Source: Streptomyces sp. CA-210063
GTDB taxonomy: Bacteria; Actinomycetota; Actinomycetes; Streptomycetales; Streptomycetaceae
Direction of reading: 5' to 3'
Assembly (NCBI RefSeq): GCF_024612015.1
Contig: NZ_CP102512.1
Coordinates: 9,610,001 to 9,674,000, forward strand
Length of the DNA stretch: 64,000 bases
Positions 1-64,000 of the stretch are shown here, piece after piece. Both the position numbers and the translations under genes were made by a program. How positions within the stretch are numbered: position 1 is the first letter of the stretch; each line of letters begins with the position of its first letter. The notes under the pieces were generated by a model. That model had not been told where the DNA came from. It saw nothing but the letters and a program-made list of their open reading frames with translations, and made no database searches.

Positions 1-598
1 CAAGTCGAAGCTGACCAGCCCCACGTCGCTCTACGACTTCCTGCAGTCCGCCACCAAGTCCCTGACCACGGACGAGGACCTCGCCGGCATCGACCCGCTC
101 TACGACCTCGCCTCCGAGCTCAAGGGCATCCCGAGCGACCGGCTGACCTTCCTGACGGTCCCCAACTACCCCCGCGAGGCGGACGTCCCCACCGACAAGG
201 CCAACATCGTCTGGCAGTACCCGCAGGCCGCCGACCTGTTCACCTCCCTCGCCAAGGACAAGGAGGTCGACAAGAAGCGGCTGCAGGCACAGGCGAAGAA
301 CGACCTGGTCTACGCGTCCGCCGTACGCGTCCAGGTCCTCAACGGCACCGGTGTCACCGGGCGAGCGGGCGCCGTCGCCGAGAAGCTGCGCGAGGCGGGC
401 TTCACCGTCGTCGGCACGGGCAACGCGCCCGAGAACACCGACGAGACCACGGTCGCCTACCCGGCCGACCTCACCCAGCAGGCGAAGGTCCTCACCTCGC
501 GGCTGCCCGACACCAGGGCCACGCGGTCCGCGGACGCCGCCGCGGGGGTCGTGACCCTGGTCGTGGGGCCGGACCTCGACCTGGAGGAACTGCGGTGA
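1..598 (+). CDS. LCP-family (LytR-CpsA-Psr) cell-wall glycopolymer transferase, C-terminal part
   Basis: The 5' end is outside the window; the open frame begins at base 2 and 198 codons are visible before TGA. The visible part holds the end of an LCP catalytic domain (around LTFLTVPNYPRE) followed by a LytR_C domain beginning VQVLNGTGVTGRAGAVAEKL. LCP proteins are membrane-anchored enzymes that transfer undecaprenyl-linked glycopolymers to peptidoglycan outside the cell. The N-terminal membrane anchor and catalytic arginines are not visible, so the exact subgroup cannot be decided. A weak stem-loop follows the stop and the next gene converges. Confidence 0.85.
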   Translation, partial: KSKLTSPTSLYDFLQSATKSLTTDEDLAGIDPLYDLASELKGIPSDRLTFLTVPNYPREADVPTDKANIVWQYPQAADLFTSLAKDKEVDKKRLQAQAKNDLVYASAVRVQVLNGTGVTGRAGAVAEKLREAGFTVVGTGNAPENTDETTVAYPADLTQQAKVLTSRLPDTRATRSADAAAGVVTLVVGPDLDLEELR

Positions 599-599
599 C

Positions 600-623
600 C
601 TGACGGACCTGTCGGCCCGTCAG
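600..623 (+). terminator. possible weak stem-loop after the LCP gene
   Basis: CTGACGG (600-606) pairs with CCGTCAG (617-623) around a 10-nt loop, immediately after the LCP stop and between two convergent genes. The stem is only 7 bp and there is no T-tract, which is usual in streptomycetes. Confidence 0.35.
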
Positions 624-660
624 CCGCCGCCTCCTCCGCGGTGAGGCGCGGTCCGCGGGG

Positions 661-1554
661 TCAGCTGCCGGTGAGGGAGATGGCCACGTCCGTGATGTTC
701 AGGGGGAACTTGGCCCTGGCGGGGTCGGGGTCCACGAGGGTGGCCTGTCCGGTGAAGACGTTGATGGTGTAGAGGGAGGGCGTGCCGGCTCCGGAGGGGG
801 CGAGGGTGGCGAAGGCGGCGTTGTCGATCGTCTTGCCGCCGCTCAGGGTGCTGTAGATGTCCATGCCGGCGTTGATCTGGGCATCGATGCCGAGGTTGCC
901 GGTCGCGGAGAGCGTGCCGTTGTTGGCCGGGGACTGGATGACGACCTGGTCGCTGGTCGTGTTGATGTCGAACAGGGTGGTCGCCGTGGTCCCGTCGAGG
1001 TCGTTGTTCGTGTAGGCGGCGGCGGAGACGCCCTTGGTCGTGCCCTCGATCGGCGGGGTGGTGAGGTTCAGGTCCTGGATGGTCGTGTGGTCGTTGAGGT
1101 TGTGCCGCAGGTTCTGGCCGTTGTCGCTGATCACGCGCAGCCGGTCGGCCGCCGGGTTGAAGTCGACGCCGAAGTTCGTGCCGTTCAGCGCGTACTGGAG
1201 CTGGGACACCTTGGTGACCACGACGTCCTGGGTGCCCGTCGGGATCTTGATCGTGTAGATGCCGCCCTTGTTGCCCACGCCGTACATCAGGCCGTTCTGC
1301 ACCCGGAAGTCGATGCCGATCAGGCCCGTGTCGCCGCTGAGGCCGGTGACGGCCCTGACCCAGTTGAGTACGTCCGGCCGGTCGGTCCAGAACGCGGCCA
1401 TCAGGGTGCCGTCACCGGTGATCCCGTAGGCACGCAGGCTGGGGGTGGCGGCGGGGGCGGCCGAACCGGTGCCCGGAGTGCCGAGCATGAGCGCCGTCGA
1501 CGTGGCCATGACCGCGACCGCCGCCATGATTCTCTTTCTCTTGTCCGCTTTCAT
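661..1554 (-). CDS. secreted DUF4394 protein
   Basis: 297 residues from the ATG at 1554, chosen because GGAGGG lies just upstream and a signal peptide starts at once (MKADKRKRIMAAVAVMATST, then a hydrophobic stretch ending near SAAPAAT). The mature part (LRAYGITGDGTLMAAFWTD, GIDFRVQNGLMYGVGNKGGI, ADRLRVISDNGQNLRHN) matches the DUF4394 family, a predicted beta-propeller-like extracellular domain of unknown function. The frame is open further upstream to 1779, but that part lacks secretion features and runs into the divergent regulator's promoter. It is likely transcribed away from the PucR-type gene at 1828. Confidence 0.85.
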   Translation of the reverse strand: MKADKRKRIMAAVAVMATSTALMLGTPGTGSAAPAATPSLRAYGITGDGTLMAAFWTDRPDVLNWVRAVTGLSGDTGLIGIDFRVQNGLMYGVGNKGGIYTIKIPTGTQDVVVTKVSQLQYALNGTNFGVDFNPAADRLRVISDNGQNLRHNLNDHTTIQDLNLTTPPIEGTTKGVSAAAYTNNDLDGTTATTLFDINTTSDQVVIQSPANNGTLSATGNLGIDAQINAGMDIYSTLSGGKTIDNAAFATLAPSGAGTPSLYTINVFTGQATLVDPDPARAKFPLNITDVAISLTGS

Positions 1555-1827
1555 CGGAGTTTCCCTCCCGTTTGAGCGAGCGCCATTGTGGGGCGCATGT
1601 CTGAGAATTCCCGTACTTCCGCCCGCACTGATTTCCGGACCGTGCCGGAGCCGCGCCGGAATGATGTGCCGCCGTGTTCCCCCAACGGGCGTGTACGCGG
1701 TTCTCATTAAGGCCGTTTCACAGCTCCTCCACAAGCGGAAGTGGTGACGGGAACGCCCCGATCCGGGAATTTTGCGCACTGTGACAAAAGCCTGCTCGAC
1801 AGGGTTGACGCCGATTTATGCGGAGTG

Positions 1828-3132
1828 ATGAACGCCGTCCGGATCTCGCCTGTCGGCCGGTTCGTCCGGAATGACATGCTCGCGTCCATGGGGAGCCTCT
1901 TCGCCGAACTGGCCCGGCAGGCGTCGACCAACGCCCGCCGCGAGGTCGAGACGTACGAGCGTGAGATCCCGGAGTTCGGGTTCCTGGACAAGGACCCCCG
2001 GGCCCGGGCCGAGACGCTGGAGCACGCGATGTGGCTCCGCCGTCGTACCGTCGAACTGTCGCCGGACAACAGCGAGTTGAGCGGCGACGACCTCGGCTAC
2101 ATCGCGTCGATGGGGGAGCTGCGGGCCGGGGCCGGAATGTCGCTCGACGCGCGGCAGCGGGTGCTGCGGGTGCACACCGCGCTCATGCTGCGCGAGATCA
2201 ACGAGGCGACCGAGGCCCAGCGCGGCGGCGGCGTCGACGAACTCATGCGCATGATGACCTGGTTCGCCCCGCAGGGTGAGCGCGGCATCGGTGCCTACCG
2301 TGAGGGATTCGTGCGCGTACTGCGCCGCCGAATGCCGTATGCCGAGCAGGTCGCCCTGCTGGCCCGGTCATTGCTGAACGGTGATCCGATAGCGGCGGAA
2401 CTCGCCGAGGCCGTCGACATGGAACTGCCCGATGACTGTGCGGTGACGGTGTTCCGGCTGCCGGACCCGCCCGCCGTCGACCGTTTCCTGCAAAACGAGA
2501 TCGAGACGCTGGTGAAGAGCCACCAGGTACCGGTCATGTGGGGCCTGGAGAACGGAGACGGAAGCGGTGAGCTGATCGCCCTGGTCCCCCTGATGTCCGG
2601 CGCCGCCGAAGCGGAAAACGTGCCGCCGCACACCGTTCCCGATCTCATTCCCGATCTCACCCCCCACCACGTGCCGGATCTCGTACGGGACTTCGCCCGC
2701 GCCCTCGGCCGGCCCTGCGCCGTCGGTACGGCCACCGCCCCGCTGTCCGGGCTGGCCGACGCCCTGGACAGGGCCCGGCGGATCAGTCGGGCGGCCCCGC
2801 TGAGCCGCGCGGACGCCCGGCTGCGCCCGCACACCCTGGCGGACGTGTTCGTCGAACTGGCCGTCGCGGATGTGCCGTTCGTCGACGACTGGCTGAGCGC
2901 GGTGGCCCGCCGGCTGGACTCCGGCCCGGACCTGCTCCTCACCCTCGACGCGTACTACCGCCACGACATGCACCGCGGCGCCACCGCGACCGCCCTCAAC
3001 GTCCACACCCGCACCCTCGACTACCGCCTCCGCCGGGTGCGGGAGCTCACCGGCATCGACCCGGGCTCGACCCGGGGCGTGCGCACGCTCAGCGCGGTCG
3101 TCACCCGGCGCCAGTCGGGAGCGTGGAGCTGA
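1828..3132 (+). CDS. PucR/CdaR-type transcriptional regulator
   Basis: 434 residues from ATG 1828; the frame extends upstream to 1741 and a second ATG lies at 1876, so the start is uncertain. The C-terminus (TATALNVHTRTLDYRLRRVR, then ELTGIDPGS) is the PucR-type helix-turn-helix: an alpha-helical wing in which repeated R/L residues follow an NVHxxTLxYRL core. The N-terminal 150 residues are helical and Arg/Glu-rich, like RsbR-type sensory N-termini. The middle part is poorly conserved and ligand identity cannot be read. It stands divergently from the DUF4394 gene and 69 bp before trpF, so it may control either. Confidence 0.75.
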   Translation: MNAVRISPVGRFVRNDMLASMGSLFAELARQASTNARREVETYEREIPEFGFLDKDPRARAETLEHAMWLRRRTVELSPDNSELSGDDLGYIASMGELRAGAGMSLDARQRVLRVHTALMLREINEATEAQRGGGVDELMRMMTWFAPQGERGIGAYREGFVRVLRRRMPYAEQVALLARSLLNGDPIAAELAEAVDMELPDDCAVTVFRLPDPPAVDRFLQNEIETLVKSHQVPVMWGLENGDGSGELIALVPLMSGAAEAENVPPHTVPDLIPDLTPHHVPDLVRDFARALGRPCAVGTATAPLSGLADALDRARRISRAAPLSRADARLRPHTLADVFVELAVADVPFVDDWLSAVARRLDSGPDLLLTLDAYYRHDMHRGATATALNVHTRTLDYRLRRVRELTGIDPGSTRGVRTLSAVVTRRQSGAWS

Positions 3133-3201
3133 CCGCGTCGGGCGCACCTGGACCGGGTGACCGCCGTCCCGTTCCCGCCGCCGATACGGCAGGCTGGGGC
3201 G

Positions 3202-3822
3202 GTGAGCAACTCCAGTGACTCCCTCTTCATCAAGATCTGCGGTCTGAAGACCGAGCAGGACGTCGACACGGCCGTCGAGGCGGGCGCCGACGCCATCGGC
3301 TTCGTCTTCTCGGCCAGCCCGCGCCGGATCGACGCCGCCACGGCCGCACGGCTGAGCCGCCGCGTACCGGAGCACGTCCTGACGGTCGGCGTCTTCCGCG
3401 AGGAGCCCCTCGACGACGTACGGTCCCTGGCCACCGACTCGGGAATCCGGGCCGTCCAGCTGCACGGCCCGGAGGAGCGCGCCTACTACGACGACCTGGC
3501 GACCGGCGGCTGGACCCTGATCCGTGCCGCGGCGTTCGGCGACTCGGTGCCGCGCTGCGGGGAGTTCGGCGAGGACATGCTCCTCCTCGACGCGCCCGTC
3601 CCCGGCTCGGGCATCGCCTGGGACTGGTCGAGCAGGCCGCTGGCCTCGGACGGGGAGAAGTGGCTCCTCGCCGGGGGCCTCACCCCGGAGAACGTGCGCG
3701 ACGCCGTCGCCGCCACCCGCCCCTGGGGCGTCGACGTCTCCAGCGGCGTGGAACAGAGCCGAGGCGTCAAGGACCCCGCCCTCATCGCGGAGTTCGTCGA
3801 GGCGGCCCGTGCCGCCGGCTGA
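3202..3822 (+). CDS. trpF: phosphoribosylanthranilate isomerase
   Basis: 206 residues from GTG 3202; the frame is open to 3157 but the family normally begins just before the first beta strand. TrpF converts N-(5'-phosphoribosyl)anthranilate to CdRP in tryptophan synthesis. The general-base Cys is seen in IKICGLKT, the barrel Asp in LLLDAPVPGSG, and the phosphate-binding loops in LLAGGLTPENV and VDVSSGVE. No other trp gene is near; neighbours are a PucR-type regulator and a P450. Streptomycetes usually do this step with the dual-specificity PriA, so a separate TrpF is a second route or a specialised copy. Confidence 0.88.
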   Translation: MSNSSDSLFIKICGLKTEQDVDTAVEAGADAIGFVFSASPRRIDAATAARLSRRVPEHVLTVGVFREEPLDDVRSLATDSGIRAVQLHGPEERAYYDDLATGGWTLIRAAAFGDSVPRCGEFGEDMLLLDAPVPGSGIAWDWSSRPLASDGEKWLLAGGLTPENVRDAVAATRPWGVDVSSGVEQSRGVKDPALIAEFVEAARAAG

Positions 3823-3979
3823 CGGCCTGGTTCGCCGTCGTCCACGGCGGTGGGTCAGGGGGCGGGAGCTGTGCGTGGTGACGCCCGCCGTTCCCCTGGA
3901 TGTGACCCTGGGGTAGGGTCCCCACGTTTCCGGTCACCGGCTGAAGGTGGGCCGGTACGGGGAGTGTCGGAGGGGCGGC

Positions 3980-5404
3980 ATGGTGAGGGAAACCCAGTCG
4001 GGCGAGGGCGTGTCCGTGGAGCTGAACGACACGGGTCTGGAGGCGCTGTCTCCCGAACCGCTGCTGACCCGGGACTACGAGACGCGTCCCTCGCTGGTGT
4101 ACGAGCGGCTGAGGCAGCGGCACGGCGCGGTGGCGCCGGTGGATCTGCTGGGCGTACCCGCCTGGCTGGTCCTGGGCTACCGCGAGGCGCTCCAGGTCCT
4201 CCAGGACGACGACGGGTGGCCGAAGGGCCTGGAGAACTGGCGGGCCCGGACGGAGGGCCGGGTCCCGGCCGACTGGCCGCTCGGTCCGTCCCTGGAGGTC
4301 AACCATGTACTGATCCAGGGCGGCCCCGGCCACCGCACGCTGCGGACCGCGTGGGACCTGGCGCTCAGGCCGTTCCAGGACCCGCGCAACCCCCAGGCCA
4401 AGCGGCTGAAGACGGCCGTCACCGCCTACGCCGACGAACTGATCACCCTGATGGGCCAGGCCGGTGGTACGGGGCTGGCGGACCTGTCCGCCCAGTTCTC
4501 CCGGCCGTTGCCGTTGATGGTGGCCAGCCATCTGCTCGGCTTCCCCGGTTCCCAGGGCGACGACGCCCTGATGGACATGTGGCGGGTACTGGACGCGGGC
4601 CCGGACGCGGGGCCCGCCCTGGAGCGGCTGCTGGGCGCGCTCGCGGAACTGGGGAGGCTGAAGCTGAAGGAGCCCGGCGAGGACTTCCCCTCCTACCTGC
4701 TGGCCGCCCACCCCGACCTCTCGCTCGACGAGCTGGCCCGTGAACTGTTCATGCTGCTGGGCATGACGTCCGACCACGTCGGCATCCTCATCTCCAACAC
4801 GGTCGTCGAGGTTCTCTCGGGCGAGGACAGCGTGCGGGCCAGCCTCTCCGCGGGCATGGTCCGGGAGGCCATGAACCGGGTCGTCATGCGGAAGCCGCCG
4901 CTGGTGAACTTCGTGCCGAGGTTCGCGGCCGAGGACACCCCGCTGGGCAACTACCTGATCCGCGCGGGCGACCCGGTCTGGGTCTCCGCCGCCGCTGCCC
5001 ACGCCGACCCGCTCTTCGCCGACCACGTGGCCCCCGGCACCACCGTCAGCACCCGGGCCCACCTCTCCTGGGGCGCGGGCCCGCGCCAGTGCCCGGCACG
5101 CGAACTCGCCTCGACGGTCGCCGCCGTCGGGGTGGGCCGGCTGTTCGAGCGGTTCTCCGACCTCGACCTCGCCCTCCCCGTCGACCAACTGCCCTGGCGT
5201 TCCTCGCCCTTCATGCGGGGCCTGCGCTCGCTGCCCGTACGGTACGAACTCGCGCCGACGTCCGAGCGGCCACGGGCGGACGGCGCGGCGGAGGAGCCGA
5301 TGGGGGCGGGAGACGTGGAGGAGCCGGTGACACCGGACCCGTCCGCCCGGCAGCGCTCCTCGCTGTGGCGCTATCTGACGGGGCTGATCCGCCCCGGCCG
5401 CTGA
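3980..5404 (+). CDS. cytochrome P450 lacking a canonical ExxR motif
   Basis: 474 residues from ATG 3980, preceded by GGAGGGG. The heme-binding loop is WGAGPRQCPARELA (364-377), with Cys371 as the expected axial ligand. The region after the K-helix (PPLVNFVPRFAAEDTPLGNY) aligns with other bacterial P450s, but counting back from Pro306-Pro307 the position of ExxR reads R300-V-V-M303. The I-helix also lacks the usual AGxET (LGMTSDHVG, 260-268). A comparable loss of ExxR is known for the CYP157 family of conservon-linked Streptomyces P450s, but no conservon genes are adjacent. The last 45 residues are a charged, probably disordered tail. Substrate unknown. Confidence 0.87.
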   Translation: MVRETQSGEGVSVELNDTGLEALSPEPLLTRDYETRPSLVYERLRQRHGAVAPVDLLGVPAWLVLGYREALQVLQDDDGWPKGLENWRARTEGRVPADWPLGPSLEVNHVLIQGGPGHRTLRTAWDLALRPFQDPRNPQAKRLKTAVTAYADELITLMGQAGGTGLADLSAQFSRPLPLMVASHLLGFPGSQGDDALMDMWRVLDAGPDAGPALERLLGALAELGRLKLKEPGEDFPSYLLAAHPDLSLDELARELFMLLGMTSDHVGILISNTVVEVLSGEDSVRASLSAGMVREAMNRVVMRKPPLVNFVPRFAAEDTPLGNYLIRAGDPVWVSAAAAHADPLFADHVAPGTTVSTRAHLSWGAGPRQCPARELASTVAAVGVGRLFERFSDLDLALPVDQLPWRSSPFMRGLRSLPVRYELAPTSERPRADGAAEEPMGAGDVEEPVTPDPSARQRSSLWRYLTGLIRPGR

Positions 5405-5444
5405 GGGGACGGCTTCGACGCGGCGGGGCGGCCCGGCTCCGGCC

Positions 5445-6350
5445 TCAGTCGGCTTTCCCGGTGAGCAGGCGTCGGGGATTGGTGATGCGGAAGGCGTACG
5501 CGGCCGCGCCGCCCAGGCCGAAGCCGGGCTGTTGCGGGGGCTCCGCGTAGGGGCGGTCCGAGCCCTGGACGACGGCGTGCACGCCGAGGGCGCGGACGAC
5601 GGCTTCGACGGCGGTCGGGCCGTAGGAGGAGGTCTCGACGAAGACGTCCGGGTCCCCCGCGGCGTCGCTCCCGTCGCCCCGGGCGGCGAAGCGCTCCCCG
5701 TGGAGCGGGGCGAGCCCGGCCAGCAGCGCGAAGCAGATCCGCAGCCGGGGGTGACGCGGCCGGCCGTAGGCACGGAAGGCGAACCAGGCGGAGTGCATCT
5801 GCTGGACATAGGGGACCATCGCGGGCCACCAGCCGGGCCCCTCGGCCCCGCCGGGCGCGGGCCCCGGGTGGACGAACAGCGGGAGGTCCCGCTCTTCGAG
5901 CAGGTCGAGCAGTGGGGCGCAGCGCGTGTAACCGGCCGCGTCGGCAAGGGCGTTCGCCGGGAGCTGGAGGCCGACGAAGCCCGCGTCGAGGTCCTGGGCG
6001 GTCGCCTTCGCGTCGACGTCCCGTACGCAGGCGGCGGCCCAGGCGCCGAACGGCTCGGGGAGCGTGGCCGAGCCCTCGTGGTAGGCGTCGAGAAGGGGGC
6101 GCGCCTCGGCCCCGGGCAGCCACTCCACGCCGATCGGCGAGGACAGCGAGACGAGGGCCCGGCCGAGTCCGTCGGTGGCGGCGAGGTCCGCACGGCGGGC
6201 GATGTCGTGGTCGGCGGGCGGGATCTCGTAGGGCGGCTCGCCGTCCAGGAACAGGGTCCAGCCGTCCAGGAACGGTGGTTCGCGGCGTGACCGCAGGGCC
6301 GTCACCAGCGAGGGGGTCCACAGATGCTGGTGTACGTCGCAGTTGGTCAT
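5445..6350 (-). CDS. amidohydrolase-family (amidohydrolase 2 type) protein
   Basis: 301 residues from ATG 6350, with GGAGGAG seven bases upstream. The N-terminus CDVHQHLW is the first metal-binding HxH of TIM-barrel amidohydrolases; further candidate ligands are FVHPGPAPGG and the late Asp of VVQGSDRPYAEP. This fits the group of non-oxidative decarboxylases and lactonases (ACMSD-like) that act on small carboxylated substrates. It converges on the P450 gene with a 40-bp gap and is divergent from the OpuC-type operon. No substrate can be assigned. Confidence 0.8.
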   Translation of the reverse strand: MTNCDVHQHLWTPSLVTALRSRREPPFLDGWTLFLDGEPPYEIPPADHDIARRADLAATDGLGRALVSLSSPIGVEWLPGAEARPLLDAYHEGSATLPEPFGAWAAACVRDVDAKATAQDLDAGFVGLQLPANALADAAGYTRCAPLLDLLEERDLPLFVHPGPAPGGAEGPGWWPAMVPYVQQMHSAWFAFRAYGRPRHPRLRICFALLAGLAPLHGERFAARGDGSDAAGDPDVFVETSSYGPTAVEAVVRALGVHAVVQGSDRPYAEPPQQPGFGLGGAAAYAFRITNPRRLLTGKAD

Positions 6351-6595
6351 GACGCTCCTCCCACCAAGGCCGACGCTTCCCCGGTCAGGGCGCGCAGGGT
6401 GCGCCGGTCGTCGTCCGACCCCAGGATGTCGCGGCTCACCGTCCTGCCGCCAGATCCGCCGCCTGCGCGGCGACCAAGGCCTCCACGGCGAGCTTTATGA
6501 AGTTGGACATATAGGGCAAAAGTTAAGAATTTCGGGCATCTCTGGGCCGTCTTAGTGTGAACGTAACGTGCCGTTCACCGAATTCCATTGACTCT

Positions 6596-6621
6596 CATTC
6601 AGTCACCGACGACTCTGAATG
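6596..6621. promoter_or_regulatory. inverted repeat upstream of the OpuC-type operon
   Basis: CATTCAG (6596-6602) and CTGAATG (6615-6621) form a perfect 7-bp inverted repeat with a 12-bp spacer, 28 bp before the TTG start at 6650. A TTGACT (6588-6593) overlaps its left side but no convincing -10 box is spaced correctly. It could be an operator or a leader hairpin. The surrounding 6480-6640 stretch is noticeably AT-richer than the genes, as expected of a promoter zone. Confidence 0.4.
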
Positions 6622-6649
6622 GCTATATGCAGTCGGGTAAGGGGCAGTC

Positions 6650-7789
6650 TTGATCAGATTCGACGCGGTGAGCAAAAAATATCCAAACGGCACGACAGCG
6701 GTGGACGAACTGTCCCTGGAGCTGGCCGAGGGTGGCATCACGGTCTTGGTCGGTCCTTCCGGCTGCGGCAAGACCACCACCCTGCGCATGATCAATCGCA
6801 TGGTGGAGCCGACCGACGGCACGGTGATGCTGCGCGGCCGGGACATCCGGGAGGTGAACGCCCCCGAACTGCGCCGCGGCATCGGCTATGTGATCCAGCA
6901 CGCCGGGCTGTTCCCGCACCGGACCATCCTGGACAACATAGCGACCGTTCCGCTGCTGCTCGGCTGGAACAAGAAGAAGGCGCGGGCCCGGGCGGCGGAA
7001 CTGCTCGAACTCGTGGGCCTGCCCGCCGAGATGGCCAAGCGTTACCCGAGCCAGCTCTCCGGCGGGCAGCAGCAGCGCGTCGGGGTGGCCAGGGCGCTGG
7101 GCGCCGACCCGCCGGTGCTGCTGATGGACGAGCCGTTCAGCGCGGTCGACCCGATCGTGCGGGCGGAGCTGCAGGACGAGTTCATCCGGCTGCAGAAGGA
7201 GCTGCACAAGACGATCGTGTTCGTCACCCATGACATCGACGAGGCGATCAAACTCGGCGACAACATCGCCGTGTTCCGCACCGGCGGCAAGCTCGCCCAG
7301 TTCGACACCCCCGAGCGGCTGCTCGCCAGTCCCGCCGACGACTTCGTGGCCGACTTCGTCGGGCACGACCGGGGCATCCGCCGGCTCTCCTTCGTCAACG
7401 CGGCCGAGCTGCCGCTGCGCGACGGCCCGGTGCTGTCGACCACCGCGCCCGTGGCCGAGGCCCGCGCGGTGGACGAGCCCTGGGTGCTGGTCGTCGACGA
7501 CGCCCGGCGCCCCCTCGGCTGGACCCCGGTCGCCGGACTGCCGGACACCGGCACCCTCGCGGACGCGCCGCTGACCCCGCTCGGCCACACCTTCAGCCTC
7601 GTCGGCGACTCGGCACGGGCCGCCCTCGACTCGGCCCTGCTGTCACCCGCCCGCCTCGCGGTCGGCGTCGACGCACAGGGCGCGGTCGTCGGCGTCGCGG
7701 ACGCGTACGAGCTGTCCGCCGGGGCGGCCGAGGAAGCACCGACCGGCGACAAGGTCACCGCCGACAGCCCGGGCGGCGGTGACCGATGA
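6650..7789 (+). CDS. glycine betaine/choline-type ABC transporter, ATP-binding protein (OpuCA-like)
   Basis: 379 residues from a TTG start with AAGGGG upstream. Walker A GPSGCGKTT (35-43), signature LSGGQQQR (136-143), Walker B VLLMDEP (156-162) and H-loop VTHD are all intact; the D-loop context DPIVRAELQDEF is typical of osmoprotectant (OpuC/ProV) ATPases. The C-terminal 130 residues resemble a degenerate CBS-pair region, which in relatives senses ionic strength. It energises uptake of quaternary-amine compatible solutes with the two permeases and binding protein that follow. The first permease start overlaps the stop by 4 bp (ATGA). Confidence 0.92.
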   Translation: MIRFDAVSKKYPNGTTAVDELSLELAEGGITVLVGPSGCGKTTTLRMINRMVEPTDGTVMLRGRDIREVNAPELRRGIGYVIQHAGLFPHRTILDNIATVPLLLGWNKKKARARAAELLELVGLPAEMAKRYPSQLSGGQQQRVGVARALGADPPVLLMDEPFSAVDPIVRAELQDEFIRLQKELHKTIVFVTHDIDEAIKLGDNIAVFRTGGKLAQFDTPERLLASPADDFVADFVGHDRGIRRLSFVNAAELPLRDGPVLSTTAPVAEARAVDEPWVLVVDDARRPLGWTPVAGLPDTGTLADAPLTPLGHTFSLVGDSARAALDSALLSPARLAVGVDAQGAVVGVADAYELSAGAAEEAPTGDKVTADSPGGGDR

Positions 7790-8451
7790 GCGACGACGAA
7801 CCGCTGGTCCGGTGGCAGTGGATAGCCGACCACACCGCCGAACTCGCCGAATACACCGGCGTCCACCTCAGACTCGGCCTGCTCCCGGTGCTGTTCGGAC
7901 TGATCATCGCCGTGCCGCTCGGCGTCGCGTGCCACCGCTGGCGCTGGCTCTACCCGCCGGTCCTGACCGTGTCCAACATCCTCTACTCGATCCCGTCACT
8001 CGCCCTGTTCATGATCTTCGTCCGCTACACCGGACTGACCGAACAGACGGTGATGATCCCGCTGACGCTCTACACCCTGTCGGTGCTGGTGCCCAACGTC
8101 GTCGACGGCCTCGCCTCGGTCCCCGAACCGGTCCGGCTCGCGGCCACCGCGATGGGATTCGGCGCCGTACGCCGGGTCGTCCAGGTCGAACTGCCGATCG
8201 CCGTCCCCGTCGTCATCGCCGGTGTGCGCGTCGCCGCCGTCTCGTCCATCAGCCTCGTCGCCGTGGGACAGCTGATCGGACAGGGCGGCCTCGGCTACTA
8301 CATCACCCGCGGCCTCCAACTCGACTTCCCCACCCCGATCTTCACCGCGATCGTGCTGATCATGCTGCTCGCGCTCACCACCGACGCGTTGCTGGTCCTC
8401 GCGCAGCGGCTGCTCACCCCGTGGTCCCGGAACAAGGTGACGGCGGCATGA
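7786..8451 (+). CDS. OpuC-type ABC transporter permease (OpuCB-like)
   Basis: 221 residues; the ATG overlaps the preceding stop as ATGA. Six or so hydrophobic segments and the BPD-type loop (AATAMGFGAVRRVVQVELPIAV), which contacts the ATPase coupling site, mark a binding-protein-dependent permease of the OpuCB/OpuCD class. It pairs with the second permease whose ATG overlaps this stop. In the betaine/carnitine/choline family the two permeases are distinct proteins of just this size, as here. Confidence 0.9.
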   Translation: MSDDEPLVRWQWIADHTAELAEYTGVHLRLGLLPVLFGLIIAVPLGVACHRWRWLYPPVLTVSNILYSIPSLALFMIFVRYTGLTEQTVMIPLTLYTLSVLVPNVVDGLASVPEPVRLAATAMGFGAVRRVVQVELPIAVPVVIAGVRVAAVSSISLVAVGQLIGQGGLGYYITRGLQLDFPTPIFTAIVLIMLLALTTDALLVLAQRLLTPWSRNKVTAA

Positions 8452-9137
8452 ACGATTTCCTGAACCAGATGGAGCTCGTGGGGGACTGGCTGACCTCCTC
8501 GGCCCAGTGGCGCGGCGACGAGGGCATCCCACAGCGGCTCCTGGAGCACCTCACCTACAGCGGACTGTCCCTGCTGTTCGCCGCCCTCATCGGGCTGACG
8601 TTCGGGCTGCTCGTCGGGCACACCGGCCGTGGCGCGTTCGCCGTGGCGACCGTGGCGAACCTCGCCCGCGCCATCCCCACCTTCGGCCTGGTCGTCCTCG
8701 TCGTCACCCTCGCCGGGCTCAGCACCGCACCCGTGCTGGTCGCCCTGACCGCGCTCGCGGTTCCGCCGATCCTCATCAACACCTTCGAGGGAGTGCGGGG
8801 CGTGGACCCCGCCACCCGGGACGCCGCGCGCGGGGTCGGTATGACCGAGTGGGAGGTCCTGATCCGGGTGGAGGTGCCGATGGCGCTGCCGCTGATCCTC
8901 CTCGGACTGCGGGTCGCCGCGATCCAGGTGGTGGCCACCGCGACCGTCGCCGCCTACCCCGGCCTCGGCGGCCTGGGCCGCTACATCGTCGACGGACTCT
9001 CCCGGAACGACTACGAGCTGGTCATCGGCGGCTCCACCGTCGTCGTCGTGCTCGCCCTCGTCGTCCAGGTCGTGTTCACCGCGCTGCGGCGCGTCGTCGT
9101 CTCGCCGGGCCTGAGGGTCTCGGCGTCGAAATCCTGA
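8448..9137 (+). CDS. OpuC-type ABC transporter permease (OpuCD-like)
   Basis: 229 residues from ATG 8448, overlapping the previous stop by 4 bp. The coupling loop is DAARGVGMTEWEVLIRVEVP and the protein ends with a hydrophobic helix rich in Val/Ala. It is longer at the N-terminus than its partner (DFLNQMELVGDWLTSSAQW), as is usual for OpuCD. It forms the heterodimeric channel for compatible-solute import. A stem-loop separates it from the binding-protein gene 51 bp downstream. Confidence 0.9.
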   Translation: MNDFLNQMELVGDWLTSSAQWRGDEGIPQRLLEHLTYSGLSLLFAALIGLTFGLLVGHTGRGAFAVATVANLARAIPTFGLVVLVVTLAGLSTAPVLVALTALAVPPILINTFEGVRGVDPATRDAARGVGMTEWEVLIRVEVPMALPLILLGLRVAAIQVVATATVAAYPGLGGLGRYIVDGLSRNDYELVIGGSTVVVVLALVVQVVFTALRRVVVSPGLRVSASKS

Positions 9138-9155
9138 ATCTCTTCATCACGATTT

Positions 9156-9175
9156 TCGGAGCTCCCGGGCTCCGA
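9156..9175 (+). promoter_or_regulatory. intercistronic stem-loop before the binding-protein gene
   Basis: TCGGAGC (9156-9162) pairs perfectly with GCTCCGA (9169-9175) around TCCCGG. It lies between the permease stop and the GAGAGG ribosome-binding site of the binding protein. Such hairpins commonly protect the downstream message and raise binding-protein levels; that role is inferred. Confidence 0.5.
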
Positions 9176-9188
9176 GAGAGGAAAACCC

Positions 9189-10121
9189 ATGCGAGGCATG
9201 TACAGAGGCGCCGCGTTCGGCCTGATCACCGCAATCACGCTGACCGCCTGCGGCGGTGGCGGTGACAGCGACGACAACCCGCTGGCGGGCGACAACGGTG
9301 GCGGCGACGGCAAGTCCATCGTCGTCGGCTCGGCGAACTTCCCCGAGAACCAGCTGCTCGCCGAGATCTATTCGCAGGCCCTGGAGAGCAAGGGCCTGAA
9401 GGTGACCCGGAAGTTCGACATCGGGGCCCGCGAGGTCTACTACGACCAGGTGGTCAAGGGCGGCATAGGCGTCTTCCCCGAGTACAACGGCGCCCTGCTG
9501 TCGGTGGCGGTCGACGAGAACAGCACCGCGACCAGCACCGAGCAGGTCAACGCGGAGCTGAAGGAGAAGCTCCCGTCGTCGGTGGAGATCCTCGACTCCG
9601 CCGCGGCCGAGGACAAGGACTCGGTCACGGTCACCGCCGAGACCGCCGCCAAGCACAACCTCAAGAGCCTCGCCGACCTCAAGCCGGTCGCGGGGGACAT
9701 GACGCTCGGGGCCAGTTCGGAGTTCAAGACCCGCAACCAGGGCGTCGCCGGCCTGAAGAAGGTCTACGGCGTGGAGTTCGGGAAGTTCCAGCCGCTCGAC
9801 GGGGGCGCTCAGACCACCCTGGTGAAGCTGCTGAAGGACGACGAGGTGCAGGCCGCCAACCTCTACACCACCGACCCCGCCATCGTCGCGGACAAGCTGG
9901 TGGTCCTGGAGGACCCGAAGAACCTCTTCTCCTCGCAGAACGTCACGCCGCTCGTCTACAAGGACGCGGTGAACGACACGGCCAAGTCCGCGCTCAACGC
10001 CGTCTCGGCCGAGCTCACCACCGAGGACCTGCTGGAGATGATGAAGAAGCTCGTCAACGACAAGGAGGACGCCGACGTCGTCGCCAAGGACTGGCTGACG
10101 TCCGCCGGCCTCGCGAGCTGA
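9189..10121 (+). CDS. OpuC-type substrate-binding lipoprotein (OpuCC-like)
   Basis: 310 residues with a short signal and lipobox LTAC followed by a Gly/Asp linker, so the protein is anchored to the outer face of the membrane. The start of the mature domain (VGSANFPENQLLAEIYSQAL) is characteristic of the OpuAC/OpuC family that binds glycine betaine, choline or proline betaine through an aromatic cage. Last gene of the four-gene importer; a strong stem-loop lies 36 bp downstream. Confidence 0.92.
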   Translation: MRGMYRGAAFGLITAITLTACGGGGDSDDNPLAGDNGGGDGKSIVVGSANFPENQLLAEIYSQALESKGLKVTRKFDIGAREVYYDQVVKGGIGVFPEYNGALLSVAVDENSTATSTEQVNAELKEKLPSSVEILDSAAAEDKDSVTVTAETAAKHNLKSLADLKPVAGDMTLGASSEFKTRNQGVAGLKKVYGVEFGKFQPLDGGAQTTLVKLLKDDEVQAANLYTTDPAIVADKLVVLEDPKNLFSSQNVTPLVYKDAVNDTAKSALNAVSAELTTEDLLEMMKKLVNDKEDADVVAKDWLTSAGLAS

Positions 10122-10156
10122 CCGTCCCGGTCACGCCCACACCGTCCGCCCCCGCT

Positions 10157-10195
10157 CCTGCCCGGCACCGCGCACCGACCACCCCGCCGGGCAGG
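10157..10195 (+). terminator. terminator of the OpuC-type operon
   Basis: CCTGCCCGGC (10157-10166) pairs perfectly with GCCGGGCAGG (10186-10195), loop 19 nt. It sits between the binding-protein stop and the RpiR-type gene, both on the plus strand. A shorter hairpin (TGACCG/CGGTCA, 10119-10133) overlaps the stop codon. Confidence 0.55.
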
Positions 10196-10233
10196 GGGAG
10201 GGGACCGAGCACGACGACCGGCTGGGGGATCAG

Positions 10234-11382
10234 ATGGCTGACGCTGTCGGCACCGAGAGGTCTGAGGGAGTCGGTGCCGAACGACCTGGCTCCGAGAGGT
10301 CTGAGGGAGTCGGTGCCGAACGACCTGGGTCCGAGAGGTCTGAGGGAGTCGGTGCCGAACGACCTGGGTCCGAGAGGTCTGAGGGAGTCGGTGCCGAACG
10401 ACCTGGGTCCGAGAGGTCTGAGGGAGTCGGTGCCGAACGACCTGGGTCCGAGAGGTCCGAGGGAGTCGGTGCCGAACGACCTGGGTCCGAGAGGTCCGAG
10501 GGAGTCGGTGCCGAACGACCCGGTGGAGCCGGCCCCGAAGGACTCGGAGGCGTCGGTACGTCCGCGCGGCTGCACCAGCTCTTCGAGGGGCGTCGGCTCA
10601 CCCCGACCCAGCGCCGTATCGCCCACTGCCTGGTCCGGCAGGCGGCGGACGTGCCCTTCCTGTCGAGCGTGGAACTGGCCCAGCTCGCCGGAGTCAGCCA
10701 GCCCTCGGTGACCCGTTTCGCGGTCGCCCTCGGCTTCGACGGCTACCCGGCCCTCCGCGCCCACCTCCGGGACGTCGCACCCGCCTGGGACGGCTTCGAC
10801 GGCCGGTCGCGGAACCCGTACCAGCAGGCAGTACAGGCCGAGATCGACAACCTGCGGCACCTCGCGTCCCTGCTGGCCGACCCCGAGCCCGTCGAACGAG
10901 CGGGCCGGCTGCTCGCCGCCTCCCGTCCCCTGCCGGTCCTCGGGCTGCGCGCCTCCGCCGCCCAGGCACGCGGCTTCGCCTACTTCACCGCGAAGGTCCA
11001 CCCCGACGTACGGCTGCTCGACGAGGGCGGCTCACTGCTCGCCGACCGCATCGACGCGGCCCGGAAGGCGGGCGCCAGCGCGCTGCTGTGCTTCGCGCTG
11101 CCGCGCCACCCGCGTGAACTCCTCGACGCCCTCGCCCACGCCCGCGCCGCGGGCCTCACGGTGGTGACCATCGCCGACGGCACCTTCGCCCCGGTCGCCG
11201 CCCACAGCGATCTGCTCCTCCCCGCCGCCGTCGGCACCGGCCTGGTCTTCGACACCGTCAGCGCCCCCATGCTGCTGGGTCAGGTCCTCCTGGAGGCGAT
11301 GTGCGACGCCCTCCCGGACGCCCAGGCCCACTTGGAGGAGTTCGACGCGCGGGCCGCCGCGCGCGGACTGTTCGTGGAGTGA
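10234..11382 (+). CDS. MurR/RpiR-family transcriptional regulator with repetitive N-terminus
   Basis: 382 residues from ATG 10234 (GGGGGAT upstream). Residues 8-98 are seven copies of a 13-residue unit, ERSEGVGAERPGS; no in-frame ATG/GTG was found after the repeats, so they are probably translated. The family proper begins at about residue 110: a RpiR helix-turn-helix (LTPTQRRIAHCLVRQAADVP, then SSVELAQLAGVSQPSVTRFA) followed by a SIS sugar-phosphate domain (PVLGLRASAAQARGFAYF, LLCFALPRHPRE, VVTIADGTFAPVA). Such proteins control sugar or amino-sugar catabolism in response to phosphosugars. Its nearest plus-strand neighbour is the OpuC-type operon, but a terminator separates them. Confidence 0.85.
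   Translation: MADAVGTERSEGVGAERPGSERSEGVGAERPGSERSEGVGAERPGSERSEGVGAERPGSERSEGVGAERPGSERSEGVGAERPGSERSEGVGAERPGGAGPEGLGGVGTSARLHQLFEGRRLTPTQRRIAHCLVRQAADVPFLSSVELAQLAGVSQPSVTRFAVALGFDGYPALRAHLRDVAPAWDGFDGRSRNPYQQAVQAEIDNLRHLASLLADPEPVERAGRLLAASRPLPVLGLRASAAQARGFAYFTAKVHPDVRLLDEGGSLLADRIDAARKAGASALLCFALPRHPRELLDALAHARAAGLTVVTIADGTFAPVAAHSDLLLPAAVGTGLVFDTVSAPMLLGQVLLEAMCDALPDAQAHLEEFDARAAARGLFVE
10255..10527 (+). repeat. seven tandem 39-bp coding repeats
   Basis: Seven head-to-tail copies start at 10255, 10294, 10333, 10372, 10411, 10450 and 10489. Copies 2-5 are identical; copy 1 differs by one base near its end; copies 6-7 share a T-to-C change and copy 7 diverges in its last bases. Because 39 is a multiple of three the reading frame is kept, giving a 13-residue acidic/basic repeat in the RpiR-type protein. 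The near identity points to recent expansion. Confidence 0.95.
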
Positions 11383-11431
11383 CCTCAGGCGCCGCTCGGG
11401 GAGCCCCGACGCAAGCGGGCGGACAGATACG

Positions 11432-13186
11432 TCAGTCGGTGCCGCGCAACGCGACCCAGGTGTCGCGCGCGACGACGCCGTCGGCGTTCAGCCCCTTGTC
11501 GCTCTGGAAGTTCCGCACCGCGGCCTCCGTCCCGGTCCCGAACTCGCCGTCCGCGTCCCCGACGCCGTACCCGCGCCCGGTCAGCATGCACTGGACCTGC
11601 GACACGCGTTTGCCGCTGTCCCCCAGGCGGGTGCGTCCGTTGCCCGAGTAGTACGTGCAGTCCGAGAGCCCGGCCGGGGTCGAGGGCTCGGTGGACTCGT
11701 CGGCCGGGGGCGGCGTGGTCCCGGTGGGCGCGCCGGTCCCTGGCGCGGGCGCGGAGGAGTCGGTGTGCCGGTCGTCGTCGGGGGTGCCGGAGCCGGACGC
11801 GTCGGGGCGCGCGGCGTCGCCGTCAGGCGCGGCCGGGTCACCCTTGCCGGACACCTCCGAGACCCCGGACCCACCGTCCGGGACGGCCGCCGCACCGCCC
11901 GAGCCGCCGGTCGCCGACGCCGAGGCGGCCTCGCCGGGCAGAGCGTCGGCGGAATTCGTCGTGCCCGTCTCCGGCGACGCCGTGGTGCCGGAGGGGCTCT
12001 GGAGGGTGAGTACGACGACACCGGCGGCCGCCGTGCTCAGGGCGAGACCGGCGGCGCCGACCAGCACCCGCTTGCGGCGGGTCCAGGTGCGGGGCCGCGT
12101 CGGACGTAACTCCTGTGCCGACGCGTCGGCGGGCGGACTCGAGGGTACGTCGGCGGACGGACTCGGAGCCTTCTCCACGCGCTCGGACTCGGGCTGTTCG
12201 AGGGGGAGCCGGCACAGCGCCTCGTACGCCCGCTGCCGGGCGAGGACTCTGCCGCCCAGCGGCTCGGGCCAGCCGGACGTCTCGGAGCTCCCGGGGTCGG
12301 CCCCGGCCGCCTCGATCAGCTGCCCCGGGGTCGGCCGGCTCCCGGGCTCCTTGGCCAGGCAGGCGGCCAGCAGCGAGGCGAGGGTGGCGTCGGCCGCCGC
12401 GATCTCGGCGAGCACTTTCGGGTTGGGCTCCTCGAAGGCCACCCGGTGCATGACGTCGACGCCGGTGCCGTCGCCGAACGGGGCGCTGCCCGTCGCGGCG
12501 AAGACCAGGGCGCAGGCCAGAGAGAACACGTCCGAGGCGGTGTCGCACTCACCCGTGCGCAGGTACTCCGGGGACATGTAGGCCGGGGTGCCCACCCGGT
12601 TGCCCGTGCCGGTGATCGCGCTCGCGTCGGCGGCCTTCGCGATGCCGAAGTCGATGACGTGCGCGCCCCGGGCGGAGAGCAGGACGTTGGACGGCTTCAG
12701 GTCCCGGTGCACGATCCCCGCGGCGGAGAGGTCGGCGAGCGCCTGCCCCAGCTCCGCCACCAGCCGCCGGACGGCGACGGCCGGCAGCGGACCGTCCTCG
12801 TGCACGGCGGCCGCCAGATCGAGCCCGGGCACGTACTCCGTGGCCATCCACAGCAGTTCGTCCCGGAAGCCCGTGCCGGCCAGGCGCGGCATACGCGGGG
12901 TGCGCACCCGGCTGTGGACCGACGCCTCGTGCTCGAACCGGCGGCGGAACCGGACGTCCTCCGCGTACTCGGGCCTGATCACCTTCACGGCGACGAGGTC
13001 GGGCCCGCCGTCCACGGGACGCGCCAGATAGACGCGCCCCATACCGCCGCTGCCGAGCAGCCCCAGTGACACATAGGGACCGATGCGGTCCGGGTCGCCG
13101 GGGCGCAAGGGCAGGGCACCCGCCTGTCGCAGCGCCGGAGCCTTCTCTGCCGTCGAACGTGATGGCACCGGCCGCTGGTCTGACAC
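11432..13186 (-). CDS. membrane Ser/Thr protein kinase with extracellular peptidoglycan-binding domain
   Basis: 584 residues from GTG 13186. Order: Hanks-type kinase with Gly-loop LGSGGMGRVYLA (44-55), Lys68, HRDLKPSN (160-167), DFG (179-181) and APE-type GTPAYMSPE; a basic juxtamembrane stretch; one membrane helix (about 374-396); a Ser/Thr/Pro/Gly-rich external linker of over 100 residues; and a C-terminal PG_binding_1 domain (about 512-582, CTYYSGNGRTRLGDSG...) with two cysteines. It probably senses the cell wall and phosphorylates cytoplasmic targets, as PASTA kinases do, but with a different outer domain. It converges on the RpiR-type gene. Confidence 0.93.
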   Translation of the reverse strand: MSDQRPVPSRSTAEKAPALRQAGALPLRPGDPDRIGPYVSLGLLGSGGMGRVYLARPVDGGPDLVAVKVIRPEYAEDVRFRRRFEHEASVHSRVRTPRMPRLAGTGFRDELLWMATEYVPGLDLAAAVHEDGPLPAVAVRRLVAELGQALADLSAAGIVHRDLKPSNVLLSARGAHVIDFGIAKAADASAITGTGNRVGTPAYMSPEYLRTGECDTASDVFSLACALVFAATGSAPFGDGTGVDVMHRVAFEEPNPKVLAEIAAADATLASLLAACLAKEPGSRPTPGQLIEAAGADPGSSETSGWPEPLGGRVLARQRAYEALCRLPLEQPESERVEKAPSPSADVPSSPPADASAQELRPTRPRTWTRRKRVLVGAAGLALSTAAAGVVVLTLQSPSGTTASPETGTTNSADALPGEAASASATGGSGGAAAVPDGGSGVSEVSGKGDPAAPDGDAARPDASGSGTPDDDRHTDSSAPAPGTGAPTGTTPPPADESTEPSTPAGLSDCTYYSGNGRTRLGDSGKRVSQVQCMLTGRGYGVGDADGEFGTGTEAAVRNFQSDKGLNADGVVARDTWVALRGTD

Positions 13187-13567
13187 AACACCCCCGAAAT
13201 GAATTTAGGCGCACGTCAGTTCGCCCCCCGAAAACTGAGGCTAGCTCAGCGCGGGCCCGAGGTCCGGGTTTCGGTCACTTCTGTCGCTCCAGTGACTCAG
13301 GAGGCCGCGCGTCGCACCTCCGTCGTGTCCGACCCCACCGGTCCGATCCGCAGCACCGTGCCCACGGGAGTTCGGCGGCACGGTCACCCGTGTCGTGTGC
13401 GTGTCTCGGAGCGGCGCACCCGGAGCCGACCGTGCTGCCGCTGCTCCCGAGCTCGCAGGGGATGAAGCGATTCAAAGGTCACCTTGAGCAGGGGGTCGGA
13501 CCAGGGCAGGACACGGCCGTCCGTGATAATCGCCTCGCCCCGCTCGCCGGAACCAACCGGAGGACAC
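13187..13567. other. 381-bp divergent intergenic region (kinase / SMI1 gene)
   Basis: Lies between the divergent starts of the kinase and the SMI1/KNR4 gene, so it should hold both promoters. Seen: an inverted repeat CTGAG-gctag-CTCAG at 13235-13249 and a looser GTCACT/AGTGAC pair near 13274-13296. No good -35/-10 pair, RNA gene or additional coding frame could be supported. Confidence 0.5.
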
Positions 13568-14953
13568 GTGTCCGCACTCCATGACTTCACCACCTGGGAG
13601 CCGCTGTCGAGGCTCCTGTGGGCCGACAAGGCGGAGCGGCTCGCCGCACCGGATGGCCAAGTGGCGGGGCAGATCAGCGTCCACGGGTGGAGCGTCCCCC
13701 TGACCCGATCGATGCCGCAGCCCGGTCGTGCCGCTCAGCTCGAGGACATGCAGGCCGAGTGGGACGCGGTGGAGCTGGTGCGTAACGCGCTCATGGAATC
13801 CGATGTCGAGGGCGTCTCGTTCACGCTGGAAGCCTCGCCGGACGGGCGGGCCCTGCTGCGGCTGATCGGTCCGAGCCCCGCCGTGGAACCGGGCGTCGGC
13901 GGTCCGCACCCCGGCTCGCTGGTCCTCGTCGAGGGCGCCGTCCCCGAGCCGTGGCGCCGCTTGCCCGAACCGACGCCCGACGCGGCCCCGGCCCCGACCG
14001 CCGACCCCGCGCTGCTGGAGCGGACGCTGCGCGAGCGGATGCCCGATGCCGTCGGCGCCACCGACGAGGAGATCGCCGCCGCCGAGGAGCGCCTGGGGGT
14101 CCCGCTGCCCGACGAGCTCAAGGTGCTCTACCGGGTGACGCGTGCGCGCTGGGAGGACGGGGACGGCGGCTACGAGGCGGCGGAGGTCCAGTACAGGGCG
14201 GTCCACTGCGAGATCCTCCCCCTGGACCAGGTGTATGTCGCGGACGCGCCGTCCCGCCCGGCCCTGTGGCGGTTCGGGGCGAAGGACGCGGTCGTGACAC
14301 CACCCGACGCCGCCGTGCAGGGTCTGGTCGGCTCGCCCGGCTGGATCGCCTTCGGCGACAACGGCGGGGGCGACCGGCTGGCCGTCGACCTGACACCGGG
14401 CCCGTGCGGACACCTGGGGCAGATCGTCATCCTCAGCCACGAGGAGCACACAGGCGCCGCCCTGGTCAGCGACTCCCTCACCGACCTGGTGCTGCACGGA
14501 CCCAAGGAAGAGCGCGTCGGCCGTAGAGGGGACGGCGAGCCGCCGGCGGTGGTCTGGGTCAACCACGCCTCGGTGCGGAGCGTCGAGGCCGCCGCCCATC
14601 CCGGCCTGGAGGCCCTGAGCCTCGGCGTGTGGGACGGCGAACCCTTCAGCCTCGTCCCCGTCATGGGCCTGCCCCGCCTGCGCACCCTCACCGCCTACCC
14701 CGGCACCCTCGCCGACCCCCTGGAGATCGCCCACCTGAAGGGACTGGAATTCCTCGAACTCGCGCCTGAGGACTGGCGCGTCCTCCTCGACGCCGAAGCC
14801 GTCCCCCGCTCCTTGCTGGCCGCCTCCATCGAGGTGCGCAACGACCACCCCGTGCTCCCGATCGTCGACCTCGCCAACGAGATCCTCGCCCTCTGGGACC
14901 GCCCCCCGATCACCCAAACCGTCCTCGAAGGCGACCTCGGCCCCCTGGCGTAG
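13568..14953 (+). CDS. SMI1/KNR4-family protein
   Basis: 461 residues from GTG 13568, with GGAGGA eight bases upstream. The central region (ATDEEIAAAEERLGVPLPDE, LYRVTRARWED, WIAFGDNGGGDRLAVDLTP, GQIVILSHEEH) is a SMI1/KNR4 (SUKH) domain, whose bacterial members are often immunity proteins but also occur as housekeeping paralogues. The N-terminal 130 and C-terminal 130 residues have no recognised domain; the latter contains leucine-rich stretches such as LPRLRTLTAYPGTL. No toxin gene is adjacent, so an immunity role is not supported here. Confidence 0.8.
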   Translation: MSALHDFTTWEPLSRLLWADKAERLAAPDGQVAGQISVHGWSVPLTRSMPQPGRAAQLEDMQAEWDAVELVRNALMESDVEGVSFTLEASPDGRALLRLIGPSPAVEPGVGGPHPGSLVLVEGAVPEPWRRLPEPTPDAAPAPTADPALLERTLRERMPDAVGATDEEIAAAEERLGVPLPDELKVLYRVTRARWEDGDGGYEAAEVQYRAVHCEILPLDQVYVADAPSRPALWRFGAKDAVVTPPDAAVQGLVGSPGWIAFGDNGGGDRLAVDLTPGPCGHLGQIVILSHEEHTGAALVSDSLTDLVLHGPKEERVGRRGDGEPPAVVWVNHASVRSVEAAAHPGLEALSLGVWDGEPFSLVPVMGLPRLRTLTAYPGTLADPLEIAHLKGLEFLELAPEDWRVLLDAEAVPRSLLAASIEVRNDHPVLPIVDLANEILALWDRPPITQTVLEGDLGPLA

Positions 14954-15105
14954 CCGACCCGCGTACTGATGTTCGGACCCTTCGCACGGACTCCGTCACC
15001 TGGGTCAGACCTCCGATCGCCTGTCAGTGACCGGGCTCTCATGGCACGTCGGCCACAATGCCGGGAGCATGGTGTTCCTCACCAGGCAGGCCGAAGGGAT
15101 CGGGA

Positions 15106-18100
15106 ATGCTCCGCAAGGTACTGGTCGCCAACCGAGGCGAGATCGCGATCCGCGCGTTCCGCGCAGGCTACGAAGTGGGCGCGCGGACCGTCGCCGTCTT
15201 CCCCCACGAGGACCGCAACTCGCTGCACCGGCTCAAGGCCGACGAGGCCTATGAGATCGGCGAACCGGGACACCCCGTGCGGGCCTATCTCTCCGTCGAG
15301 GAGATCATGCGCGCCGCCCGGCTGGCGGGCGCCGACGCCGTCTACCCGGGCTACGGCTTCCTGTCCGAGAACCCCGAGCTGGCCCGGGCCTGCGAGGAAG
15401 CCGGCATCACGTTCGTCGGACCCAGCGCCCACATCCTCGAACTGACCGGCAACAAGGCGCGCGCGGTGGCCGCCGCCCGCGCCGCCGGCGTACCGGTCCT
15501 CGGCTCCTCCGAGCCCTCCACCGACGTGGACGAACTGGTCCGTGCCGCCGACGACATCGGCTTCCCCGTGTTCGTCAAGGCGGTCGCCGGCGGCGGCGGA
15601 CGCGGGATGCGCCGCGTCGAGGACCCCGCCGCGCTGCGCGAGTCCATCGAAGCCGCCTCCCGTGAGGCCGCCTCCGCCTTCGGCGACCCCACCGTCTTCC
15701 TGGAGAAGGCCGTCATCGAGCCCCGCCACATCGAGGTGCAGATCCTCGCCGACGGCCACGGCAACGTCATCCACCTCTTCGAACGCGACTGTTCGGTGCA
15801 GCGCCGCCACCAGAAGGTCATCGAGCTGGCCCCCGCGCCGAACCTCGACCCGGCCCTGCGCGACCGGATCTGCGCCGACGCCGTACGGTTCGCCCGGGAG
15901 ATCGGCTACCGCAACGCGGGCACCGTCGAGTTCCTCCTCGACCGCGACGGCAACCACGTCTTCATCGAGATGAACCCCCGCATCCAGGTCGAGCACACGG
16001 TGACCGAGGAGGTCACCGATGTCGACCTCGTGCAGTCCCAGCTCCGCATCGCCGCAGGGGAGTCCCTGGCCGACCTCGGACTGTCCCAGGAGACCGTCAC
16101 CCTGCGCGGCGCCGCACTCCAGTGCCGTATCACCACCGAGGACCCCGCCAACGGCTTCCGCCCCGACACCGGCCGTATCAGCGCCTACCGCTCGCCCGGC
16201 GGCTCCGGCATCCGCCTCGACGGCGGCACCACCCACGCCGGTACGGACATCAGCGCCCACTTCGACTCCATGCTGGTCAAACTGACCTGCCGGGGCCGGG
16301 ACTTCACCACCGCCGTCAACCGGGCCCGGCGCGCGGTCGCCGAGTTCCGCATCCGGGGCGTGGCCACGAACATCCCGTTCCTGCAGGCCGTCCTCGACGA
16401 CCCGGACTTCCAGTCCGGCAACGTCACCACGTCGTTCATCGAGCAGCGCCCGCACCTGCTCACCTCCCGGCACTCCGCCGACCGGGGCACCAAGCTGCTC
16501 ACCTATCTGGCCGACGTGACCGTCAACAAGCCGCACGGCGAACGGCCCGCCCTCATCGACCCGGCCACCAAGCTGCCGCGGCCCACCACGATCGAACCCC
16601 CGGCCGGCTCCAAGCAGAAGCTCGTCGAGCTCGGCCCGGAGGGCTTCGCCCGCTGGCTCCGCGCGTCGCCTACCATCGGCGTCACCGACACCACGTTCCG
16701 GGACGCCCACCAGTCGCTGCTCGCCACCCGGGTCCGTACGAAGGACATGCTCGCCGTCGCCCCGGTGGTGGCGCGGACGCTGCCGCAGCTGCTCTCCCTG
16801 GAGTGCTGGGGCGGCGCCACCTACGACGTGGCCCTCCGCTTCCTCGCCGAGGACCCCTGGGAGCGGCTGGCCGCCTTCCGCGCCGCCGCGCCCAACATCT
16901 GCCTCCAGATGCTGCTGCGCGGCCGCAACACCGTGGGCTACACGCCGTACCCGACCGAGGTCACCGACGCCTTCGTCCAGGAGGCCACGGAGACCGGCAT
17001 CGACATCTTCCGGATCTTCGACGCGCTCAACGACGTCGGCCAGATGCGGCCCGCCATCGACGCCGTACGGGCCACCGGAACGGCCGTCGCCGAGGTCGCC
17101 CTCTGCTACACCTCCGACCTCTCCAACCCCGCCGAGCAGCTCTACACGCTCGACTACTACCTCCGGCTGGCCGAACAGATCGTCGAGGCGGGCGCCCACG
17201 TCCTGGCCGTCAAGGACATGGCGGGCCTGCTGCGCGCCCCGGCCGCCACCAAGCTCGTGTCGGCCCTGCGCCGCGAGTTCGAACTGCCGGTGCACATCCA
17301 CACCCACGACACGGCGGGCGGCCAGCTCGCCACCTACCTCGCCGCGATCCAGGCCGGCGCCGACGCCGTCGACGGGGCCGTGGCGTCCATGGCCGGCACC
17401 ACCTCGCAGCCGTCGCTGTCGGCCATCGTGGCGGCGACCGACCACTCCGACCGGCCCACCGGCCTCGACCTGAAGGCCGTCGGCGACCTGGAGCCCTACT
17501 GGGAGAGCGTCCGCCGGATCTACGCCCCCTTCGAGGCGGGCCTCGCCTCACCGACCGGACGCGTCTACGACCACGAGATCCCCGGCGGCCAGCTCTCCAA
17601 CCTCCGCACCCAGGCCGTCGCCCTCGGCCTCGGCGACCGCTTCGAGGACATCGAGGCGATGTACACCGCCGCCGACCGCATCCTCGGCCACCTGGTGAAG
17701 GTCACGCCCTCCTCCAAGGTCGTCGGCGACCTCGCCCTGCATCTCGTCGGCGCCGGAGTGGCCCCCGAGGAGTTCGAGGCCACGCCCGACCGGTTCGACA
17801 TCCCCGACTCCGTCATCGGCTTTCTCCGCGGCGAGCTGGGCACCCCGCCCGGCGGCTGGCCCGAGCCGTTCCGCACCAAGGCCCTCCAGGGCCGCGCCGA
17901 CGCCAAGCCCGTCCAGGACCTGACCGCCGAGGACCGCACCGGACTGGAGAAGGACCGGCGCACCACCCTCAACCGCCTGCTGTTCCCCGGCCCGACCCGC
18001 GAGTTCGAGACGCACCGTCAGACCTACGGCGACACCAGCGTCCTCGACAGCAAGGACTTCTTCTACGGGCTCGGCCCCGGCAAGGAGTACTCCGTCGACC

Positions 18101-18480
18101 TGGAGCCCGGCGTGCGGCTCCTCATCGGCCTGGAGGCCGTCGGCGAGGCCGACGAACGCGGCATGCGCACGGTGATGTCCACCCTGAACGGCCAGCTGCG
18201 CCCCATCCAGATCCGCGACAAGGCCGCCTCCTCCGACATCCCCGTCACCGAGAAGGCCGACCGCTCCGACCCCGGCCATGTGGCCGCCCCGTTCGCCGGC
18301 GTGGTCACCCTCGCCGTCGCCGAGGGCGACGAGGTCGCGGCCGGCGCCACGGTCGCCACCATCGAGGCGATGAAGATGGAGGCCACCATCACGGCCCCGA
18401 AGGCCGGACGGGTCTCCCGCCTGGCCATCAACAAGATCCAGCAGGTGGAGGGCGGCGACCTGCTGGTCGAGATCGCCTGA
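15106..18480 (+). CDS. pyc: pyruvate carboxylase
   Basis: 1124 residues, the normal length for the single-chain enzyme that carboxylates pyruvate to oxaloacetate using ATP, bicarbonate and biotin. Order: biotin carboxylase (KVLVANRGEIAIRAFRA; glycine loop GGGGRGMR; EMNPRIQVEHTVTEE), carboxyltransferase TIM barrel (DTTFRDAHQSLLATR; LECWGGATYDVALRFL; CYTSDLSN), PYC_OADA region and a C-terminal biotinyl domain with Lys1090 in EAMKMEA. ATG 15106 was chosen because the family starts at this motif; the frame extends 16 codons upstream. It is followed by a stem-loop shared with the convergent lipoprotein gene. Confidence 0.97.
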   Translation: MLRKVLVANRGEIAIRAFRAGYEVGARTVAVFPHEDRNSLHRLKADEAYEIGEPGHPVRAYLSVEEIMRAARLAGADAVYPGYGFLSENPELARACEEAGITFVGPSAHILELTGNKARAVAAARAAGVPVLGSSEPSTDVDELVRAADDIGFPVFVKAVAGGGGRGMRRVEDPAALRESIEAASREAASAFGDPTVFLEKAVIEPRHIEVQILADGHGNVIHLFERDCSVQRRHQKVIELAPAPNLDPALRDRICADAVRFAREIGYRNAGTVEFLLDRDGNHVFIEMNPRIQVEHTVTEEVTDVDLVQSQLRIAAGESLADLGLSQETVTLRGAALQCRITTEDPANGFRPDTGRISAYRSPGGSGIRLDGGTTHAGTDISAHFDSMLVKLTCRGRDFTTAVNRARRAVAEFRIRGVATNIPFLQAVLDDPDFQSGNVTTSFIEQRPHLLTSRHSADRGTKLLTYLADVTVNKPHGERPALIDPATKLPRPTTIEPPAGSKQKLVELGPEGFARWLRASPTIGVTDTTFRDAHQSLLATRVRTKDMLAVAPVVARTLPQLLSLECWGGATYDVALRFLAEDPWERLAAFRAAAPNICLQMLLRGRNTVGYTPYPTEVTDAFVQEATETGIDIFRIFDALNDVGQMRPAIDAVRATGTAVAEVALCYTSDLSNPAEQLYTLDYYLRLAEQIVEAGAHVLAVKDMAGLLRAPAATKLVSALRREFELPVHIHTHDTAGGQLATYLAAIQAGADAVDGAVASMAGTTSQPSLSAIVAATDHSDRPTGLDLKAVGDLEPYWESVRRIYAPFEAGLASPTGRVYDHEIPGGQLSNLRTQAVALGLGDRFEDIEAMYTAADRILGHLVKVTPSSKVVGDLALHLVGAGVAPEEFEATPDRFDIPDSVIGFLRGELGTPPGGWPEPFRTKALQGRADAKPVQDLTAEDRTGLEKDRRTTLNRLLFPGPTREFETHRQTYGDTSVLDSKDFFYGLGPGKEYSVDLEPGVRLLIGLEAVGEADERGMRTVMSTLNGQLRPIQIRDKAASSDIPVTEKADRSDPGHVAAPFAGVVTLAVAEGDEVAAGATVATIEAMKMEATITAPKAGRVSRLAINKIQQVEGGDLLVEIA

Positions 18481-18498
18481 GTCACGCGGGCTCAGGCG
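18474..18498. terminator. bidirectional terminator between pyc and the lipoprotein gene
   Basis: CGCCTGAG (18474-18481, overlapping the pyc stop) pairs perfectly with CTCAGGCG (18491-18498). The convergent gene stops at 18500, so the stem can serve both directions. Confidence 0.6.
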
Positions 18499-18499
18499 T

Positions 18500-19048
18500 T
18501 CAGGCGCGGGGGAAGAACTCCAGCACCGCCGTGCCGCCTTCGAGGGACGTCACGCGGAAGCCGAGGCCGTTCAGGCCGCCCGTGCCGCCTTCGCCGATCG
18601 AGGAGCTGAGGAACGTGCCGGCGCCCGAGGACTGGAGGACGACGGTGTCGGCGGTGACCTTCGTGACGCGGAGATCGCTGACGCCGAAGCGGCTGTCGAC
18701 CTTGATGGACAGGGGCTTGGAGACGGCGATCTCGCAGCGCCCGTCGAAGCAGGCGTCGACGTCGGTGCCGTCGGCCGCGCCCGATTCACCGGCACGGTCA
18801 CCTTCACTGCCGCCGCTGTCGCCGTCGTCGGTGGCAGAGGTCGTCGGCGAGGCCGGCCGCTCCGCCCGCGGCGGCGGTGTGCCCGCCTCGTCGCTCGTGC
18901 CCGCTGCCGATGGCGTACGGGTCGTGGACGACGGCTCCGTCCCCTCCCCGGAGCCGTCGTCCTGACCGCCGCCCCCGCCGCAGCCGGTGAGTACCACTGT
19001 CAGGGCCGACGCCACCGCGATGCCGAACCGGCCCCTGCCCGTGCTCAT
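18500..19048 (-). CDS. small secreted lipoprotein, unknown function
   Basis: 182 residues from ATG 19048 with GAGGGG seven bases upstream. The signal peptide ends in lipobox VLTGC, then a Gly/Ser/Thr/Pro-rich low-complexity linker of about 85 residues and a C-terminal domain containing two cysteines (DACFDGRCEIAV) and a beta-rich pattern (SRFGVSDLRVTKVTADTVVL). The family resembles small streptomycete cell-surface lipoproteins without assigned function. It is divergent from the FHA gene. Confidence 0.75.
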   Translation of the reverse strand: MSTGRGRFGIAVASALTVVLTGCGGGGGQDDGSGEGTEPSSTTRTPSAAGTSDEAGTPPPRAERPASPTTSATDDGDSGGSEGDRAGESGAADGTDVDACFDGRCEIAVSKPLSIKVDSRFGVSDLRVTKVTADTVVLQSSGAGTFLSSSIGEGGTGGLNGLGFRVTSLEGGTAVLEFFPRA

Positions 19049-19214
19049 AGGCGAACCCCTCAACTCGTATGCCGGCGGACGCCGTTGAGCCCCGTCCACG
19101 GGGCACATCCCTTTATACGGGCCCGGATCGGGGAGGGGTCCCGGAGCGGAGGGAGGACCCTGGTGGCAGCGTCCGTACCGTGTGCGCAGAATCGATGAAC
19201 CGAGGAGACCAGCG

Positions 19215-20003
19215 ATGCCCCTCTCCACCAGCCTCGCGCGCGGTGTCGCGCCCGCCGCGCCCGGTACGCTGCACGCCCGCACGGTCACCGGCGACCTGAG
19301 CGCCCCGCCCCGGCAGGGCCTCACGGTCCGCTTCGGGCGCGGCGAGAAGCCGGACGTGGACCTGGGTGTGGGCGTGGACGATCTGAGGGTGAGCCGGCGG
19401 CATGGCGAGTTGACGTACCGCCAAGGCATGTGGTGGTTGCGCAACATCGGGCAGCAGCTCGTCCGGCTGCCCCGCGGCCGGATGATGCACCTCACCACCG
19501 AGCCCATCCCGCTCGACGCCGGCTACACCCCGCTGTTCGTGAAGGGCTCCGGCTACCGCGAGCACCTCGTCGAGCTGTATGTGGCGGGCCACGACGACCA
19601 GGGGCCGGTGTCGCGCCGGCGCGCCGAGACCGTACGGCCGGAGATCTGGGCGCTCGACGACGACGAACGGCTGCTCCTGGTCGTGCTCGGCCAGCGCTAC
19701 CTGCTGTACGAGGAGGACCCGCGCCCCCTGACGTACGGCATGGCCGCCAAGCAGCTCGCCTGTCTGCGCCCGGACGCGGGCTGGACCGAGCGCAAGGTCG
19801 AGCACCGCATCGAGGCGGTACGGCGGCGCCTGCACAGGACCGGTTTCCGCTACCCGCTGATGCACGACAAGTCCGAGGGCCGCCCCTCCGACAACCGGCT
19901 GCTCCACAACCTCCTCAAGGGCATGGTGGAGTCCACGACCCTCGTACCGCCGGACCTGGACCTCATGGAGGACGACTCCGCCTGGACGGACGCCGCGCCC
20001 TGA
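19215..20003 (+). CDS. FHA-domain protein
   Basis: 262 residues from ATG 19215 (GAGGAG upstream). The first half carries FHA features: GRG of VRFGRGEKPDVDLGV, then DDLRVSRRHGELTYRQGMWW with the SxxH signature that reads phosphothreonine, and NIG. The second half (DDDERLLLVVLGQRYLLYEE, PLTYGMAAKQLACL, WTERKVEHRIEAVRRRL) looks like a winged helix, as in several actinomycete FHA proteins. A Ser/Thr kinase is encoded 6 kb away but the genes are not linked in an operon. Probably a signalling adaptor or phospho-dependent regulator. Confidence 0.8.
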   Translation: MPLSTSLARGVAPAAPGTLHARTVTGDLSAPPRQGLTVRFGRGEKPDVDLGVGVDDLRVSRRHGELTYRQGMWWLRNIGQQLVRLPRGRMMHLTTEPIPLDAGYTPLFVKGSGYREHLVELYVAGHDDQGPVSRRRAETVRPEIWALDDDERLLLVVLGQRYLLYEEDPRPLTYGMAAKQLACLRPDAGWTERKVEHRIEAVRRRLHRTGFRYPLMHDKSEGRPSDNRLLHNLLKGMVESTTLVPPDLDLMEDDSAWTDAAP

Positions 20004-20099
20004 GGCTCAGGCGGCCGAGGAGTGTCGCGCGCGCAGTTCCGCGGCGGCCGAGCGGGCGAGGGCAGGCGATCAGTTCGCACTACACACCCGGAGCCTGCA

Positions 20100-21737
20100 T
20101 CAGACGTCCTCATGCGTAGCGGCTGTGGCGGGGGAGAGCGGAAGGGGGCGGGAGTGGGCGGTCCCCATGAGGGAGATCGTGAACGGGTGCCGTGGTGCCG
20201 TCAGGATCTGGTGGGCGGGGCCCTGTTCGACGAGTTCGCCGGCGTCCATGACCGCGATGCGGTGGGCCACGGCCGCGGTGTCCAGGTCATGGGTGATCAG
20301 GACCAGGGCCGGGCCGCTGTCGCCCAGCAGGCCCGCGAGGACGTCGAGGATTCCTCGCCGGGTGACCGTGTCGAGCCCGGAGGTGATCTCGTCGCAGATC
20401 AGGACGCGGGGGTGGGCGAGGAGTGCGCGGGCCAGGGCGGCGCGTTGGAGTTCGCCGCCGGAGAGCTGGGCCGGGCGTCGGCGCACCAGGTCCGGTGGGA
20501 GGCCCAGACGCGTCAGGGTCGTCAGCGCCTCGGTCTCGGCGGCGCGGTCGTCGGCGCCGCGCAGCCGGACCGCCGTGCGGGCCACCTGGTGCAGGACCGG
20601 GCGGTGTTCGTCGAAGGCGGCGCGGGCGTCCTGGAAGACGTACTGCACGGCCGCCAACTGCCCCCGGCCGCGGTCGCGCAGGCTGCGCGGCAGGGGGGTG
20701 CCGTCGAGGAGGATCTCGCCGTCGTGGTCGCGGTGGAGCCCCGCGAGGCAGCGCGCGAGGGTGGTCTTGCCGCTGCCCGAGCGGCCGACGACGGCCAGGC
20801 ATTCCCCGGCGCGCAGGGCGAGTTCGGGGGCGCGCACGGCCACGGTCGTGCCGCGTGAGCCGTCGCGGTGGCGGGCGGTGAGGCCGCGTACGCGCAGCAC
20901 GGGCTCCGGAGCCGCTCCCACTGAGCCGCCGCGGTCACCGGCCTCCGTCCCCGTCACCGTTCTGGTGAACGACGGCTGTGCGTCGAGGAGTTGGCGGGTC
21001 CACTCGTGCCGGGGCGCGAGCCACAGGTCGTGAGTCGCGCCCGACTCCACGACACGTCCCGCCCGCATGACATGGACCTCGTCCGCGAGCGCGCGCACGA
21101 CGTCGAGGTCGTGGCTGAGCAGGACGACCGCGATGCCGCGCGCCGCGACCGCCGCCAACTGGTCGACGACGAGGCTCTTGGTCAGGGCGTCCTGGCCGGT
21201 GGTGGGCTCGTCCGCGACGACGATCCGGGCGCCGAGCAGGAGGGCCTGGGCGAGGACGACGCGTTGCTGCTGGCCACCGGAGAGCTGATGCGGGTAGCGG
21301 CGCAACAGCGCTTCAGCGTCGGGGAGCTGGGCATCGGTCAGGGCCTGGAGGACGCGTTCGCGGGCGGCTGTTCGGCGTCCGCCGCGGGGCAGGTGACGTA
21401 CCTGCGCGCGGGCGATGTCGGTCAGCAGGGCGCTGATACGGCGGGCCGGGTTGAGGACGGCCGCCGGATGCTGCGGCACGTATCCGACGAGGCCCTCGTC
21501 CGCCACGCGGACATCGCCGCTGATGTGCGCGCCCACCGGGAACTCGCCGAGCAGGGCCAGCCCGGTGGTCGTCTTCCCGCTGCCCGAGGCACCCACCAGC
21601 GCGGTGACCCTGCCGGGCAGGACACGCAGACTCACCCCGTCGACGATCGCCCGGCCGCCCACCTCGACCCGTAGATCCGTGATCTCGGCCAGGGGCGGCG
21701 AGGCGGCCCGGCCGCCGCCGTCGTCGTACTGCTTCAC
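20100..21737 (-). CDS. fused double ATPase of a dipeptide/nickel-type ABC importer
   Basis: 545 residues from GTG 21737, which overlaps the preceding stop (GTGA). Two complete nucleotide-binding domains: first Walker A GASGSGKTT, signature LSGGQQQR, Walker B IVVADEPTT; second Walker A GRSGSGKTT, signature LSGGELQR, Walker B VLICDEITS. It equals DppD and DppF joined in one chain. It powers the two permeases immediately upstream and is the last gene of the ten-gene operon that starts at 31898. Relatives move peptides, nickel or metal-chelate complexes. Confidence 0.93.
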   Translation of the reverse strand: MKQYDDGGGRAASPPLAEITDLRVEVGGRAIVDGVSLRVLPGRVTALVGASGSGKTTTGLALLGEFPVGAHISGDVRVADEGLVGYVPQHPAAVLNPARRISALLTDIARAQVRHLPRGGRRTAARERVLQALTDAQLPDAEALLRRYPHQLSGGQQQRVVLAQALLLGARIVVADEPTTGQDALTKSLVVDQLAAVAARGIAVVLLSHDLDVVRALADEVHVMRAGRVVESGATHDLWLAPRHEWTRQLLDAQPSFTRTVTGTEAGDRGGSVGAAPEPVLRVRGLTARHRDGSRGTTVAVRAPELALRAGECLAVVGRSGSGKTTLARCLAGLHRDHDGEILLDGTPLPRSLRDRGRGQLAAVQYVFQDARAAFDEHRPVLHQVARTAVRLRGADDRAAETEALTTLTRLGLPPDLVRRRPAQLSGGELQRAALARALLAHPRVLICDEITSGLDTVTRRGILDVLAGLLGDSGPALVLITHDLDTAAVAHRIAVMDAGELVEQGPAHQILTAPRHPFTISLMGTAHSRPLPLSPATAATHEDV

Positions 21738-22624
21738 GACCGTCGTTCCTTCCGTACCCGGCGCTCGCCGCGCCGGCCGTTCCCGCCGCGAACGTCGGGC
21801 TTCTCCAGCGCGGCGTCGAAGAGGAGGTTGGTGCCCGTGGTCAGCGCGACGATCAGCAGCGCGGGTACGACCACGGCCCATGGCTGGACGAACAGGCCGG
21901 TGCGGTTGCGGTCGACCATCACCGCCCAGTCGGCGGCGTCCGGCGCCACCCCGACGCCGAGGAACGCGGCCGTGGCGACCAGGTACAGCACACCGGTCAG
22001 CCGGGTGCCGGCATCGGCGCCGAGGGTGCGCAGGATCGTGCGGCCGACGTAGCCGACGGCCGTGCGCCACCAGCTCTCGCCCTGGAGCCGGAGTGCCTCG
22101 ACGACGGGCCGGGCGGCGGCCTCCGTGGCGGCGGCGCGTACGAGGCGGGCCGCGTCCGGCACATTGACCAGCGCCACCAGGAGGGCGAGGCCGACGGCAC
22201 CGGGGGTGAACACGGAGGACACGAGCAGGATCAGCAGCAGCGACGGGACCGCGATCAGGACGTCCAGGGGGCGCATCAGCAGCTCCTCCAGCCAGCGCCG
22301 ATGCGTCAGCGCGGCGATCAGACCGACCGGCAACGCGACGAGATAGGCGAGCGCCCCGGCGCCGAGCGCGGTCAGCACGACCGGCCGACCGCCGTGCAGC
22401 ACCTGCCGCCACACGTCCCGGCCCACGAAGTCCGTGCCGAGCCAGTGCCCGCCGCCGAGCGTGAAGGACGCGGACCGCGCCCCGGGCTCGCCCGCGAACA
22501 CCGGGCCCAGCAGGGCGAGGAAGAGGGGTACGGCGATCACGGCGACGCCGAGGGCGAAACGGCCCGTGCGTCGACGCCGGGTAGCGGGAACGACGACTGC
22601 GCTGATGTCCACGTCCGTCGTCAC
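21734..22624 (-). CDS. ABC importer permease, DppC/NikC-like
   Basis: 296 residues from GTG 22624 (GTGA overlap with the upstream permease). The N-terminus carries one helix and the HWLGTDFVGRDVWRQVLHG motif typical of DppC/OppC; the coupling loop is EALRLQGESWWRTAVGYV. The tail after the last helix is basic. It forms the inner-membrane channel with the next permease. Confidence 0.92.
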   Translation of the reverse strand: MTTDVDISAVVVPATRRRRTGRFALGVAVIAVPLFLALLGPVFAGEPGARSASFTLGGGHWLGTDFVGRDVWRQVLHGGRPVVLTALGAGALAYLVALPVGLIAALTHRRWLEELLMRPLDVLIAVPSLLLILLVSSVFTPGAVGLALLVALVNVPDAARLVRAAATEAAARPVVEALRLQGESWWRTAVGYVGRTILRTLGADAGTRLTGVLYLVATAAFLGVGVAPDAADWAVMVDRNRTGLFVQPWAVVVPALLIVALTTGTNLLFDAALEKPDVRGGNGRRGERRVRKERRS

Positions 22625-23721
22625 GCCGCCACCCCCGCCCGGGGCGCCAGCCGCCGGGCGACCACATCCGCGCCCAGGTTGAGGACGACGGTCAGGACAC
22701 CGAAGACCACGGCCAGGCCCTGGACGACGGGTACGTCGCGTTCGGCGACCGCGTTGAGGAGAACGGTGCCGAGTCCGGGGATCACGTAGAGGGCCTCCAC
22801 GACGATGACGCCGCACAGCAACCAGTCGATGGTGCGGGCGAGTTGCTGGGCGGCGGGGGCGAGGGCATGGGGGAGTGCGTGGGCGTAGCGGACGCGGGCA
22901 CCCGGCACGCCGTACCGGAGGGCGTGGGCGACGTACGGGGACGCGAGGGCGTCGACCATGCCGGCGCGGACCAGGCGGACCAGGGAGCAGACCGGCCGGG
23001 AGAGCAGGACCAGAACGGGCAGGACGAGCGCGGCCGGGTGGGCGAGCAGGTCGGCGCCGTAGCCGACGGCGGTCGGCGGCAGCCAGCCCAGCTTCAGCGC
23101 GAAGACGGTCACCAGCAGCACCCCGAGGGCGAACTCGGGGACCGCGTACACGGCGAGCGTCAGGGAGCTGATGAGCCGGTCGACGAGTCCGCCCTCGTGG
23201 CGGGCGGCGAGCACGCCGAGGCCGAAGCCGATGGGCACGAGGAGAGCCACGGTGAGCGCGGCCAGCAGCAGGGTCGGCCCGAAGCCGTCGGCGATGTACT
23301 GGCCGACCGGGCGGCCGGAGGCCAGGGAGGTGCCGAAGTCGCCGTGCAGCAGGCCGAGCGCCCAGTCGGCCAGCCGCTCGTGCACCGGCCGGTCGAGATG
23401 CATGGCCTCGCGGATGGCGGCGATGCGTGCCGGGTCGGGCTGGTCGCCGGCGAGGGCGACCGCGGCGTCGCCCGGCAGCGCCTCGGTGAGCGCGAAGACC
23501 AGCAGCACGACGGCCACGGTCTGCGCGACGCCGAGAAGCAGCCGCCGGGCGATGAAGGAGCGAAGCGCTCCACGGGGGGTGCCGCGATGGGTTGTCTTGT
23601 CTGTGCGGCGTCGTCGTGGCTTGTCGCGCCCCGCGGCGGAGCCGCATGTCGACACAGCCCCGCGCCCCTTCGGGGCGCGGGCGAACCGTGGGGGATGTCG
23701 CTCGGTCTGCCCGGATGTCAC
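22621..23721 (-). CDS. ABC importer permease, DppB/NikB-like, with an unusual N-terminal extension
   Basis: 366 residues if translation starts at GTG 23721, which overlaps the binding-protein stop as GTGA, the same coupling seen elsewhere in this operon. The family normally begins at its first membrane helix, here FIARRLLLGVAQTVAVVLLV near residue 56. The extra 50-odd residues are Arg/Gly/Pro/Thr-rich and are encoded by a palindromic element of intergenic type (see 23590-23680). No in-frame ATG or GTG was found between the element and the first helix; a GTG at 23655 inside the element is an alternative. The coupling loop AHALRYGVPGARVRYAHALP and six-helix pattern are normal. Confidence 0.85.
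   Translation of the reverse strand: MTSGQTERHPPRFARAPKGRGAVSTCGSAAGRDKPRRRRTDKTTHRGTPRGALRSFIARRLLLGVAQTVAVVLLVFALTEALPGDAAVALAGDQPDPARIAAIREAMHLDRPVHERLADWALGLLHGDFGTSLASGRPVGQYIADGFGPTLLLAALTVALLVPIGFGLGVLAARHEGGLVDRLISSLTLAVYAVPEFALGVLLVTVFALKLGWLPPTAVGYGADLLAHPAALVLPVLVLLSRPVCSLVRLVRAGMVDALASPYVAHALRYGVPGARVRYAHALPHALAPAAQQLARTIDWLLCGVIVVEALYVIPGLGTVLLNAVAERDVPVVQGLAVVFGVLTVVLNLGADVVARRLAPRAGVAA
23590..23680. repeat. palindromic intergenic-type element inside the permease 5' region
   Basis: Contains a perfect hairpin CGCGCCCC-TTC-GGGGCGCG (23661-23679) flanked by GCGGCGGAGCCGC (about 23633-23645), itself a hairpin, and TTGTCGCGCCCCG. This arrangement resembles repetitive palindromes that I recall as common between genes of Streptomyces chromosomes. 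Here it lies inside the translated frame of the DppB-like permease. Confidence 0.6.
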
Positions 23722-25301
23722 GCGAGCCACACCTTGTCGAAGCGTGCCCAGTCGAGCGTGTTGGCGGGGGCCTTGACCTCAACTCCCTTCACCGTCTTGG
23801 CCGTTCCGAGGATCCAGTCGGCGAACCCCCAGATCAGGAAACCGCCCTCGGCGTACAGCCGGCGCTGCATCCGCTCGTAGACGGCGGCCCGCTCCGTCTT
23901 GTCCCGCGTCGACTGTGCCTGCTGGTACAGCGCGTCGAAGTCCTTGTGCTGCCACTTGGTGGCGTTGGTGGTGGAGTCGGTGAGCAGTCGCTGCGAGATG
24001 TGCGCCTCGATGGGCATGGCGCCGGAGCGGTAGCAGGCGAGGGTGCCGGAGTCGAGGATGTCGCTCCAGTACGAGTCCTTGCTGCCCATCTTGACGTCGA
24101 TCGTGACGCCCGCCTTCGCGGCCTGGTCGCGGAAGATGCTGGCCGCCTCGGTGAACCCGGCGGCCACGGCCGAGGTGTCCAGGCTGACCTTCAGCTTCTC
24201 GGCACCGGCCTGCTTGAGCAGGGCCTTGGCGCGGTCGAGGTCCTGCTCGCGCTGGGGGAGGTCGGCGGCGTAGTACTCGTAGCCCTTGCCGAACAGGTCG
24301 TTGCCGACCACGCCCGCCCCGGACAGCGCGCCGTCGACGAGTTCCTGGCGGTCGGCGATCAGGAAGAACGCCTCACGTACCCGCTTGTCGTCGAAGGGCG
24401 CCCGGTCCGTCTTCATGCAGAACGCCTGCATGGCGCTGTTGCGCAGCCGGACGATCTCGATCTGTCCCTTGCCCTCGTGGGCGCGGGCGGTGGTGGGGTT
24501 CAGCTCGTGGGCGTACTCGACCTGGCCGCCGAGGAGGGCGTTGACGCGGGCGGACTCCTCGTTGGCGACGACGAATTCGAGTTCGTCGAGGTGCGGGGCG
24601 CCCTCCCAGTACTCGTCGTAGCGGCGGAAGACGGCCGAGCGGCCGGGGGAGAAGGACACGAAGCGGAAGGGGCCGGAGCCGATCGGCTTCTTGTCGAAGG
24701 CGGTGTCGGCGGTGTTCTCGGGCACGATGTACGCGCCGAACGCGGCCAGTACGTTGGGGAATTCGGCGGTCGGCCGCTTCAGCACGAACTCGATGCTCCG
24801 CTCACCGGTGGCCCGGCTCGCGTCGAGGTCGATGGGCTCCAGGGACGCCTTGGCGCGGAACGCCTTCTCAGGGTCGGCGATACGGCGGTAGCTGAACAGC
24901 ACGTCCTTCGCGGTGACCGGCTTGCCGTCGTGGAAGGTCGCCTCGCGCAGGGTGACCTGCCAGCGGTCCAGGGCCTTGTTCGACTCCCACTTCGTGGCCA
25001 GGCGCGGCTGGGCGGACAGATCGGGTCCGTAGTCGGCGAGCTTGTCGAACAGCGCCTTGGCTCTGGCGACGTCGGCGAACAGATTGGCCAGATGCGGATC
25101 GAGGGTCTCGCTGGCGCCGCCGCCCGCGAAGGCGGCACGCAGCCGCCCGCCGCGCTTGGGCGTGCCGTCGCCGCCGTCCGCCTCGGCGTCCGTACCGCCG
25201 TCCTCGCCGCACCCCGTCAGGGCGAGCGCGCCGAGCGTGACGGCACCCGTGGCGGCGAGGAAACCGCGTCGGCGCAGACCGGGGAAAAGATCGTCGTGCA
25301 T
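23718..25301 (-). CDS. substrate-binding lipoprotein of dipeptide/nickel-type ABC importer
   Basis: 527 residues from ATG 25301 (AAGGAA upstream). The N-terminus combines a twin-arginine-like motif (RRRGFLAATGAV) with lipobox LTGC, so export may be by Tat followed by lipidation. The body is a family 5 extracellular solute-binding protein (GGRLRAAFAGGGASETLDPH, KPIGSGPFRFVSF, NEESARVNALLGGQVEYAHE). Such proteins bind oligopeptides, nickel or metallophore complexes. It follows the methyltransferase by 42 bp, the longest gap in the operon, and precedes the permeases with GTGA overlap. Confidence 0.92.
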   Translation of the reverse strand: MHDDLFPGLRRRGFLAATGAVTLGALALTGCGEDGGTDAEADGGDGTPKRGGRLRAAFAGGGASETLDPHLANLFADVARAKALFDKLADYGPDLSAQPRLATKWESNKALDRWQVTLREATFHDGKPVTAKDVLFSYRRIADPEKAFRAKASLEPIDLDASRATGERSIEFVLKRPTAEFPNVLAAFGAYIVPENTADTAFDKKPIGSGPFRFVSFSPGRSAVFRRYDEYWEGAPHLDELEFVVANEESARVNALLGGQVEYAHELNPTTARAHEGKGQIEIVRLRNSAMQAFCMKTDRAPFDDKRVREAFFLIADRQELVDGALSGAGVVGNDLFGKGYEYYAADLPQREQDLDRAKALLKQAGAEKLKVSLDTSAVAAGFTEAASIFRDQAAKAGVTIDVKMGSKDSYWSDILDSGTLACYRSGAMPIEAHISQRLLTDSTTNATKWQHKDFDALYQQAQSTRDKTERAAVYERMQRRLYAEGGFLIWGFADWILGTAKTVKGVEVKAPANTLDWARFDKVWLA

Positions 25302-25343
25302 GAGGGTTCCTTGGGTGTCGTGTGGTGTGGTGTGGATGAGGGG

Positions 25344-26363
25344 TCAGTGGGCAAAGGTGAGTCGCGCGACGACGTGCAGCCGGTCCGCGTCCGTCGCGCG
25401 GCCGGGCAACTGCCCTTCCTGCCACGGTGGTTCGGTACGCGGGCCCGGACCGTCGTGCAGTTCGAGCACCTCGAAACCGTGCGTGACCAGGACGTGGCGC
25501 AGCTCCTGCGGGAACAACAGCCGCCATGCGGAGCACTGTTCGGCGGGTGGCGCGCCGTCGTCCGAGGTCCAGACGCGGGTACGGCGCAGCAGTTGGGCGG
25601 TGCGGTCGACGGTCAGGGTGGTGGTGGACCGGTAGGCCGTGCCCTGCCAGGTGAAGGCGTTGACGGTCGGGGTGTCGAGCAGGTCGGTACGGCCCAGGAA
25701 GTACGCGCCGTTGCGCATCTCCGCGACCAGCAGCCCGCCGGGCGCGAGCGCCCGGCGGCAGGAGGCGAGGAAGCCGTCGAGCTGGGCGTTGGTGTGGCAG
25801 TACAGCAGGGAGCTGTCCAGGCAGACGACCGCGTCGAAGGCGGCCCGGCCCAGGTCGAAGCCGTGCAGGTCCGCCCGCACGTACGTCGGCCCGGGGTGCC
25901 GGTCCCCGGCGTGGGTGAGCATCGCCTCGGAGAGGTCCGCGCCGGTCACCGTACGGCCGGCGTCGTGCAGGTGCGCGGCGTCGCGCCCGGTGCCGCAGCC
26001 CATGTCCAGGACGCGCGGCCCGGCCCCGTGGCGCCGCAGACAGTCCTCGGCCCAGCGCCCGGCCAGCCGGCCGGAGTCGGGGAAGCGGGCCTCGTACAGC
26101 TCGGGGTTGTCGGTGAGGAGGTTGCGGCCCACGACCCGGGCGGTCGCTCGGCCTGTCGTGTCGGCGATCGGTGATCCCGGCGCCTCGCCTCTCACCTCGC
26201 CGGTCGCTCGGCTGGTGGCCTCGCCCCCCACCTGGTCGGTCGCTCGGCTCGTGCCCTTGTTCGTCACGGCGCCGGCCGTTCGGCTGGTGGCCTCGCCCCT
26301 CATATCGGCGGTCGCTCGGCTCGTGGCCTCGCTCGTCACGTCGCCGGTCGCTCCGCCCGTCAT
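25344..26363 (-). CDS. class I SAM-dependent methyltransferase with repetitive N-terminus
   Basis: 339 residues from ATG 26363 (ATGA overlap with the MFS stop; GGAG upstream). Residues 5-64 are five degenerate 12-residue repeats of the form ATxxVxxEATSR, probably disordered. The catalytic fold follows: motif I VLDMGCGTG (118-126), acidic loop VTGADLSEAML, and YVRADLHGFDLG, VVCLDSSLLYCH, APGGLLVAEMRNG. It resembles small-molecule methyltransferases. Its place among ligase, PLP enzyme and exporter genes suggests it modifies the operon's product, but the substrate is unknown. Confidence 0.88.
   Translation of the reverse strand: MTGGATGDVTSEATSRATADMRGEATSRTAGAVTNKGTSRATDQVGGEATSRATGEVRGEAPGSPIADTTGRATARVVGRNLLTDNPELYEARFPDSGRLAGRWAEDCLRRHGAGPRVLDMGCGTGRDAAHLHDAGRTVTGADLSEAMLTHAGDRHPGPTYVRADLHGFDLGRAAFDAVVCLDSSLLYCHTNAQLDGFLASCRRALAPGGLLVAEMRNGAYFLGRTDLLDTPTVNAFTWQGTAYRSTTTLTVDRTAQLLRRTRVWTSDDGAPPAEQCSAWRLLFPQELRHVLVTHGFEVLELHDGPGPRTEPPWQEGQLPGRATDADRLHVVARLTFAH
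26172..26351 (-). repeat. five degenerate 36-bp coding repeats in the methyltransferase
   Basis: Successive 36-bp units encode ATGDVTSEATSR, ATADMRGEATSR, TAGAVTNKGTSR, ATDQVGGEATSR and ATGEVRGEAPGS. On the plus strand CGGTCGCTCGGCT recurs at the same spacing. Copies differ more than those at 10255-10527, so this array is older. Confidence 0.85.
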
Positions 26364-27622
26364 GCCGTGCTCCTCTCTTTCCCCGGGGCGGTGGTGACCG
26401 GGGCCGGCGTGGAGGGCAGTGCCCCGCGCCGGTACAGCCAGGCCACCCCGCCCGCCGAGGCCAGCCCGAACAGGGCGCAGCATGCCCAGGGCAGCCAGCC
26501 GTGGCCGCCGCGCGCCCCGGCGTCCATGGCCCACCCGACGACGGTGTTGCCGACGGCCGCCGCGACCCCCGAGACCACGTAGAAGATCCCGAAGTACGTG
26601 CCGGTCAGCTCCGGTCGCCCGAAGCGCGGGATCAGCTCCATCACGAACGGCGAGGCGACCATGAGGCCGAGGTAGAGGAGCAGCGCGCCGAGCAGGACGG
26701 GTACGGCGGCGAGCCACCCGGAGGCCCCGACGCTCGCCCCGAGGGCCGGCGGCACGAACGCCAGTGCCGTCACCGCGAGCCCCACGCCGATCCACCGTGC
26801 CCTGTCGCCCCGCGACTTGAGCGATTTGGTGATACGCAGCTGGAGCGCGAGATTGGCGAGCGTGCCCACGAGGAAGACGAGGCCGGCCGCGCCGTCCCAG
26901 CCGGTGGCGTCGCGTGCTCCGGCGGGCAGCAGCAGGTACAGCTGGTTCTCCAGGGTGAACATGCCGACCATGGCGAGCGCGAACGCCAGGAAGGCCCGGT
27001 TCCCGAGGACCTCGCGCCAGTCGCCGAGGACACCGCTGCCGGTCGGCTCGACCTTCCGGGCGGGCAGGACGAGGGCCTGCGCCACGGTGAGGACCGCGAA
27101 GATCCCGGCGGCGGTGAGCGCGGACGTACGGAAGTCCACGAGCAGCAGCACGCTGCCCAGCAGCGGCCCGATCAGGGCTCCCGTCGTGGCGAACACGTTG
27201 AACAGCGCGAACGCCTCCGCCTTGCGCTCCCCGGCCTCCTGCGCCAGATAGGCCCGCACCGCCGGATTGAACAGGGCCCCGGCGAGCCCGCTGAGTACCG
27301 AGGCGGCCAGGAGCACCGCCAGCCCGTCGCCGAGCGCGAACAGCCCGAACCCGACGGTCCGCAGCGCGCACCCGGCGATGATGACCCCCCGGGCGCCGAG
27401 CCGGTCGGACGCGGAGCCGCCGATGATGAACAGGCCCTGCTGGCTGAGGTTCCGGACGCCCAGGACGATGCCGACGACGGCCGCCGACATGCCCAGGTTC
27501 TCGGTGAGGTGGGTGGCGAGGTAGGGGATCAGGAGGTAGAAGCCGATGTTGACGCCCAGCTGGTTGACCAGCAGGAGGCGGACGGCGAACGGGAAGCGGC
27601 GTATCTCATGCCACGTCTGCAC
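26360..27622 (-). CDS. MFS transporter, probable exporter of the operon product
   Basis: 420 residues from GTG 27622 with GGGAGA upstream; the start lies inside the preceding gene (17-bp overlap). Twelve predicted membrane helices and the MFS loop motif GSASDRLGARG after helix 2. It resembles drug/metabolite antiporters. In a biosynthetic operon that also has an ABC importer, export of a made compound is the simplest role. The longer open frame upstream is excluded because it is hydrophilic and lies in the epimerase gene. Confidence 0.88.
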   Translation of the reverse strand: MQTWHEIRRFPFAVRLLLVNQLGVNIGFYLLIPYLATHLTENLGMSAAVVGIVLGVRNLSQQGLFIIGGSASDRLGARGVIIAGCALRTVGFGLFALGDGLAVLLAASVLSGLAGALFNPAVRAYLAQEAGERKAEAFALFNVFATTGALIGPLLGSVLLLVDFRTSALTAAGIFAVLTVAQALVLPARKVEPTGSGVLGDWREVLGNRAFLAFALAMVGMFTLENQLYLLLPAGARDATGWDGAAGLVFLVGTLANLALQLRITKSLKSRGDRARWIGVGLAVTALAFVPPALGASVGASGWLAAVPVLLGALLLYLGLMVASPFVMELIPRFGRPELTGTYFGIFYVVSGVAAAVGNTVVGWAMDAGARGGHGWLPWACCALFGLASAGGVAWLYRRGALPSTPAPVTTAPGKERSTA

Positions 27623-28712
27623 GGCGTGTCTCCCCCGGCTGCCGAGCGTGCCCCGTCCGTCCCGCCTCCGCTGCCTCCCGAAGCCGAACTCCCAGACCAG
27701 GCACACCACTTGCGCGTACGAATCCGTCGGTGCCCCCGATGCCGGTCCACGGGTCGTCGGCGAGCAGGAGGTGCCCGTCGAGGTCCACCCAGCGGGCCCG
27801 GTCGGCGAGATGGACGGCGGGGGCGAGCCCGAGGCTGCTGGCGGTGAGGCAGCCGAGCATCAGCTCGGTGCCGCTGCCCTCGATCGACTCGGCGATCCGC
27901 AGGGCCGCGTGGACGCCGCCGCACTTGGCGAGCTTGATGTTGACTCCGTGTACACGCCCCGCGAGCCGCCGTACGTCCTCCAGCCCCACCGCGTCCTCGT
28001 CGGCGATGACGGGCAGCGGCGAGCGCTCCGCGAGGGCCGCCAGGGCGTCCGGATCACCGGGAGCGAGGGGCTGCTCGACGGCCTCCACCCCGAGTTCCGC
28101 GAAACGCGGCAGCAGGACCTCGGCCTGCGCCGCCGACCAGGCGCCGTTGGGGTCCAGGAGCAGCCGGACCCGGGGTGCGGCGTCGCGGATGACCCGTACG
28201 CGTTCGACGTCGTCCTCCGGGTCGGGCGCCCCGGCCTTGACCTTGACGACCTCGAAGCCGCTCGCGGCGAGGCGGCGGGCCTCGGCCGCGGCACGCGTCG
28301 GCGAGGTGATGCCGATGGTCCGGGCGGTCGCGGCCACCGGTGCCACCGGAGCGCCGAGCAGCCGGTGCACGGGGCTGTGCGCCCGCTTCCCCACGAGGTC
28401 GAGCAGCGCGGCACCCACGGCGGCGGTCACGGCGGGCGGAGTGCCCGCCCCGGCCGGCTCGCCGCCCCGCAGGGCCTCCAGGGCGCTCTCCGGATCACCG
28501 AAGCGGACGAGGTCCGCGGCGACGGCGGTGAACAGCCGTCCAAGGGTGTCGGCGTCGAGGCCGTAGTAGACGCTGGTGACGGCCTCACCGTGGCCGGCCA
28601 GTCCGTCGTGTTCGATGGTCAGCCACACCGCGTCACGCGCGGACATGGTGGAGCGGGAGATGCGCAACGGCTCGGCGAGTTCGAGGCGTACGGTGCGCTG
28701 GGTGGCCTTCAC
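27606..28712 (-). CDS. dipeptide epimerase-like enolase-superfamily enzyme
   Basis: 368 residues from GTG 28712 (GTGA overlap; GGAAGAG upstream). Muconate-cycloisomerase-type barrel with both bases and metal ligands: KVKAG (Lys157, Lys159), Asp187 (LLLDPNGAW), Glu213 (EQP), Asp238 (ADEDA) and Lys260/Lys263 (NIKLAKCGG). The late DLD motif (310-312) is the feature by which Ala-Glu-type dipeptide epimerases grip the dipeptide amino group. It probably inverts one alpha-carbon of a dipeptide or peptide-like substrate made by this operon. An o-succinylbenzoate-synthase role is less likely because of the DLD motif and context. Confidence 0.82.
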   Translation of the reverse strand: MKATQRTVRLELAEPLRISRSTMSARDAVWLTIEHDGLAGHGEAVTSVYYGLDADTLGRLFTAVAADLVRFGDPESALEALRGGEPAGAGTPPAVTAAVGAALLDLVGKRAHSPVHRLLGAPVAPVAATARTIGITSPTRAAAEARRLAASGFEVVKVKAGAPDPEDDVERVRVIRDAAPRVRLLLDPNGAWSAAQAEVLLPRFAELGVEAVEQPLAPGDPDALAALAERSPLPVIADEDAVGLEDVRRLAGRVHGVNIKLAKCGGVHAALRIAESIEGSGTELMLGCLTASSLGLAPAVHLADRARWVDLDGHLLLADDPWTGIGGTDGFVRASGVPGLGVRLREAAEAGRTGHARQPGETRRADVA

Positions 28713-29797
28713 AGTCTCTCTTCCGAATGGGGGACCTTGAGCGGATCGGCGACCCTGCCGCACCGGACCCAGCCGACGGCCTCGGCCGCACCGGGATGGG
28801 GGATCTCGACGGGGCGGACGGCGGCGGAGGCCGGGTCGAGGCCGTGCGCGGTGGCGAAGTCGTCGTCGTAGACACTGCCGAGGTAGCGGTGGGGGCCGTC
28901 CGGAAAGACGGTGGCGACGACGGCGCCCGAGTGGACGCGGGCCGCCCAGGCGGCGACGAGCGCGACCGCGCCGGTGCTCCAGCCGCCGCTGACGAAGCTG
29001 CCCCGGGCGAGCCGACGACAGCTGTCCACGGCCTCCGCGGGCCCGACCCAGTGGACCTCGTCGAAGGCGTCGTAGGCGACGTTGCGCGGGTGGATGCTGC
29101 TGCCCAGGCCGCGCATCAGTCTCGGCCGGGCCGGCTGGCCGAAGATCGTGGAGCCGGTGGAGTCGACGCCGACGAGGCGCAGCGCGGGCCAGTGCCGCCG
29201 CAGCGGGCCGATGATGCCCGCGCTGTGGCCGCCGGTGCCGACACTGCACACCAGGATGTCCAAGTGGTCCAGCTGGACGGCGAGTTCGGCGGCCAGCGAG
29301 GCATAACCGGCGGTGTTGTCCGGGTTGTTGTACTGGTCGGGCCAGTACGCCCCCGGCAGCACGGCCAGCAGCTCCCGCAGCCGCGCGAGGCGCGCCGCCT
29401 GCCAGCCGCCCCGGGGGGCCGGGCGGTCCACCAGCTCCAGCCGTACGCCGTGGGAGCGCAGCAACTGCCGCATGGACGGCTCCAGTTCGCTGTCGCCGAC
29501 CAGCACGACCGGATGGCCGAGCGCCTGCCCCGCGAAGGCGAGCCCGATGCCCAGCGTGCCGGACGTCGACTCCACCACCGGGGCGCCGGGCCGCAGTTCG
29601 CCGCGCTCACGGGCGCCCAGCAGCATGGACACGGCGGCCCGCGCCTTCATCCCGCCCGCCGCGAGCCCTTCCAGCTTGGCCCAGAACCCCGGCTGGGGCC
29701 CGGGCAGATCGGCGGTGATGCGCGCCAGCGGCGTACGCCCGACCAGGGACAGCAGCTCGGGGCGGGCGACGGTACGCAGGACGGTCGACGAGGTCAC
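28709..29797 (-). CDS. cysteine-synthase-like PLP-dependent enzyme
   Basis: 362 residues from GTG 29797 (GTGA overlap; GGGAG upstream). Fold-type II PLP enzyme: likely Schiff-base Lys51 in GGMKARAA, glycine-rich phosphate loop SVGTGGHSAG, and NNPDNTAGY. The substrate loop reads STSGTLG instead of the TSGNTG of true cysteine synthases, so beta-replacement with sulfide is doubtful. Relatives in metallophore pathways (SbnA type) replace the phosphate of O-phosphoserine with an amino nucleophile to make diaminopropionate precursors. A similar C-N bond-forming role is inferred here. Confidence 0.82.
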   Translation of the reverse strand: MTSSTVLRTVARPELLSLVGRTPLARITADLPGPQPGFWAKLEGLAAGGMKARAAVSMLLGARERGELRPGAPVVESTSGTLGIGLAFAGQALGHPVVLVGDSELEPSMRQLLRSHGVRLELVDRPAPRGGWQAARLARLRELLAVLPGAYWPDQYNNPDNTAGYASLAAELAVQLDHLDILVCSVGTGGHSAGIIGPLRRHWPALRLVGVDSTGSTIFGQPARPRLMRGLGSSIHPRNVAYDAFDEVHWVGPAEAVDSCRRLARGSFVSGGWSTGAVALVAAWAARVHSGAVVATVFPDGPHRYLGSVYDDDFATAHGLDPASAAVRPVEIPHPGAAEAVGWVRCGRVADPLKVPHSEERL

Positions 29798-30645
29798 TGG
29801 CGGTCTCCCGGATCCGGACAGTTGAGGTGGTAGCGGTGCAGCGTGCCCGGCCCCGCGTCCAGCCAGAAGAAGGGATACGGCTCCGCGCACACCGCGCTCA
29901 CGCCGTGACCGAGGAACCTGGGCAGCACCGCGCTGCCCGTCTGCGCGAACATCACCAACTGCTTGTCGTGCGCCAGCGCGTGCCGCCGCAACGGTTCGAA
30001 GGTGCCGTTGCTCAGCGTCATCCCGGACACGAGCAGCGCGTCACAGCGGTCGGCCGCCCCGAGCGCGTCGGCGACGACCTCCTCGCCCCACTCCGTGACC
30101 CCGCCCTTGAGATCGCACGGCACATAGCCGATCCCGCGCGAACGCAGCGCCTCCAGAAGGGAGTTGACGACACCCACCACGAGCACCGTCGCACCCGGTG
30201 GCGATGCGAGCAGCTCGACCACGGCCCGCGCCCGCGCTCGCGACTTCTCCAGCGACGTCCCGGCCGGCAGCGCGAACGGGCGCGCCCCGTTCTCCGGCGT
30301 GTGCGGGCCGACATGCATCAGATAGGCGTCCAGCGCGGCCACCCGTACCGGAAGGAGCGGATGATCCAGAAGGCGGGCGACATCGGCGCCGACACAGTCG
30401 TCGATCGCCGCGTCCGGCAGAGCGCCGGGCTCGACCGCGCAGGACCCCACGGCACCGGCGAGCCGCAGGCTGAGCACCTCGTTCCGATAGCCGGTACCCC
30501 GCCCGTCGTGCCGCACGGCCTGCCGCGTCACGAACGCCACCGCGATCCGCACCGTCCTCGGATCCGGGCCGAGTTCGCCCGCGCGAGCCCGCTCCACCAG
30601 TTCCTCGTACGTGGCCGCGCGGGCCATCGGCGCGACGGCGGTCAC
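29794..30645 (-). CDS. DUF364 Rossmann-like putative heavy-metal chelation protein
   Basis: 283 residues from GTG 30645, overlapping the ATP-grasp stop as GTGA; an internal ATG at 30627 is an alternative. The C-terminal half (VLVVGVVNSLLEALRSRGIG, ALLVSGMTLSNGTFEPLRRH, QLVMFAQTGSAVLPRFLGHG) matches DUF364, a Rossmann-like domain proposed to bind metals; the N-terminal half matches the DUF4213-type domain usually fused to it. Conserved Cys/Asp/His are present but ligands cannot be fixed by eye. Its presence is one of the main reasons to read this operon as metal-related. Confidence 0.75.
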   Translation of the reverse strand: MTAVAPMARAATYEELVERARAGELGPDPRTVRIAVAFVTRQAVRHDGRGTGYRNEVLSLRLAGAVGSCAVEPGALPDAAIDDCVGADVARLLDHPLLPVRVAALDAYLMHVGPHTPENGARPFALPAGTSLEKSRARARAVVELLASPPGATVLVVGVVNSLLEALRSRGIGYVPCDLKGGVTEWGEEVVADALGAADRCDALLVSGMTLSNGTFEPLRRHALAHDKQLVMFAQTGSAVLPRFLGHGVSAVCAEPYPFFWLDAGPGTLHRYHLNCPDPGDRQ

Positions 30646-31898
30646 CGGATCACCAGCCCGGCGCTCAACTCGCCCAGCAGCGCCTCGACCTGCCCGCGCG
30701 CACCCAGCCCGTCGGGGTCGCCCACCATGACATGCCCGAGATACTCGTTGTTGCTTCCCGCCGCCTTGACCGGCCGGCCCGGCTCGGCGAGCTGTACCTC
30801 CAACACGCCTGGCACATCCGTGAGTTGACCGCCGTCCAGCGCTTCGAGCGTGCCCGATCTCTCCGGTACGAGGAAGCCGACGGCCGCGCTGCGCAGCCCG
30901 GTCTCCCGGCGCCGCAGATCGGGCTCGCGGCCGAGGGCGACCTCCACGGCGGCCGCGGCCAGGTCGATGCCGGTGACATGGCGGACCAGCTCGGTGATGC
31001 GGTTCCCGGCGGGCCGGGGGTTCACCTCGACCACACGCGGCCCGGCCGGGGTCAGCTTGATCTCCGTGTGCGCCACGACACCGTCGGTCAGCCCGAGCGC
31101 CTTGAGCGCGCCCAGCGCGGTCTGCTCGGCGGCCTCCGCGTCGGCGCCCGTCAGGGCGGCGGGGAACATGTGCCCCGTCTCGATGAACGCGGGCGCCCCG
31201 CCGACGCTCTTGTCGGTCACCCCGACCACGTGCACCGCCCCGGCGTACGACACGGTCTCGACGCTCACCTCGGGCCCGGTCAGCAGCTCTTCGAGGAGCA
31301 CGGCGGGTACCCGCCGCTGCCCGCGCGCGTTCAGCGGAAAGTCGGCCAACTCCCTTACCGCCGACATGAGTTCGACCTCGTCGTCGACACGCCGTACGTA
31401 CATGCCCGCGCACAGGTCGACGGGCTTCACGACGAGCGGATAGCCGATCTCCCGTGCCGCCCGGGCGAGGTCGGCCCACTCCTCATGGAGAGCGAAACGC
31501 GGTCCGGGCACCCCGGCGTCGGCGAGGACGCGGCGGGTGGCGTCCTTGCGGCAGGCGTCCGCGACGGCCTCCGGGCCCGGCCCGGCGAGTCCGAGGTGCC
31601 CGGCGATCCGGGCCACCGTCGGCAGGTAGTAGTCGCAGGACGAGATCACTCCGTCGAAGCCGAACACCGCGTGCAGGCGTTCGACCTCCGGCAGCAGGGT
31701 GTCGATGTCGTTGGTGTCGGCCGTGACGATGTTCCGCGCGCCGAGCAGCGGATGGGCCGTGCCCTCGGGGGCCGAGCGGAGGTAGTGGTGCAGGTCGCGG
31801 GTGAGGAACGTGAACGCGTGCCCGCCCTCCCGGATGGCCCGTGGCAGCAGCCTGCTCATCGATCCGACCCAGCTCTCGACCACCAACAGATGAGCCAC
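30642..31898 (-). CDS. ATP-grasp ligase, first gene of the ten-gene operon
   Basis: 418 residues from GTG 31898 with AAGGGGAG upstream. N-terminal pre-grasp domain (AHLLVVESWVGSMSRLLPRA), then ATP-grasp features: PLVVKPVDLCAGMYVRRVDD, VSVETVSYAGAVHVVGVTDK and the metal-binding RVVEVNPRPAGNRITEL. These enzymes activate a carboxylate as acyl-phosphate and join it to an amine; many free-standing ones make dipeptides or amide-linked natural products. About 77 nt of leader separate it from the predicted transcription start behind a Fur/Zur-like operator. The substrate is unknown. Confidence 0.88.
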   Translation of the reverse strand: MAHLLVVESWVGSMSRLLPRAIREGGHAFTFLTRDLHHYLRSAPEGTAHPLLGARNIVTADTNDIDTLLPEVERLHAVFGFDGVISSCDYYLPTVARIAGHLGLAGPGPEAVADACRKDATRRVLADAGVPGPRFALHEEWADLARAAREIGYPLVVKPVDLCAGMYVRRVDDEVELMSAVRELADFPLNARGQRRVPAVLLEELLTGPEVSVETVSYAGAVHVVGVTDKSVGGAPAFIETGHMFPAALTGADAEAAEQTALGALKALGLTDGVVAHTEIKLTPAGPRVVEVNPRPAGNRITELVRHVTGIDLAAAAVEVALGREPDLRRRETGLRSAAVGFLVPERSGTLEALDGGQLTDVPGVLEVQLAEPGRPVKAAGSNNEYLGHVMVGDPDGLGARGQVEALLGELSAGLVIR

Positions 31899-31981
31899 AG
31901 CTCCCCTTTTCGTGCGGTGCGTTCCGGCCTCAGGGCAGCCCGACGGCACCTCGACAAGGAGGCGCCCGGCTTGACATGCCC

Positions 31982-32010
31982 ACCTTATCGATAATCGTTT
32001 TCATTGTCAT
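31982..32010 (-). promoter_or_regulatory. promoter with overlapping Fur/Zur-like operator for the ten-gene operon
   Basis: On the minus strand ATGACA (plus 32005-32010) and TAAGGT (plus 31982-31987) are separated by exactly 17 bp. The palindrome GATAATCGTTTTCATTGTC (plus 31990-32008) lies across the spacer: outer arms GATAAT/ATTGTC differ by one base, and by eye 14 of 19 positions agree with the classical Fur-box pattern. The AT-richness stands out sharply in this genome. Zur operators of actinomycetes look similar (TGAAAA half-sites), whereas the iron repressors DmdR/IdeR use TTAGGTTAGG-type boxes, so zinc is the favoured metal. Confidence 0.7.
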
Positions 32011-32064
32011 GAGGGAATTGTGGTGCTGGATACGGGAGTAGTCCTGGTCAACGTCGGGCCCGCC

Positions 32065-33336
32065 CTACCCGATCTCCACCACACGTGCCCAGTCGGGCGG
32101 TGAGTCCGGTACGTAGTCGGGGTCGTCCTCGTCCCACGCACTGCCCGCGTACTGGCGGGGGAACAGGCCCACCACCGTCCGGCACGGCGGCCGTGAGTCG
32201 GGCCACGGTGTCTGCCCGTCGGTGAGGACCACGATGACGTCGGGCTTGGGATGGCTGCGGAGCGCCTTGGCGAAGCCGGTGCGGAGATCCGTACCGCCGC
32301 CGCCCATCAGGGGGATGCCCTCGGCCCGGCACAGCGGGTGGGCGATCCGGGCGGCCGCGTCGCACGGCACGACGGTGACGAGATCGCGGCGGCCGCCCAC
32401 CGCACGGGAGATCGCGGCGACCTCCAGAAGCGCGCTGCCCAGTTCCACATCACTGACCGACCCGGAGGTGTCGATGACCACGGAGACATGGGGCGGTCTG
32501 CGCCGCAGGCTCGGCAGCACGGTTTTCGGCACTCCGGCCGAGCGCCGCGACGGCCGGCCGTAGGAGTAGTCCTCGCCCGCGCCGGGGGCGGAGGCCGCCG
32601 ACCGTACCGCCGCGCCCAGCAACTCCCGCCACGGCTGCGGCGGATGGAACGCCTCCTCCGCCCACCGCTGCCAGCCCTCGGGCGCGGAACCCGGACGGCC
32701 GGTGATGCCCTGCGCCACCCGGAACCGGACCGCGTCCCGCTCCCGCTCGCTCAGGCCGTGCGCCCCGTCCGGCCCCAGCTCCCACTCCCGGTCCAGACCG
32801 TCGGCGCCACTGCCGCAGTCCAGCCACGCCAACTCCTGTGTGCGCGGCCCGAGTTGGAACTGACGCAGATAGTCCTCCATCAACTGTCCCTCGGGCAGCC
32901 TCAGGAACGCCGGATCGACCACCCCCTCGGGCTTGACCAGCCCGTCGCCGAACACGTCGTCGTTGATCTCGCAGTCCGCGGCGATGTTCATGCGCAGCCG
33001 CTCCCCGGGACCGGTCAGGCCACGCTCCTTGGCGACCCGGTCGCTGCGCCCGTGATGGTCGCGCAGCAGATGCGACACCTCGTGCACCCATACGCCGGCC
33101 AGCTCCTCCACCGGCGTTCGGTCCACGAAGCCCGGCGAGACGTAACACCGCCAGTGCCGGTCCACGCCCATGGTGGGCACGTGCCGGGACGCGACGGTGT
33201 GCAGCGCGAACAGCGCCGTCGCCAGATAGGGCCGGGCCCGCGCCGCCTGGAGCCGGGCGGCGAAGAGCTTGTCGAGGTCGAGGTCCTGGGTGCCCGGCGC
33301 GCCGGTGCTCACCTCGGCAGTCGTGTCGGTGCTCAT
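32065..33336 (-). CDS. DUF2201-type putative metallopeptidase with vWA-like domain
   Basis: 423 residues from ATG 33336, overlapping the MoxR stop as ATGA. The N-terminal half contains HExxH in WVHEVSHLLRDH (His85, Glu86, His89) with a later NIAADCEIND, as in DUF2201 putative metallopeptidases. The C-terminal half is vWA-like with MIDAS start VVIDTSGSVSD and GGGGTDLRTGF and a final VLTDGQTPW. Proteins of this type act with MoxR AAA ATPases as metal-dependent chaperone or maturation complexes. Last gene of a three-gene unit. Confidence 0.85.
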   Translation of the reverse strand: MSTDTTAEVSTGAPGTQDLDLDKLFAARLQAARARPYLATALFALHTVASRHVPTMGVDRHWRCYVSPGFVDRTPVEELAGVWVHEVSHLLRDHHGRSDRVAKERGLTGPGERLRMNIAADCEINDDVFGDGLVKPEGVVDPAFLRLPEGQLMEDYLRQFQLGPRTQELAWLDCGSGADGLDREWELGPDGAHGLSERERDAVRFRVAQGITGRPGSAPEGWQRWAEEAFHPPQPWRELLGAAVRSAASAPGAGEDYSYGRPSRRSAGVPKTVLPSLRRRPPHVSVVIDTSGSVSDVELGSALLEVAAISRAVGGRRDLVTVVPCDAAARIAHPLCRAEGIPLMGGGGTDLRTGFAKALRSHPKPDVIVVLTDGQTPWPDSRPPCRTVVGLFPRQYAGSAWDEDDPDYVPDSPPDWARVVEIG

Positions 33337-34613
33337 CGGCGGCCCTTCGTCGCCGTCCTGGCCCGGGCCGCCGCCTGGTCCGCCCGCCGGGACAGCGTCA
33401 CCACTCCGGCGAGGTTCTCGATCGCCGCCGGAACGTCCCAGTCCTCGCGGCGCAAGGAGGCGAGGGTGGTCGCGGGCACGACCACCAGATCCGGGGCCCC
33501 CGTCTCCAACGCCCGGACCAGCAGCGCCCACGCCGCGTCCCAGCGGGCCTTCTCCGGCCGTGCCCGGACCGCCGCCACCACACCGTCCAGCACCGCCTGC
33601 CGCAGGTCGCCCCGCCCGGGCAGGACCGCACTCGCCGGGTCCGCGAGCAGTTCCTCGGGATCCGGGAGGTCCAGCCGGTCCAGACCGGCCAGCAGCTCCA
33701 GCCCCGGACCGTCGCCCACGGTGCCCCTGACCAGCAGGGACAGCACATCCCGGGAGACGCCGGAGGCGGTGGCGAAGGCGATCAGACGGAGGGTCATCTC
33801 CCAGCTTCGGGGCGACGGCCACGGGCCACCCCGGCGGCTTTCGCTGCTGGGCAGTTGATGCACGAGCTTGGGGCGCGCGGCCAGCAGCGCGCACACCGCG
33901 CGACGGGCGAAGTCCACGGCCTGCGACAGCCGCTCCGGCGCGAGTTTCGGCAGGGTGGCCCTGGGCCAGGTCCCGCCGAGACCCCGTACGACGACCTCGT
34001 GGTCGTGCGTCCACTGAAGGTGCACGAACCGGTTGGCCAGCGGCGGGCTCAGCTCCCAGCCGTCGGCCGCCGAGGACCGCGGGTTGGCGGCGGCCACGAT
34101 CCTTACTTCGGGAGGTAGTTGCAGTGCGCCGATCCTTCGCTCCAGCACCAGCCGCAGCAGCGCGGCCTGCACGGCCGGCGGCGCCGTCGACAGCTCGTCC
34201 AGGAACAGCAGCCCCCGGCCGGCGCGTACGAGCCGCACGGCCCAGTCCGGCGGAGCCATCGGCACGCCCTGCTCGGCCGGGTCGTCTCCCACGATCGGCA
34301 GCCCCGAGAAGTCGGACGGCTCGTGCACGCTGGCGATCACGGTGGTCAGCGGAAGATCCAGGGCGGCCGCGAGCTGCGTCAGCGCCGCGGTCTTGCCGAT
34401 CCCCGGCTCCCCCCACAGCAGTACGGGCAGATCCGCTGCGACGGCCAGGGTCAGCGCCTCCAGCTGGGTGTCGGGGCGCGGTTCGGTGGTCGTGGTGCGC
34501 AGCAGGCTCAACAGGTCACTGGCGACGTCGAGTTGGGAGATGGGGTCGGTATCGGTGCCGGTATCGGTATCGGAGAAGGCGTTGGGCAAGGCGAACGGGG
34601 CGCGAGTGGGCAT
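33333..34613 (-). CDS. MoxR-type AAA ATPase
   Basis: 426 residues from ATG 34613. Walker A GEPGIGKT (68-75), Walker B GLLFLDELS, sensor-1 region IVAAANPRSS and sensor-2 context ANRFVHLQW. A Thr/Asp repeat near the N-terminus (DTDTGTDTD) comes from a short six-base DNA repeat. MoxR ATPases remodel partner proteins together with vWA-domain proteins, here encoded immediately downstream with a 4-bp overlap. Confidence 0.9.
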   Translation of the reverse strand: MPTRAPFALPNAFSDTDTGTDTDPISQLDVASDLLSLLRTTTTEPRPDTQLEALTLAVAADLPVLLWGEPGIGKTAALTQLAAALDLPLTTVIASVHEPSDFSGLPIVGDDPAEQGVPMAPPDWAVRLVRAGRGLLFLDELSTAPPAVQAALLRLVLERRIGALQLPPEVRIVAAANPRSSAADGWELSPPLANRFVHLQWTHDHEVVVRGLGGTWPRATLPKLAPERLSQAVDFARRAVCALLAARPKLVHQLPSSESRRGGPWPSPRSWEMTLRLIAFATASGVSRDVLSLLVRGTVGDGPGLELLAGLDRLDLPDPEELLADPASAVLPGRGDLRQAVLDGVVAAVRARPEKARWDAAWALLVRALETGAPDLVVVPATTLASLRREDWDVPAAIENLAGVVTLSRRADQAAARARTATKGRR

Positions 34614-34706
34614 GTTTGATCACCTGTGGTGTGTAGAGGGCGTGCGGGGGTGACGGCCCCCGTGACGATGTGAAGTGAGCGGGTGCCGGGGACCGAGGTC
34701 CCCGGG

Positions 34707-36176
34707 TCAGTAGAAGGTCGCGACGCGCGGGCGGCGGTGGCGGGGACGGCGGCGGCCGACATCGCTGCGGACCCGGCCGGGACCGGGATCGGCAAGGCCC
34801 GCCCGGTACAGGCCGTAGGCGATCCGGCGTCGGGCGGCCGCCTCCAACTCGTCCCGGAGAGCACCGTCACGCAGTACCGCCTCGGGGCCGAGCAGCCCCT
34901 CGACGACGGCCAGCGCACCGGCGATGTCCCCGTGGTCCAGGCGTTCGCGCACGCCGGACAGACAGTCCGGGCGGCGGTGTGCCTCGTCGATCGCCTGCAG
35001 GCAGGGGAGGGGAGTACCGGTCAGCTCGACCAGCAGTTCCTCCCGCCGGATCTCGGCCGGGTCATGGTCCAGCGGGACCAGTACCCCGTCGACCAGGCCG
35101 ATCCGGTGCCGCTCTCCCCGGCACTCCACGATCCGCGGTCGCCCCGCCCGGTCCGGAGCCCCGGACGGACCCGACGGCACATGACCCGGTACCAGCGCCG
35201 ACGCGACCAGCGGGTGCAGCCGCTCGACGTCGATCGCGCCGGCACGGATCAGCTCCAGATCGGGCAGCACCCAGGTCGCGGCGTCGGGCAGGACGGGCAG
35301 CGAGGCGCCGACGCCGTCGTCGCCGGATGCGACGGCGATCCGCAGGGCGGGCGGCTCGTTGCCGTTGCCGTTGAGGCTGCGGCCGTCGGCGTCCGCGCCC
35401 GGCCCCGATCCCACGTCCAGCATCAGTCGGCGCCGGGCCCCGCAGCGCACGAGGACGGTACCGGTGGATCGCCCCTCCGCACGCAGCACGACCGCCGCCT
35501 CGTCCGCCCACCGCTCGACGGCACAGCCGCGCTCCGCGGCCAACGTCCCCCACACGTCCGTCCCCGGCACATCGGAGTCCACCAGCGAGGGACCCGGTGG
35601 AGACGGGCCGTCGGCGGCCGACGCATCCGCTCCGGCCCGAACCCGCAACTCACCAGCTCTGCGCGCGTCCCACAGATGGCGATGCAGATCGAGTCGGTAC
35701 CGACGGCTGGGGCGCGGATGCGGATGACCGCGGGCGGCGGCCTCGGACCGGGACCCGTCCCACAACGCGAGGCCGATCCGCTGACCGGCGTCCGCCCAGG
35801 CGGGCGGAGTCCGGGCCACGAGGTGCACGGGATACGGTCCGGCACGCCCCGCCACGTCGTAACGGGCCAGCGAGAGGGTCAGGCCCGGGCGCAACAGCCC
35901 GTCGGGCGCGATCCTCGGCATGTGCCAGCGCAACAGGTCCGGGGCCAAATACCTGAGATCGGCCCGGACCTGGGCCGCGAGCTCGTGGCCATGACCGTGT
36001 GCCACGGAACGCATATCGAGGTCGATGTCGATACCTGCGGCGGCACACGCCCCGGCCCAGTCGCCGACAGCACGGCGGACGGTCGCAGTCTCGATCATGG
36101 AGGGTGGCACGGCGAACTCGCGCACGCGCGACCAGAAGGAAAGCCGGGAATCCCCGTTCGCGATATGAGTGAGCAT
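34707..36176 (-). CDS. uncharacterised protein linked to the MoxR/vWA pair
   Basis: 489 residues from ATG 36176, nine bases after AAGG; GTG 36182 is an alternative start. No known domain was recognised. It is Arg/Asp/Gly-rich, contains two His/Gly stretches (VAHGHGHELAAQV, RGHPHPRPSRRYR), a Gly/Asn-rich loop (SGPGADADGRSLNGNGNEPP) and a C-terminal part with LEAAARRRIAYGLYRAGL. It precedes the MoxR gene by 93 bp in the same direction, and is probably the third member of the unit, a substrate or adaptor of the ATPase. A small GTGAG/CTCAC inverted repeat (36169-36186) overlaps the start. Confidence 0.6.
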   Translation of the reverse strand: MLTHIANGDSRLSFWSRVREFAVPPSMIETATVRRAVGDWAGACAAAGIDIDLDMRSVAHGHGHELAAQVRADLRYLAPDLLRWHMPRIAPDGLLRPGLTLSLARYDVAGRAGPYPVHLVARTPPAWADAGQRIGLALWDGSRSEAAARGHPHPRPSRRYRLDLHRHLWDARRAGELRVRAGADASAADGPSPPGPSLVDSDVPGTDVWGTLAAERGCAVERWADEAAVVLRAEGRSTGTVLVRCGARRRLMLDVGSGPGADADGRSLNGNGNEPPALRIAVASGDDGVGASLPVLPDAATWVLPDLELIRAGAIDVERLHPLVASALVPGHVPSGPSGAPDRAGRPRIVECRGERHRIGLVDGVLVPLDHDPAEIRREELLVELTGTPLPCLQAIDEAHRRPDCLSGVRERLDHGDIAGALAVVEGLLGPEAVLRDGALRDELEAAARRRIAYGLYRAGLADPGPGRVRSDVGRRRPRHRRPRVATFY

Positions 36177-36392
36177 CAGCACTCACCTTGCGCGGACGGG
36201 ACCCCCATTCTGCCAATGGAGTGAGTCATCATCGCGGCGAGCATAACGCCACCCGCGCCGATCCTGCACATGTTTTCGACGGGAGCGAGCACAACCCGGG
36301 CCGCCAGGGACGGGAACACTCCACCTGGTGCGCGTGCGCACCCGCTGACACCCTGGACGGGCCGACCGCATTCGCCCCCCCAGGAGGCCGTC

Positions 36393-37178
36393 ATGACCCA
36401 ACCCTCCGTCCTCGCGGCCCTGGTGTCCGGGATGCGCAGTGGCGCGATCGAGGTCGTGGACCTCACCTCGCCCCTGTCGTCGTCGACGCCGGTGATCCAG
36501 CTGCCGCCCGGGTTCGGCCAGACCCAGGTGTTCGAACTGGAGGAGATCAGCCGGTACGACGACCGGGGCCCGGCCTGGTACTGGAACAACTTCCGCAGCG
36601 GTGAGCACACCGGCACCCACTTCGACGCCCCCGTCCACTGGGTCACCGGAAAGGACCTCGACGACGTGGCGTCCGTACCGGCACGTCGGCTGATCGCACC
36701 CGCGGCCGTACTGGACTTCACAGCCCAAGCCGCCAAGGACCCCGACTTCCTCGTCGAGGTCGACCACATCAAGGCGTGGGAAACCGACAACGGGCCGCTG
36801 CCCGACGGCGGTTGGCTGCTGCTGCGCACCGGGTGGGACGCCCGCGGCCACTCCCAGGAGACGTTCCTCAACTCCGACGAGAACGGCCCGCACACTCCCG
36901 GCCTGTCATCGGACTGCGCCCGCTGGGTGGCGGACGAGACACCGGTGATCGGCCTCGGCGTGGAGACGGTCGGCACCGACGCCGGACGCGCGCACTCCTT
37001 CGACCCGGCCTTCCCGTGCCACTCGTACTTCCTCGGCAACGACAAGTACGGGCTCACGCAGCTGCGCAACCTGGCCGCACTCCCCCCGACCGGCGCCGTC
37101 GTCATCGCGGGACCGCTGCCCATCGTCGCCGGATCCGGGGCTCCCGCGCGGGTCCTCGCCCTGGTGGAGCGCGCATGA
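36393..37178 (+). CDS. cyclase-family metal hydrolase (isatin hydrolase / kynurenine formamidase type)
   Basis: 261 residues from ATG 36393 with AGGAGG upstream. The metal-binding motif HTGTHFDAPVHW fits the HxGTHxDxPxH pattern of the cyclase superfamily; GLGVETVGTDAG and PCHSYFLGND are further family landmarks. Members hydrolyse cyclic amides or formyl-kynurenine. The next gene starts in its stop (ATGA), so the two should act in one pathway. A ring-opening hydrolase plus a TPP decarboxylase would suit isatin or a related alpha-keto amide, as an inference. Confidence 0.85.
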   Translation: MTQPSVLAALVSGMRSGAIEVVDLTSPLSSSTPVIQLPPGFGQTQVFELEEISRYDDRGPAWYWNNFRSGEHTGTHFDAPVHWVTGKDLDDVASVPARRLIAPAAVLDFTAQAAKDPDFLVEVDHIKAWETDNGPLPDGGWLLLRTGWDARGHSQETFLNSDENGPHTPGLSSDCARWVADETPVIGLGVETVGTDAGRAHSFDPAFPCHSYFLGNDKYGLTQLRNLAALPPTGAVVIAGPLPIVAGSGAPARVLALVERA

Positions 37179-38836
37179 AGGTCGCCGAAGCGGTAGGCAG
37201 GGCACTGTACGCATCCGGCATCGACCACGTCTTCGGGGTGGTCGGCTCCGGCAACTTCCACTTCACCAACGCCCTCGTGGCCGCCGGCGCCCGATTCGTC
37301 GCCGCCCGTCACGAAGGCGGCGCCGCGACCATGGCCGACGCCTACGCCCGCACCAGCGGGACCGTCGCCGCGCTCAGCGTCCACCAGGGCCCCGGCCTGA
37401 CCAACGCCGTCACCGGCATCACCGAGGCCGCGAAGAGCCGCACACCCCTGCTCGTACTGGCCGCCGAGGTGACCCAGCCGCACTCCAACTTCCACATCGA
37501 CCAAGAGGCGTTGGCGCGGGCGGTGGGTGCGGTCACGGCACGCGTGACGTCGGCGGAGACGGCGGTCGCGCAGGCCTGCGAGGCCGTACGACGCGCTCTT
37601 CACGAACGCCGGACGATCCTCCTCAACCTGCCCTTGGACGTACAGGCCTCTGAGGTACCGCACGCCGCCCTGCCCGCCTCCCTCACTCCGCCACCCGCAC
37701 GAGAGGCGATGTCGCCGGATGCGGACCAAGTAGCGGCGCTGGCACGGGAGTTGGAGAAATCACGGCGCTCCGTCTTCGTGGCCGGCCGAGGTGCCCGCAC
37801 GCCCGGCGCCCGGGAGGCCCTCACCGCGCTCGCCGACCGTCACGGCGCCCTCCTCGCCACCTCGGCTGTCGCCCACGGCCTCTTCCACGGCAACCCCTGG
37901 TCCCTGAACATCTCCGGCGGCTTCGCCTCCCCCCTGACCACCGAACTGATCCAGGGCGCCGACCTGATCATCGGCTGGGGCTGCGCCCTGAACATGTGGA
38001 CGATGCGCCACGGCAGCCTGATCGGCCCCGACGCCACCGTCGTACAGGTGGACGACGACCCGTCCGCGCTCGGCGCCCACCGCCCCGTCCACCTGGGCGT
38101 CACCGGAGACGTGGAACTCACGGCACGCCGGGCACTCGCGGTGGGCGACAGCGGTGGTGACATCCCCATCCACCGGCAGGGCTACCGGACCGCCGACACC
38201 GAAGCCGCCATTGCCGCCCGCGTACGGTGGCGGGACGTGCCGTACGAGGACGAGAGCGACCGGGAGCGGATCGACCCGCGCACCCTGAGCATCGCGCTCG
38301 ACGACCTCCTGCCCGCCGCGCGTGTGATCGGCGTGGACTCGGGCAACTTCATGGGCCACCCCAGCGCGTACCTGTCCGTGCCGGACCACCAGGGCTTCTG
38401 CTTCACCCAGGCCTTCCAGTCGATCGGCCTCGGCCTCGCCACCACCGTCGGCGCGGCACTCGCGCAGCCCGACCGGCTGCCGGTGGCCGCCCTGGGCGAC
38501 GGCGGAGCCCTGATGAGCGCCGTCGAACTCGACACCGTACGACGGCTCGGCCTGCCCATGGTGGTCGTCGTCTACAACGACGAGGCCTACGGAGCAGAGG
38601 TCCACCACTTCGGCCCGGACGGGCACCCCCTCGACACGGTCGTGTTCCCGCCGACCGACATCGCGGCCCTCGCCCGCGGCTACGGCTTCGAGGCGGTCAC
38701 GGTACGCACCGCGGCCGACCTCGAGCCCGTCGAGGACTGGCTCGCCGGACCGCGTTCCGCGCCGCTGCTGATCGACGCGAAGGTGACCCGCGACCACGGG
38801 TCCTGGTGGCTGGAAGAGGCGTTCCGAGGGCACTGA
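37175..38836 (+). CDS. thiamine-pyrophosphate-dependent decarboxylase/acetolactate-synthase-like enzyme
   Basis: 553 residues from ATG 37175. N-terminal PYR domain with the cofactor-activating glutamate in RHEGGAATMADAYAR, central Rossmann domain (SVFVAGRGARTPGAREALTA), and C-terminal PP domain with the GDG...N TPP motif (LGDGGALMSAVELDT ... VVYNDEAYG). True acetolactate synthases are similar in length, but the pairing with a cyclase hydrolase and the absence of ilv genes favour an alpha-keto-acid decarboxylase or lyase of a catabolic pathway. Confidence 0.88.
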   Translation: MKVAEAVGRALYASGIDHVFGVVGSGNFHFTNALVAAGARFVAARHEGGAATMADAYARTSGTVAALSVHQGPGLTNAVTGITEAAKSRTPLLVLAAEVTQPHSNFHIDQEALARAVGAVTARVTSAETAVAQACEAVRRALHERRTILLNLPLDVQASEVPHAALPASLTPPPAREAMSPDADQVAALARELEKSRRSVFVAGRGARTPGAREALTALADRHGALLATSAVAHGLFHGNPWSLNISGGFASPLTTELIQGADLIIGWGCALNMWTMRHGSLIGPDATVVQVDDDPSALGAHRPVHLGVTGDVELTARRALAVGDSGGDIPIHRQGYRTADTEAAIAARVRWRDVPYEDESDRERIDPRTLSIALDDLLPAARVIGVDSGNFMGHPSAYLSVPDHQGFCFTQAFQSIGLGLATTVGAALAQPDRLPVAALGDGGALMSAVELDTVRRLGLPMVVVVYNDEAYGAEVHHFGPDGHPLDTVVFPPTDIAALARGYGFEAVTVRTAADLEPVEDWLAGPRSAPLLIDAKVTRDHGSWWLEEAFRGH

Positions 38837-38953
38837 AGGCGGTCCCAGGGCGGAGCCGGCGCTCAAGTGGTGACGGTCGCGGCAAAAGCGTAGCGTCGGA
38901 CAGTGGACGCCGTGGACGGAACCGTTCACCGAGTTCTGCCTTTGCGATACGCC

Positions 38954-40510
38954 ATGAGCAACCCGCAGCCGACTTCCCCCGCGCAGACCACCACTCGGGA
39001 ATCAGGTGGTGGTGGGAGTGCGATGGCGCTCTTCGTCATCGCCTCGTGTCAGCTGATGGTGGTCCTGGACATCACCATCGTGAACATCGCGTTGCCGGAC
39101 ATCCAGCGCTCGCTGGACTTCTCGACGACGAGCCTGGCCTGGGTGGTCAACGCGTACACGCTGACCTTCGGCGGTCTGCTGCTGTTGGGTGGCCGGGCCG
39201 GTGACATCCTCGGCCGGCGGCGGGTGTTCATCTTCGGGGTGCTGCTCTTCGTGGCGGCCTCGCTCCTCGGTGGTCTCGCCCAGAACGCCGGCCAACTCCT
39301 CGCCGCCCGCGCCCTCCAGGGTGTCGGCGGCGCCATCGCGTCCCCGACGTCCCTCGCGCTGATCAGTACGACGTTCCGTGAAGGACCGGAGCGCAACCGG
39401 GCGTTCGGGGTCTTCGCGGCGGTCTCGGCGGGCGGCGGCGCGATCGGGCTGCTCGCGGGCGGCATCCTCGTGGAGTGGCTGAACTGGCGGTGGGTGCTGT
39501 TCGTCAACGTGCCGATCGGGCTGCTCATCGTGCTGGCCACACCCCGCTGGATCAAGGAGTCCGAACGCCACCCGGGCCATTTCGACATCACCGGCGCACT
39601 GACCTCCACCGTGGGCATGGTGCTCCTGGTGTACGGGTTCATCCGGGCCGCGCAGGAAGGGTGGCGGGACGGGCTGACGCTGGCCTCGTTCGCCGGGGCC
39701 GTCGTCGTTCTCGCACTGTTCGTCCTGGTCGAGCGGCGTTCGAAGCAGCCGATCACACCGCTGCACATGTTCCGTGACCGGAACCGGGCGGGCACCTACG
39801 GGATCATGCTGTGCCTCGCCGCCGCGATCTTCGGCATGTTCTTCTTCCTGACGCTCTTCGTGCAGAACGTGCTGGACTTCAGCCCGTTGCAGGCCGGGCT
39901 CGCCTTCCTCCCGGTCAGCGCCGTCATCGCGGTCGGGGCCGGGCTGGCCTCGAAGTTCCTGCCCGCGTACGGCCCGAAGCCGTTCATGGTGGTGGGCGCG
40001 ATCCTGGCCGCGGCGGGCCTCGCCTGGCTGACCCTGACCGACGTCCACTCCACCTACGCCGGCAGCGTCCTCGGCCCGATGCTCGTCTTCAGCCTCGGCA
40101 TGGGTATGGAGTTCGTCTCGCTGACCCTGATGGCGCTCTCCAACGTCGCCACCCAGGAGACCGGCGCCGCCTCCGGCCTCCTCAACGCCACCCAGCAGGT
40201 CGGGGGTTCACTCGGCCTCTCCATCCTCGTCACGATGTTCGGCACGGCCAGTACCAACGAGGCGGAGAAGCAGGTCCCGGACTTCCTGTCCGAGGCGACC
40301 CCGGCCGAGCGTCTGCAGTTCGAACGGACCGGGCAGCTTCCACCGCCCTGGTCCGACGAGGTGCTCACCGCCGGGGTCTCGGCCGCCTTCGTCATGGCCG
40401 CGATCTTCACGGTCGTCGCCGCGCTGATCGCCGTACTGGCCATCCAGGTCCGCCCGTCCGACCTGGAGCGGCTGAAGGGCGGGATGGCGTCCGGCGCGCC
40501 GCCTGGCTGA
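38954..40510 (+). CDS. MFS drug-resistance transporter, DHA2 (14-helix) type
   Basis: 518 residues from ATG 38954; no strong ribosome-binding site is seen and the frame is open to 38903. The N-terminus LMVVLDITIVNIALPDIQ is the motif C/D1 region of DHA2 transporters such as EmrB/QacA, followed by GGRAGDILGRRRVF (motif A) and GAIASPTSLALIS. It probably exports drugs or hydrophobic metabolites with proton exchange. It lies 117 bp after the TPP-enzyme gene and may be transcribed with it. Confidence 0.9.
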   Translation: MSNPQPTSPAQTTTRESGGGGSAMALFVIASCQLMVVLDITIVNIALPDIQRSLDFSTTSLAWVVNAYTLTFGGLLLLGGRAGDILGRRRVFIFGVLLFVAASLLGGLAQNAGQLLAARALQGVGGAIASPTSLALISTTFREGPERNRAFGVFAAVSAGGGAIGLLAGGILVEWLNWRWVLFVNVPIGLLIVLATPRWIKESERHPGHFDITGALTSTVGMVLLVYGFIRAAQEGWRDGLTLASFAGAVVVLALFVLVERRSKQPITPLHMFRDRNRAGTYGIMLCLAAAIFGMFFFLTLFVQNVLDFSPLQAGLAFLPVSAVIAVGAGLASKFLPAYGPKPFMVVGAILAAAGLAWLTLTDVHSTYAGSVLGPMLVFSLGMGMEFVSLTLMALSNVATQETGAASGLLNATQQVGGSLGLSILVTMFGTASTNEAEKQVPDFLSEATPAERLQFERTGQLPPPWSDEVLTAGVSAAFVMAAIFTVVAALIAVLAIQVRPSDLERLKGGMASGAPPG

Positions 40511-40578
40511 GGGCGCGAACCGATCGTCGCCGGGCCCCGATAGTCCATCCATGTGAATAAGAATCATGAGCATGAATA

Positions 40579-40631
40579 TTGACGTGCTCAGGGCAACTCC
40601 CTAGCGTCGTTTCGGATGGAAAGCGCTTTCC
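40579..40631 (+). promoter_or_regulatory. promoter and LacI-type operator of the beta-helix gene
   Basis: TTGACG (40579-40584) and TAGCGT (40602-40607) are 17 bp apart, a good housekeeping promoter. Just downstream of the expected start lies GGAAAGCGCTTTCC (40618-40631), a perfect 14-bp palindrome of the type bound by LacI/GalR-family sugar repressors (central CG, AAAGCGCTTT core). The gene starts at 40668. Confidence 0.7.
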
Positions 40632-40667
40632 CGCCAATCTGGCGAGCCGAAACCCGGGAGACGACCG

Positions 40668-41861
40668 ATGCGTCCGAAATCCTTCACCGCGTACGCGGGC
40701 CTCATGAGCCTCCTGGTCGGCGGACTGGTCGCCCTCTCCAGTCCCTCGGCGCACGCCGCCACCAGCCTGTACGTGGCGACCAACGGCAACGACGGCAACG
40801 CCGGGACACTCTCGGCACCCTTACGGACCATCCAGCGCGCCGTGGACCTGGCGCAGGCCGGTGACACGATCCTGATCCGGGGCGGGACCTACGCGCCGAC
40901 CACGAACATCCAGCTGCTCAAGAGCGGTACGGCGAGCCAACCGATCAGGATGGGCAACTACAGCGGAGAGCGGGTCGTCATCGACGGCGAGGGGATGCCG
41001 TACACGCCCGGAGCGGTGGGCTCCAGCATTCCGCGGGCCCAACGAGGCGCGATCCACATCGAGGGAGAGTACTGGCGGCTGAGCGGTCTGGAGATCGTGA
41101 ACGGGCCGTACGGGATCTTCGGTGTGGACACCAGCGGCAATGTCTTCGAGCGGCTGATCACCCGGGACAACTACGAGTCCGGTGTGCACCTCCAGGGCGC
41201 GTCGAGCTCCAACCAGTTCATCAATCTGGACAGTTACGGCAACCGCGACCCGCGCAAGAACGGTGAGAGCGCCGACGGTCTGGCGATCAAGGAAGGCTCG
41301 GGGACGGGCAACGTGGTGCGGGGCGCCCGGCTGTGGAACAACTCCGACGACGGGCTGGACTTCTGGGAGTTCCTCTCGCCGGTGACGGTCGAGGCAAGCG
41401 CCGGGTACGGGAACGGCTACAACCGCTGGAGTCTGCCGAACTTCACGGGTGACGGCAACGGCTTCAAGCTCGGCGGCGGTGGTGAGGAGGACCTGCCCGC
41501 GGCGCATGTGGTGCGCAACAGCATGGCGTGGGACAACTCGGCCGGCGGGTTCATCGACAACGCCAACCCGGGCGCACTGGTGGCCGAGCGCTGCACGGCG
41601 TGGCGCAACAAGGGCACCGGATTCGACTTCGCCGACGCCGACGGCACACTGACGAAGAACCTGGCGGTGGCCAACGGGACGAATGTCTCGCTGGGCTCGA
41701 ACTCCGGTGGCAGCGGCAACTCCTGGAACCTCGGCGGCACCTGGTCCTTCGTGAGCACCGACGCGGCCACGATCACCGGGGCCAGGGCGGCCGACGGCTC
41801 CCTCCCGGCCTCGCACTTCCTGCGCCCCGCGAACGGCGCGGACGTCGGGGCGCGGCTCTGA
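40668..41861 (+). CDS. secreted right-handed beta-helix protein, probable family 9 pectate lyase
   Basis: 397 residues with a signal peptide ending SAHA-ATS near residue 31. The mature protein starts YVATNGNDGNAGTLSAPLRT (DUF1565-type), then shows repeated beta-helix strands with Asn ladders (GNVFERLITRDNYESGVHLQ, NSMAWDNSAGGFIDNANPGA). This architecture is typical of PL9 pectate lyases (PelL/PelX), which cleave polygalacturonate outside the cell. The LacI-type operator is consistent with sugar induction. Substrate is inferred. Confidence 0.82.
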   Translation: MRPKSFTAYAGLMSLLVGGLVALSSPSAHAATSLYVATNGNDGNAGTLSAPLRTIQRAVDLAQAGDTILIRGGTYAPTTNIQLLKSGTASQPIRMGNYSGERVVIDGEGMPYTPGAVGSSIPRAQRGAIHIEGEYWRLSGLEIVNGPYGIFGVDTSGNVFERLITRDNYESGVHLQGASSSNQFINLDSYGNRDPRKNGESADGLAIKEGSGTGNVVRGARLWNNSDDGLDFWEFLSPVTVEASAGYGNGYNRWSLPNFTGDGNGFKLGGGGEEDLPAAHVVRNSMAWDNSAGGFIDNANPGALVAERCTAWRNKGTGFDFADADGTLTKNLAVANGTNVSLGSNSGGSGNSWNLGGTWSFVSTDAATITGARAADGSLPASHFLRPANGADVGARL

Positions 41862-41889
41862 CGAAAGGCCCTTGCCCGGTGTTCCTCGT

Positions 41890-41916
41890 GCGCCGCCCGG
41901 CCGGACCGGGCGGCGC
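41890..41916. terminator. strong bidirectional terminator
   Basis: GCGCCGCCCGG (41890-41900) pairs perfectly with CCGGGCGGCGC (41906-41916) around CCGGA. It sits between two converging genes (stops at 41861 plus and 41917 minus) and suits both. Confidence 0.8.
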
Positions 41917-42501
41917 TCATTTCTCCGTTCCCGGTGCCCCGGTACGCAGGCCGTCCATGACGAGGTCGAGGAGGCGGGTGGCGCGCGGCTGCCAGTCCTG
42001 CTGGGGGTCGATCTGCCAGAGGCCGGCGATGGCGAGGAAGAAGTCCTCGTGGGTGACTCCGGGGCGGATGGTTCCGGCCTTCTCGCCCGCGCGGAGCAGC
42101 AGTTCGGCGGCCTCGCTCACCGGGGCGTGCCCCGGCCTGTCCGGGGCGCTCAGGCCGCTGATGGCCTGGCGGATCGCGTCCGCGAGGCCCGCCTTGGCCA
42201 TGGCGAACAGGGCGAGGCGGTCCATCCACTCGCGGAGCGCCCGGTCCGGCTCACGGGTCGCGAGCAGTTCCGCGGCGGCGTCGGCGACCTGCCGTATCTC
42301 GAACCGGTAGACCTCCAGGACGAGCGCCTCCCGGTTCGGGAAGTGGCGGTAGAACGTGCCCTGCCCGACACACGCCTTCCTGGCGATTCTGCTCAGCGGC
42401 GCGTCCGCGGAGCGCGTCAACTCGGTCAGGGCGACTGCCAGGATGCGCTCGCGGTTCCGCTGCGCGTCCGAGCGCAGAGGGGAGTCCTTCTTCTGCCGCA
42501 C
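41917..42501 (-). CDS. TetR-family repressor, probable regulator of the molybdenum hydroxylase operon
   Basis: 194 residues from GTG 42501 with GAGGAGG upstream. N-terminal helix-turn-helix (LSRIARKACVGQGTFYRHFP) is diagnostic; the C-terminal ligand domain is of the SBP56/YbiH-like type seen with many aldehyde or xanthine dehydrogenase operons. It is divergent from the hydroxylase operon, and two near-identical palindromes lie between the genes, so it very likely represses both itself and that operon until a small substrate binds. Confidence 0.88.
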   Translation of the reverse strand: MRQKKDSPLRSDAQRNRERILAVALTELTRSADAPLSRIARKACVGQGTFYRHFPNREALVLEVYRFEIRQVADAAAELLATREPDRALREWMDRLALFAMAKAGLADAIRQAISGLSAPDRPGHAPVSEAAELLLRAGEKAGTIRPGVTHEDFFLAIAGLWQIDPQQDWQPRATRLLDLVMDGLRTGAPGTEK

Positions 42502-42545
42502 GCGTCCTCCTCACGGGTTCATGGCCGAAACCCGTCCTTGTTAAC

Positions 42546-42588
42546 CGGACAACTGTCCGTTACGTTTTTCCGGAGAGGACAGCTGTCC
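42546..42588. promoter_or_regulatory. two palindromic operators between the TetR gene and the hydroxylase operon
   Basis: CGGACA-AC-TGTCCG (42546-42559) and GGACAGCTGTCC (42577-42588) share the half-site GGACA spaced by two bases. Their centres are 30 bp apart, close to three helical turns, so two repressor dimers could bind the same face. They lie 45-90 bp before the TetR start and about 155-200 bp before the hydroxylase operon. Confidence 0.75.
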
Positions 42589-42676
42589 GGTTGGTTCATC
42601 GTAGCGTCGGTGTGGCCGGCGCCAGTACCCCGGCTGCCCCGCATCCCTGACTCGACCGCCTGCCGGAGCGCGTACC

Positions 42677-42716
42677 TTTTTCCCTGTTTTCCCTGTTCTT
42701 CCTGTTTTCCCTGTGT
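42677..42716 (+). repeat. pyrimidine-rich tandem repeat in the hydroxylase-operon leader
   Basis: About four head-to-tail 9-bp copies of TTTTCCCTG-like units (one with TTCTTCCTG), 26 bp before the small-subunit gene. The run is strikingly T-rich and nearly without purines in its strand, unlike the rest of the window. Confidence 0.85.
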
Positions 42717-42742
42717 CCCGGATACGCGAAAGAAGGCTGATC

Positions 42743-43309
42743 ATGTCCCCAGCCACCTCCTCGACGTACAGCGCCATCACCCTGAACATCAACGGCGAGA
42801 AGCACACGCTCTCCGTCGACCACCGCACCACCCTGCTCGACGCGCTGCGCGAGCGACTCGATCTGACCGGCACCAAGAAGGGCTGCGACCAGGGACAGTG
42901 CGGCGCCTGCACCGTCCTCGTCGACGGACGCCGCAACGTGTCCTGTCTGCAGTTGGCGGTGGCGGCCGAGGGACGTGAGATCACCACCATCGAAGGTGTC
43001 GCCGAGGGCGAGCGACTCCACCCGGTGCAGCAGGCGTTCCTCGATCTGGACGGCTACCAGTGCGGCTACTGCACACCGGGCCAGATCTGTTCGGCCATCG
43101 CGGTCATCGAGGAGCACGCGGCGGGCTGGCCCAGCGCCGTCACCGACGACGTCCGCCCCGAGGCGACGCCGCCACCCCTGAGCGCCGAGGAGATCCGGGA
43201 GCGGATGAGCGGCAACCTGTGCCGCTGCGGCGCCTACGTGTCGATCGTCGAGGCCGTCGCCCGCGCCGCCGCCGACACCACGGCGAAGTCCAAGGAGGCC
43301 GTGGCATGA
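42743..43309 (+). CDS. molybdenum hydroxylase, [2Fe-2S] small subunit
   Basis: 188 residues from ATG 42743 (GAAGG upstream). Plant-type ferredoxin cluster CDQGQCGACTVLV and the second cluster formed by CGYCTPGQI and GNLCRCGAY. It passes electrons from the molybdenum centre to the FAD subunit. Close to PaoA/YagT in type but without a Tat signal, so the enzyme is probably cytoplasmic. First gene of a four-gene operon (overlaps of 4, 4 and 8 bp). Confidence 0.93.
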   Translation: MSPATSSTYSAITLNINGEKHTLSVDHRTTLLDALRERLDLTGTKKGCDQGQCGACTVLVDGRRNVSCLQLAVAAEGREITTIEGVAEGERLHPVQQAFLDLDGYQCGYCTPGQICSAIAVIEEHAAGWPSAVTDDVRPEATPPPLSAEEIRERMSGNLCRCGAYVSIVEAVARAAADTTAKSKEAVA

Positions 43310-44298
43310 GGGAGTTCGACTACCGGCGCGCGTACGACGTCTCCGGCGCCGTCGCCCTCCTCGGCGCCGACCCCGAGGCCCGTTTCCTCGGCGGCGGCAC
43401 CAACCTCGTCGACCTGATGAAGAGCGGCGTCGAGCGGCCCGCGCGCCTCGTCGACGTCCGCGAACTCCCGCTCGACGGGATCGAGCCCACCGAGGACGGC
43501 GGACTGCGCATCGGCGCGACCGTCACCAACAGCGACCTCGCCGCCCACCCCGAAGTCCGGCGCCGCTACCCGGCGTTGACCCAGGCGGTGCTGGCCGGCG
43601 CCTCGGGGCAGCTGCGCAACATGGCCACCGTCGGCGGCAACCTGCTCCAGCGCACCCGCTGCGGCTACTTCGCCGACGTCACCAAACCCTGCAACAAGCG
43701 GGTGCCCGGCAGCGGTTGCCCCGCGATCGAGGGCGAGCACCACAACCACGCGATCCTCGGCGCCTCCGAGCACTGCGTGGCCACCCACCCCTCCGACATG
43801 GGTGTCGCCCTGACGGCCTTCGACGCCGTCGTGACGTACGAAACGGCCGACGGGCCGGGCGAGTTGCCGTTCGCCGACTTCTATCTCCCGGTCGGGGACA
43901 CCCCGCACATCGAGACGGCCCTGCCGCCGGGTGCCCTGATCACCGGCGTGACCCTGCCGCCCGCCGAGGTCGCCGCCCACTCCCGCTACCGCAAGGTCCG
44001 CGAGCGCGCCTCGTACGCCTTCGCCATCGGCTCCATCGCCGCCGCGCTCGACGTCCAGGACGGTGTCGTACGCGAGGTGCGGCTGGCCTTCGGGGCGGTC
44101 GCGTCCCGGCCGTGGCGGGCGTACGCGGCGGAGCGGGCGCTGACGGGGGCGCCGGCCGACGCCGAGACCTTCGCGGCCGCCGCGGACGCCGAACTGGCGG
44201 AGGCCAAGCCGCTGCCGCACAACGGATACAAGGTGCCGCTGATGCGCAACCTCGTCGTGGCCGTCCTGTCCGAACTCACCGAGGAGGCCACCCGATGA
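43306..44298 (+). CDS. molybdenum hydroxylase, FAD subunit with extra Fe-S cluster loop
   Basis: 330 residues from ATG 43306 (ATGA overlap). FAD motifs RFLGGGTNLVDLMK and GNLLQRTRCGYF with NMATVGGNL. Between them and THPSDMGVAL lies an insertion with four cysteines (C in RTRCGYF, KPCNKR, GSGCPA and SEHC), the pattern that binds a [4Fe-4S] cluster in PaoB-type subunits. This places the enzyme with aldehyde oxidoreductases of the PaoABC type rather than classical xanthine dehydrogenase. Confidence 0.92.
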   Translation: MREFDYRRAYDVSGAVALLGADPEARFLGGGTNLVDLMKSGVERPARLVDVRELPLDGIEPTEDGGLRIGATVTNSDLAAHPEVRRRYPALTQAVLAGASGQLRNMATVGGNLLQRTRCGYFADVTKPCNKRVPGSGCPAIEGEHHNHAILGASEHCVATHPSDMGVALTAFDAVVTYETADGPGELPFADFYLPVGDTPHIETALPPGALITGVTLPPAEVAAHSRYRKVRERASYAFAIGSIAAALDVQDGVVREVRLAFGAVASRPWRAYAAERALTGAPADAETFAAAADAELAEAKPLPHNGYKVPLMRNLVVAVLSELTEEATR

Positions 44299-46415
44299 CC
44301 ATCGCCCCCACGGCACACAAGGGCGCCGTCGGCACCGCGCACACCCGCGTCGAAGGCCGCGACAAGGTCACCGGAGCGGCCCGCTACGCGGGCGAGATCC
44401 CCTTCGCCGGACTCGTCCACGGCTGGCTGGCGCTGTCCACCGTGGCCCGCGGCCGGATCCGCGCCATCGAGACCGCCGACGCGCTCGGGATGCCGGGCGT
44501 GCTCAGCGTCCTGACCCACGAGAACGCCCCGCGCGTCGACACCGACTACACGGGTCTCATGGGCACGAAACCGGACCCGACCACGGCCGTCTTCCAGCAC
44601 GACCGGGTGCCGCACCTGGGCTGGCCGGTCGCGCTGGTCGTCGCCGAGACCTCCGAGCAGGCCCGCGAGGCCGCCGAGGCACTCGTGGTGCACTACGAAC
44701 AGGAACCGCACGACGTCGCGTTCGCCGCCGAGCACCCGGACGCGTACGCGTTGGACACCTTCGGACCCGCGGTGATCGAGAAGGGCGACCTGGGGGCCGA
44801 ACTCGCCGCGTCCGCCGTCGTCCTGGACGCCGAGTACACCACCCCCGAGGAACACCACAACCCGATGGAGCCGCACGCGGTGACGGCCCGCTGGGACGGG
44901 GGCCGGCTCGAAGTCGTCGACTCCAACCAGGGCACCATGTGGGTCGCGGGCGAGCTCGCCAACCTGTTCTCCCTCGACCCGGCCTCGGTGCGGGTCCTCT
45001 CCGAACACGTCGGCGGCGGCTTCGGCAGCAAGGGCGTCCGTGCCCACCAGGTCGCCGCGGTGATGGCCGCGACCGTCCTCCGGCGCCCGGTCCGGGTCGT
45101 CATGACCCGGCGTCAGATGTTCTCCCTGGCCGGCTACCGCAGCCCCACCACCCAGCGGGTCAGGCTCGGCGCCGACGCCGACGGGCGGCTCCGCGCCCTG
45201 GAACACCGCTCCCAGAGCCTCACCTCGACCGTCCACGAGTTCATCGAGCCGGGTGCCGGACCGGCCCGCGTGATGTACGACGCCGACGCCCACCACACCG
45301 CCAACAAGGTCGTACGGCTCGACGTGCCCACCCCGACGTGGATGCGCGCGCCGGGTGAGGCGCCGGGGTCGTTCGCCCTGGAGTCGGCGTTCGACGAGCT
45401 CGCCGAGAAGCTGGGCATCGACCCGATCGAGCTGCGCGCCCGCAACGAGCCCGAGCGGGGCCCCGTCTCCGGGCTGCCGTTCGCCAGTCGCCGTCTGCAC
45501 GCCTGCTTCCGCGAGGGCGCAGGCAGGTTCGGCTGGGCCGACCGCGACCCGCGCCCCGGTCTGCGCCGCGACGGCCGCTGGCTGCTCGGCACCGGCACCG
45601 CCGCGGCCTCCTTCGGCGCGGGAGCCGCCCCCTCCACCGCCGGGGTGACGGCCGAGGCGGACGGCACCTTCACCGTGCGCGTCAACGCCGCCGACATCGG
45701 CACCGGCGCCCGCACCGCGCTCACCCTGGTGGCCGCCGACGCGCTGGAGGTGGCACCGGAGCGGGTCCGGGTCCGCATCGGTGACAGCGACTTCGGACCG
45801 GCCATGATCGCCGGCGGCTCGATGGGCACCCGCTCCTGGGCCTGGGCGGTCACGGCCGCCGCGACCGAACTGCGGGAACGGCTCGTCCTGAGCGACGGCA
45901 TCCCGCCGGAGGGCATCATGGTCCGCTCGGACACCACGGCCGCCATCGGCGCCCTCGCCCAGAAGGAACGCCACTCCTACGGCGCCCAGTTCGCGGAGGT
46001 CGCCGTGGACCCCGCCACCGGCGAGGTACGCGTCCGCCGCATGCTCGGCATCTTCGCGGCCGGCCGCATCGTCAACCCCCTCACCGCACGCAGCCAGTTC
46101 ATCGGCGGCATGACCTGGGGCATCTCCATGGCCCTGCACGAGGAGGCGGTACGCGACCAGGCCTCCGGCGGCCACTACGGCGCCGACCTCGCCGGCTACC
46201 ACGTCGCCGCCCACGCCGACGTCCCCGCCATCGAGGCGGACTGGGTGGACGACCCCGACCCCGACGACCCCGTCGGCATCAAGGGCATCGGCGAGATCGG
46301 CATCGTCGGCGCGGCGGCCGCCGTCGCCAACGCCGTCTGGCACGCCACCGGCGTACGCCACCGCCATCTGCCGATCCGGCCCGACCGCGTCCTGATGGCA
46401 GGCCGGGATGCTTGA
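44295..46415 (+). CDS. molybdenum hydroxylase, molybdopterin-binding catalytic subunit
   Basis: 706 residues from ATG 44295 (ATGA overlap). Molybdopterin-binding stretches VGGGFGSKG and RAPGEAPGSFALES, an internal AGGSMGTRSWAWA, and the catalytic glutamate near the C-terminus in GIKGIGEIGIVGAA. Together with the two preceding subunits it oxidises an aldehyde or N-heterocycle with water as oxygen donor. The substrate cannot be read from sequence. Confidence 0.93.
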   Translation: MTIAPTAHKGAVGTAHTRVEGRDKVTGAARYAGEIPFAGLVHGWLALSTVARGRIRAIETADALGMPGVLSVLTHENAPRVDTDYTGLMGTKPDPTTAVFQHDRVPHLGWPVALVVAETSEQAREAAEALVVHYEQEPHDVAFAAEHPDAYALDTFGPAVIEKGDLGAELAASAVVLDAEYTTPEEHHNPMEPHAVTARWDGGRLEVVDSNQGTMWVAGELANLFSLDPASVRVLSEHVGGGFGSKGVRAHQVAAVMAATVLRRPVRVVMTRRQMFSLAGYRSPTTQRVRLGADADGRLRALEHRSQSLTSTVHEFIEPGAGPARVMYDADAHHTANKVVRLDVPTPTWMRAPGEAPGSFALESAFDELAEKLGIDPIELRARNEPERGPVSGLPFASRRLHACFREGAGRFGWADRDPRPGLRRDGRWLLGTGTAAASFGAGAAPSTAGVTAEADGTFTVRVNAADIGTGARTALTLVAADALEVAPERVRVRIGDSDFGPAMIAGGSMGTRSWAWAVTAAATELRERLVLSDGIPPEGIMVRSDTTAAIGALAQKERHSYGAQFAEVAVDPATGEVRVRRMLGIFAAGRIVNPLTARSQFIGGMTWGISMALHEEAVRDQASGGHYGADLAGYHVAAHADVPAIEADWVDDPDPDDPVGIKGIGEIGIVGAAAAVANAVWHATGVRHRHLPIRPDRVLMAGRDA

Positions 46416-47625
46416 CCTGGCCACCGAGCTGAGCGCGTGGGCCGAGGAGGGCCGGGACTTCGCCGTCGCCACCGTCGTGGCGGTGAGCGGCAGCGCCCCG
46501 CGCGGTCCCGGCGCGGCCCTCGCCGTCGACAGCGAGGGCACGGCCATCGGCTCGGTCTCCGGCGGGTGCGTCGAGGGCGCCGTGTACGAGCTGTGCCAAC
46601 AGGCGCTGGCGGACGGCGAGACCGTCCTGCAGCGCTTCGGGTACAGCGACGAGGACGCCTTCGCCGTCGGCCTGACCTGCGGCGGGGTGATCGACATCCT
46701 GGTCACCCCCGTCACCGCCCGGTCACCCGCCCGAGCCGTCCTGAGCGCCGCGCTCTCGGCCGCCTGCAAGGACGAGCCGACGGCCGTCGCCCGCGTCGTC
46801 CGGGGCCCGGCCGAACTCCTCGGACAGGCCCTGCTCGTACGGCCCGCCGGGTCGCGCGAGCAGGGCGACAGCGGTGTGGGTGTCGGCTCGTACGAAGGCG
46901 GTCTCGGCGGTCACCCCGAGCTGGACCGGACGGCCGCCGCCGAGGCGCGGGCCATGCTGGACAGTGGCCGCACCGGCACGATCGAGCTCTCCGCGAGCGG
47001 AGCGAGATGGGGGTCCCCCCGGACGGAGTCTGGGGGAGGATCGCACTGCTCCGGCGGCCTCACGCTGCTCGTCGAGACGAGGGTGCCGCCGCCCCGCATG
47101 ATCGTGTTCGGGGCGATCGACTTCGCGGCGGCGCTGGTGCGCGCGGGCAAGTTCCTCGGCTACCACGTCACCGTGTGCGACGCCCGCCCGGTCTTCGCCA
47201 CGCGGACCCGCTTCCCCGAGGCCGACGACATCGTGGTGGACTGGCCGCACCGCTACCTCCGGCGCACCGAGACCGACAGCCGGACGGTCCTGTGCGTGCT
47301 CACCCACGACGCCAAGTTCGACGTACCCCTGCTGAAGACGGCCCTGCGGATGCCGGTCGCCTTCGTGGGAGCGATGGGCTCGCGCCGCACCCACGCCGAC
47401 CGCGACCGGCGACTGCGCGAAGTCGGCCTGACCGATGGGGAGTTGGCCCGGCTCAGGTCCCCGATCGGGCTCGACCTCGGCGCTCGTACGCCCGAGGAGA
47501 CCGCCCTGTCCATCGCGGCGGAGATCGTCGCGACCCGGCGCGGCGGCACGGGCGTACCGCTGACCGGGTCGGGGACGCCGATCCATCGGGAGGCGGGGGA
47601 GCGGGGAGCGGTGGCGGCGGCCTGA
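46408..47625 (+). CDS. xdhC: XdhC/CoxI-family molybdenum-cofactor insertion factor
   Basis: 405 residues from ATG 46408 (8-bp overlap). N-terminal CoxI domain (VSGSAPRGPGAALAVDSEGT, GSVSGGCVEGAV) and C-terminal Rossmann domain (MIVFGAIDFAAALVRAGKFL, THDAKFDVPLL, FVGAMGSRRTHADR). These proteins bind and sulfurate the cofactor before inserting it into the hydroxylase made by the three preceding genes. Residues 195-212 (ASGARWGSPRTESGGGSH) are encoded by a palindromic intergenic-type element and break an otherwise normal linker between the domains. Confidence 0.92.
   Translation: MLDLATELSAWAEEGRDFAVATVVAVSGSAPRGPGAALAVDSEGTAIGSVSGGCVEGAVYELCQQALADGETVLQRFGYSDEDAFAVGLTCGGVIDILVTPVTARSPARAVLSAALSAACKDEPTAVARVVRGPAELLGQALLVRPAGSREQGDSGVGVGSYEGGLGGHPELDRTAAAEARAMLDSGRTGTIELSASGARWGSPRTESGGGSHCSGGLTLLVETRVPPPRMIVFGAIDFAAALVRAGKFLGYHVTVCDARPVFATRTRFPEADDIVVDWPHRYLRRTETDSRTVLCVLTHDAKFDVPLLKTALRMPVAFVGAMGSRRTHADRDRRLREVGLTDGELARLRSPIGLDLGARTPEETALSIAAEIVATRRGGTGVPLTGSGTPIHREAGERGAVAAA
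46991..47040. repeat. palindromic intergenic-type element inside xdhC
   Basis: A compact run of hairpins: CCGC-GA-GCGG (46991-47000), GGGGG-TC-CCCCC (47009-47020) and CCCCCGGAC...GTCTGGGGG (47016-47036, one G-U pair). Palindromes with a GGGGGTCCCCC core followed by CGGAC...GTC(C/T)GGGGGAGG are, from memory, widespread between Streptomyces genes. Here the element is in frame and adds about 17 residues. Confidence 0.65.
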
Positions 47626-47695
47626 GTACCCGGGGCGGGGCGACTGAGTACGTGGTCGGATACCCCGCGCCCCGGGCCGCTGCTGAACTGTCGTC

Positions 47696-48019
47696 ATGGA
47701 CACGCACACCTCGCGCCCGCGCCCCCTCCGCAACGTCACCGCCACGGCCACCGCCACCGGTTCGGCCCTGGCGGTGGCCTTGCTCCCGCTGGTCGTCGGG
47801 GCGTTGGTGGCACGGTCGGTCGGCGGTGACCCGATGGCGTCGGTCAACGCCCTGATCGCGGGCGGCGGCGAACGGGCGAAACTGTGCCGGAGCCAGTTGC
47901 CCGTCCTGCGGCGCATCCGCAGGACGGGCAGCAGGACGGGTCGGCACCCGGCCCTGCGACGGCTACTGGCCGGCCGTGAGGACGTACGTGTTGAGGTTCC
48001 CCACGGTCGTGAGCGGTGA
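47696..48019 (+). CDS. possible small membrane protein (doubtful)
   Basis: An ATG-started frame of 107 codons after xdhC, with one hydrophobic stretch (ALAVALLPLVVGALVARSVG) in its first third. Against it: no ribosome-binding site stands out, the second half is Arg-rich, it crosses a perfect 14-bp stem-loop and ends inside the convergent PI-PLC gene. It may be translated only in part or not at all. The rest of the gap 47626-47962 shows nothing besides the terminator. Confidence 0.2.
   Translation: MDTHTSRPRPLRNVTATATATGSALAVALLPLVVGALVARSVGGDPMASVNALIAGGGERAKLCRSQLPVLRRIRRTGSRTGRHPALRRLLAGREDVRVEVPHGRER
47898..47930. terminator. strong bidirectional terminator
   Basis: TGCCCGTCCTGCGG (47898-47911) pairs perfectly with CCGCAGGACGGGCA (47917-47930), loop CGCAT. 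It lies between the hydroxylase operon and the convergent PI-PLC gene (stop at 47963). Confidence 0.85.
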
Positions 48020-49348
48020 CGGCGAGCCCAGGTCGTAGCGGTCCACGGCAAGGTAGTTGGGCTTCTTGCGGGCGGCTGGTGTGCAGAAGGTCTGCGCGCG
48101 GTTGAGCAGCTTGGCGTTGTCCGTCTCGGCCGTGCCGCTGACCGTGTAGTCGCGGAAGTGGTTCATGACGAACAGCGGGTGGAAGGCGGGCGAGTCCGTG
48201 GTGAGCGGTCGGCTCGTGCCCCAGCGGCTGTAGCAGGACCAGTCGGAGTCACCGATCCCACCGCCCATGGACCAGTAGTTCTCCACGGTCCACTCGCGCT
48301 GGTACATCACACCGAACGTGTCACGGGTCGTGTATCCGCTGGAGACGTCACTCGCGCGCGTACGGTCACTGAAGATCAGCAGCTGCTTGCCCCGGGCGGC
48401 GAGATCCGCCATCGTCGGCCAGCCGCTCGTCGCGACGCCCTCCTGGTCGGGCCGGTACAGCACGTCCGAGAGACCGCTGACGGAGGCCAGCGACGACTTC
48501 AGTATGTCGGAGGCCGTGTAGTCCTCCAGGAAGACGGTGACCACCTCACCCGGATGGGCCTCCAGGAAGTCGACCATGCGCTGGAGGTCCGTGGCGAGCG
48601 GAACCGGACTGCTGACCCCGTCACAACTGTTGTGGCACAGCACGGCCTGCCCCGACACGGTGTAGGCGTCGAGCATGAACCCCCGTACGCCGTCGGTGAG
48701 TTGCTGAGCGACGCCCCGCGACTGGTTGGGGAAGAGACTGACCGGGAACGAGGCGAAGTTGCCGTCCACTCCGTTCGCGTAGGCGTTGTGCGAGGTGAGG
48801 AACGAGACCTGGTCGAGGGTGCGCGTGTCGGTGGACGGCATGGCCGTCGTGGCGTAGGTGACCGGCGTGAGGTACCAGCGGGCGTAGGTGCCGCTCGACC
48901 CGATCTGGACGACCGAGGAGTCCGAGGAGGCGCCCGTCAGATACTGCGAGGTCCCGGGCACGCCGATGGTGTACGTGCTGTTCGCGGCCTCGGTGATCGT
49001 CCACGTGGTGCCGTCCGCGCCACAGGTCGTGGTCACCGCCGAGGTGCCGCCGCGCCCGAGGCAGATCCCCGACTCGTCGGCGTTCCGCAACTGATGGCCG
49101 CCGCTGACGGCGACCGGAGTCCACTGCTGGTGGTCCTCGTTGCCCTTGGGGTTGTGCGCGGCGACCGTACCGCCGTTGTCCGCCGCGTTGAGCCCGGTGA
49201 CGGAGTTCTGCAGATAGACCGCGTACGTGGGGACCGCCGCGACGGCGGGGCCCGAGAACGCGACGGGCACGCCCAGGGCGAGCGCGGCGACCGTGCACAG
49301 GGCACGGGCACGGGCACGGGCACGGGTACGGGTACGGGTGAGGCTCAC
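47963..49348 (-). CDS. secreted PI-PLC X-domain protein with ricin-type lectin domain
   Basis: 461 residues from GTG 49348, chosen because AAGGAA lies five bases upstream and a signal peptide follows (basic RTRTRARARARA, then LCTVAALALGVPVAFSGPAV). Residues about 45-165 resemble a ricin-type beta-trefoil (LNAADNGGTVAAHNPKGNED, WTITEAANSTYTIG). The rest is a phosphatidylinositol-specific phospholipase C X-type barrel with candidate catalytic histidines in LTSHNAYAN and VLCHNSCDG. The enzyme probably cleaves phosphoinositol lipids or a related diester outside the cell. Confidence 0.83.
   Translation of the reverse strand: MSLTRTRTRARARARALCTVAALALGVPVAFSGPAVAAVPTYAVYLQNSVTGLNAADNGGTVAAHNPKGNEDHQQWTPVAVSGGHQLRNADESGICLGRGGTSAVTTTCGADGTTWTITEAANSTYTIGVPGTSQYLTGASSDSSVVQIGSSGTYARWYLTPVTYATTAMPSTDTRTLDQVSFLTSHNAYANGVDGNFASFPVSLFPNQSRGVAQQLTDGVRGFMLDAYTVSGQAVLCHNSCDGVSSPVPLATDLQRMVDFLEAHPGEVVTVFLEDYTASDILKSSLASVSGLSDVLYRPDQEGVATSGWPTMADLAARGKQLLIFSDRTRASDVSSGYTTRDTFGVMYQREWTVENYWSMGGGIGDSDWSCYSRWGTSRPLTTDSPAFHPLFVMNHFRDYTVSGTAETDNAKLLNRAQTFCTPAARKKPNYLAVDRYDLGSPSPLTTVGNLNTYVLTAGQ
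49301..49336 (-). repeat. hexanucleotide repeat encoding the signal-peptide n-region
   Basis: Four copies of GGCACG followed by two of GGTACG on the plus strand. On the coding strand this gives alternating Arg-Ala and Arg-Thr, forming the positive n-region of the PI-PLC-like protein's signal peptide. Confidence 0.9.
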
Positions 49349-49536
49349 GGGGTTCCTTCCACTCCGGCGCACCGGCATTGATGTCATTGATGTCAGAGGC
49401 ATGACACACCGAGCGTCGGGTCGCGCACCAGTCCCGCCACATGAAGACATGATGAGCGCGAACTCGCCTTTGTTCTTGGGGATTCTGTGGAGAAGATCCG
49501 TTTAAACTCGGAAACCCGTTCGAAGAGAGACCGCAC

Positions 49537-50487
49537 GTGAGTGAACCGACAGCCCCTGTCTGCCCGCAGTGCGGTACGCCCCGGGCGACGGACGGCACTC
49601 CGGCCTGCTCCTGCGGCCGTCTCGCCTCGGACGCCCACCGCGACACCCGTACGGCGCAGGCGGAGGCCGTGGAGGACTTCGACCCGGTACGCATACGGCC
49701 GTTTGTGAAGGTCGGTGACGACACCGAGCCGGCCGACTCCTCGGCCGACTCCTCGGCGGACGCCGAAGGCACGCCGGAGCCGGGGCCGTTGAAAGACGGC
49801 GATGAACCCCCGCTCCCTGGCGGGTCGACCGGCGGCACACCTGCCCTCCTCGACCTCGACGAGCGACCTCCCGTCGACAGCGACCCGGGCGGTCAGCGGC
49901 GGCGACGCCGAGCGGTGTCGGCCGCAGGGGTGGGAGTCGCCGCGGTGGCCGTCCTGGTGACGGGCGGAATCATCGGCGGACTGTTCTCGTACGACGGACC
50001 GTCGCGGGACGGCTCCGGACCCGAGGACATACGGGCGAACCTCCCGGAGGCCGCGCCCGGCCAGGAGGCGTCGTCGTCATCGGCGTCCCCGTCCGGTACG
50101 GCCTCCTCGGCGTCGCCGTCCGGGAACCCGTCCACCTCACCGGCCGCGACCCCGACCGAGAGCCGAACCACCCCGACCGGCTCCGCCACCCCGACCAGAA
50201 CCCCCTCCAACAGCGGCTCCACCGCCACGGCGGCTCCCGCGCCGACCCCGTCCGACAGCCAGGACCCCGTCCTCGGCACCGGCGACAGCGGACCCGAGGT
50301 CACCGAACTCCAGCTCCGCCTGCGCCAGATCGGCTTCTACAACGGCGTCATCGACGGCGACTACGACCCCGAGGTCGAGAGCGCCGTCCGCGGCTACCAG
50401 CTGACCCGTGTCGTCGTGGAGGACGAGTCGGGCGTCTACGGCCCGGCGACCCGCACCTCACTCGAATCCGAGACCACGGAACCGTGA
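49537..50487 (+). CDS. zinc-ribbon, single-pass membrane, peptidoglycan-binding protein
   Basis: 316 residues from GTG 49537 (GAAGAGAGA upstream). N-terminal zinc ribbon (CPQCGTPRATDGTPACSCG), an acidic cytoplasmic stretch, RRRRR followed by one membrane helix (AVSAAGVGVAAVAVLVTGGI), an external Ser/Thr/Pro-rich linker of about 75 residues, and a C-terminal PG_binding_1 domain (GDSGPEVTELQLRLRQIGFY). It may link cell-wall state to a cytoplasmic partner. The same outer domain ends the kinase encoded at 11432-13186, but no enzymatic domain is present here. Confidence 0.82.
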   Translation: MSEPTAPVCPQCGTPRATDGTPACSCGRLASDAHRDTRTAQAEAVEDFDPVRIRPFVKVGDDTEPADSSADSSADAEGTPEPGPLKDGDEPPLPGGSTGGTPALLDLDERPPVDSDPGGQRRRRRAVSAAGVGVAAVAVLVTGGIIGGLFSYDGPSRDGSGPEDIRANLPEAAPGQEASSSSASPSGTASSASPSGNPSTSPAATPTESRTTPTGSATPTRTPSNSGSTATAAPAPTPSDSQDPVLGTGDSGPEVTELQLRLRQIGFYNGVIDGDYDPEVESAVRGYQLTRVVVEDESGVYGPATRTSLESETTEP

Positions 50488-50510
50488 CCCGCCCTGGCTG
50501 ACGCCGGCCG

Positions 50511-50528
50511 CGCTCGCGGACGCGAGCG
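50511..50528. terminator. stem-loop between convergent genes
   Basis: CGCTCGC (50511-50517) pairs with GCGAGCG (50522-50528) around GGAC, between the stops of the peptidoglycan-binding protein and the 2-MIB methyltransferase genes. Confidence 0.5.
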
Positions 50529-50593
50529 ACCGCGCGACCGGGGGGCGGTCGGCGGAACGGACCCCCGATCCGCCGGCCGTCCGCGCCGGGCGG

Positions 50594-51499
50594 TCAGACC
50601 CGGTCGGCGACGATCAGCAGGTACTGGAAACTGCCGTTCTCGTAGGCGGTGATGAAGGTGTCCTCGATGCCCGTGACCAGGTGGTCGGCCTGCTTGCGGA
50701 GCTCCCAGTAGGGCAGGGCGGCGGCGGTCAGATCCACCACGTGGACGGGGACGAGGCGGTTGCGGGCCATCGCGCGGAAGTACTCGGAGCGCGGGTGGAT
50801 GTCGCAGATGTAGTGGGCGTTGATGAGGGACACCTCGCGGGAGGCCCGGCCGTAGGTGTCGTTGTAGCAGCCGGTGATGGTGACATAGCGGCCGCCGCGG
50901 CGCAGCAGCCGGGCGTGCTCGGCGAAGAGCAGGTCCAGCTCGACGTACATGGTGGACTCGTTGTTCCAGGACGCCGCGTACTCCCCGGACGGCAGACCCG
51001 TGTCGAGCATGTCGCGGTGGTGGTAGCGGACCCGGTCGTCGATGTCCCGCTTGCGGGCCTGCTCATTGGCGAACTCGGCCTGCTTGCGGGAGATGGTGAC
51101 ACCGTCGGCCTGGCAGCCGTACCGCAGATGGGCCACCACGCTGCCGCCGCCGCGCCCGCAGCCGGCGTCGAAGACGCGGTCGGTGGGGGAGAGGGGGCCC
51201 AGATGGTGGGCGAGCAGGTCGGCCTGGGCCTGTTCCAGGCGGTGCAGTTCGGCGGTGACCCGGTCGCGGCGGCGCGCCGGATCGGGGTCGTCGTCCAGGA
51301 CGGACCAGTCCGCGTCGCCGATGCCGTAGTGGTGGTGGTAGAGGTCGTCGATCTTGCCGAGTTCGAGGTTGACCGGGTTCTCCTCGGCGTTCCAGTAGTC
51401 CGCGACACGGTTCTGGTACGTGGACCGGGCCGGGGAGGACGTCGGGGGCTGGGCCGGCAGGGGCGTGGCGGTCGTGGTGACGGCGTCGATGATGGTCAA
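50594..51499 (-). CDS. geranyl diphosphate 2-C-methyltransferase (2-methylisoborneol pathway)
   Basis: 301 residues from TTG 51499; GGAGGAG lies seven bases upstream and no ATG/GTG is better placed. SAM motif I VFDAGCGRGGGS, then DGVTISRKQAEFAN and ASWNNESTMYVELD; the family-typical N-terminus is NRVADYWNAEENPVNLELGK followed by a YHHHYG motif. It adds a methyl group to C2 of geranyl diphosphate, giving the substrate of the cyclase encoded just upstream (45-bp gap). Third gene of the operon. Confidence 0.93.
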   Translation of the reverse strand: MTIIDAVTTTATPLPAQPPTSSPARSTYQNRVADYWNAEENPVNLELGKIDDLYHHHYGIGDADWSVLDDDPDPARRRDRVTAELHRLEQAQADLLAHHLGPLSPTDRVFDAGCGRGGGSVVAHLRYGCQADGVTISRKQAEFANEQARKRDIDDRVRYHHRDMLDTGLPSGEYAASWNNESTMYVELDLLFAEHARLLRRGGRYVTITGCYNDTYGRASREVSLINAHYICDIHPRSEYFRAMARNRLVPVHVVDLTAAALPYWELRKQADHLVTGIEDTFITAYENGSFQYLLIVADRV

Positions 51500-51543
51500 C
51501 GGTGGCTCCTCCGGTGCTGTGGGGCGTCGGCCATGCCCGGGCG

Positions 51544-52806
51544 TTACCAGTAGTCGGGCAGGCTGTAGCGGTCGGTGTTGGTGGCGTGCCACTCGTGGTT
51601 GCCGGCCACCCAGGCGGCGAGAGCGGTGGCGTAGCGCTCGATCAGGGGCGAGGTGGCGGACAGGGCCGCGGACTCCTCCTCGAACGCCTCCATGATCCGG
51701 TTGTGGATCTCGACGGCCTCCAGATACGCCGCCTTCAGCCCGCACCGCTCGTTGGCGGCGATGACCATGGGCAGATTGAGATGGTCCGGGTCGTTCGACA
51801 TCTCCTTGGTGAAGGAGTACAGGTCGTTGACGATCGTGGACGCGTTCCCGGCCAGCGCGGTGATCCGCTGGACCTCGGGCCGGGCGTAGACGGCCTCCGG
51901 CAGTTCCCAGCCGTCCACCGCGTCGACGATCGCCAGACAGGGGCGGAAGTTGTTGAACTGCCGCATCACCAGGTACTCCCAGATCCGCGGCATGTGGTCG
52001 GTCTCGGCCCAGGCGGCCTCGCCGAGATAGCCCAGATGCAGCCGGGCGAGATCGTGGACGAGCCGGTCGGTCTGGCTGGGGGTGGCGAGGGCGGCGTAGT
52101 CCCGCAGCGCGAAGTGGTACGAACGCAGCGGACCGTCGCCCCGTACGCCGTGCCGCCACCGATTCTCCACCTCGGGTGTGCTGTGGAGGGGGTCGAGCGC
52201 CGACTGGGCCATGAGCAGCCGACCGCCGAGGCCGCGCGGCGAGCCGCCCTTGCCCTCGTCGACCTCGCAGTACAGGTTGTCGACGAGGTGCTCGGCGAGC
52301 AGCAACTTCCCGGCGGCGGTGAGGTGTTCGGGGCCGGCCGCGCCAGGGTGCGCGAGCACGATCGCCCGGCCGAGACCGAACCGCGCGAACTGCCCCCGCC
52401 ACTCCCGGGGGAACAGATCCATGCGCTCCGCCCAGGCCTCCAGCCTGCGGTCGACCTCCGCGGCCTTCGCGGGGTCGGCGGGCACGGCGGGCCGGTACCT
52501 CAGCCCGGGGATCGCACCGCCGCCCCGGGCCCGCCGGGACCGGGCAGGACTCGGCGGCCCCGGCAGCCGCCTCCGGGCCGGCGCGCAGACCGACGGCAGA
52601 CCGGGCGACGGGAGATCGGCTGACGGCAGACCGGCCGATGTCACAGCCGGGGACGGCGGACCGGCTGACGCCATACCGACCGACGGCAGACCGGGCGACG
52701 GGAGATCGGCTGACGGCGGACCGGCCGATGGCGGACCGGCCGATGGCGGACCGGCCGATGGCAGACCGGCCGACGACACGGCACCGGACACTGACGGTTC
52801 GTTCAT
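51544..52806 (-). CDS. 2-methylisoborneol synthase
   Basis: 420 residues from ATG 52806 (ATGA overlap with the shell-protein stop). Class I terpene cyclase: Asp-rich metal motif in [16 protein letters not shown] and the NSE triad in [13 protein letters not shown]. It cyclises 2-methyl-GPP to the earthy odorant 2-methylisoborneol. The first 95 residues are a Pro/Ser/Gly/Ala-rich repeat region (SAGPP and [12 protein letters not shown] units). Disordered N-termini of such enzymes have been shown to load them into a family 2 encapsulin shell, which is what the preceding gene encodes. Confidence 0.94.
52585..52767 (-). repeat. 15-bp-based repeats in the N-terminal region of the 2-MIB synthase
   Basis: Short GGACCGGC(C/T)GA-type units repeat every 15 bp (SAGPP), and a longer block encoding [12 protein letters not shown] occurs twice. 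The coding frame is kept throughout. Confidence 0.85.
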
Positions 52807-54230
52807 TCCGGCATCCACCCGACCTGCACGTTCTCCAGGATCCCGGCCGCGTCGGGCACCAGCACGGCCAACGAGTAGTAGGCGGTGACCAGATAACTCA
52901 TGATCGCGGTGGTGTCGACGCCCATGAACCGCACGTTCAGCGACGGCTCGTACTCCTCGGGGATACCCGTCTGGTGCAGGCCGACGACCCCCTGGTCCTT
53001 CTCGCCGGTGCGCAGCGCGATGATGCTGGTGGTGTGCTGCGGCGTGATCGGGATCTTGCTGCACGGGAAGAGCGGCACCCCGCGCCACGCCGGCACCTCG
53101 TGCCCGTCGACGTTCACCGTGCCCGGCACCAGACCGCGCCGGTTGCACTGTCGGAAGAAGGCCGCGATCGCCTTCGGATGGGCCAGGTACAGCCGGGTCT
53201 TGCGGCGCATGGACAGCAGCTCGTCCATGTCGTCCGGGGTCGGCGGCCCGGAGAAGGTGCTGATCCGCTGGCCGTAGTCGATGTTGTGCAGCAGCCCGAA
53301 CTCGCGGTTGTTGACCAGCTCCCACTCCTGGCGTTCGCGGATCTCCTCGATGGTCAGGCGGAGTTGCTGCTCCGTCTGGTCCATCGGGTGGTTGTAGAGA
53401 TCGGCGACCCGGGTATGGACGCGCAACACCGTCTGGGTGAGGGAGAGTTCGTACTCGCGGGGCGCGAGGTCGTAGTCGACGAAGCCGCCCGGGAGCGCCA
53501 ACTCGCCCACGTGTCCCGCCTCCAGGGGCACATCGGCCTCGCCCTTGCGGTTCATGGGCTTGCGCTGCCGATCGGCGAAGGCGTCGAACTGGGCCGCGAG
53601 GGACGGCGTGCGCTCCACGAACGCCATGAGCGCGTCCCAGTTGAGGGCCAGTACCACCCCCGCCGTCTCGGCCCGCACCGAGCTGAGCCAGAGCGGGTCG
53701 GCGTGGCCGATGGCCTCGTCGCCCAGCCCGTCGCCGTCGGTGAGGAGGCCGAGGACCTCCTCCTCGCCGTACTTGCCGATGGTGTACCGCGTGAACCGGC
53801 CGTGCACCACGAGATACGCCTCGGTCACCGGCTGCCCGGCGTCCACCAGCACCTGGCCGGCGCGCACTTCACGCACCCGGAACCGGGAGGAGATCTCCCT
53901 CAGGGCAGGGATGTCGGAGTAGCCGCGCAGCGCGGGGAGTTCGGTCAGTGTCTCCGGGATGACCTTGACGTCGTCGGCGCCGTTCTGGTCGAACTGCACC
54001 CGGCCCCGGCCGATGCGCAGCTGGAGGCGGCGGTTGACCCGGTAGGTGCCGCCCTTGACGTCCACCCACGGCAGCGTCTTGAGCAGCCATCGCGAGGTGA
54101 TGGCCTGCATCTGCGGTTCGGACTTGGTGGTCGTCGCGAGCTGCCGCGCGGCCCTGGTGCTGAGACTGGTGAACTGCTGTGCGTCGGCGGGCTCCGGTGC
54201 ACTTTCGGAGGAGCTTACGGGGGCGGTCAC
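52803..54230 (-). CDS. family 2B encapsulin shell protein with cyclic-nucleotide-binding-like domain
   Basis: 475 residues from GTG 54230 (GGGAGGG upstream). N-terminal arm, then HK97-fold shell segments ([19 protein letters not shown], later VYDYDLAP-like region and [20 protein letters not shown]) enclosing a CNB/CAP-type beta-barrel insert ([40 protein letters not shown]). This is the EshA-type protein long seen next to 2-methylisoborneol genes and now known to form a compartment that houses the cyclase. First gene of a three-gene operon. Whether the insert still binds a nucleotide cannot be read by eye. Confidence 0.9.
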
Positions 54231-54592
54231 ATTCCCTCCCGATAGGTGAGCGGATGTGCGGGGACGTACGGGGACACGCCTGGACACCGGCGAAACGCGG
54301 TGCTGTCGGGACACGGAACTCGGGTGGCGCGCATACGACTTGGCCGTGGGCGGATTCCGAGGCGACGGTCGCCGGAGAGGCGACTGTGAGGCGACATGTG
54401 CGGATGGGCGGAACGTGTCGCGGATAAGCCAAACAGGCGGGACGGCCGGTCGGGCACCGCGTGAAGGGGGCGACTTCGCGTCCTGGGGATGCGGAAACCA
54501 CCGACTGAGGCAGAGCACCGACCGCTCCGTGCTCCCGCGCCCCTCGCTCGCCTCCCGCGACCGGCGCGGAGGGCGCACGACGCCGCCCATGC
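54231..54592. other. upstream region of the 2-methylisoborneol operon
   Basis: About 360 bp without a supported gene. It should carry the operon promoter on the minus strand. Visible: three direct copies of GAGGCGAC at 54359, 54377 and 54388, which could bind a regulator. No clear -35/-10 pair was identified. Confidence 0.4.
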
Positions 54593-54640
54593 GAAAGGGG
54601 CCGCCCATGCGAAAAGGGCCGCCCGGAGGCGGCCCCTTTC
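54593..54640 (-). terminator. terminator of the glucarate operon with duplicated arm
   Basis: GGCGGCCCCTTTC (54628-54640) can pair perfectly with GAAAGGGGCCGCC at 54593-54605, or with one mismatch to GAAAAGGGCCGCC at 54611-54623 (loop CGGA). The two left arms look like an 18-bp duplication. It lies 14 bp beyond the glucarate dehydratase stop. Confidence 0.75.
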
Positions 54641-54653
54641 GGTCAGCGGTGGT

Positions 54654-55913
54654 TCACCAGCGGGGCAGTCGCAGCTCGTACCCCGGCTGGATCCGGCGCA
54701 TGTACCCCGTGTCGTCCCGGGAACGCATGCCCGAGTCGACATACAGCCGGTGCAGCCGGCCGAGGGCGTCGTGGTCCAGCTCCACACCCAGCCCGGGCCC
54801 CGTGGGCACCGCGACCTCCCCGTCCCGGAACTCCAGTACGCCGGGGACGATCACGTCGTCCGCCGAGTTCCACGGGTAGTGCGTGTCGCACGAGTGGTCG
54901 AGGTGGGGGATGGCCGCCGCGACATGGGTCATCGCGGCCAGGCTGATGCCCAGGTGCGAGTTGGAGTGCATGGACAGCGCGATCCCGAACGCCTCGCAGA
55001 CGGCGGCCAGTTCACGGGTGCGGCGCAGTCCGCCCCAGTAGTGGTGGTCGGTGAGCAGCACCTGGATCGCGTCCCGCTCGATCGCCGGCCTCAGATGCTC
55101 CCAGGCGACCACGCACATATTGGTCGCCAGCGGCATCGGCGCATCCTTCGCCACCTCCGCCATACCGGGGATGGTGGCGGTCGGGTCCTCCAAGTACTCC
55201 AGTACGCCGTCCAGTTCACGGGCGACGTACTTCGAGGTCTCCACCGTCCAGGCCGTGTTGGGATCGAGGCGCAGCGGCTGCCCGGGGAAGGCCTCGGCGA
55301 GGGCCTTGATCGCCGCGATCTCCTCGTCCGGTGGGAAGACACCGCCCTTGAGCTTGAACGACCGGAACCCGTACCGCTGTCGCATCAGCCGTGCCTGCTC
55401 GACGACACCGGCCGGGTCCAGCGCCTCGCCCCAGTCGTCGCCGACCGCCGGGCGGCCGTCGAGCGCCGGGTGTTCGGCCCACTTGTAGAAGAGGTACGCG
55501 GCGAAGGGCACGGAGTCGCGGACCCGGCCGCCGAGCAGATCGCTGACCGGGCGGCCGAGCAGCTTGCCCTGCGCGTCGAGGCAGGCCACCTCGACCACCG
55601 AGGTGGTCCAGCCGCGTTCGTGGGAGCTGGGCACGGTCGGCAGCAGTACGGCGTCGATCGCGGCCGAGACGGCGGTGGTGTCGAAGACGTCCAGGCCGAC
55701 CACCGCCTTCGCCGCCGCTTCAAGTCGCTCCAGCCGCACGGTGCCGCCCGTAGACTCGCCGAGCCCCACCGTGCCGTCCTCGAGGACGAGTTGGAGGATG
55801 GTCCGCAGCGCGAGCGGTTCGTGGACGCCGCTCGAGTTGAGCAGCGGCGGGTCGCGGAAGGCGATCGGGGTGACGATCAGCTCCCGGATCCGGGTCCCCG
55901 GCGTGCCGGTCAT
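54654..55913 (-). CDS. gudD: glucarate dehydratase
   Basis: 419 residues from ATG 55913 (GAGGATGAG upstream). Enolase-superfamily barrel with FKLKGGVF, RLDPNTAW, DHHYWGGL and the catalytic His in SMHSNSHLGISLAAMTH; the C-terminus HYPWNSADDVIVPG is specific to glucarate dehydratases. It dehydrates D-glucarate (and often L-idarate) to 5-dehydro-4-deoxyglucarate, the substrate of the enzyme encoded just upstream. Last gene of a five-gene operon. Confidence 0.92.
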   Translation of the reverse strand: MTGTPGTRIRELIVTPIAFRDPPLLNSSGVHEPLALRTILQLVLEDGTVGLGESTGGTVRLERLEAAAKAVVGLDVFDTTAVSAAIDAVLLPTVPSSHERGWTTSVVEVACLDAQGKLLGRPVSDLLGGRVRDSVPFAAYLFYKWAEHPALDGRPAVGDDWGEALDPAGVVEQARLMRQRYGFRSFKLKGGVFPPDEEIAAIKALAEAFPGQPLRLDPNTAWTVETSKYVARELDGVLEYLEDPTATIPGMAEVAKDAPMPLATNMCVVAWEHLRPAIERDAIQVLLTDHHYWGGLRRTRELAAVCEAFGIALSMHSNSHLGISLAAMTHVAAAIPHLDHSCDTHYPWNSADDVIVPGVLEFRDGEVAVPTGPGLGVELDHDALGRLHRLYVDSGMRSRDDTGYMRRIQPGYELRLPRW

Positions 55914-55977
55914 ACGCTCATCCTCTCCCGGCCGTGAAGGCCAAGGCCATGACGATCAGGGTCCTGGCGGTTCGGCA

Positions 55978-56886
55978 TCACGCGCCCACCACCCCCAGGC
56001 CGTGGTCGATCAGCTTCGCCAGCCGGGAGACATGCTCCGGTGCCGGGTCGATCAGGGGAGCCCGTACACCGCCGACGTCCAGGCCGCGCAGGGTCACCCC
56101 CGCCTTGATCAGCGCCACGGCGTACCCGGGCACCTCGTCCCGCAGTTCGACGAGCGGGCCGTAGAACTCGTCGAGGAGCGTGGAGACCAGTGCCTCGTCG
56201 CCGTCGGCGAGCGCCCGGTGGAAGGCGAGGGCGATCTCCGGGGCGAAGGCGAACACGGCGGAGGAGTACAGGCCGACGCCGATGCCCCGGTAGGCGGGCG
56301 CGGTCATCTCGGCCGTGGGCAGCCCGTTGAAGAACTGGAAGCCCTCCGTGCCCGGCACGGCCCGTACCGCGCGGACGATGCGGTGCATCCGCTCGATGTC
56401 GCCGATGCCGTCCTTGAGGCCGACGACCCCTGGCAGGGTGGCGATCTCGGCAGCGGTGTCCGCGGTGAGCCGGGCGGTGCCGCGCTGGTAGAAGATGACG
56501 GGCAGGCCGGTGGCCGCCGTGACCTCCTCGACGTACCGGACGAGTCCCCGCTGCGGTGCGCTCACCAGATACGGCGGCAGCAGCAGGATGCCGTCGGCGC
56601 CGGCGCGTTCGACCCGGGCGGCCTGGTCGCGGGCGACCGGGGGCGGGCCACCGGCCGCGGCCAGGACGGGCACCCGCCCGGCCGTCACCGTGACCGCGAC
56701 CCGCGTGGCCCGCTCGATCTCCTCGGGCGTCAGCGCGTGGAACTCCCCGGTGCCGCAGGCGACGAACACGCCCCCGGCACCGGCCGCGACCCCGGCCTCG
56801 ATGTGCTGTGCGAGCCGTTCCTCGTCCAGCGAACCGTCCGATGCGAACGGCGTGACCGGAAAGAACAGCACTCCTTGGAACTTCAT
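55978..56886 (-). CDS. kdgD: 5-dehydro-4-deoxyglucarate dehydratase
   Basis: 302 residues from ATG 56886. DapA-type (beta/alpha)8 barrel: FPVTPF start, ACGTGEFHALTPEE phosphate/carboxylate loop, Tyr in IFYQRGT and Schiff-base Lys in VVGLKDGIGD. KDGDH enzymes dehydrate and decarboxylate 5-dehydro-4-deoxyglucarate to alpha-ketoglutarate semialdehyde. The FYQRG and GEFHALT variants fit this group rather than dihydrodipicolinate synthase. The semialdehyde dehydrogenase needed next is not in the window. Confidence 0.9.
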   Translation of the reverse strand: MKFQGVLFFPVTPFASDGSLDEERLAQHIEAGVAAGAGGVFVACGTGEFHALTPEEIERATRVAVTVTAGRVPVLAAAGGPPPVARDQAARVERAGADGILLLPPYLVSAPQRGLVRYVEEVTAATGLPVIFYQRGTARLTADTAAEIATLPGVVGLKDGIGDIERMHRIVRAVRAVPGTEGFQFFNGLPTAEMTAPAYRGIGVGLYSSAVFAFAPEIALAFHRALADGDEALVSTLLDEFYGPLVELRDEVPGYAVALIKAGVTLRGLDVGGVRAPLIDPAPEHVSRLAKLIDHGLGVVGA

Positions 56887-56915
56887 GTCTCCCTCAAACG
56901 TGGGGGGTTGGCAGA

Positions 56916-57869
56916 TCAGCCCTTGGTGGCCCCGGCGGCGATGCCGGTGACCAGCGAGCGCTGGAGGAGCAGATAGACGACAAGGCTGGGCAGGAGCGCG
57001 ATGACCGCGCCGGCGAGGACGACGCCCGAGCCGACCTCGGGATCGGTGCGCAGGATGGAGAGGGCCACGGTGACCGTGTAGTCGGTCGGGTCCTTGGCGG
57101 CGATCAACGGCAGCAGATACTGATCCCAGATCATGATGAAGCCGAGGACCCCGGCCACCCCGAGCGCGGGCCTGCACAGCGGCAGCACGACCTGCCACAG
57201 CATCCGCAGTTCGCCCACGCCGTCGAGGCGGGCGGCCTCCTCGATCTCCCCGGGTATGTCCTTCATGAACTCGGTCAGCAGCATCACCGAGAAGCCCCAG
57301 GCCCCGAGCGGCAGGATGACACCCCAGACGGTGCCCTTCAGGTCGATGCCGACCACCGGCACATGGCCGAGGACCAGGGACAGCGGGATGGCGATGACCT
57401 CCTCCGGGAGCATCATCGTCAGCATGAACAGCGTCATGACGATCGCCTGACCGCGGAACCGGTGACGGGCCAGCGCGTACGCGGCGAGCACGCACACCAC
57501 GAGCTGGAGAAGCAGTCCGCCGCCCGCGATGACGAGCGAGTTGGTGAAGTAGTCCCAGATGCCGCGCTCCCCGGCCACCCGGAAGTTCAGCAGTGTGCTG
57601 TCGTGCGGGAGGAAGGACAGCGACGAGCCGCTGGGGTGGGTGCTGAGGGCACCGGAGACGATCGTCAGGAAGGGCGCCGCGAAGATGCCGAGCGCTGTCG
57701 CGCACAGCAGGATCCGCAGGGCCCAGGAGACGCCGGGCCGGTCGTTCCAGCCGAGCGCGGTGTCGAAGCGGGCGGGGGTCGTCCGGGCCCGCTTGCCGGC
57801 TCTCCCGGATGACGCGACGGCCTCGTCGGACGACGGCGTCCGGACGGGGTCGAGGGCGGGTGCGCTCAT
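56916..57869 (-). CDS. sugar ABC transporter permease, MalG type
   Basis: 317 residues from ATG 57869 (ATGA overlap). Basic N-terminal tail of about 45 residues, six helices and the coupling loop EEAARLDGVGELRMLWQVVLPL followed by the MalG-type C-terminus. With the MalF-type partner it forms the channel for an acidic-sugar importer. No dedicated ATPase is encoded here; as in many streptomycetes a shared MsiK-type ATPase elsewhere probably serves it. Confidence 0.9.
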   Translation of the reverse strand: MSAPALDPVRTPSSDEAVASSGRAGKRARTTPARFDTALGWNDRPGVSWALRILLCATALGIFAAPFLTIVSGALSTHPSGSSLSFLPHDSTLLNFRVAGERGIWDYFTNSLVIAGGGLLLQLVVCVLAAYALARHRFRGQAIVMTLFMLTMMLPEEVIAIPLSLVLGHVPVVGIDLKGTVWGVILPLGAWGFSVMLLTEFMKDIPGEIEEAARLDGVGELRMLWQVVLPLCRPALGVAGVLGFIMIWDQYLLPLIAAKDPTDYTVTVALSILRTDPEVGSGVVLAGAVIALLPSLVVYLLLQRSLVTGIAAGATKG

Positions 57870-58786
57870 CGCACGTCTCCCCTCTTGCGGAAGTGGTTGA
57901 CGGTGACGGTGAGCAGCAGCGTCACCGCGAGCAGGACGACGGAGGCCGCCGACGCGCCGCCGATGTCGTTGCGGGTGAAGCCGAGGGTGTAGGCGCGGGT
58001 CATCCACACCTCGGTGGACCCGGCGGGGCCGCCGCCCGTGAGGACGTACACCTCGGTGAAGACACGCAGACCACGGATCGCGGCCAGTGTGAGGACGATG
58101 CCGATGGCCGGGCGGATCGCCGGCAGGGTGACGTGGCGAAGCCGCTGCCACAGGGACACCCCGTCCATCGCGGCGGCCTCGTACAACGTGCGGTCCACGC
58201 CCGCGAGTCCGGCGAGGATGATCACCATGTTGTACGGGGCGACCATCCAGATGCCCATGACCATCGTCGCCCAGAGCGCGGTGTCCGGGTTGTCGAGGAA
58301 CGGAGTCGGGCCGAGCCCCAGGAAGCCCAGGGCGCTGTTCACGAGGCCGTCGGAGGTCGGGTAGTACATCAGCCGCCACAGCTCACCGACGACGGCGGTC
58401 GCGGTGACGACCGGCAGGAAGACGGCCGTGCGCATGATCTTCAGCGAGCGGGCCTGGCCCTCGAGCAGCAGCGCCAGGAAGAAGCCGACGACGATCGCGC
58501 CGAGCGACTGCCCGATGCCGAGGAGGAGGGTGTGGCCGACCGCGTCCTGGAAGCGGTGGTCGGTCAGGACCCGCGTGTAGTTGTCGAGGCCGACCCACTG
58601 GTCGCCGAGGAACGGCCGTACGTCGAAGAAGCTGAGCCAGATGCCCTTGCCCATCGGGAGGAACTTGAAGACGAGGGCGAGCAGCAGGCCGGGGGCCAGG
58701 AACAGCCAGGGGAGGACGGCCTTCTTGCCGAAGACCCGCTTGGTGAGCGCTCCGCGCCGCCGGGGCGCGATGGTGGTCGCGGTCAT
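57866..58786 (-). CDS. sugar ABC transporter permease, MalF type
   Basis: 306 residues from ATG 58786 (ATGA overlap with the binding-protein stop). Six membrane helices, first starting at VLPWLFLAPGLLLALVFKFL; coupling loop EAAAMDGVSLWQRLRHVTLP. It is the partner of the MalG-type protein and the second gene of the glucarate operon. Confidence 0.9.
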   Translation of the reverse strand: MTATTIAPRRRGALTKRVFGKKAVLPWLFLAPGLLLALVFKFLPMGKGIWLSFFDVRPFLGDQWVGLDNYTRVLTDHRFQDAVGHTLLLGIGQSLGAIVVGFFLALLLEGQARSLKIMRTAVFLPVVTATAVVGELWRLMYYPTSDGLVNSALGFLGLGPTPFLDNPDTALWATMVMGIWMVAPYNMVIILAGLAGVDRTLYEAAAMDGVSLWQRLRHVTLPAIRPAIGIVLTLAAIRGLRVFTEVYVLTGGGPAGSTEVWMTRAYTLGFTRNDIGGASAASVVLLAVTLLLTVTVNHFRKRGDVR

Positions 58787-60108
58787 TTCAACAGGTCCTG
58801 GTCCTTGAGGTCACCGGCGAGGGTGTCGTTGAGTTCCTTGAGGCTTGAGCCGACGTCGCTGCCGCAGTAGGTGAAGACCGCGTTGAGGGCGTCGGCGGTG
58901 TCCTGCTTGATCGGCGCGAAGTCGGGTGCGTTCGGGAACTGCTCGGAGGCGTCCTCGTAGGCCTTCTGTACGACGCTCCAGCGCGGGTCGTCCCGCACCT
59001 GGGCCGCGTCGAGCGTGGAGTTGACGGGGATGCGGACCACGGGCTGGTTGTCGCCGGTCATGGCGAGCTTCTGGCCCTCGGGGGAGATCAGGAAGGCGGC
59101 GAGGGCCTGCTCCTGCCGCGTCTTGCCGGTCCTCGCGCCGAAGTAGATGTTCTCCCCGTCGGCCAGCACGGTGGACCCGGCCGGGCCCGCCGGGAACGGG
59201 ACGACGTCGAACGTGTCCTTGCCGGGCGTCGCGTCGTAGGTGGCGATGTTGTACGGGCCGGTGAGGTACATCCCGGCGTCGCCGTCCTGGAAGTTGGTGG
59301 CCGTGCCGGTGACGGCGGTGATGGCGCCGGGCTGGATGACACCGTTGTCACCGCAGAAGAGGTTGTCCTTCATCCAGGTGACGGTGCGTACGGCGGCGGC
59401 CGAGTCCATGGCGGGGCGGTAGCCCTTGCCGTCCGGCTCGATGATCTTCGCGCCGCCGGACCAGAGGAAGCTGGCGCCCCACCAGGCGGCGTAGCCGTTC
59501 TGGGCGCTGCCCGGGACGACCATGCCGTAGGTGTCCTTCTTGCCGTCGCCGTCCGGGTCGCGGTCGGCGAAGGCCTTCGCCACGCCGATCATCTCCGCCC
59601 AGGTCGTCGGCGCCTGGAGGCCGAGTTTCCGCAGCCAGTCCTTGCGGATCATCAGGGTCTGGGCCTGGCGGGAGTACGGGATGCCGTAGTGCTCGCCGTC
59701 GATGCCCACGGTGGAGGACCAGGTCTTGTCGGTGATCTGGTCGTGGCCCTCGATCGCGGCCGGATCGATGGTCTCGAGCAGGCCCTGGCTCTGGTAACTG
59801 CCCATCAGCGCCGTGTCGTTGATCATCACGTCCGGGAGGTCCCTGGTGGACGCCCGGCTCTGGAGCTGCTGGTCGAAGTTGATGACCGGCTGGTAATCGA
59901 TCTTGATGCCGGTCTTCTCGGTGAAGGCGGCGAACACCCGCTCGTACGTGGCGGCCGGGTCCGGATTGCTCCGGGTCCAGACCTCCAGCGTGTTCGGGTC
60001 ATCGCCCCCGGCGCTGTCGGACCCCGATCCGCAGCCCGCGGCCCCGAACGCGAGCCCCGCGACGGTGATCATGGCGGCCAGGCGGTGACTTCGTCGGCGA
60101 ACGCCCAT
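58783..60108 (-). CDS. sugar-acid-binding lipoprotein (family 1 solute-binding protein)
   Basis: 441 residues from ATG 60108 with CGGAG eight bases upstream; the frame is open to 60153 but the signal peptide begins at MGVRRRSHRLAAMITVAG and ends at lipobox GAAGC. The body (LEVWTRSNPDPAATYERVFA, YGIPYSRQAQTLMIRKDWL, DVVPFPAGPAGSTVLADGEN) is a family 1 extracellular solute-binding protein. Context points to D-glucarate or a related aldarate as ligand. First gene of the operon, behind a palindromic operator. Confidence 0.9.
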   Translation of the reverse strand: MGVRRRSHRLAAMITVAGLAFGAAGCGSGSDSAGGDDPNTLEVWTRSNPDPAATYERVFAAFTEKTGIKIDYQPVINFDQQLQSRASTRDLPDVMINDTALMGSYQSQGLLETIDPAAIEGHDQITDKTWSSTVGIDGEHYGIPYSRQAQTLMIRKDWLRKLGLQAPTTWAEMIGVAKAFADRDPDGDGKKDTYGMVVPGSAQNGYAAWWGASFLWSGGAKIIEPDGKGYRPAMDSAAAVRTVTWMKDNLFCGDNGVIQPGAITAVTGTATNFQDGDAGMYLTGPYNIATYDATPGKDTFDVVPFPAGPAGSTVLADGENIYFGARTGKTRQEQALAAFLISPEGQKLAMTGDNQPVVRIPVNSTLDAAQVRDDPRWSVVQKAYEDASEQFPNAPDFAPIKQDTADALNAVFTYCGSDVGSSLKELNDTLAGDLKDQDLLK

Positions 60109-60153
60109 GGGCACACTCCGTTGTTCTTCCGGGCCGTCCGCCCGGGTGTTCAT

Positions 60154-60176
60154 ATTCGTGAACTCGCTTCACGAAT
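60154..60176. promoter_or_regulatory. palindromic operator of the glucarate operon
   Basis: ATTCGTGAA (60154-60162) and TTCACGAAT (60168-60176) form a perfect 9-bp inverted repeat around CTCGC, 46 bp before the binding-protein start. The AT-richness and dimer-like geometry suggest a repressor or activator site (for example GntR/FadR or IclR type). No regulator gene is adjacent. Confidence 0.7.
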
Positions 60177-60309
60177 CTAAATGATCGGCCAAGCTACGGA
60201 GCGTTTCGTTCGCACGTCAAGACATGGGTAGGAGATTTCACCGGCGCCACACATGGGCATACGGGATCCTGTCGGGCGCCTGAGGGCAGGGATCTGGAGG
60301 TGGTACGCC

Positions 60310-61173
60310 GTGACCGATCGCACGGCACCCGGTGCCCTGGCGGCCCGACTCACCGGCCGCCCGGCGACCGGTGAACGCCGGCTGTCCGGGACGCTCGCCG
60401 AAGTCACCCTCGACGACGGGCGGGTGGTGCTCGTCAAGCTGGGCGACGGCCCCGGCGCGGCCCAGGCCGAGGCGGCGGGGCTGCGCTGGCTGGCCGAGGC
60501 GGGCACGGTCCGCGTCCCGACGCTGTACGGCCACGACAAGGGCCGCCTGGTGATCGACCGGGTGGCGCAGGGGGCACCGAGTGCCGCGGCGGCGACCCGC
60601 TTCGGCGCGGCCCTCGCCGTCCTGCACGCCACCGGCGCGCCCTCCTTCGGCGCCCCGCCGCCCGGCGGCCCGAGGGAGGCGTACATCGGGCGCGCACCCA
60701 TGCGGAACCTCCCCGGCACCGACTGGCCGGCCTGGTATGCCGAGCACCGCGTGCTGCCGTATCTGCGCCGCGCGGTCGACGACGGCACGATCCGCCCGGC
60801 CGAGGCGCCCCTGATCGAGGACGTCTGCGACCGCCTGCCCGACCTCGCGGGCCCCGCCGAGCCGCCCGCCCGGCTCCACGGCGACCTCTGGAACGGCAAC
60901 GTCCTGTGGGGTGCCGACGGCCACACCTGGCTCATCGACCCGGCGGCCCACGGCGGCCACCGCGAGACCGACCTGGCGATGCTCGCCCTCTTCGGCTGCC
61001 CCCACCTGGGCCACATCCTCGACGGCTACCAGCGGGCGGCGCCCCTCGCCGACGGCTGGGCGGACCGGATCGGACTGCACCAGCTCTTCCCGCTGCTGGT
61101 GCACGCCGTGCTCTTCGGCCGTGGCTACGCGGAACAGGCGCTCGCGGTGGCGCGGGCGACGCTCACGTGGTGA
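60310..61173 (+). CDS. fructosamine kinase-family protein
   Basis: 287 residues from GTG 60310, with GGAGG ten bases upstream. Aminoglycoside-phosphotransferase-like fold: VVLVKLG (Lys), catalytic HGDLWNGNVLW and metal-binding LIDPAAHGGHRETDLAM. The HGDLWxxN and GGHRExDLAM motifs are those of fructosamine-3-kinase-like proteins, which phosphorylate glycated amines so they can be removed. It is divergent from the glucarate operon and ends before a strong terminator. Confidence 0.88.
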   Translation: MTDRTAPGALAARLTGRPATGERRLSGTLAEVTLDDGRVVLVKLGDGPGAAQAEAAGLRWLAEAGTVRVPTLYGHDKGRLVIDRVAQGAPSAAAATRFGAALAVLHATGAPSFGAPPPGGPREAYIGRAPMRNLPGTDWPAWYAEHRVLPYLRRAVDDGTIRPAEAPLIEDVCDRLPDLAGPAEPPARLHGDLWNGNVLWGADGHTWLIDPAAHGGHRETDLAMLALFGCPHLGHILDGYQRAAPLADGWADRIGLHQLFPLLVHAVLFGRGYAEQALAVARATLTW

Positions 61174-61233
61174 CCCGGCCCGCATGCGGGAAGTGGTGAC
61201 CTGCTCGGCCGCCGCCGTCCGCGCGCACGCGAA

Positions 61234-61264
61234 ACCGGGAGGCGCCGTATCGGCGCCCCCCGGT
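61234..61264. terminator. bidirectional terminator
   Basis: ACCGGGAGGCGCC (61234-61246) pairs with GGCGCCCCCCGGT (61252-61264), one mismatch, loop GTATC. It lies between converging genes ending at 61173 and 61361. Confidence 0.75.
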
Positions 61265-61360
61265 TCGAGGTCAAGGGCGAGGAAAGCGAAAGAGCTGAGG
61301 CTCTATGAATGAGATGAGAAGGAAGCCCCTTCATGGCCTCGCCACGGGCAACGTTAGCAG

Positions 61361-63535
61361 TCAGGCAGGGATCAAGTCGCGCAGATTTTCGAGGGTGGTG
61401 ACCTGGGAGTCCGGGTGCAGCCCCTCCGGGCGTTCGAGACCGATGTAGGTGACGGGCCCGTCCGGGACGGACTTCCCGTCCCACGGCGTCATGGCTGTGG
61501 CGCCGTCGGCGGTCATGAGGTCGACAAGGTGGCGGACCGTCAGCTGGTCACGCTCGACGATGGCGCGCAGCAGCGCCGCGACCGTCACCCGGTTGCCCTC
61601 CACCCGGTTCTCCGACGGACTGCCCGTGAGATACAGGTGCAGCCACTTCGCCCGCCACCGGCCGTCCTCGCCCCGCTGGAACGCCAGCGGCAGCGCGACC
61701 CGGCCCGGCCCTCGCAGCTCCGACTTCATACGGACGGTGCGCGCCTCGAACGGCCGCCCATGCTGCTCGCCCTCACGCAGCATGAAGCCGAAGAACGACT
61801 CCTCGACACGCTCGAAGCTCTCCCCGGAGAAGATGTTGACCTCCGGGACGATGAACGTGCCCCGGACGGCGTCCAGGCGCAGGTTGATGAACTCCGAGGC
61901 GCCGTGCGGCGCCTCGGTGATGTCACCGGAATGCTCGCCGCCGATGTCGGTGAGCTCGGTGTAGGAGAGCCAGGAGACGGTTTCGTAGTTCTCGTCGAGC
62001 ATCAGCGCCGACAGGTCGTAGTCGGTGTCGTGGGCCGACTGCTTCCAGTGGACGAAGAAGCGCAGCAGTTGCCCGTCGACCGGTGACAGGGAGCCGCGCG
62101 GCAGTACGCCGAGACCGGCCGCCGTCGCCTTCCCGCTCAGCGGCAGCGCGACGTCCAGGACGCCGGGGTCGACCAACAGGTGGTCCGGCGTCGGGAGCCG
62201 GTGGCGTATTTCGGCGTCCAGGGCGGCGATCAGGCGCTCGCGCTCCGGCACCGGCACCGGCGGGCGCTGGTCGTCGGTGACCCAGGCGCCGCCGAGGCGG
62301 TTGACGAAGACCCGGTGCTCCCCGGCGTCCCGGGAGCGGTTGTGGAGGTGTTCGCGCACCGACAGCACGAGCCGGCCGGAGACCTGCGGGGCCACCTCCT
62401 CGGCGGCCACCACGACGGCGTCCCGCTCCTCCTGGGTGCGCGCCGTCCGCAGCAGCCGGTCCAGCGCGCGGAACAGCTTGCCGGGAGCGGACTTCAGCAG
62501 CTTCACGGCACCGAGGACGTCGAACTCGTCGAGCAGCTTCTCGACCCGGCTGTCGAAGGACCGCGCCTCCTTCTCGCCCCGCGCGACGGCGAACACATCG
62601 GCGGCGTGCGGCCAGCGCGGGTACTCGTGCGGGTGGAGACGCTCACCGAGCCGCTTGAACGGCTCGCGGTGCGCGTGCACATCGGCGAGCTTGGCCGGGT
62701 TCGCCGCGATCACGGAGTCGAGTCCCGCGAGCAGTGCCCGGCGGACCGGCCGCGACAGCGCCCGGAACCGGGTCGGCTCCTGGAGGGACACGTCACCGTC
62801 CGACAGCGCGCACGCCAGCCGGAGCACATCGGTGACGGTGTCCAGCAGCAGGTCCCCGCCGACACCGAGCCGGGCCTCGTTGACGACCGCACGGTTCTCC
62901 CGGACCGGGACCACCTCGGGCTGCGGACCGTTCGCGCAGTGCCCGGCAAGGGTCTTGAGATCGCGCAGGTGCTCCTCGCCCAGTGGGGTGGTGCTGCCCG
63001 CCAATGCCAGGTACAGGGCGGTGAGTTCGTCGTCCAGGTCGCCGCCCAGGTGCACGACCGTCACGCGGTCGCCCGCCCCGGCGATCAGCTCGTCGTGGGC
63101 GGCCAGCATGTCGGCGTACGTGTGCTGGTACCTGCCGTATGCCGGGAGGGTGAGCAGGTCCACCACGCCTCGCACCATCTGGGCGATCGTGCTTTCCCGG
63201 GTCGTGTCGTCGCTGAGCGCCTGTGCGACGCACCGCATCCAGAACTCGTCGGTGTCGGGCACGTTCGCCGGGAAGTCGATGAAGTACGAGTTGTGCCGGA
63301 CGTGGTCGCCCACCATCTCGCGCACGGTGCGCAGCGCCCGTTTGGCGGTGTGCACGACCGCCGCCTCGGACAGCCCCGAGAGCTGCGCCAGCAACTCCGT
63401 CGAGAGCTTGAAGCCCACCGACATGAGCGCGGTGTCGAACTGGCGAGCCGCGGTGGCGCCTTCGCCGTTCGACCCCTTGGGGGCGGGCAGTCGGTGGGTG
63501 TGCCGGAGGACCAGCGATTCCAGACTCTGGGACAT
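61361..63535 (-). CDS. large cytoplasmic protein with TerD-like C-terminal domain
   Basis: 724 residues from ATG 63535 (CGGGG upstream; frame open to 63619). No signal or membrane segment. The N-terminal 430 residues are helical, with no catalytic motif recognised. The C-terminal region (YTELTDIGGEHSGDITEAPH, ASEFINLRLDAV, PEVNIFSGESFERVEESFFG, RMKSELRGPGRVALPLAFQR) strongly resembles the TerD-type calcium-binding beta-sandwich of tellurium-resistance/stress proteins, though the canonical double-Asp calcium sites could not be confirmed. Probably a stress-related protein of unknown function. Confidence 0.65.
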   Translation of the reverse strand: MSQSLESLVLRHTHRLPAPKGSNGEGATAARQFDTALMSVGFKLSTELLAQLSGLSEAAVVHTAKRALRTVREMVGDHVRHNSYFIDFPANVPDTDEFWMRCVAQALSDDTTRESTIAQMVRGVVDLLTLPAYGRYQHTYADMLAAHDELIAGAGDRVTVVHLGGDLDDELTALYLALAGSTTPLGEEHLRDLKTLAGHCANGPQPEVVPVRENRAVVNEARLGVGGDLLLDTVTDVLRLACALSDGDVSLQEPTRFRALSRPVRRALLAGLDSVIAANPAKLADVHAHREPFKRLGERLHPHEYPRWPHAADVFAVARGEKEARSFDSRVEKLLDEFDVLGAVKLLKSAPGKLFRALDRLLRTARTQEERDAVVVAAEEVAPQVSGRLVLSVREHLHNRSRDAGEHRVFVNRLGGAWVTDDQRPPVPVPERERLIAALDAEIRHRLPTPDHLLVDPGVLDVALPLSGKATAAGLGVLPRGSLSPVDGQLLRFFVHWKQSAHDTDYDLSALMLDENYETVSWLSYTELTDIGGEHSGDITEAPHGASEFINLRLDAVRGTFIVPEVNIFSGESFERVEESFFGFMLREGEQHGRPFEARTVRMKSELRGPGRVALPLAFQRGEDGRWRAKWLHLYLTGSPSENRVEGNRVTVAALLRAIVERDQLTVRHLVDLMTADGATAMTPWDGKSVPDGPVTYIGLERPEGLHPDSQVTTLENLRDLIPA

Positions 63536-63628
63536 CCCCGGATGATCGCAGAGGTGTACGAGCCGGCGCACAGGAGTTTTCGCGCCCGGCAGGCCCCGCT
63601 GCCCGCGCCCAGGCCTCACGTTCCGCCG

Positions 63629-64000
63629 CTAGACCTCCGCGTACGCCTCCAGCCTGCGTCGTGCGTGAGCGAGGAAGCCGGCGAGCGCCAGCTCGAAGGC
63701 CGCGTCCGCGCGGCCGTCGCCGGCCGCGTCCAGGGCCTCCGCCAGGCGGGGCGCGGCCGACTCGTCGGTGATCTCCCACATCGCCACGGGGGCGGCGAGG
63801 TCCAGGGCCGAGCCCAGGACGACGTTCTCCAGGGCGACCAGCACCGGCATCACGTCCGGGAGGGGGAAGCCCGCGTCGAGAAGCAGACCGACGGCCCGCT
63901 CGTACTGTTCGAGGACGCGCGGGGCCCGGACCGGGGAGGTCATCAGTAGGGGGATGGCCCGGGGGTGGGCCGCGAAGGCCGCCCGGTAGGAGCGCGCCCA
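63629..64000 (-). CDS. TetR-family regulator, C-terminal part
   Basis: The frame runs off the window; 124 codons are visible, ending TAG. The visible part (WARSYRAAFAAHPRAIPLL, RAPRVLEQYERAVGLLLDAG, VLVALENVVLGSALDLAAP) matches the all-helical TetR_C ligand domain of tetracycline-repressor-like proteins. The DNA-binding N-terminus lies outside, so the start is not visible and specificity cannot be judged. Confidence 0.72.
   Translation of the reverse strand, partial: WARSYRAAFAAHPRAIPLLMTSPVRAPRVLEQYERAVGLLLDAGFPLPDVMPVLVALENVVLGSALDLAAPVAMWEITDESAAPRLAEALDAAGDGRADAAFELALAGFLAHARRRLEAYAEV

Follow-up and report, generated by a model that had tools for sequence, protein, structure and literature searches.

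The ten genes at positions 20100-31898 of the window (the whole 64-kb stretch of DNA analysed) probably encode a full metallophore system, with zinc as the likeliest metal and Zur as the regulator, in which a serine-derived aminocarboxyethyl amino acid would be tailored by a ligase, an epimerase and a methyltransferase. The predicted regulation and the make-export-import logic are well supported by sequence comparisons; the chemistry of the product and the functional steps of the enzymes are those that we infer.

Organisation and conservation of the ten genes

All ten genes were located on the minus strand as a single unit (A to J), and Pfam and NCBIfam agreed on the families that a preliminary description of this DNA had given for them. 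After refinement of the starts, the genes were as follows.

A: 30642-31898, minus strand, ATP-grasp ligase of the L-amino-acid-ligase type, 418 aa
B: 29794-30645, minus strand, DUF364 protein, 283 aa
C: 28709-29797, minus strand, SbnA-like PLP-dependent enzyme of the beta-replacement type, 362 aa
D: 27606-28712, minus strand, epimerase/racemase-like enzyme of the MLE superfamily, dipeptide-epimerase-like, 368 aa
E: 26360-27622, minus strand, MFS transporter, probable exporter, 420 aa
F: 25344-26363, minus strand, SAM methyltransferase (Methyltransf_25), 339 aa
G: 23718-25301, minus strand, lipoprotein-like binding protein (SBP_bac_5; PF00496, 261 bits)
H: 22621-23721, minus strand, ABC permease 1 (BPD_transp_1; Pfam search done on a shorter 314-aa form), start set by the GTGA overlap
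I: 21734-22624, minus strand, ABC permease 2 (BPD_transp_1)
J: 20100-21737, minus strand, two-domain ABC ATPase, NikDE/CntDF-like (ABC_tran in two stretches), start set by the GTGA overlap

The preliminary description had read most junctions as 4-bp GTGA/ATGA overlaps and the genes as one unit. This held for seven of the nine junctions (A/B, B/C, C/D, E/F, G/H, H/I and I/J), whereas D and E overlap by 17 bp and F and G are separated by a gap of 42 bp. The assignment of the ten genes to one operon is supported.

Related loci were taken from one scan of a species-representative collection, as the best 80 of 260 tblastn-confirmed relatives of gene A; with this number of relatives, the operon is common in Streptomyces, S. 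cyaneus and S. curacoi (L063 and L070) being among its carriers. The same ten-gene order was found in 72 of the 74 loci with room for it and in 73 of the best 80 overall (from D onward, each gene has between three and six loci with too little sequence), so that the gene set is not due to chance. The co-occurrence of the ligase, DUF364, PLP and epimerase genes, which had been suggested as a check, extended to all ten genes in these loci. Exceptions were L105, with A to D only, and L123, which lacks B and C in spite of having room for them. A survey of the junctions A/B through F/G in the relatives showed that a 4-bp overlap is possible at A/B in 79 of 79, at B/C in 77 of 79, at C/D in 76 of 76, at D/E in 6 of 75, at E/F in 55 of 75 and at F/G in 3 of 74. 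Gene G of L023 is spread over two frames, a possible frameshift or sequencing error, and L022, one of seven loci outside the 80, carries the same A gene as L065, which is one of the 80.

A phylum-wide scan of 396 genomes from 236 genera gave a match to B at E 1e-20 in six genomes, the own genome included, all of the same genus. Among 37 genomes of this genus, again including the own genome, a close form of B was present in 8 and a form of 37-42% identity in 10, with G012 carrying both. When 295 genomes from the genus were considered, B of either type was present in 121.

Promoter and operator

The promoter of the operon, with hexamers assigned by eye, has the following layout.

31982-32010, minus strand, promoter with operator: -35 hexamer ATGACA at 32010-32005, 17-bp spacer, -10 hexamer TAAGGT at 31987-31982

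A Zur-like 15-bp box (TGAAAACGATTATCG, 32003-31989) lies inside the spacer. The Fur/Zur-like palindrome already noticed at the promoter was found at 31985-32003, and its 19-mer was the sole match in the 64-kb window, with no match in 100 shuffles. Among the 79 of the best 80 loci that have upstream sequence (all except L127), the box was exact in 44, within one mismatch in 71, within two in 75 and within four in 78; L095 has no box within 170 bp. The locus L026, which has A to E only, has a degenerate box. The box carried 1.81 bits of information per position, compared with 0.16-0.91 in the flanking 15-bp blocks; within the hexamers on either side, G/A and T positions were conserved too. In nearly all relatives, the last base of the right half-site of the box is G rather than A.

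Comparison of the box with the published 15-bp Zur consensus (tGaNNatSatNNtCa) showed two mismatches, and 17 sites in the 64 kb were as good or better. A match to this degenerate consensus was therefore dropped as evidence when taken alone, and the significance of the operator is drawn from its conservation across loci and from how rarely a tighter pattern occurs in the genome. This tight pattern, modelled on the box of the window, gave three sites in the own genome and none in the control, one of the two other genomic sites being located between convergent genes. A symmetric pattern with at most one mismatch gave 10 sites, and two in the control; of these 10, two are located where a ZnuA gene begins (5' end), and another immediately precedes a zinc-type Cation_efflux gene. 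These are the types of gene to which the published Zur targets znuA, with two boxes, and zitB belong (PMC5472717, in part). The related boxes at the ZnuA and Cation_efflux genes of the own genome support control by Zur in silico, and the placing of the operon under a Zur-type operator is well supported at this level. Repression by metal and induction by zinc shortage would be expected: judging from the motif and its position, Zur would block the promoter between the -35 and -10 hexamers when zinc is present, and the ten genes would be expressed together when zinc is absent.

Predicted enzymes, importer and pathway

Protein A matched ATP-grasp_4 (PF13535, 59 bits) and LAL_C2 (PF18603, 46 bits), both above the curated cut-offs, and so combines an ATP-grasp domain with a LAL C-terminal domain as L-amino-acid ligases do; its best solved relative was the L-amino acid ligase BL00235 (3vot), and the alanine-anticapsin ligase BacD was also matched. 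Protein B has the Enolase-N-like and Rossmann-like fold of DUF364 (PF04016), and its family has its own set of invariant residues. Foldseek matches of B to PLP transferases and epimerases were set aside as domain-level resemblances. Excerpts from PMC2954201 name conserved pocket residues of DUF364, such as Glu148; the structure dates from 2010, and a role of the family in metal chelation has been suspected from then on.

Protein C matched PALP (175 bits), and its best NCBIfam model was TIGR03945 (SbnA) with 237.9 bits; as this is under the cut-off of 349.95, we rejected C as SbnA proper. Its best solved relatives were nevertheless those of SbnA (5d84, 5d86 and 5d87). The alteration reported earlier in the TSG loop was confirmed, C having ESTSGTLG where SbnA has ESTSGNLG. 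SbnA selects O-phosphoserine with Arg132, Tyr152 and Ser185 (PMC12414870, in part), and C keeps two of these three residues, the serine being replaced by a glycine. In the own genome and in S. scabiei, a paralogue of C (57%) forms a pair with an MFS gene resembling E, which suggests that export of a C-type product on its own may occur.

The scores of C, D, G and J were all below the NCBIfam equivalog cut-offs. Protein D matched MR_MLE_N/C and the DgcA racemase model (227 bits, under the cut-off of 400). Its KVK 157-159, Asp187, Glu213, Asp238, Lys260 and DLD 310-312 align with 3iji and correspond to the two acid-base lysines, the three acidic residues that bind the metal and the DxD motif of the dipeptide epimerases of the MLE superfamily. 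Protein E matched MFS_1 with 116 bits and, under the cut-off, MdtH as its best NCBIfam model. The N-terminal 80 or so residues of protein F are repetitive (36-bp repeat, five copies), and the alignments of six relatives to F do not begin before residue 80 or 81.

G, H, I and J had their best NCBIfam scores with nickel-type families, and the scores of J with NikD, CntF and CntD were 300, 287 and 283 bits, respectively, all under cut-off. When G was compared with its paralogues in the own genome, the binding protein of the EDHA-like cluster was the best of 10 (245 bits, the second best having 120), and G grouped with EDHA-like binding proteins with a support of 96/98. The earlier proposal of a set for making, exporting and importing a chelator is supported, with biosynthetic genes, an MFS transporter and a complete ABC importer.

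In the pathway that we propose, C would use serine in an activated form, probably as O-phosphoserine, and condense it with a second amino acid at the amino group of the latter. The result would be an N-(2-amino-2-carboxyethyl)-amino acid, a compound of the ACEGA/aspergillomarasmine type. The N-C-C-N chelating unit would be retained in the product, since no SbnB/cyclodeaminase or decarboxylase gene is located beside C, and we favour this retained product of an SbnA-type condensation over free diaminopropionate, although cyclodeaminase-like genes elsewhere in the own genome could be a source of the latter. B would carry out a companion step of unspecified kind, A would attach an amino acid by an amide bond, D would invert a carbon next to a carboxylate and F would methylate. 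The product would be exported by E and its metal complex taken up again by G-J. The overall logic is like that of the staphylopine (cnt) and EDHA systems, but the enzymes differ.

The nickel-type scores of G-J, and a box that may resemble Fur-type boxes in general, would fit a metallophore operon for iron, nickel or cobalt whose operator is read by a different repressor of the Fur family. We consider this unlikely, because the same genome has boxes related to the operator at its ZnuA and Cation_efflux genes and because the same Opp/Nik type of importer also serves EDHA-like and staphylopine systems.

It is very unlikely that the product is a dipeptide antibiotic of the bacilysin or dapdiamide style, in which A would join the amino acid made by C to another, E would export it and G-J would have a side function. 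L-amino-acid ligases are indeed the nearest relatives of A, BacD also being matched, and a ligase and an MFS transporter serve in the bacilysin system too, but the Zur-type operator is conserved in 78 of 79 loci and the full importer is kept in order in 72 of 74 (both among the best 80 of 260), and G is related to the binding protein of an EDHA-like importer. Salvage of peptides or cell wall, with import by G-J, epimerisation by D and reworking by A and C, would agree with the families of the importer and of D, which match Opp-type importers and dipeptide epimerases, both of which occur in murein recycling. This reading is extremely unlikely, as salvage would not be expected to involve a ligase, an SbnA-like synthase, an exporter or a Zur-type box and no peptidase domain was matched by Pfam in the ten operon proteins.

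Related operons and known metallophore systems

Ten loci from other Streptomyces (L029-L038) represent a second type of DUF364-PLP operon. Their DUF364 proteins are 35-40% identical to B, a PLP enzyme is present in 10 of 10 and falls in the clade of C in all four tested, and Zur-type boxes are present in 6 of 10. They differ from the operon of the window by a GHMP kinase in L029, L031, L032 and L034, by SAM and methionine-salvage-like genes instead of the kinase in L030, and by a FecCD-type importer in L029, the one locus tested for it. Among open-licence full texts, we found no description of this operon type, and no description, product or name for the ten-gene set; the S. scabiei operon, with C at 9.09 Mb, falls outside the 46-cluster table in the available part of PMC8914351, as placed by locus-tag interpolation only.

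We put forward, as a possibility of somewhat less than even weight, that the pair of DUF364 and SbnA-clade PLP enzymes defines a new NRPS-free, Zur-controlled class of Streptomyces metallophores with at least two architectures (ten genes with ligase, epimerase and methyltransferase; kinase with FecCD importer), that this is the first enzymatic role of DUF364, and that the product of the window is a new dipeptide-like aminopolycarboxylate with an epimerised, methylated centre. If the proposed reading of the operon is right, it would be a zinc-acquisition chemistry that genome mining based on NRPS, opine or EDDS genes may miss, it would give DUF364 a testable reaction, and it would point to a small aspergillomarasmine-like zinc chelator. 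Chelators of this kind are studied as inhibitors of metallo-beta-lactamases (PMC8319579, in part).

Pfam matches for 49 window proteins (the 10 of the operon and 39 others, 7 of which had no match at E 1e-6) included no NRPS adenylation or condensation domain and no nicotianamine-synthase, opine-dehydrogenase or siderophore-synthetase family. A tblastn query for an SbnB-like protein had no match in the window or in the best 80 of the 260 loci, in agreement with the claim that neither NRPS nor nicotianamine-synthase or SbnB-type genes are present. Queries for cyclodeaminase, decarboxylase, TauD and MATE had no match in the window; in the best 80 loci they matched in 0, 2 (28-32% identity), 0 and 0, respectively.

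The EDHA cluster is known from S. scabiei, and the EDDS cluster of Amycolatopsis japonicum is controlled by Zur (PMC4993170 and PMC6103462, each in part). These systems and the operon have in common a PLP enzyme resembling cysteine synthase, an exporter, and importers of the SBP_bac_5/Opp type that are related to each other, whereas the operon has a ligase, DUF364, an epimerase, a methyltransferase and an MFS transporter, and C falls in a different PLP clade from the EDHA-like cysteine synthase. We rejected the operon as an EDDS/EDHA cluster, both defining genes (cyclodeaminase and decarboxylase) being absent. An EDHA-like cluster with TauD, cyclodeaminase, decarboxylase and MATE families is located elsewhere in the own genome (L161); L161 and L146 are called EDHA-like by gene content and map position, not by locus tags, and the comparison was made with these EDHA-like clusters. 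No Zur-type box within one mismatch was found in the EDHA-like clusters and C/E paralogue pairs of L146, L159 and L161, and L147 has one such box more than 4 kb from its C/E paralogue pair.

Opine metallophore pathways proceed by amino-acid racemisation, backbone extension, export and import by the Opp/Nik family. The staphylopine and pseudopaline systems (cnt, zrm) share the make-export-import logic, and J resembles CntD and CntF, but their nicotianamine-synthase and opine-dehydrogenase families are absent from the 49 proteins searched with Pfam. The SbnA/SbnB route to staphyloferrin B is alike in that SbnA is nearest to C among solved structures and NCBIfam models, and unlike in that C scores under the SbnA cut-off and the window has no SbnB-like or siderophore-synthetase match. 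The synthase of aspergillomarasmine A, a cysteine-synthase-like enzyme that uses O-phosphoserine and Asp, is encoded in a fungal two-gene cluster (PMC12751119, in part), and its product binds zinc selectively (PMC8319579). Comparison of this synthase with C, by reaction and not by sequence, suggests the same condensation of O-phosphoserine with an amino acid, with an aminopolycarboxylate zinc chelator kept as the product.

Layout and conservation of the operon

The ten genes proposed as an operon in the preliminary description were recovered as a minus-strand unit spanning 31898 down to 20100 of the window (G000:C1:9610001-9674000, within the 10.86-Mb chromosome), in the following order of transcription:

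A, minus strand: ATP-grasp/L-amino-acid ligase
B, minus strand: DUF364 protein
C, minus strand: SbnA-like PLP enzyme
D, minus strand: MLE-type epimerase
E, minus strand: MFS protein
F, minus strand: methyltransferase
G, minus strand: SBP_bac_5 binding protein
H and I, minus strand: permeases
J, minus strand: double ATPase

The overlapping junctions claimed for it were borne out by a 4-bp start/stop overlap at seven of the nine junctions. A same-strand DUF2201 gene, itself preceded by an AAA gene, ends 166 bp upstream, and a convergent gene with no Pfam family lies 3' of the operon and ends at 20003, so that the operon is well bounded. The Pfam scan of 39 other window proteins gave no match to metallophore or NRPS families, and seven of the 39 matched no Pfam family at E 1e-6. 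Elsewhere in the window (50594-54314), a terpene synthase gene and a methyltransferase gene adjoin the gene of an SrpI-like encapsulin shell that carries a cyclic-nucleotide-binding domain, in what we take to resemble a 2-methylisoborneol-type locus.

A ligase-family query against species-representative genomes found 260 relatives, the best 80 of which were kept as the locus set. The expected co-occurrence was confirmed in this set: the order ABCDEFGHIJ was kept in 72 of the 74 loci with room for ten genes, and also in L113, just under the room rule (73/80 in all). Despite sufficient room, L105 has only A-D and L123 is without B and C, while the other five loci without the full operon offer too little sequence. 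A 4-base overlap is possible in these relatives at A/B (79/79), B/C (77/79), C/D (76/76) and E/F (55/75), and only rarely at D/E (6/75) and F/G (3/74). Six of seven further loci, one of which has its A gene in common with L065 of the 80, carry all ten genes, although G is split over two frames in one of the six, L023; the exception, L026 (G012:C1:7570001-7590000), has A-E only and a degenerate box. The genome of L026 also holds a second type of DUF364 operon (L038). B was found in 6 of the 396 genomes of a phylum-wide sample, its own included, all within the window's genus only.

The promoter and its palindromic box

The promoter elements were assigned by eye:

32010-32005: -35 element, ATGACA
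31987-31982: -10 element, TAAGGT

The 15-bp palindromic box, TGAAAACGATTATCG, sits within the 17 bp that separate them. Among the 79 loci with upstream sequence, TGAAAATGATTATCG was exact in 44 and present with at most one, two and four mismatches in 71, 75 and 78, respectively; L095 was the sole locus without a box within four mismatches. The box-anchored alignment of 78 rows, whose upstream flanks took 75 and downstream flanks 78 different forms, gave 1.81 bits for each box position versus 0.16 to 0.91 in the 15-bp flanking blocks. Part of this conservation reflects shared descent because the loci are related; the flanks, however, have diverged among these same loci.

The pattern TGANAAYSATTNTCR, shaped on the window's own box, occurred at three sites in the whole genome (control 0), the other two lying between convergent genes and at the head of an SBP_bac_5 importer. 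The symmetric pattern with at most one mismatch gave ten genome sites (control 2). A ZnuA gene has two of these at its 5' end, one overlapping the start codon as placed by the gene finder, and another lies directly upstream of a Cation_efflux gene. Among the published targets of Zur in S. coelicolor are zitB and, with two boxes, znuA (PMC5472717). Counting against a Zur box is the fit of the window copy to the published degenerate consensus, since its 2 mismatches are equalled by 14 other window sites, with two others at 1. We consider the box an operator to which Zur would bind.

In a separate locus of this genome (L050, 2.98 Mb), an SBP_bac_5 importer operon at 7085-12474 carries a perfect Zur-type box at its head and is transcribed divergently from a gene whose sequence reads as P450-like. 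It may represent a second importer of metallophores and is not closely related to G.

Relatives of the enzymes and of the importer

Family matches and solved relatives place A in the dipeptide-forming ligase type, and D retains the lysines and metal ligands of dipeptide epimerases together with their DLD motif. B is a true DUF364 protein by fold; condensation or hydrolysis in siderophore-like synthesis was proposed in the 2010 structure paper (PMC2954201). At 26182-26360, five copies of a 36-bp repeat fill the start of F, adding about 80 residues. This start is variable in relatives: that of S. scabiei begins almost at the conserved part, and L052 and L058 have other extensions.

C was closest to SbnA among solved structures and NCBIfam models, yet under the cut-off. 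Of the three SbnA residues described as selecting O-phosphoserine (PMC12414870), C retains the Arg and the Tyr but has Gly instead of Ser, and its Lys motif is GGMKARA rather than the GGSMKDRP of SbnA. Cysteine-synthase-like enzymes noted as joining O-phosphoserine to an amino acid include SbnA, Fda4 and aspergillomarasmine A synthase (PMC12751119), and aspergillomarasmine A is described as a selective zinc chelator (PMC8319579). In two genomes, a C paralogue (57%) and an E-like MFS gene (44-46%) form a direct pair:

L159, own genome, 8522-9631 and 7227-8525: C-like PLP gene and E-like MFS gene
L147, S. scabiei, 9402-12040: C-like PLP/E-like MFS pair

Such a pair is possibly a minimal unit for making and exporting a chelator; no Zur-type box within 1 mismatch was found near either.

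Ten loci of the second operon type (L029-L038) encode a B relative at 35-40%, all with a C-like PLP gene and nine, L030 excepted, with a J-like ABC ATPase. Among those of these loci that were scanned with Pfam, L029, L031, L032 and L034 encode a GHMP kinase, and L029 also encodes a FecCD/Peripla_BP_2 importer. A box at or close to the head of the operon matched the consensus perfectly in L029, L030 and L031 and with one mismatch in L032, L035 and L036; the remaining four had no such box. In a tree that took in four second-type enzymes, which lie on a long branch, a single group (98/97) united the PLP enzymes of the A-J operon, the second type and the paralogue pair, and the EDHA-like enzyme fell outside it. 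In L030 (G006:C13:133001-153000), DUF364 and PLP genes lie at 655-11460 near methyltransferase, SAM synthetase and methionine-salvage-like genes, names which, methyltransferase excepted, come from reading the sequence, with two perfect Zur consensus boxes at 5870 and 6125; this locus possibly directs a SAM-derived, nicotianamine-like zincophore. SCO0472-SCO0475 of S. coelicolor, genes of unstated function, appear as Zur targets in two reports (PMC6103462, PMC4726154).

G has ten paralogues in its own genome at E 1e-10, and the nearest, at 7.475 Mb, scored 245 bits versus 120 for the next. The cluster around it (L161) also holds TauD-, cyclodeaminase-, decarboxylase-, cysteine-synthase- and MATE-type genes, and S. 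scabiei carries a cluster of this type at 0.59 Mb (L146). By gene content and map position, not by locus tags, the type fits the cluster for EDHA, an aminopolycarboxylate metallophore, placed at SCAB_5231-5311 of S. scabiei in PMC8914351. G grouped with both EDHA-like binding proteins (96/98) in a tree with several other long-branched rows, a kinship which suggests that the importer would most likely handle an amino-acid-like metal chelate.

Comparison with known systems

The operon is, we judge, quite probably a zincophore system, zinc being the presumed metal. The analysis itself establishes the ten-gene unit and its conservation, the operator, the enzyme families, the fold of B and the relationship of the importer to the EDHA-like one. 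We infer in which order the enzymes act, on which substrates, and what they make; a backbone consisting specifically of the retained aminocarboxyethyl unit is rated lower, with the chances evenly balanced. The gene set A-J was not found described in the open-licence full texts searched. Synthesis, export and import under a metal repressor is a known logic.
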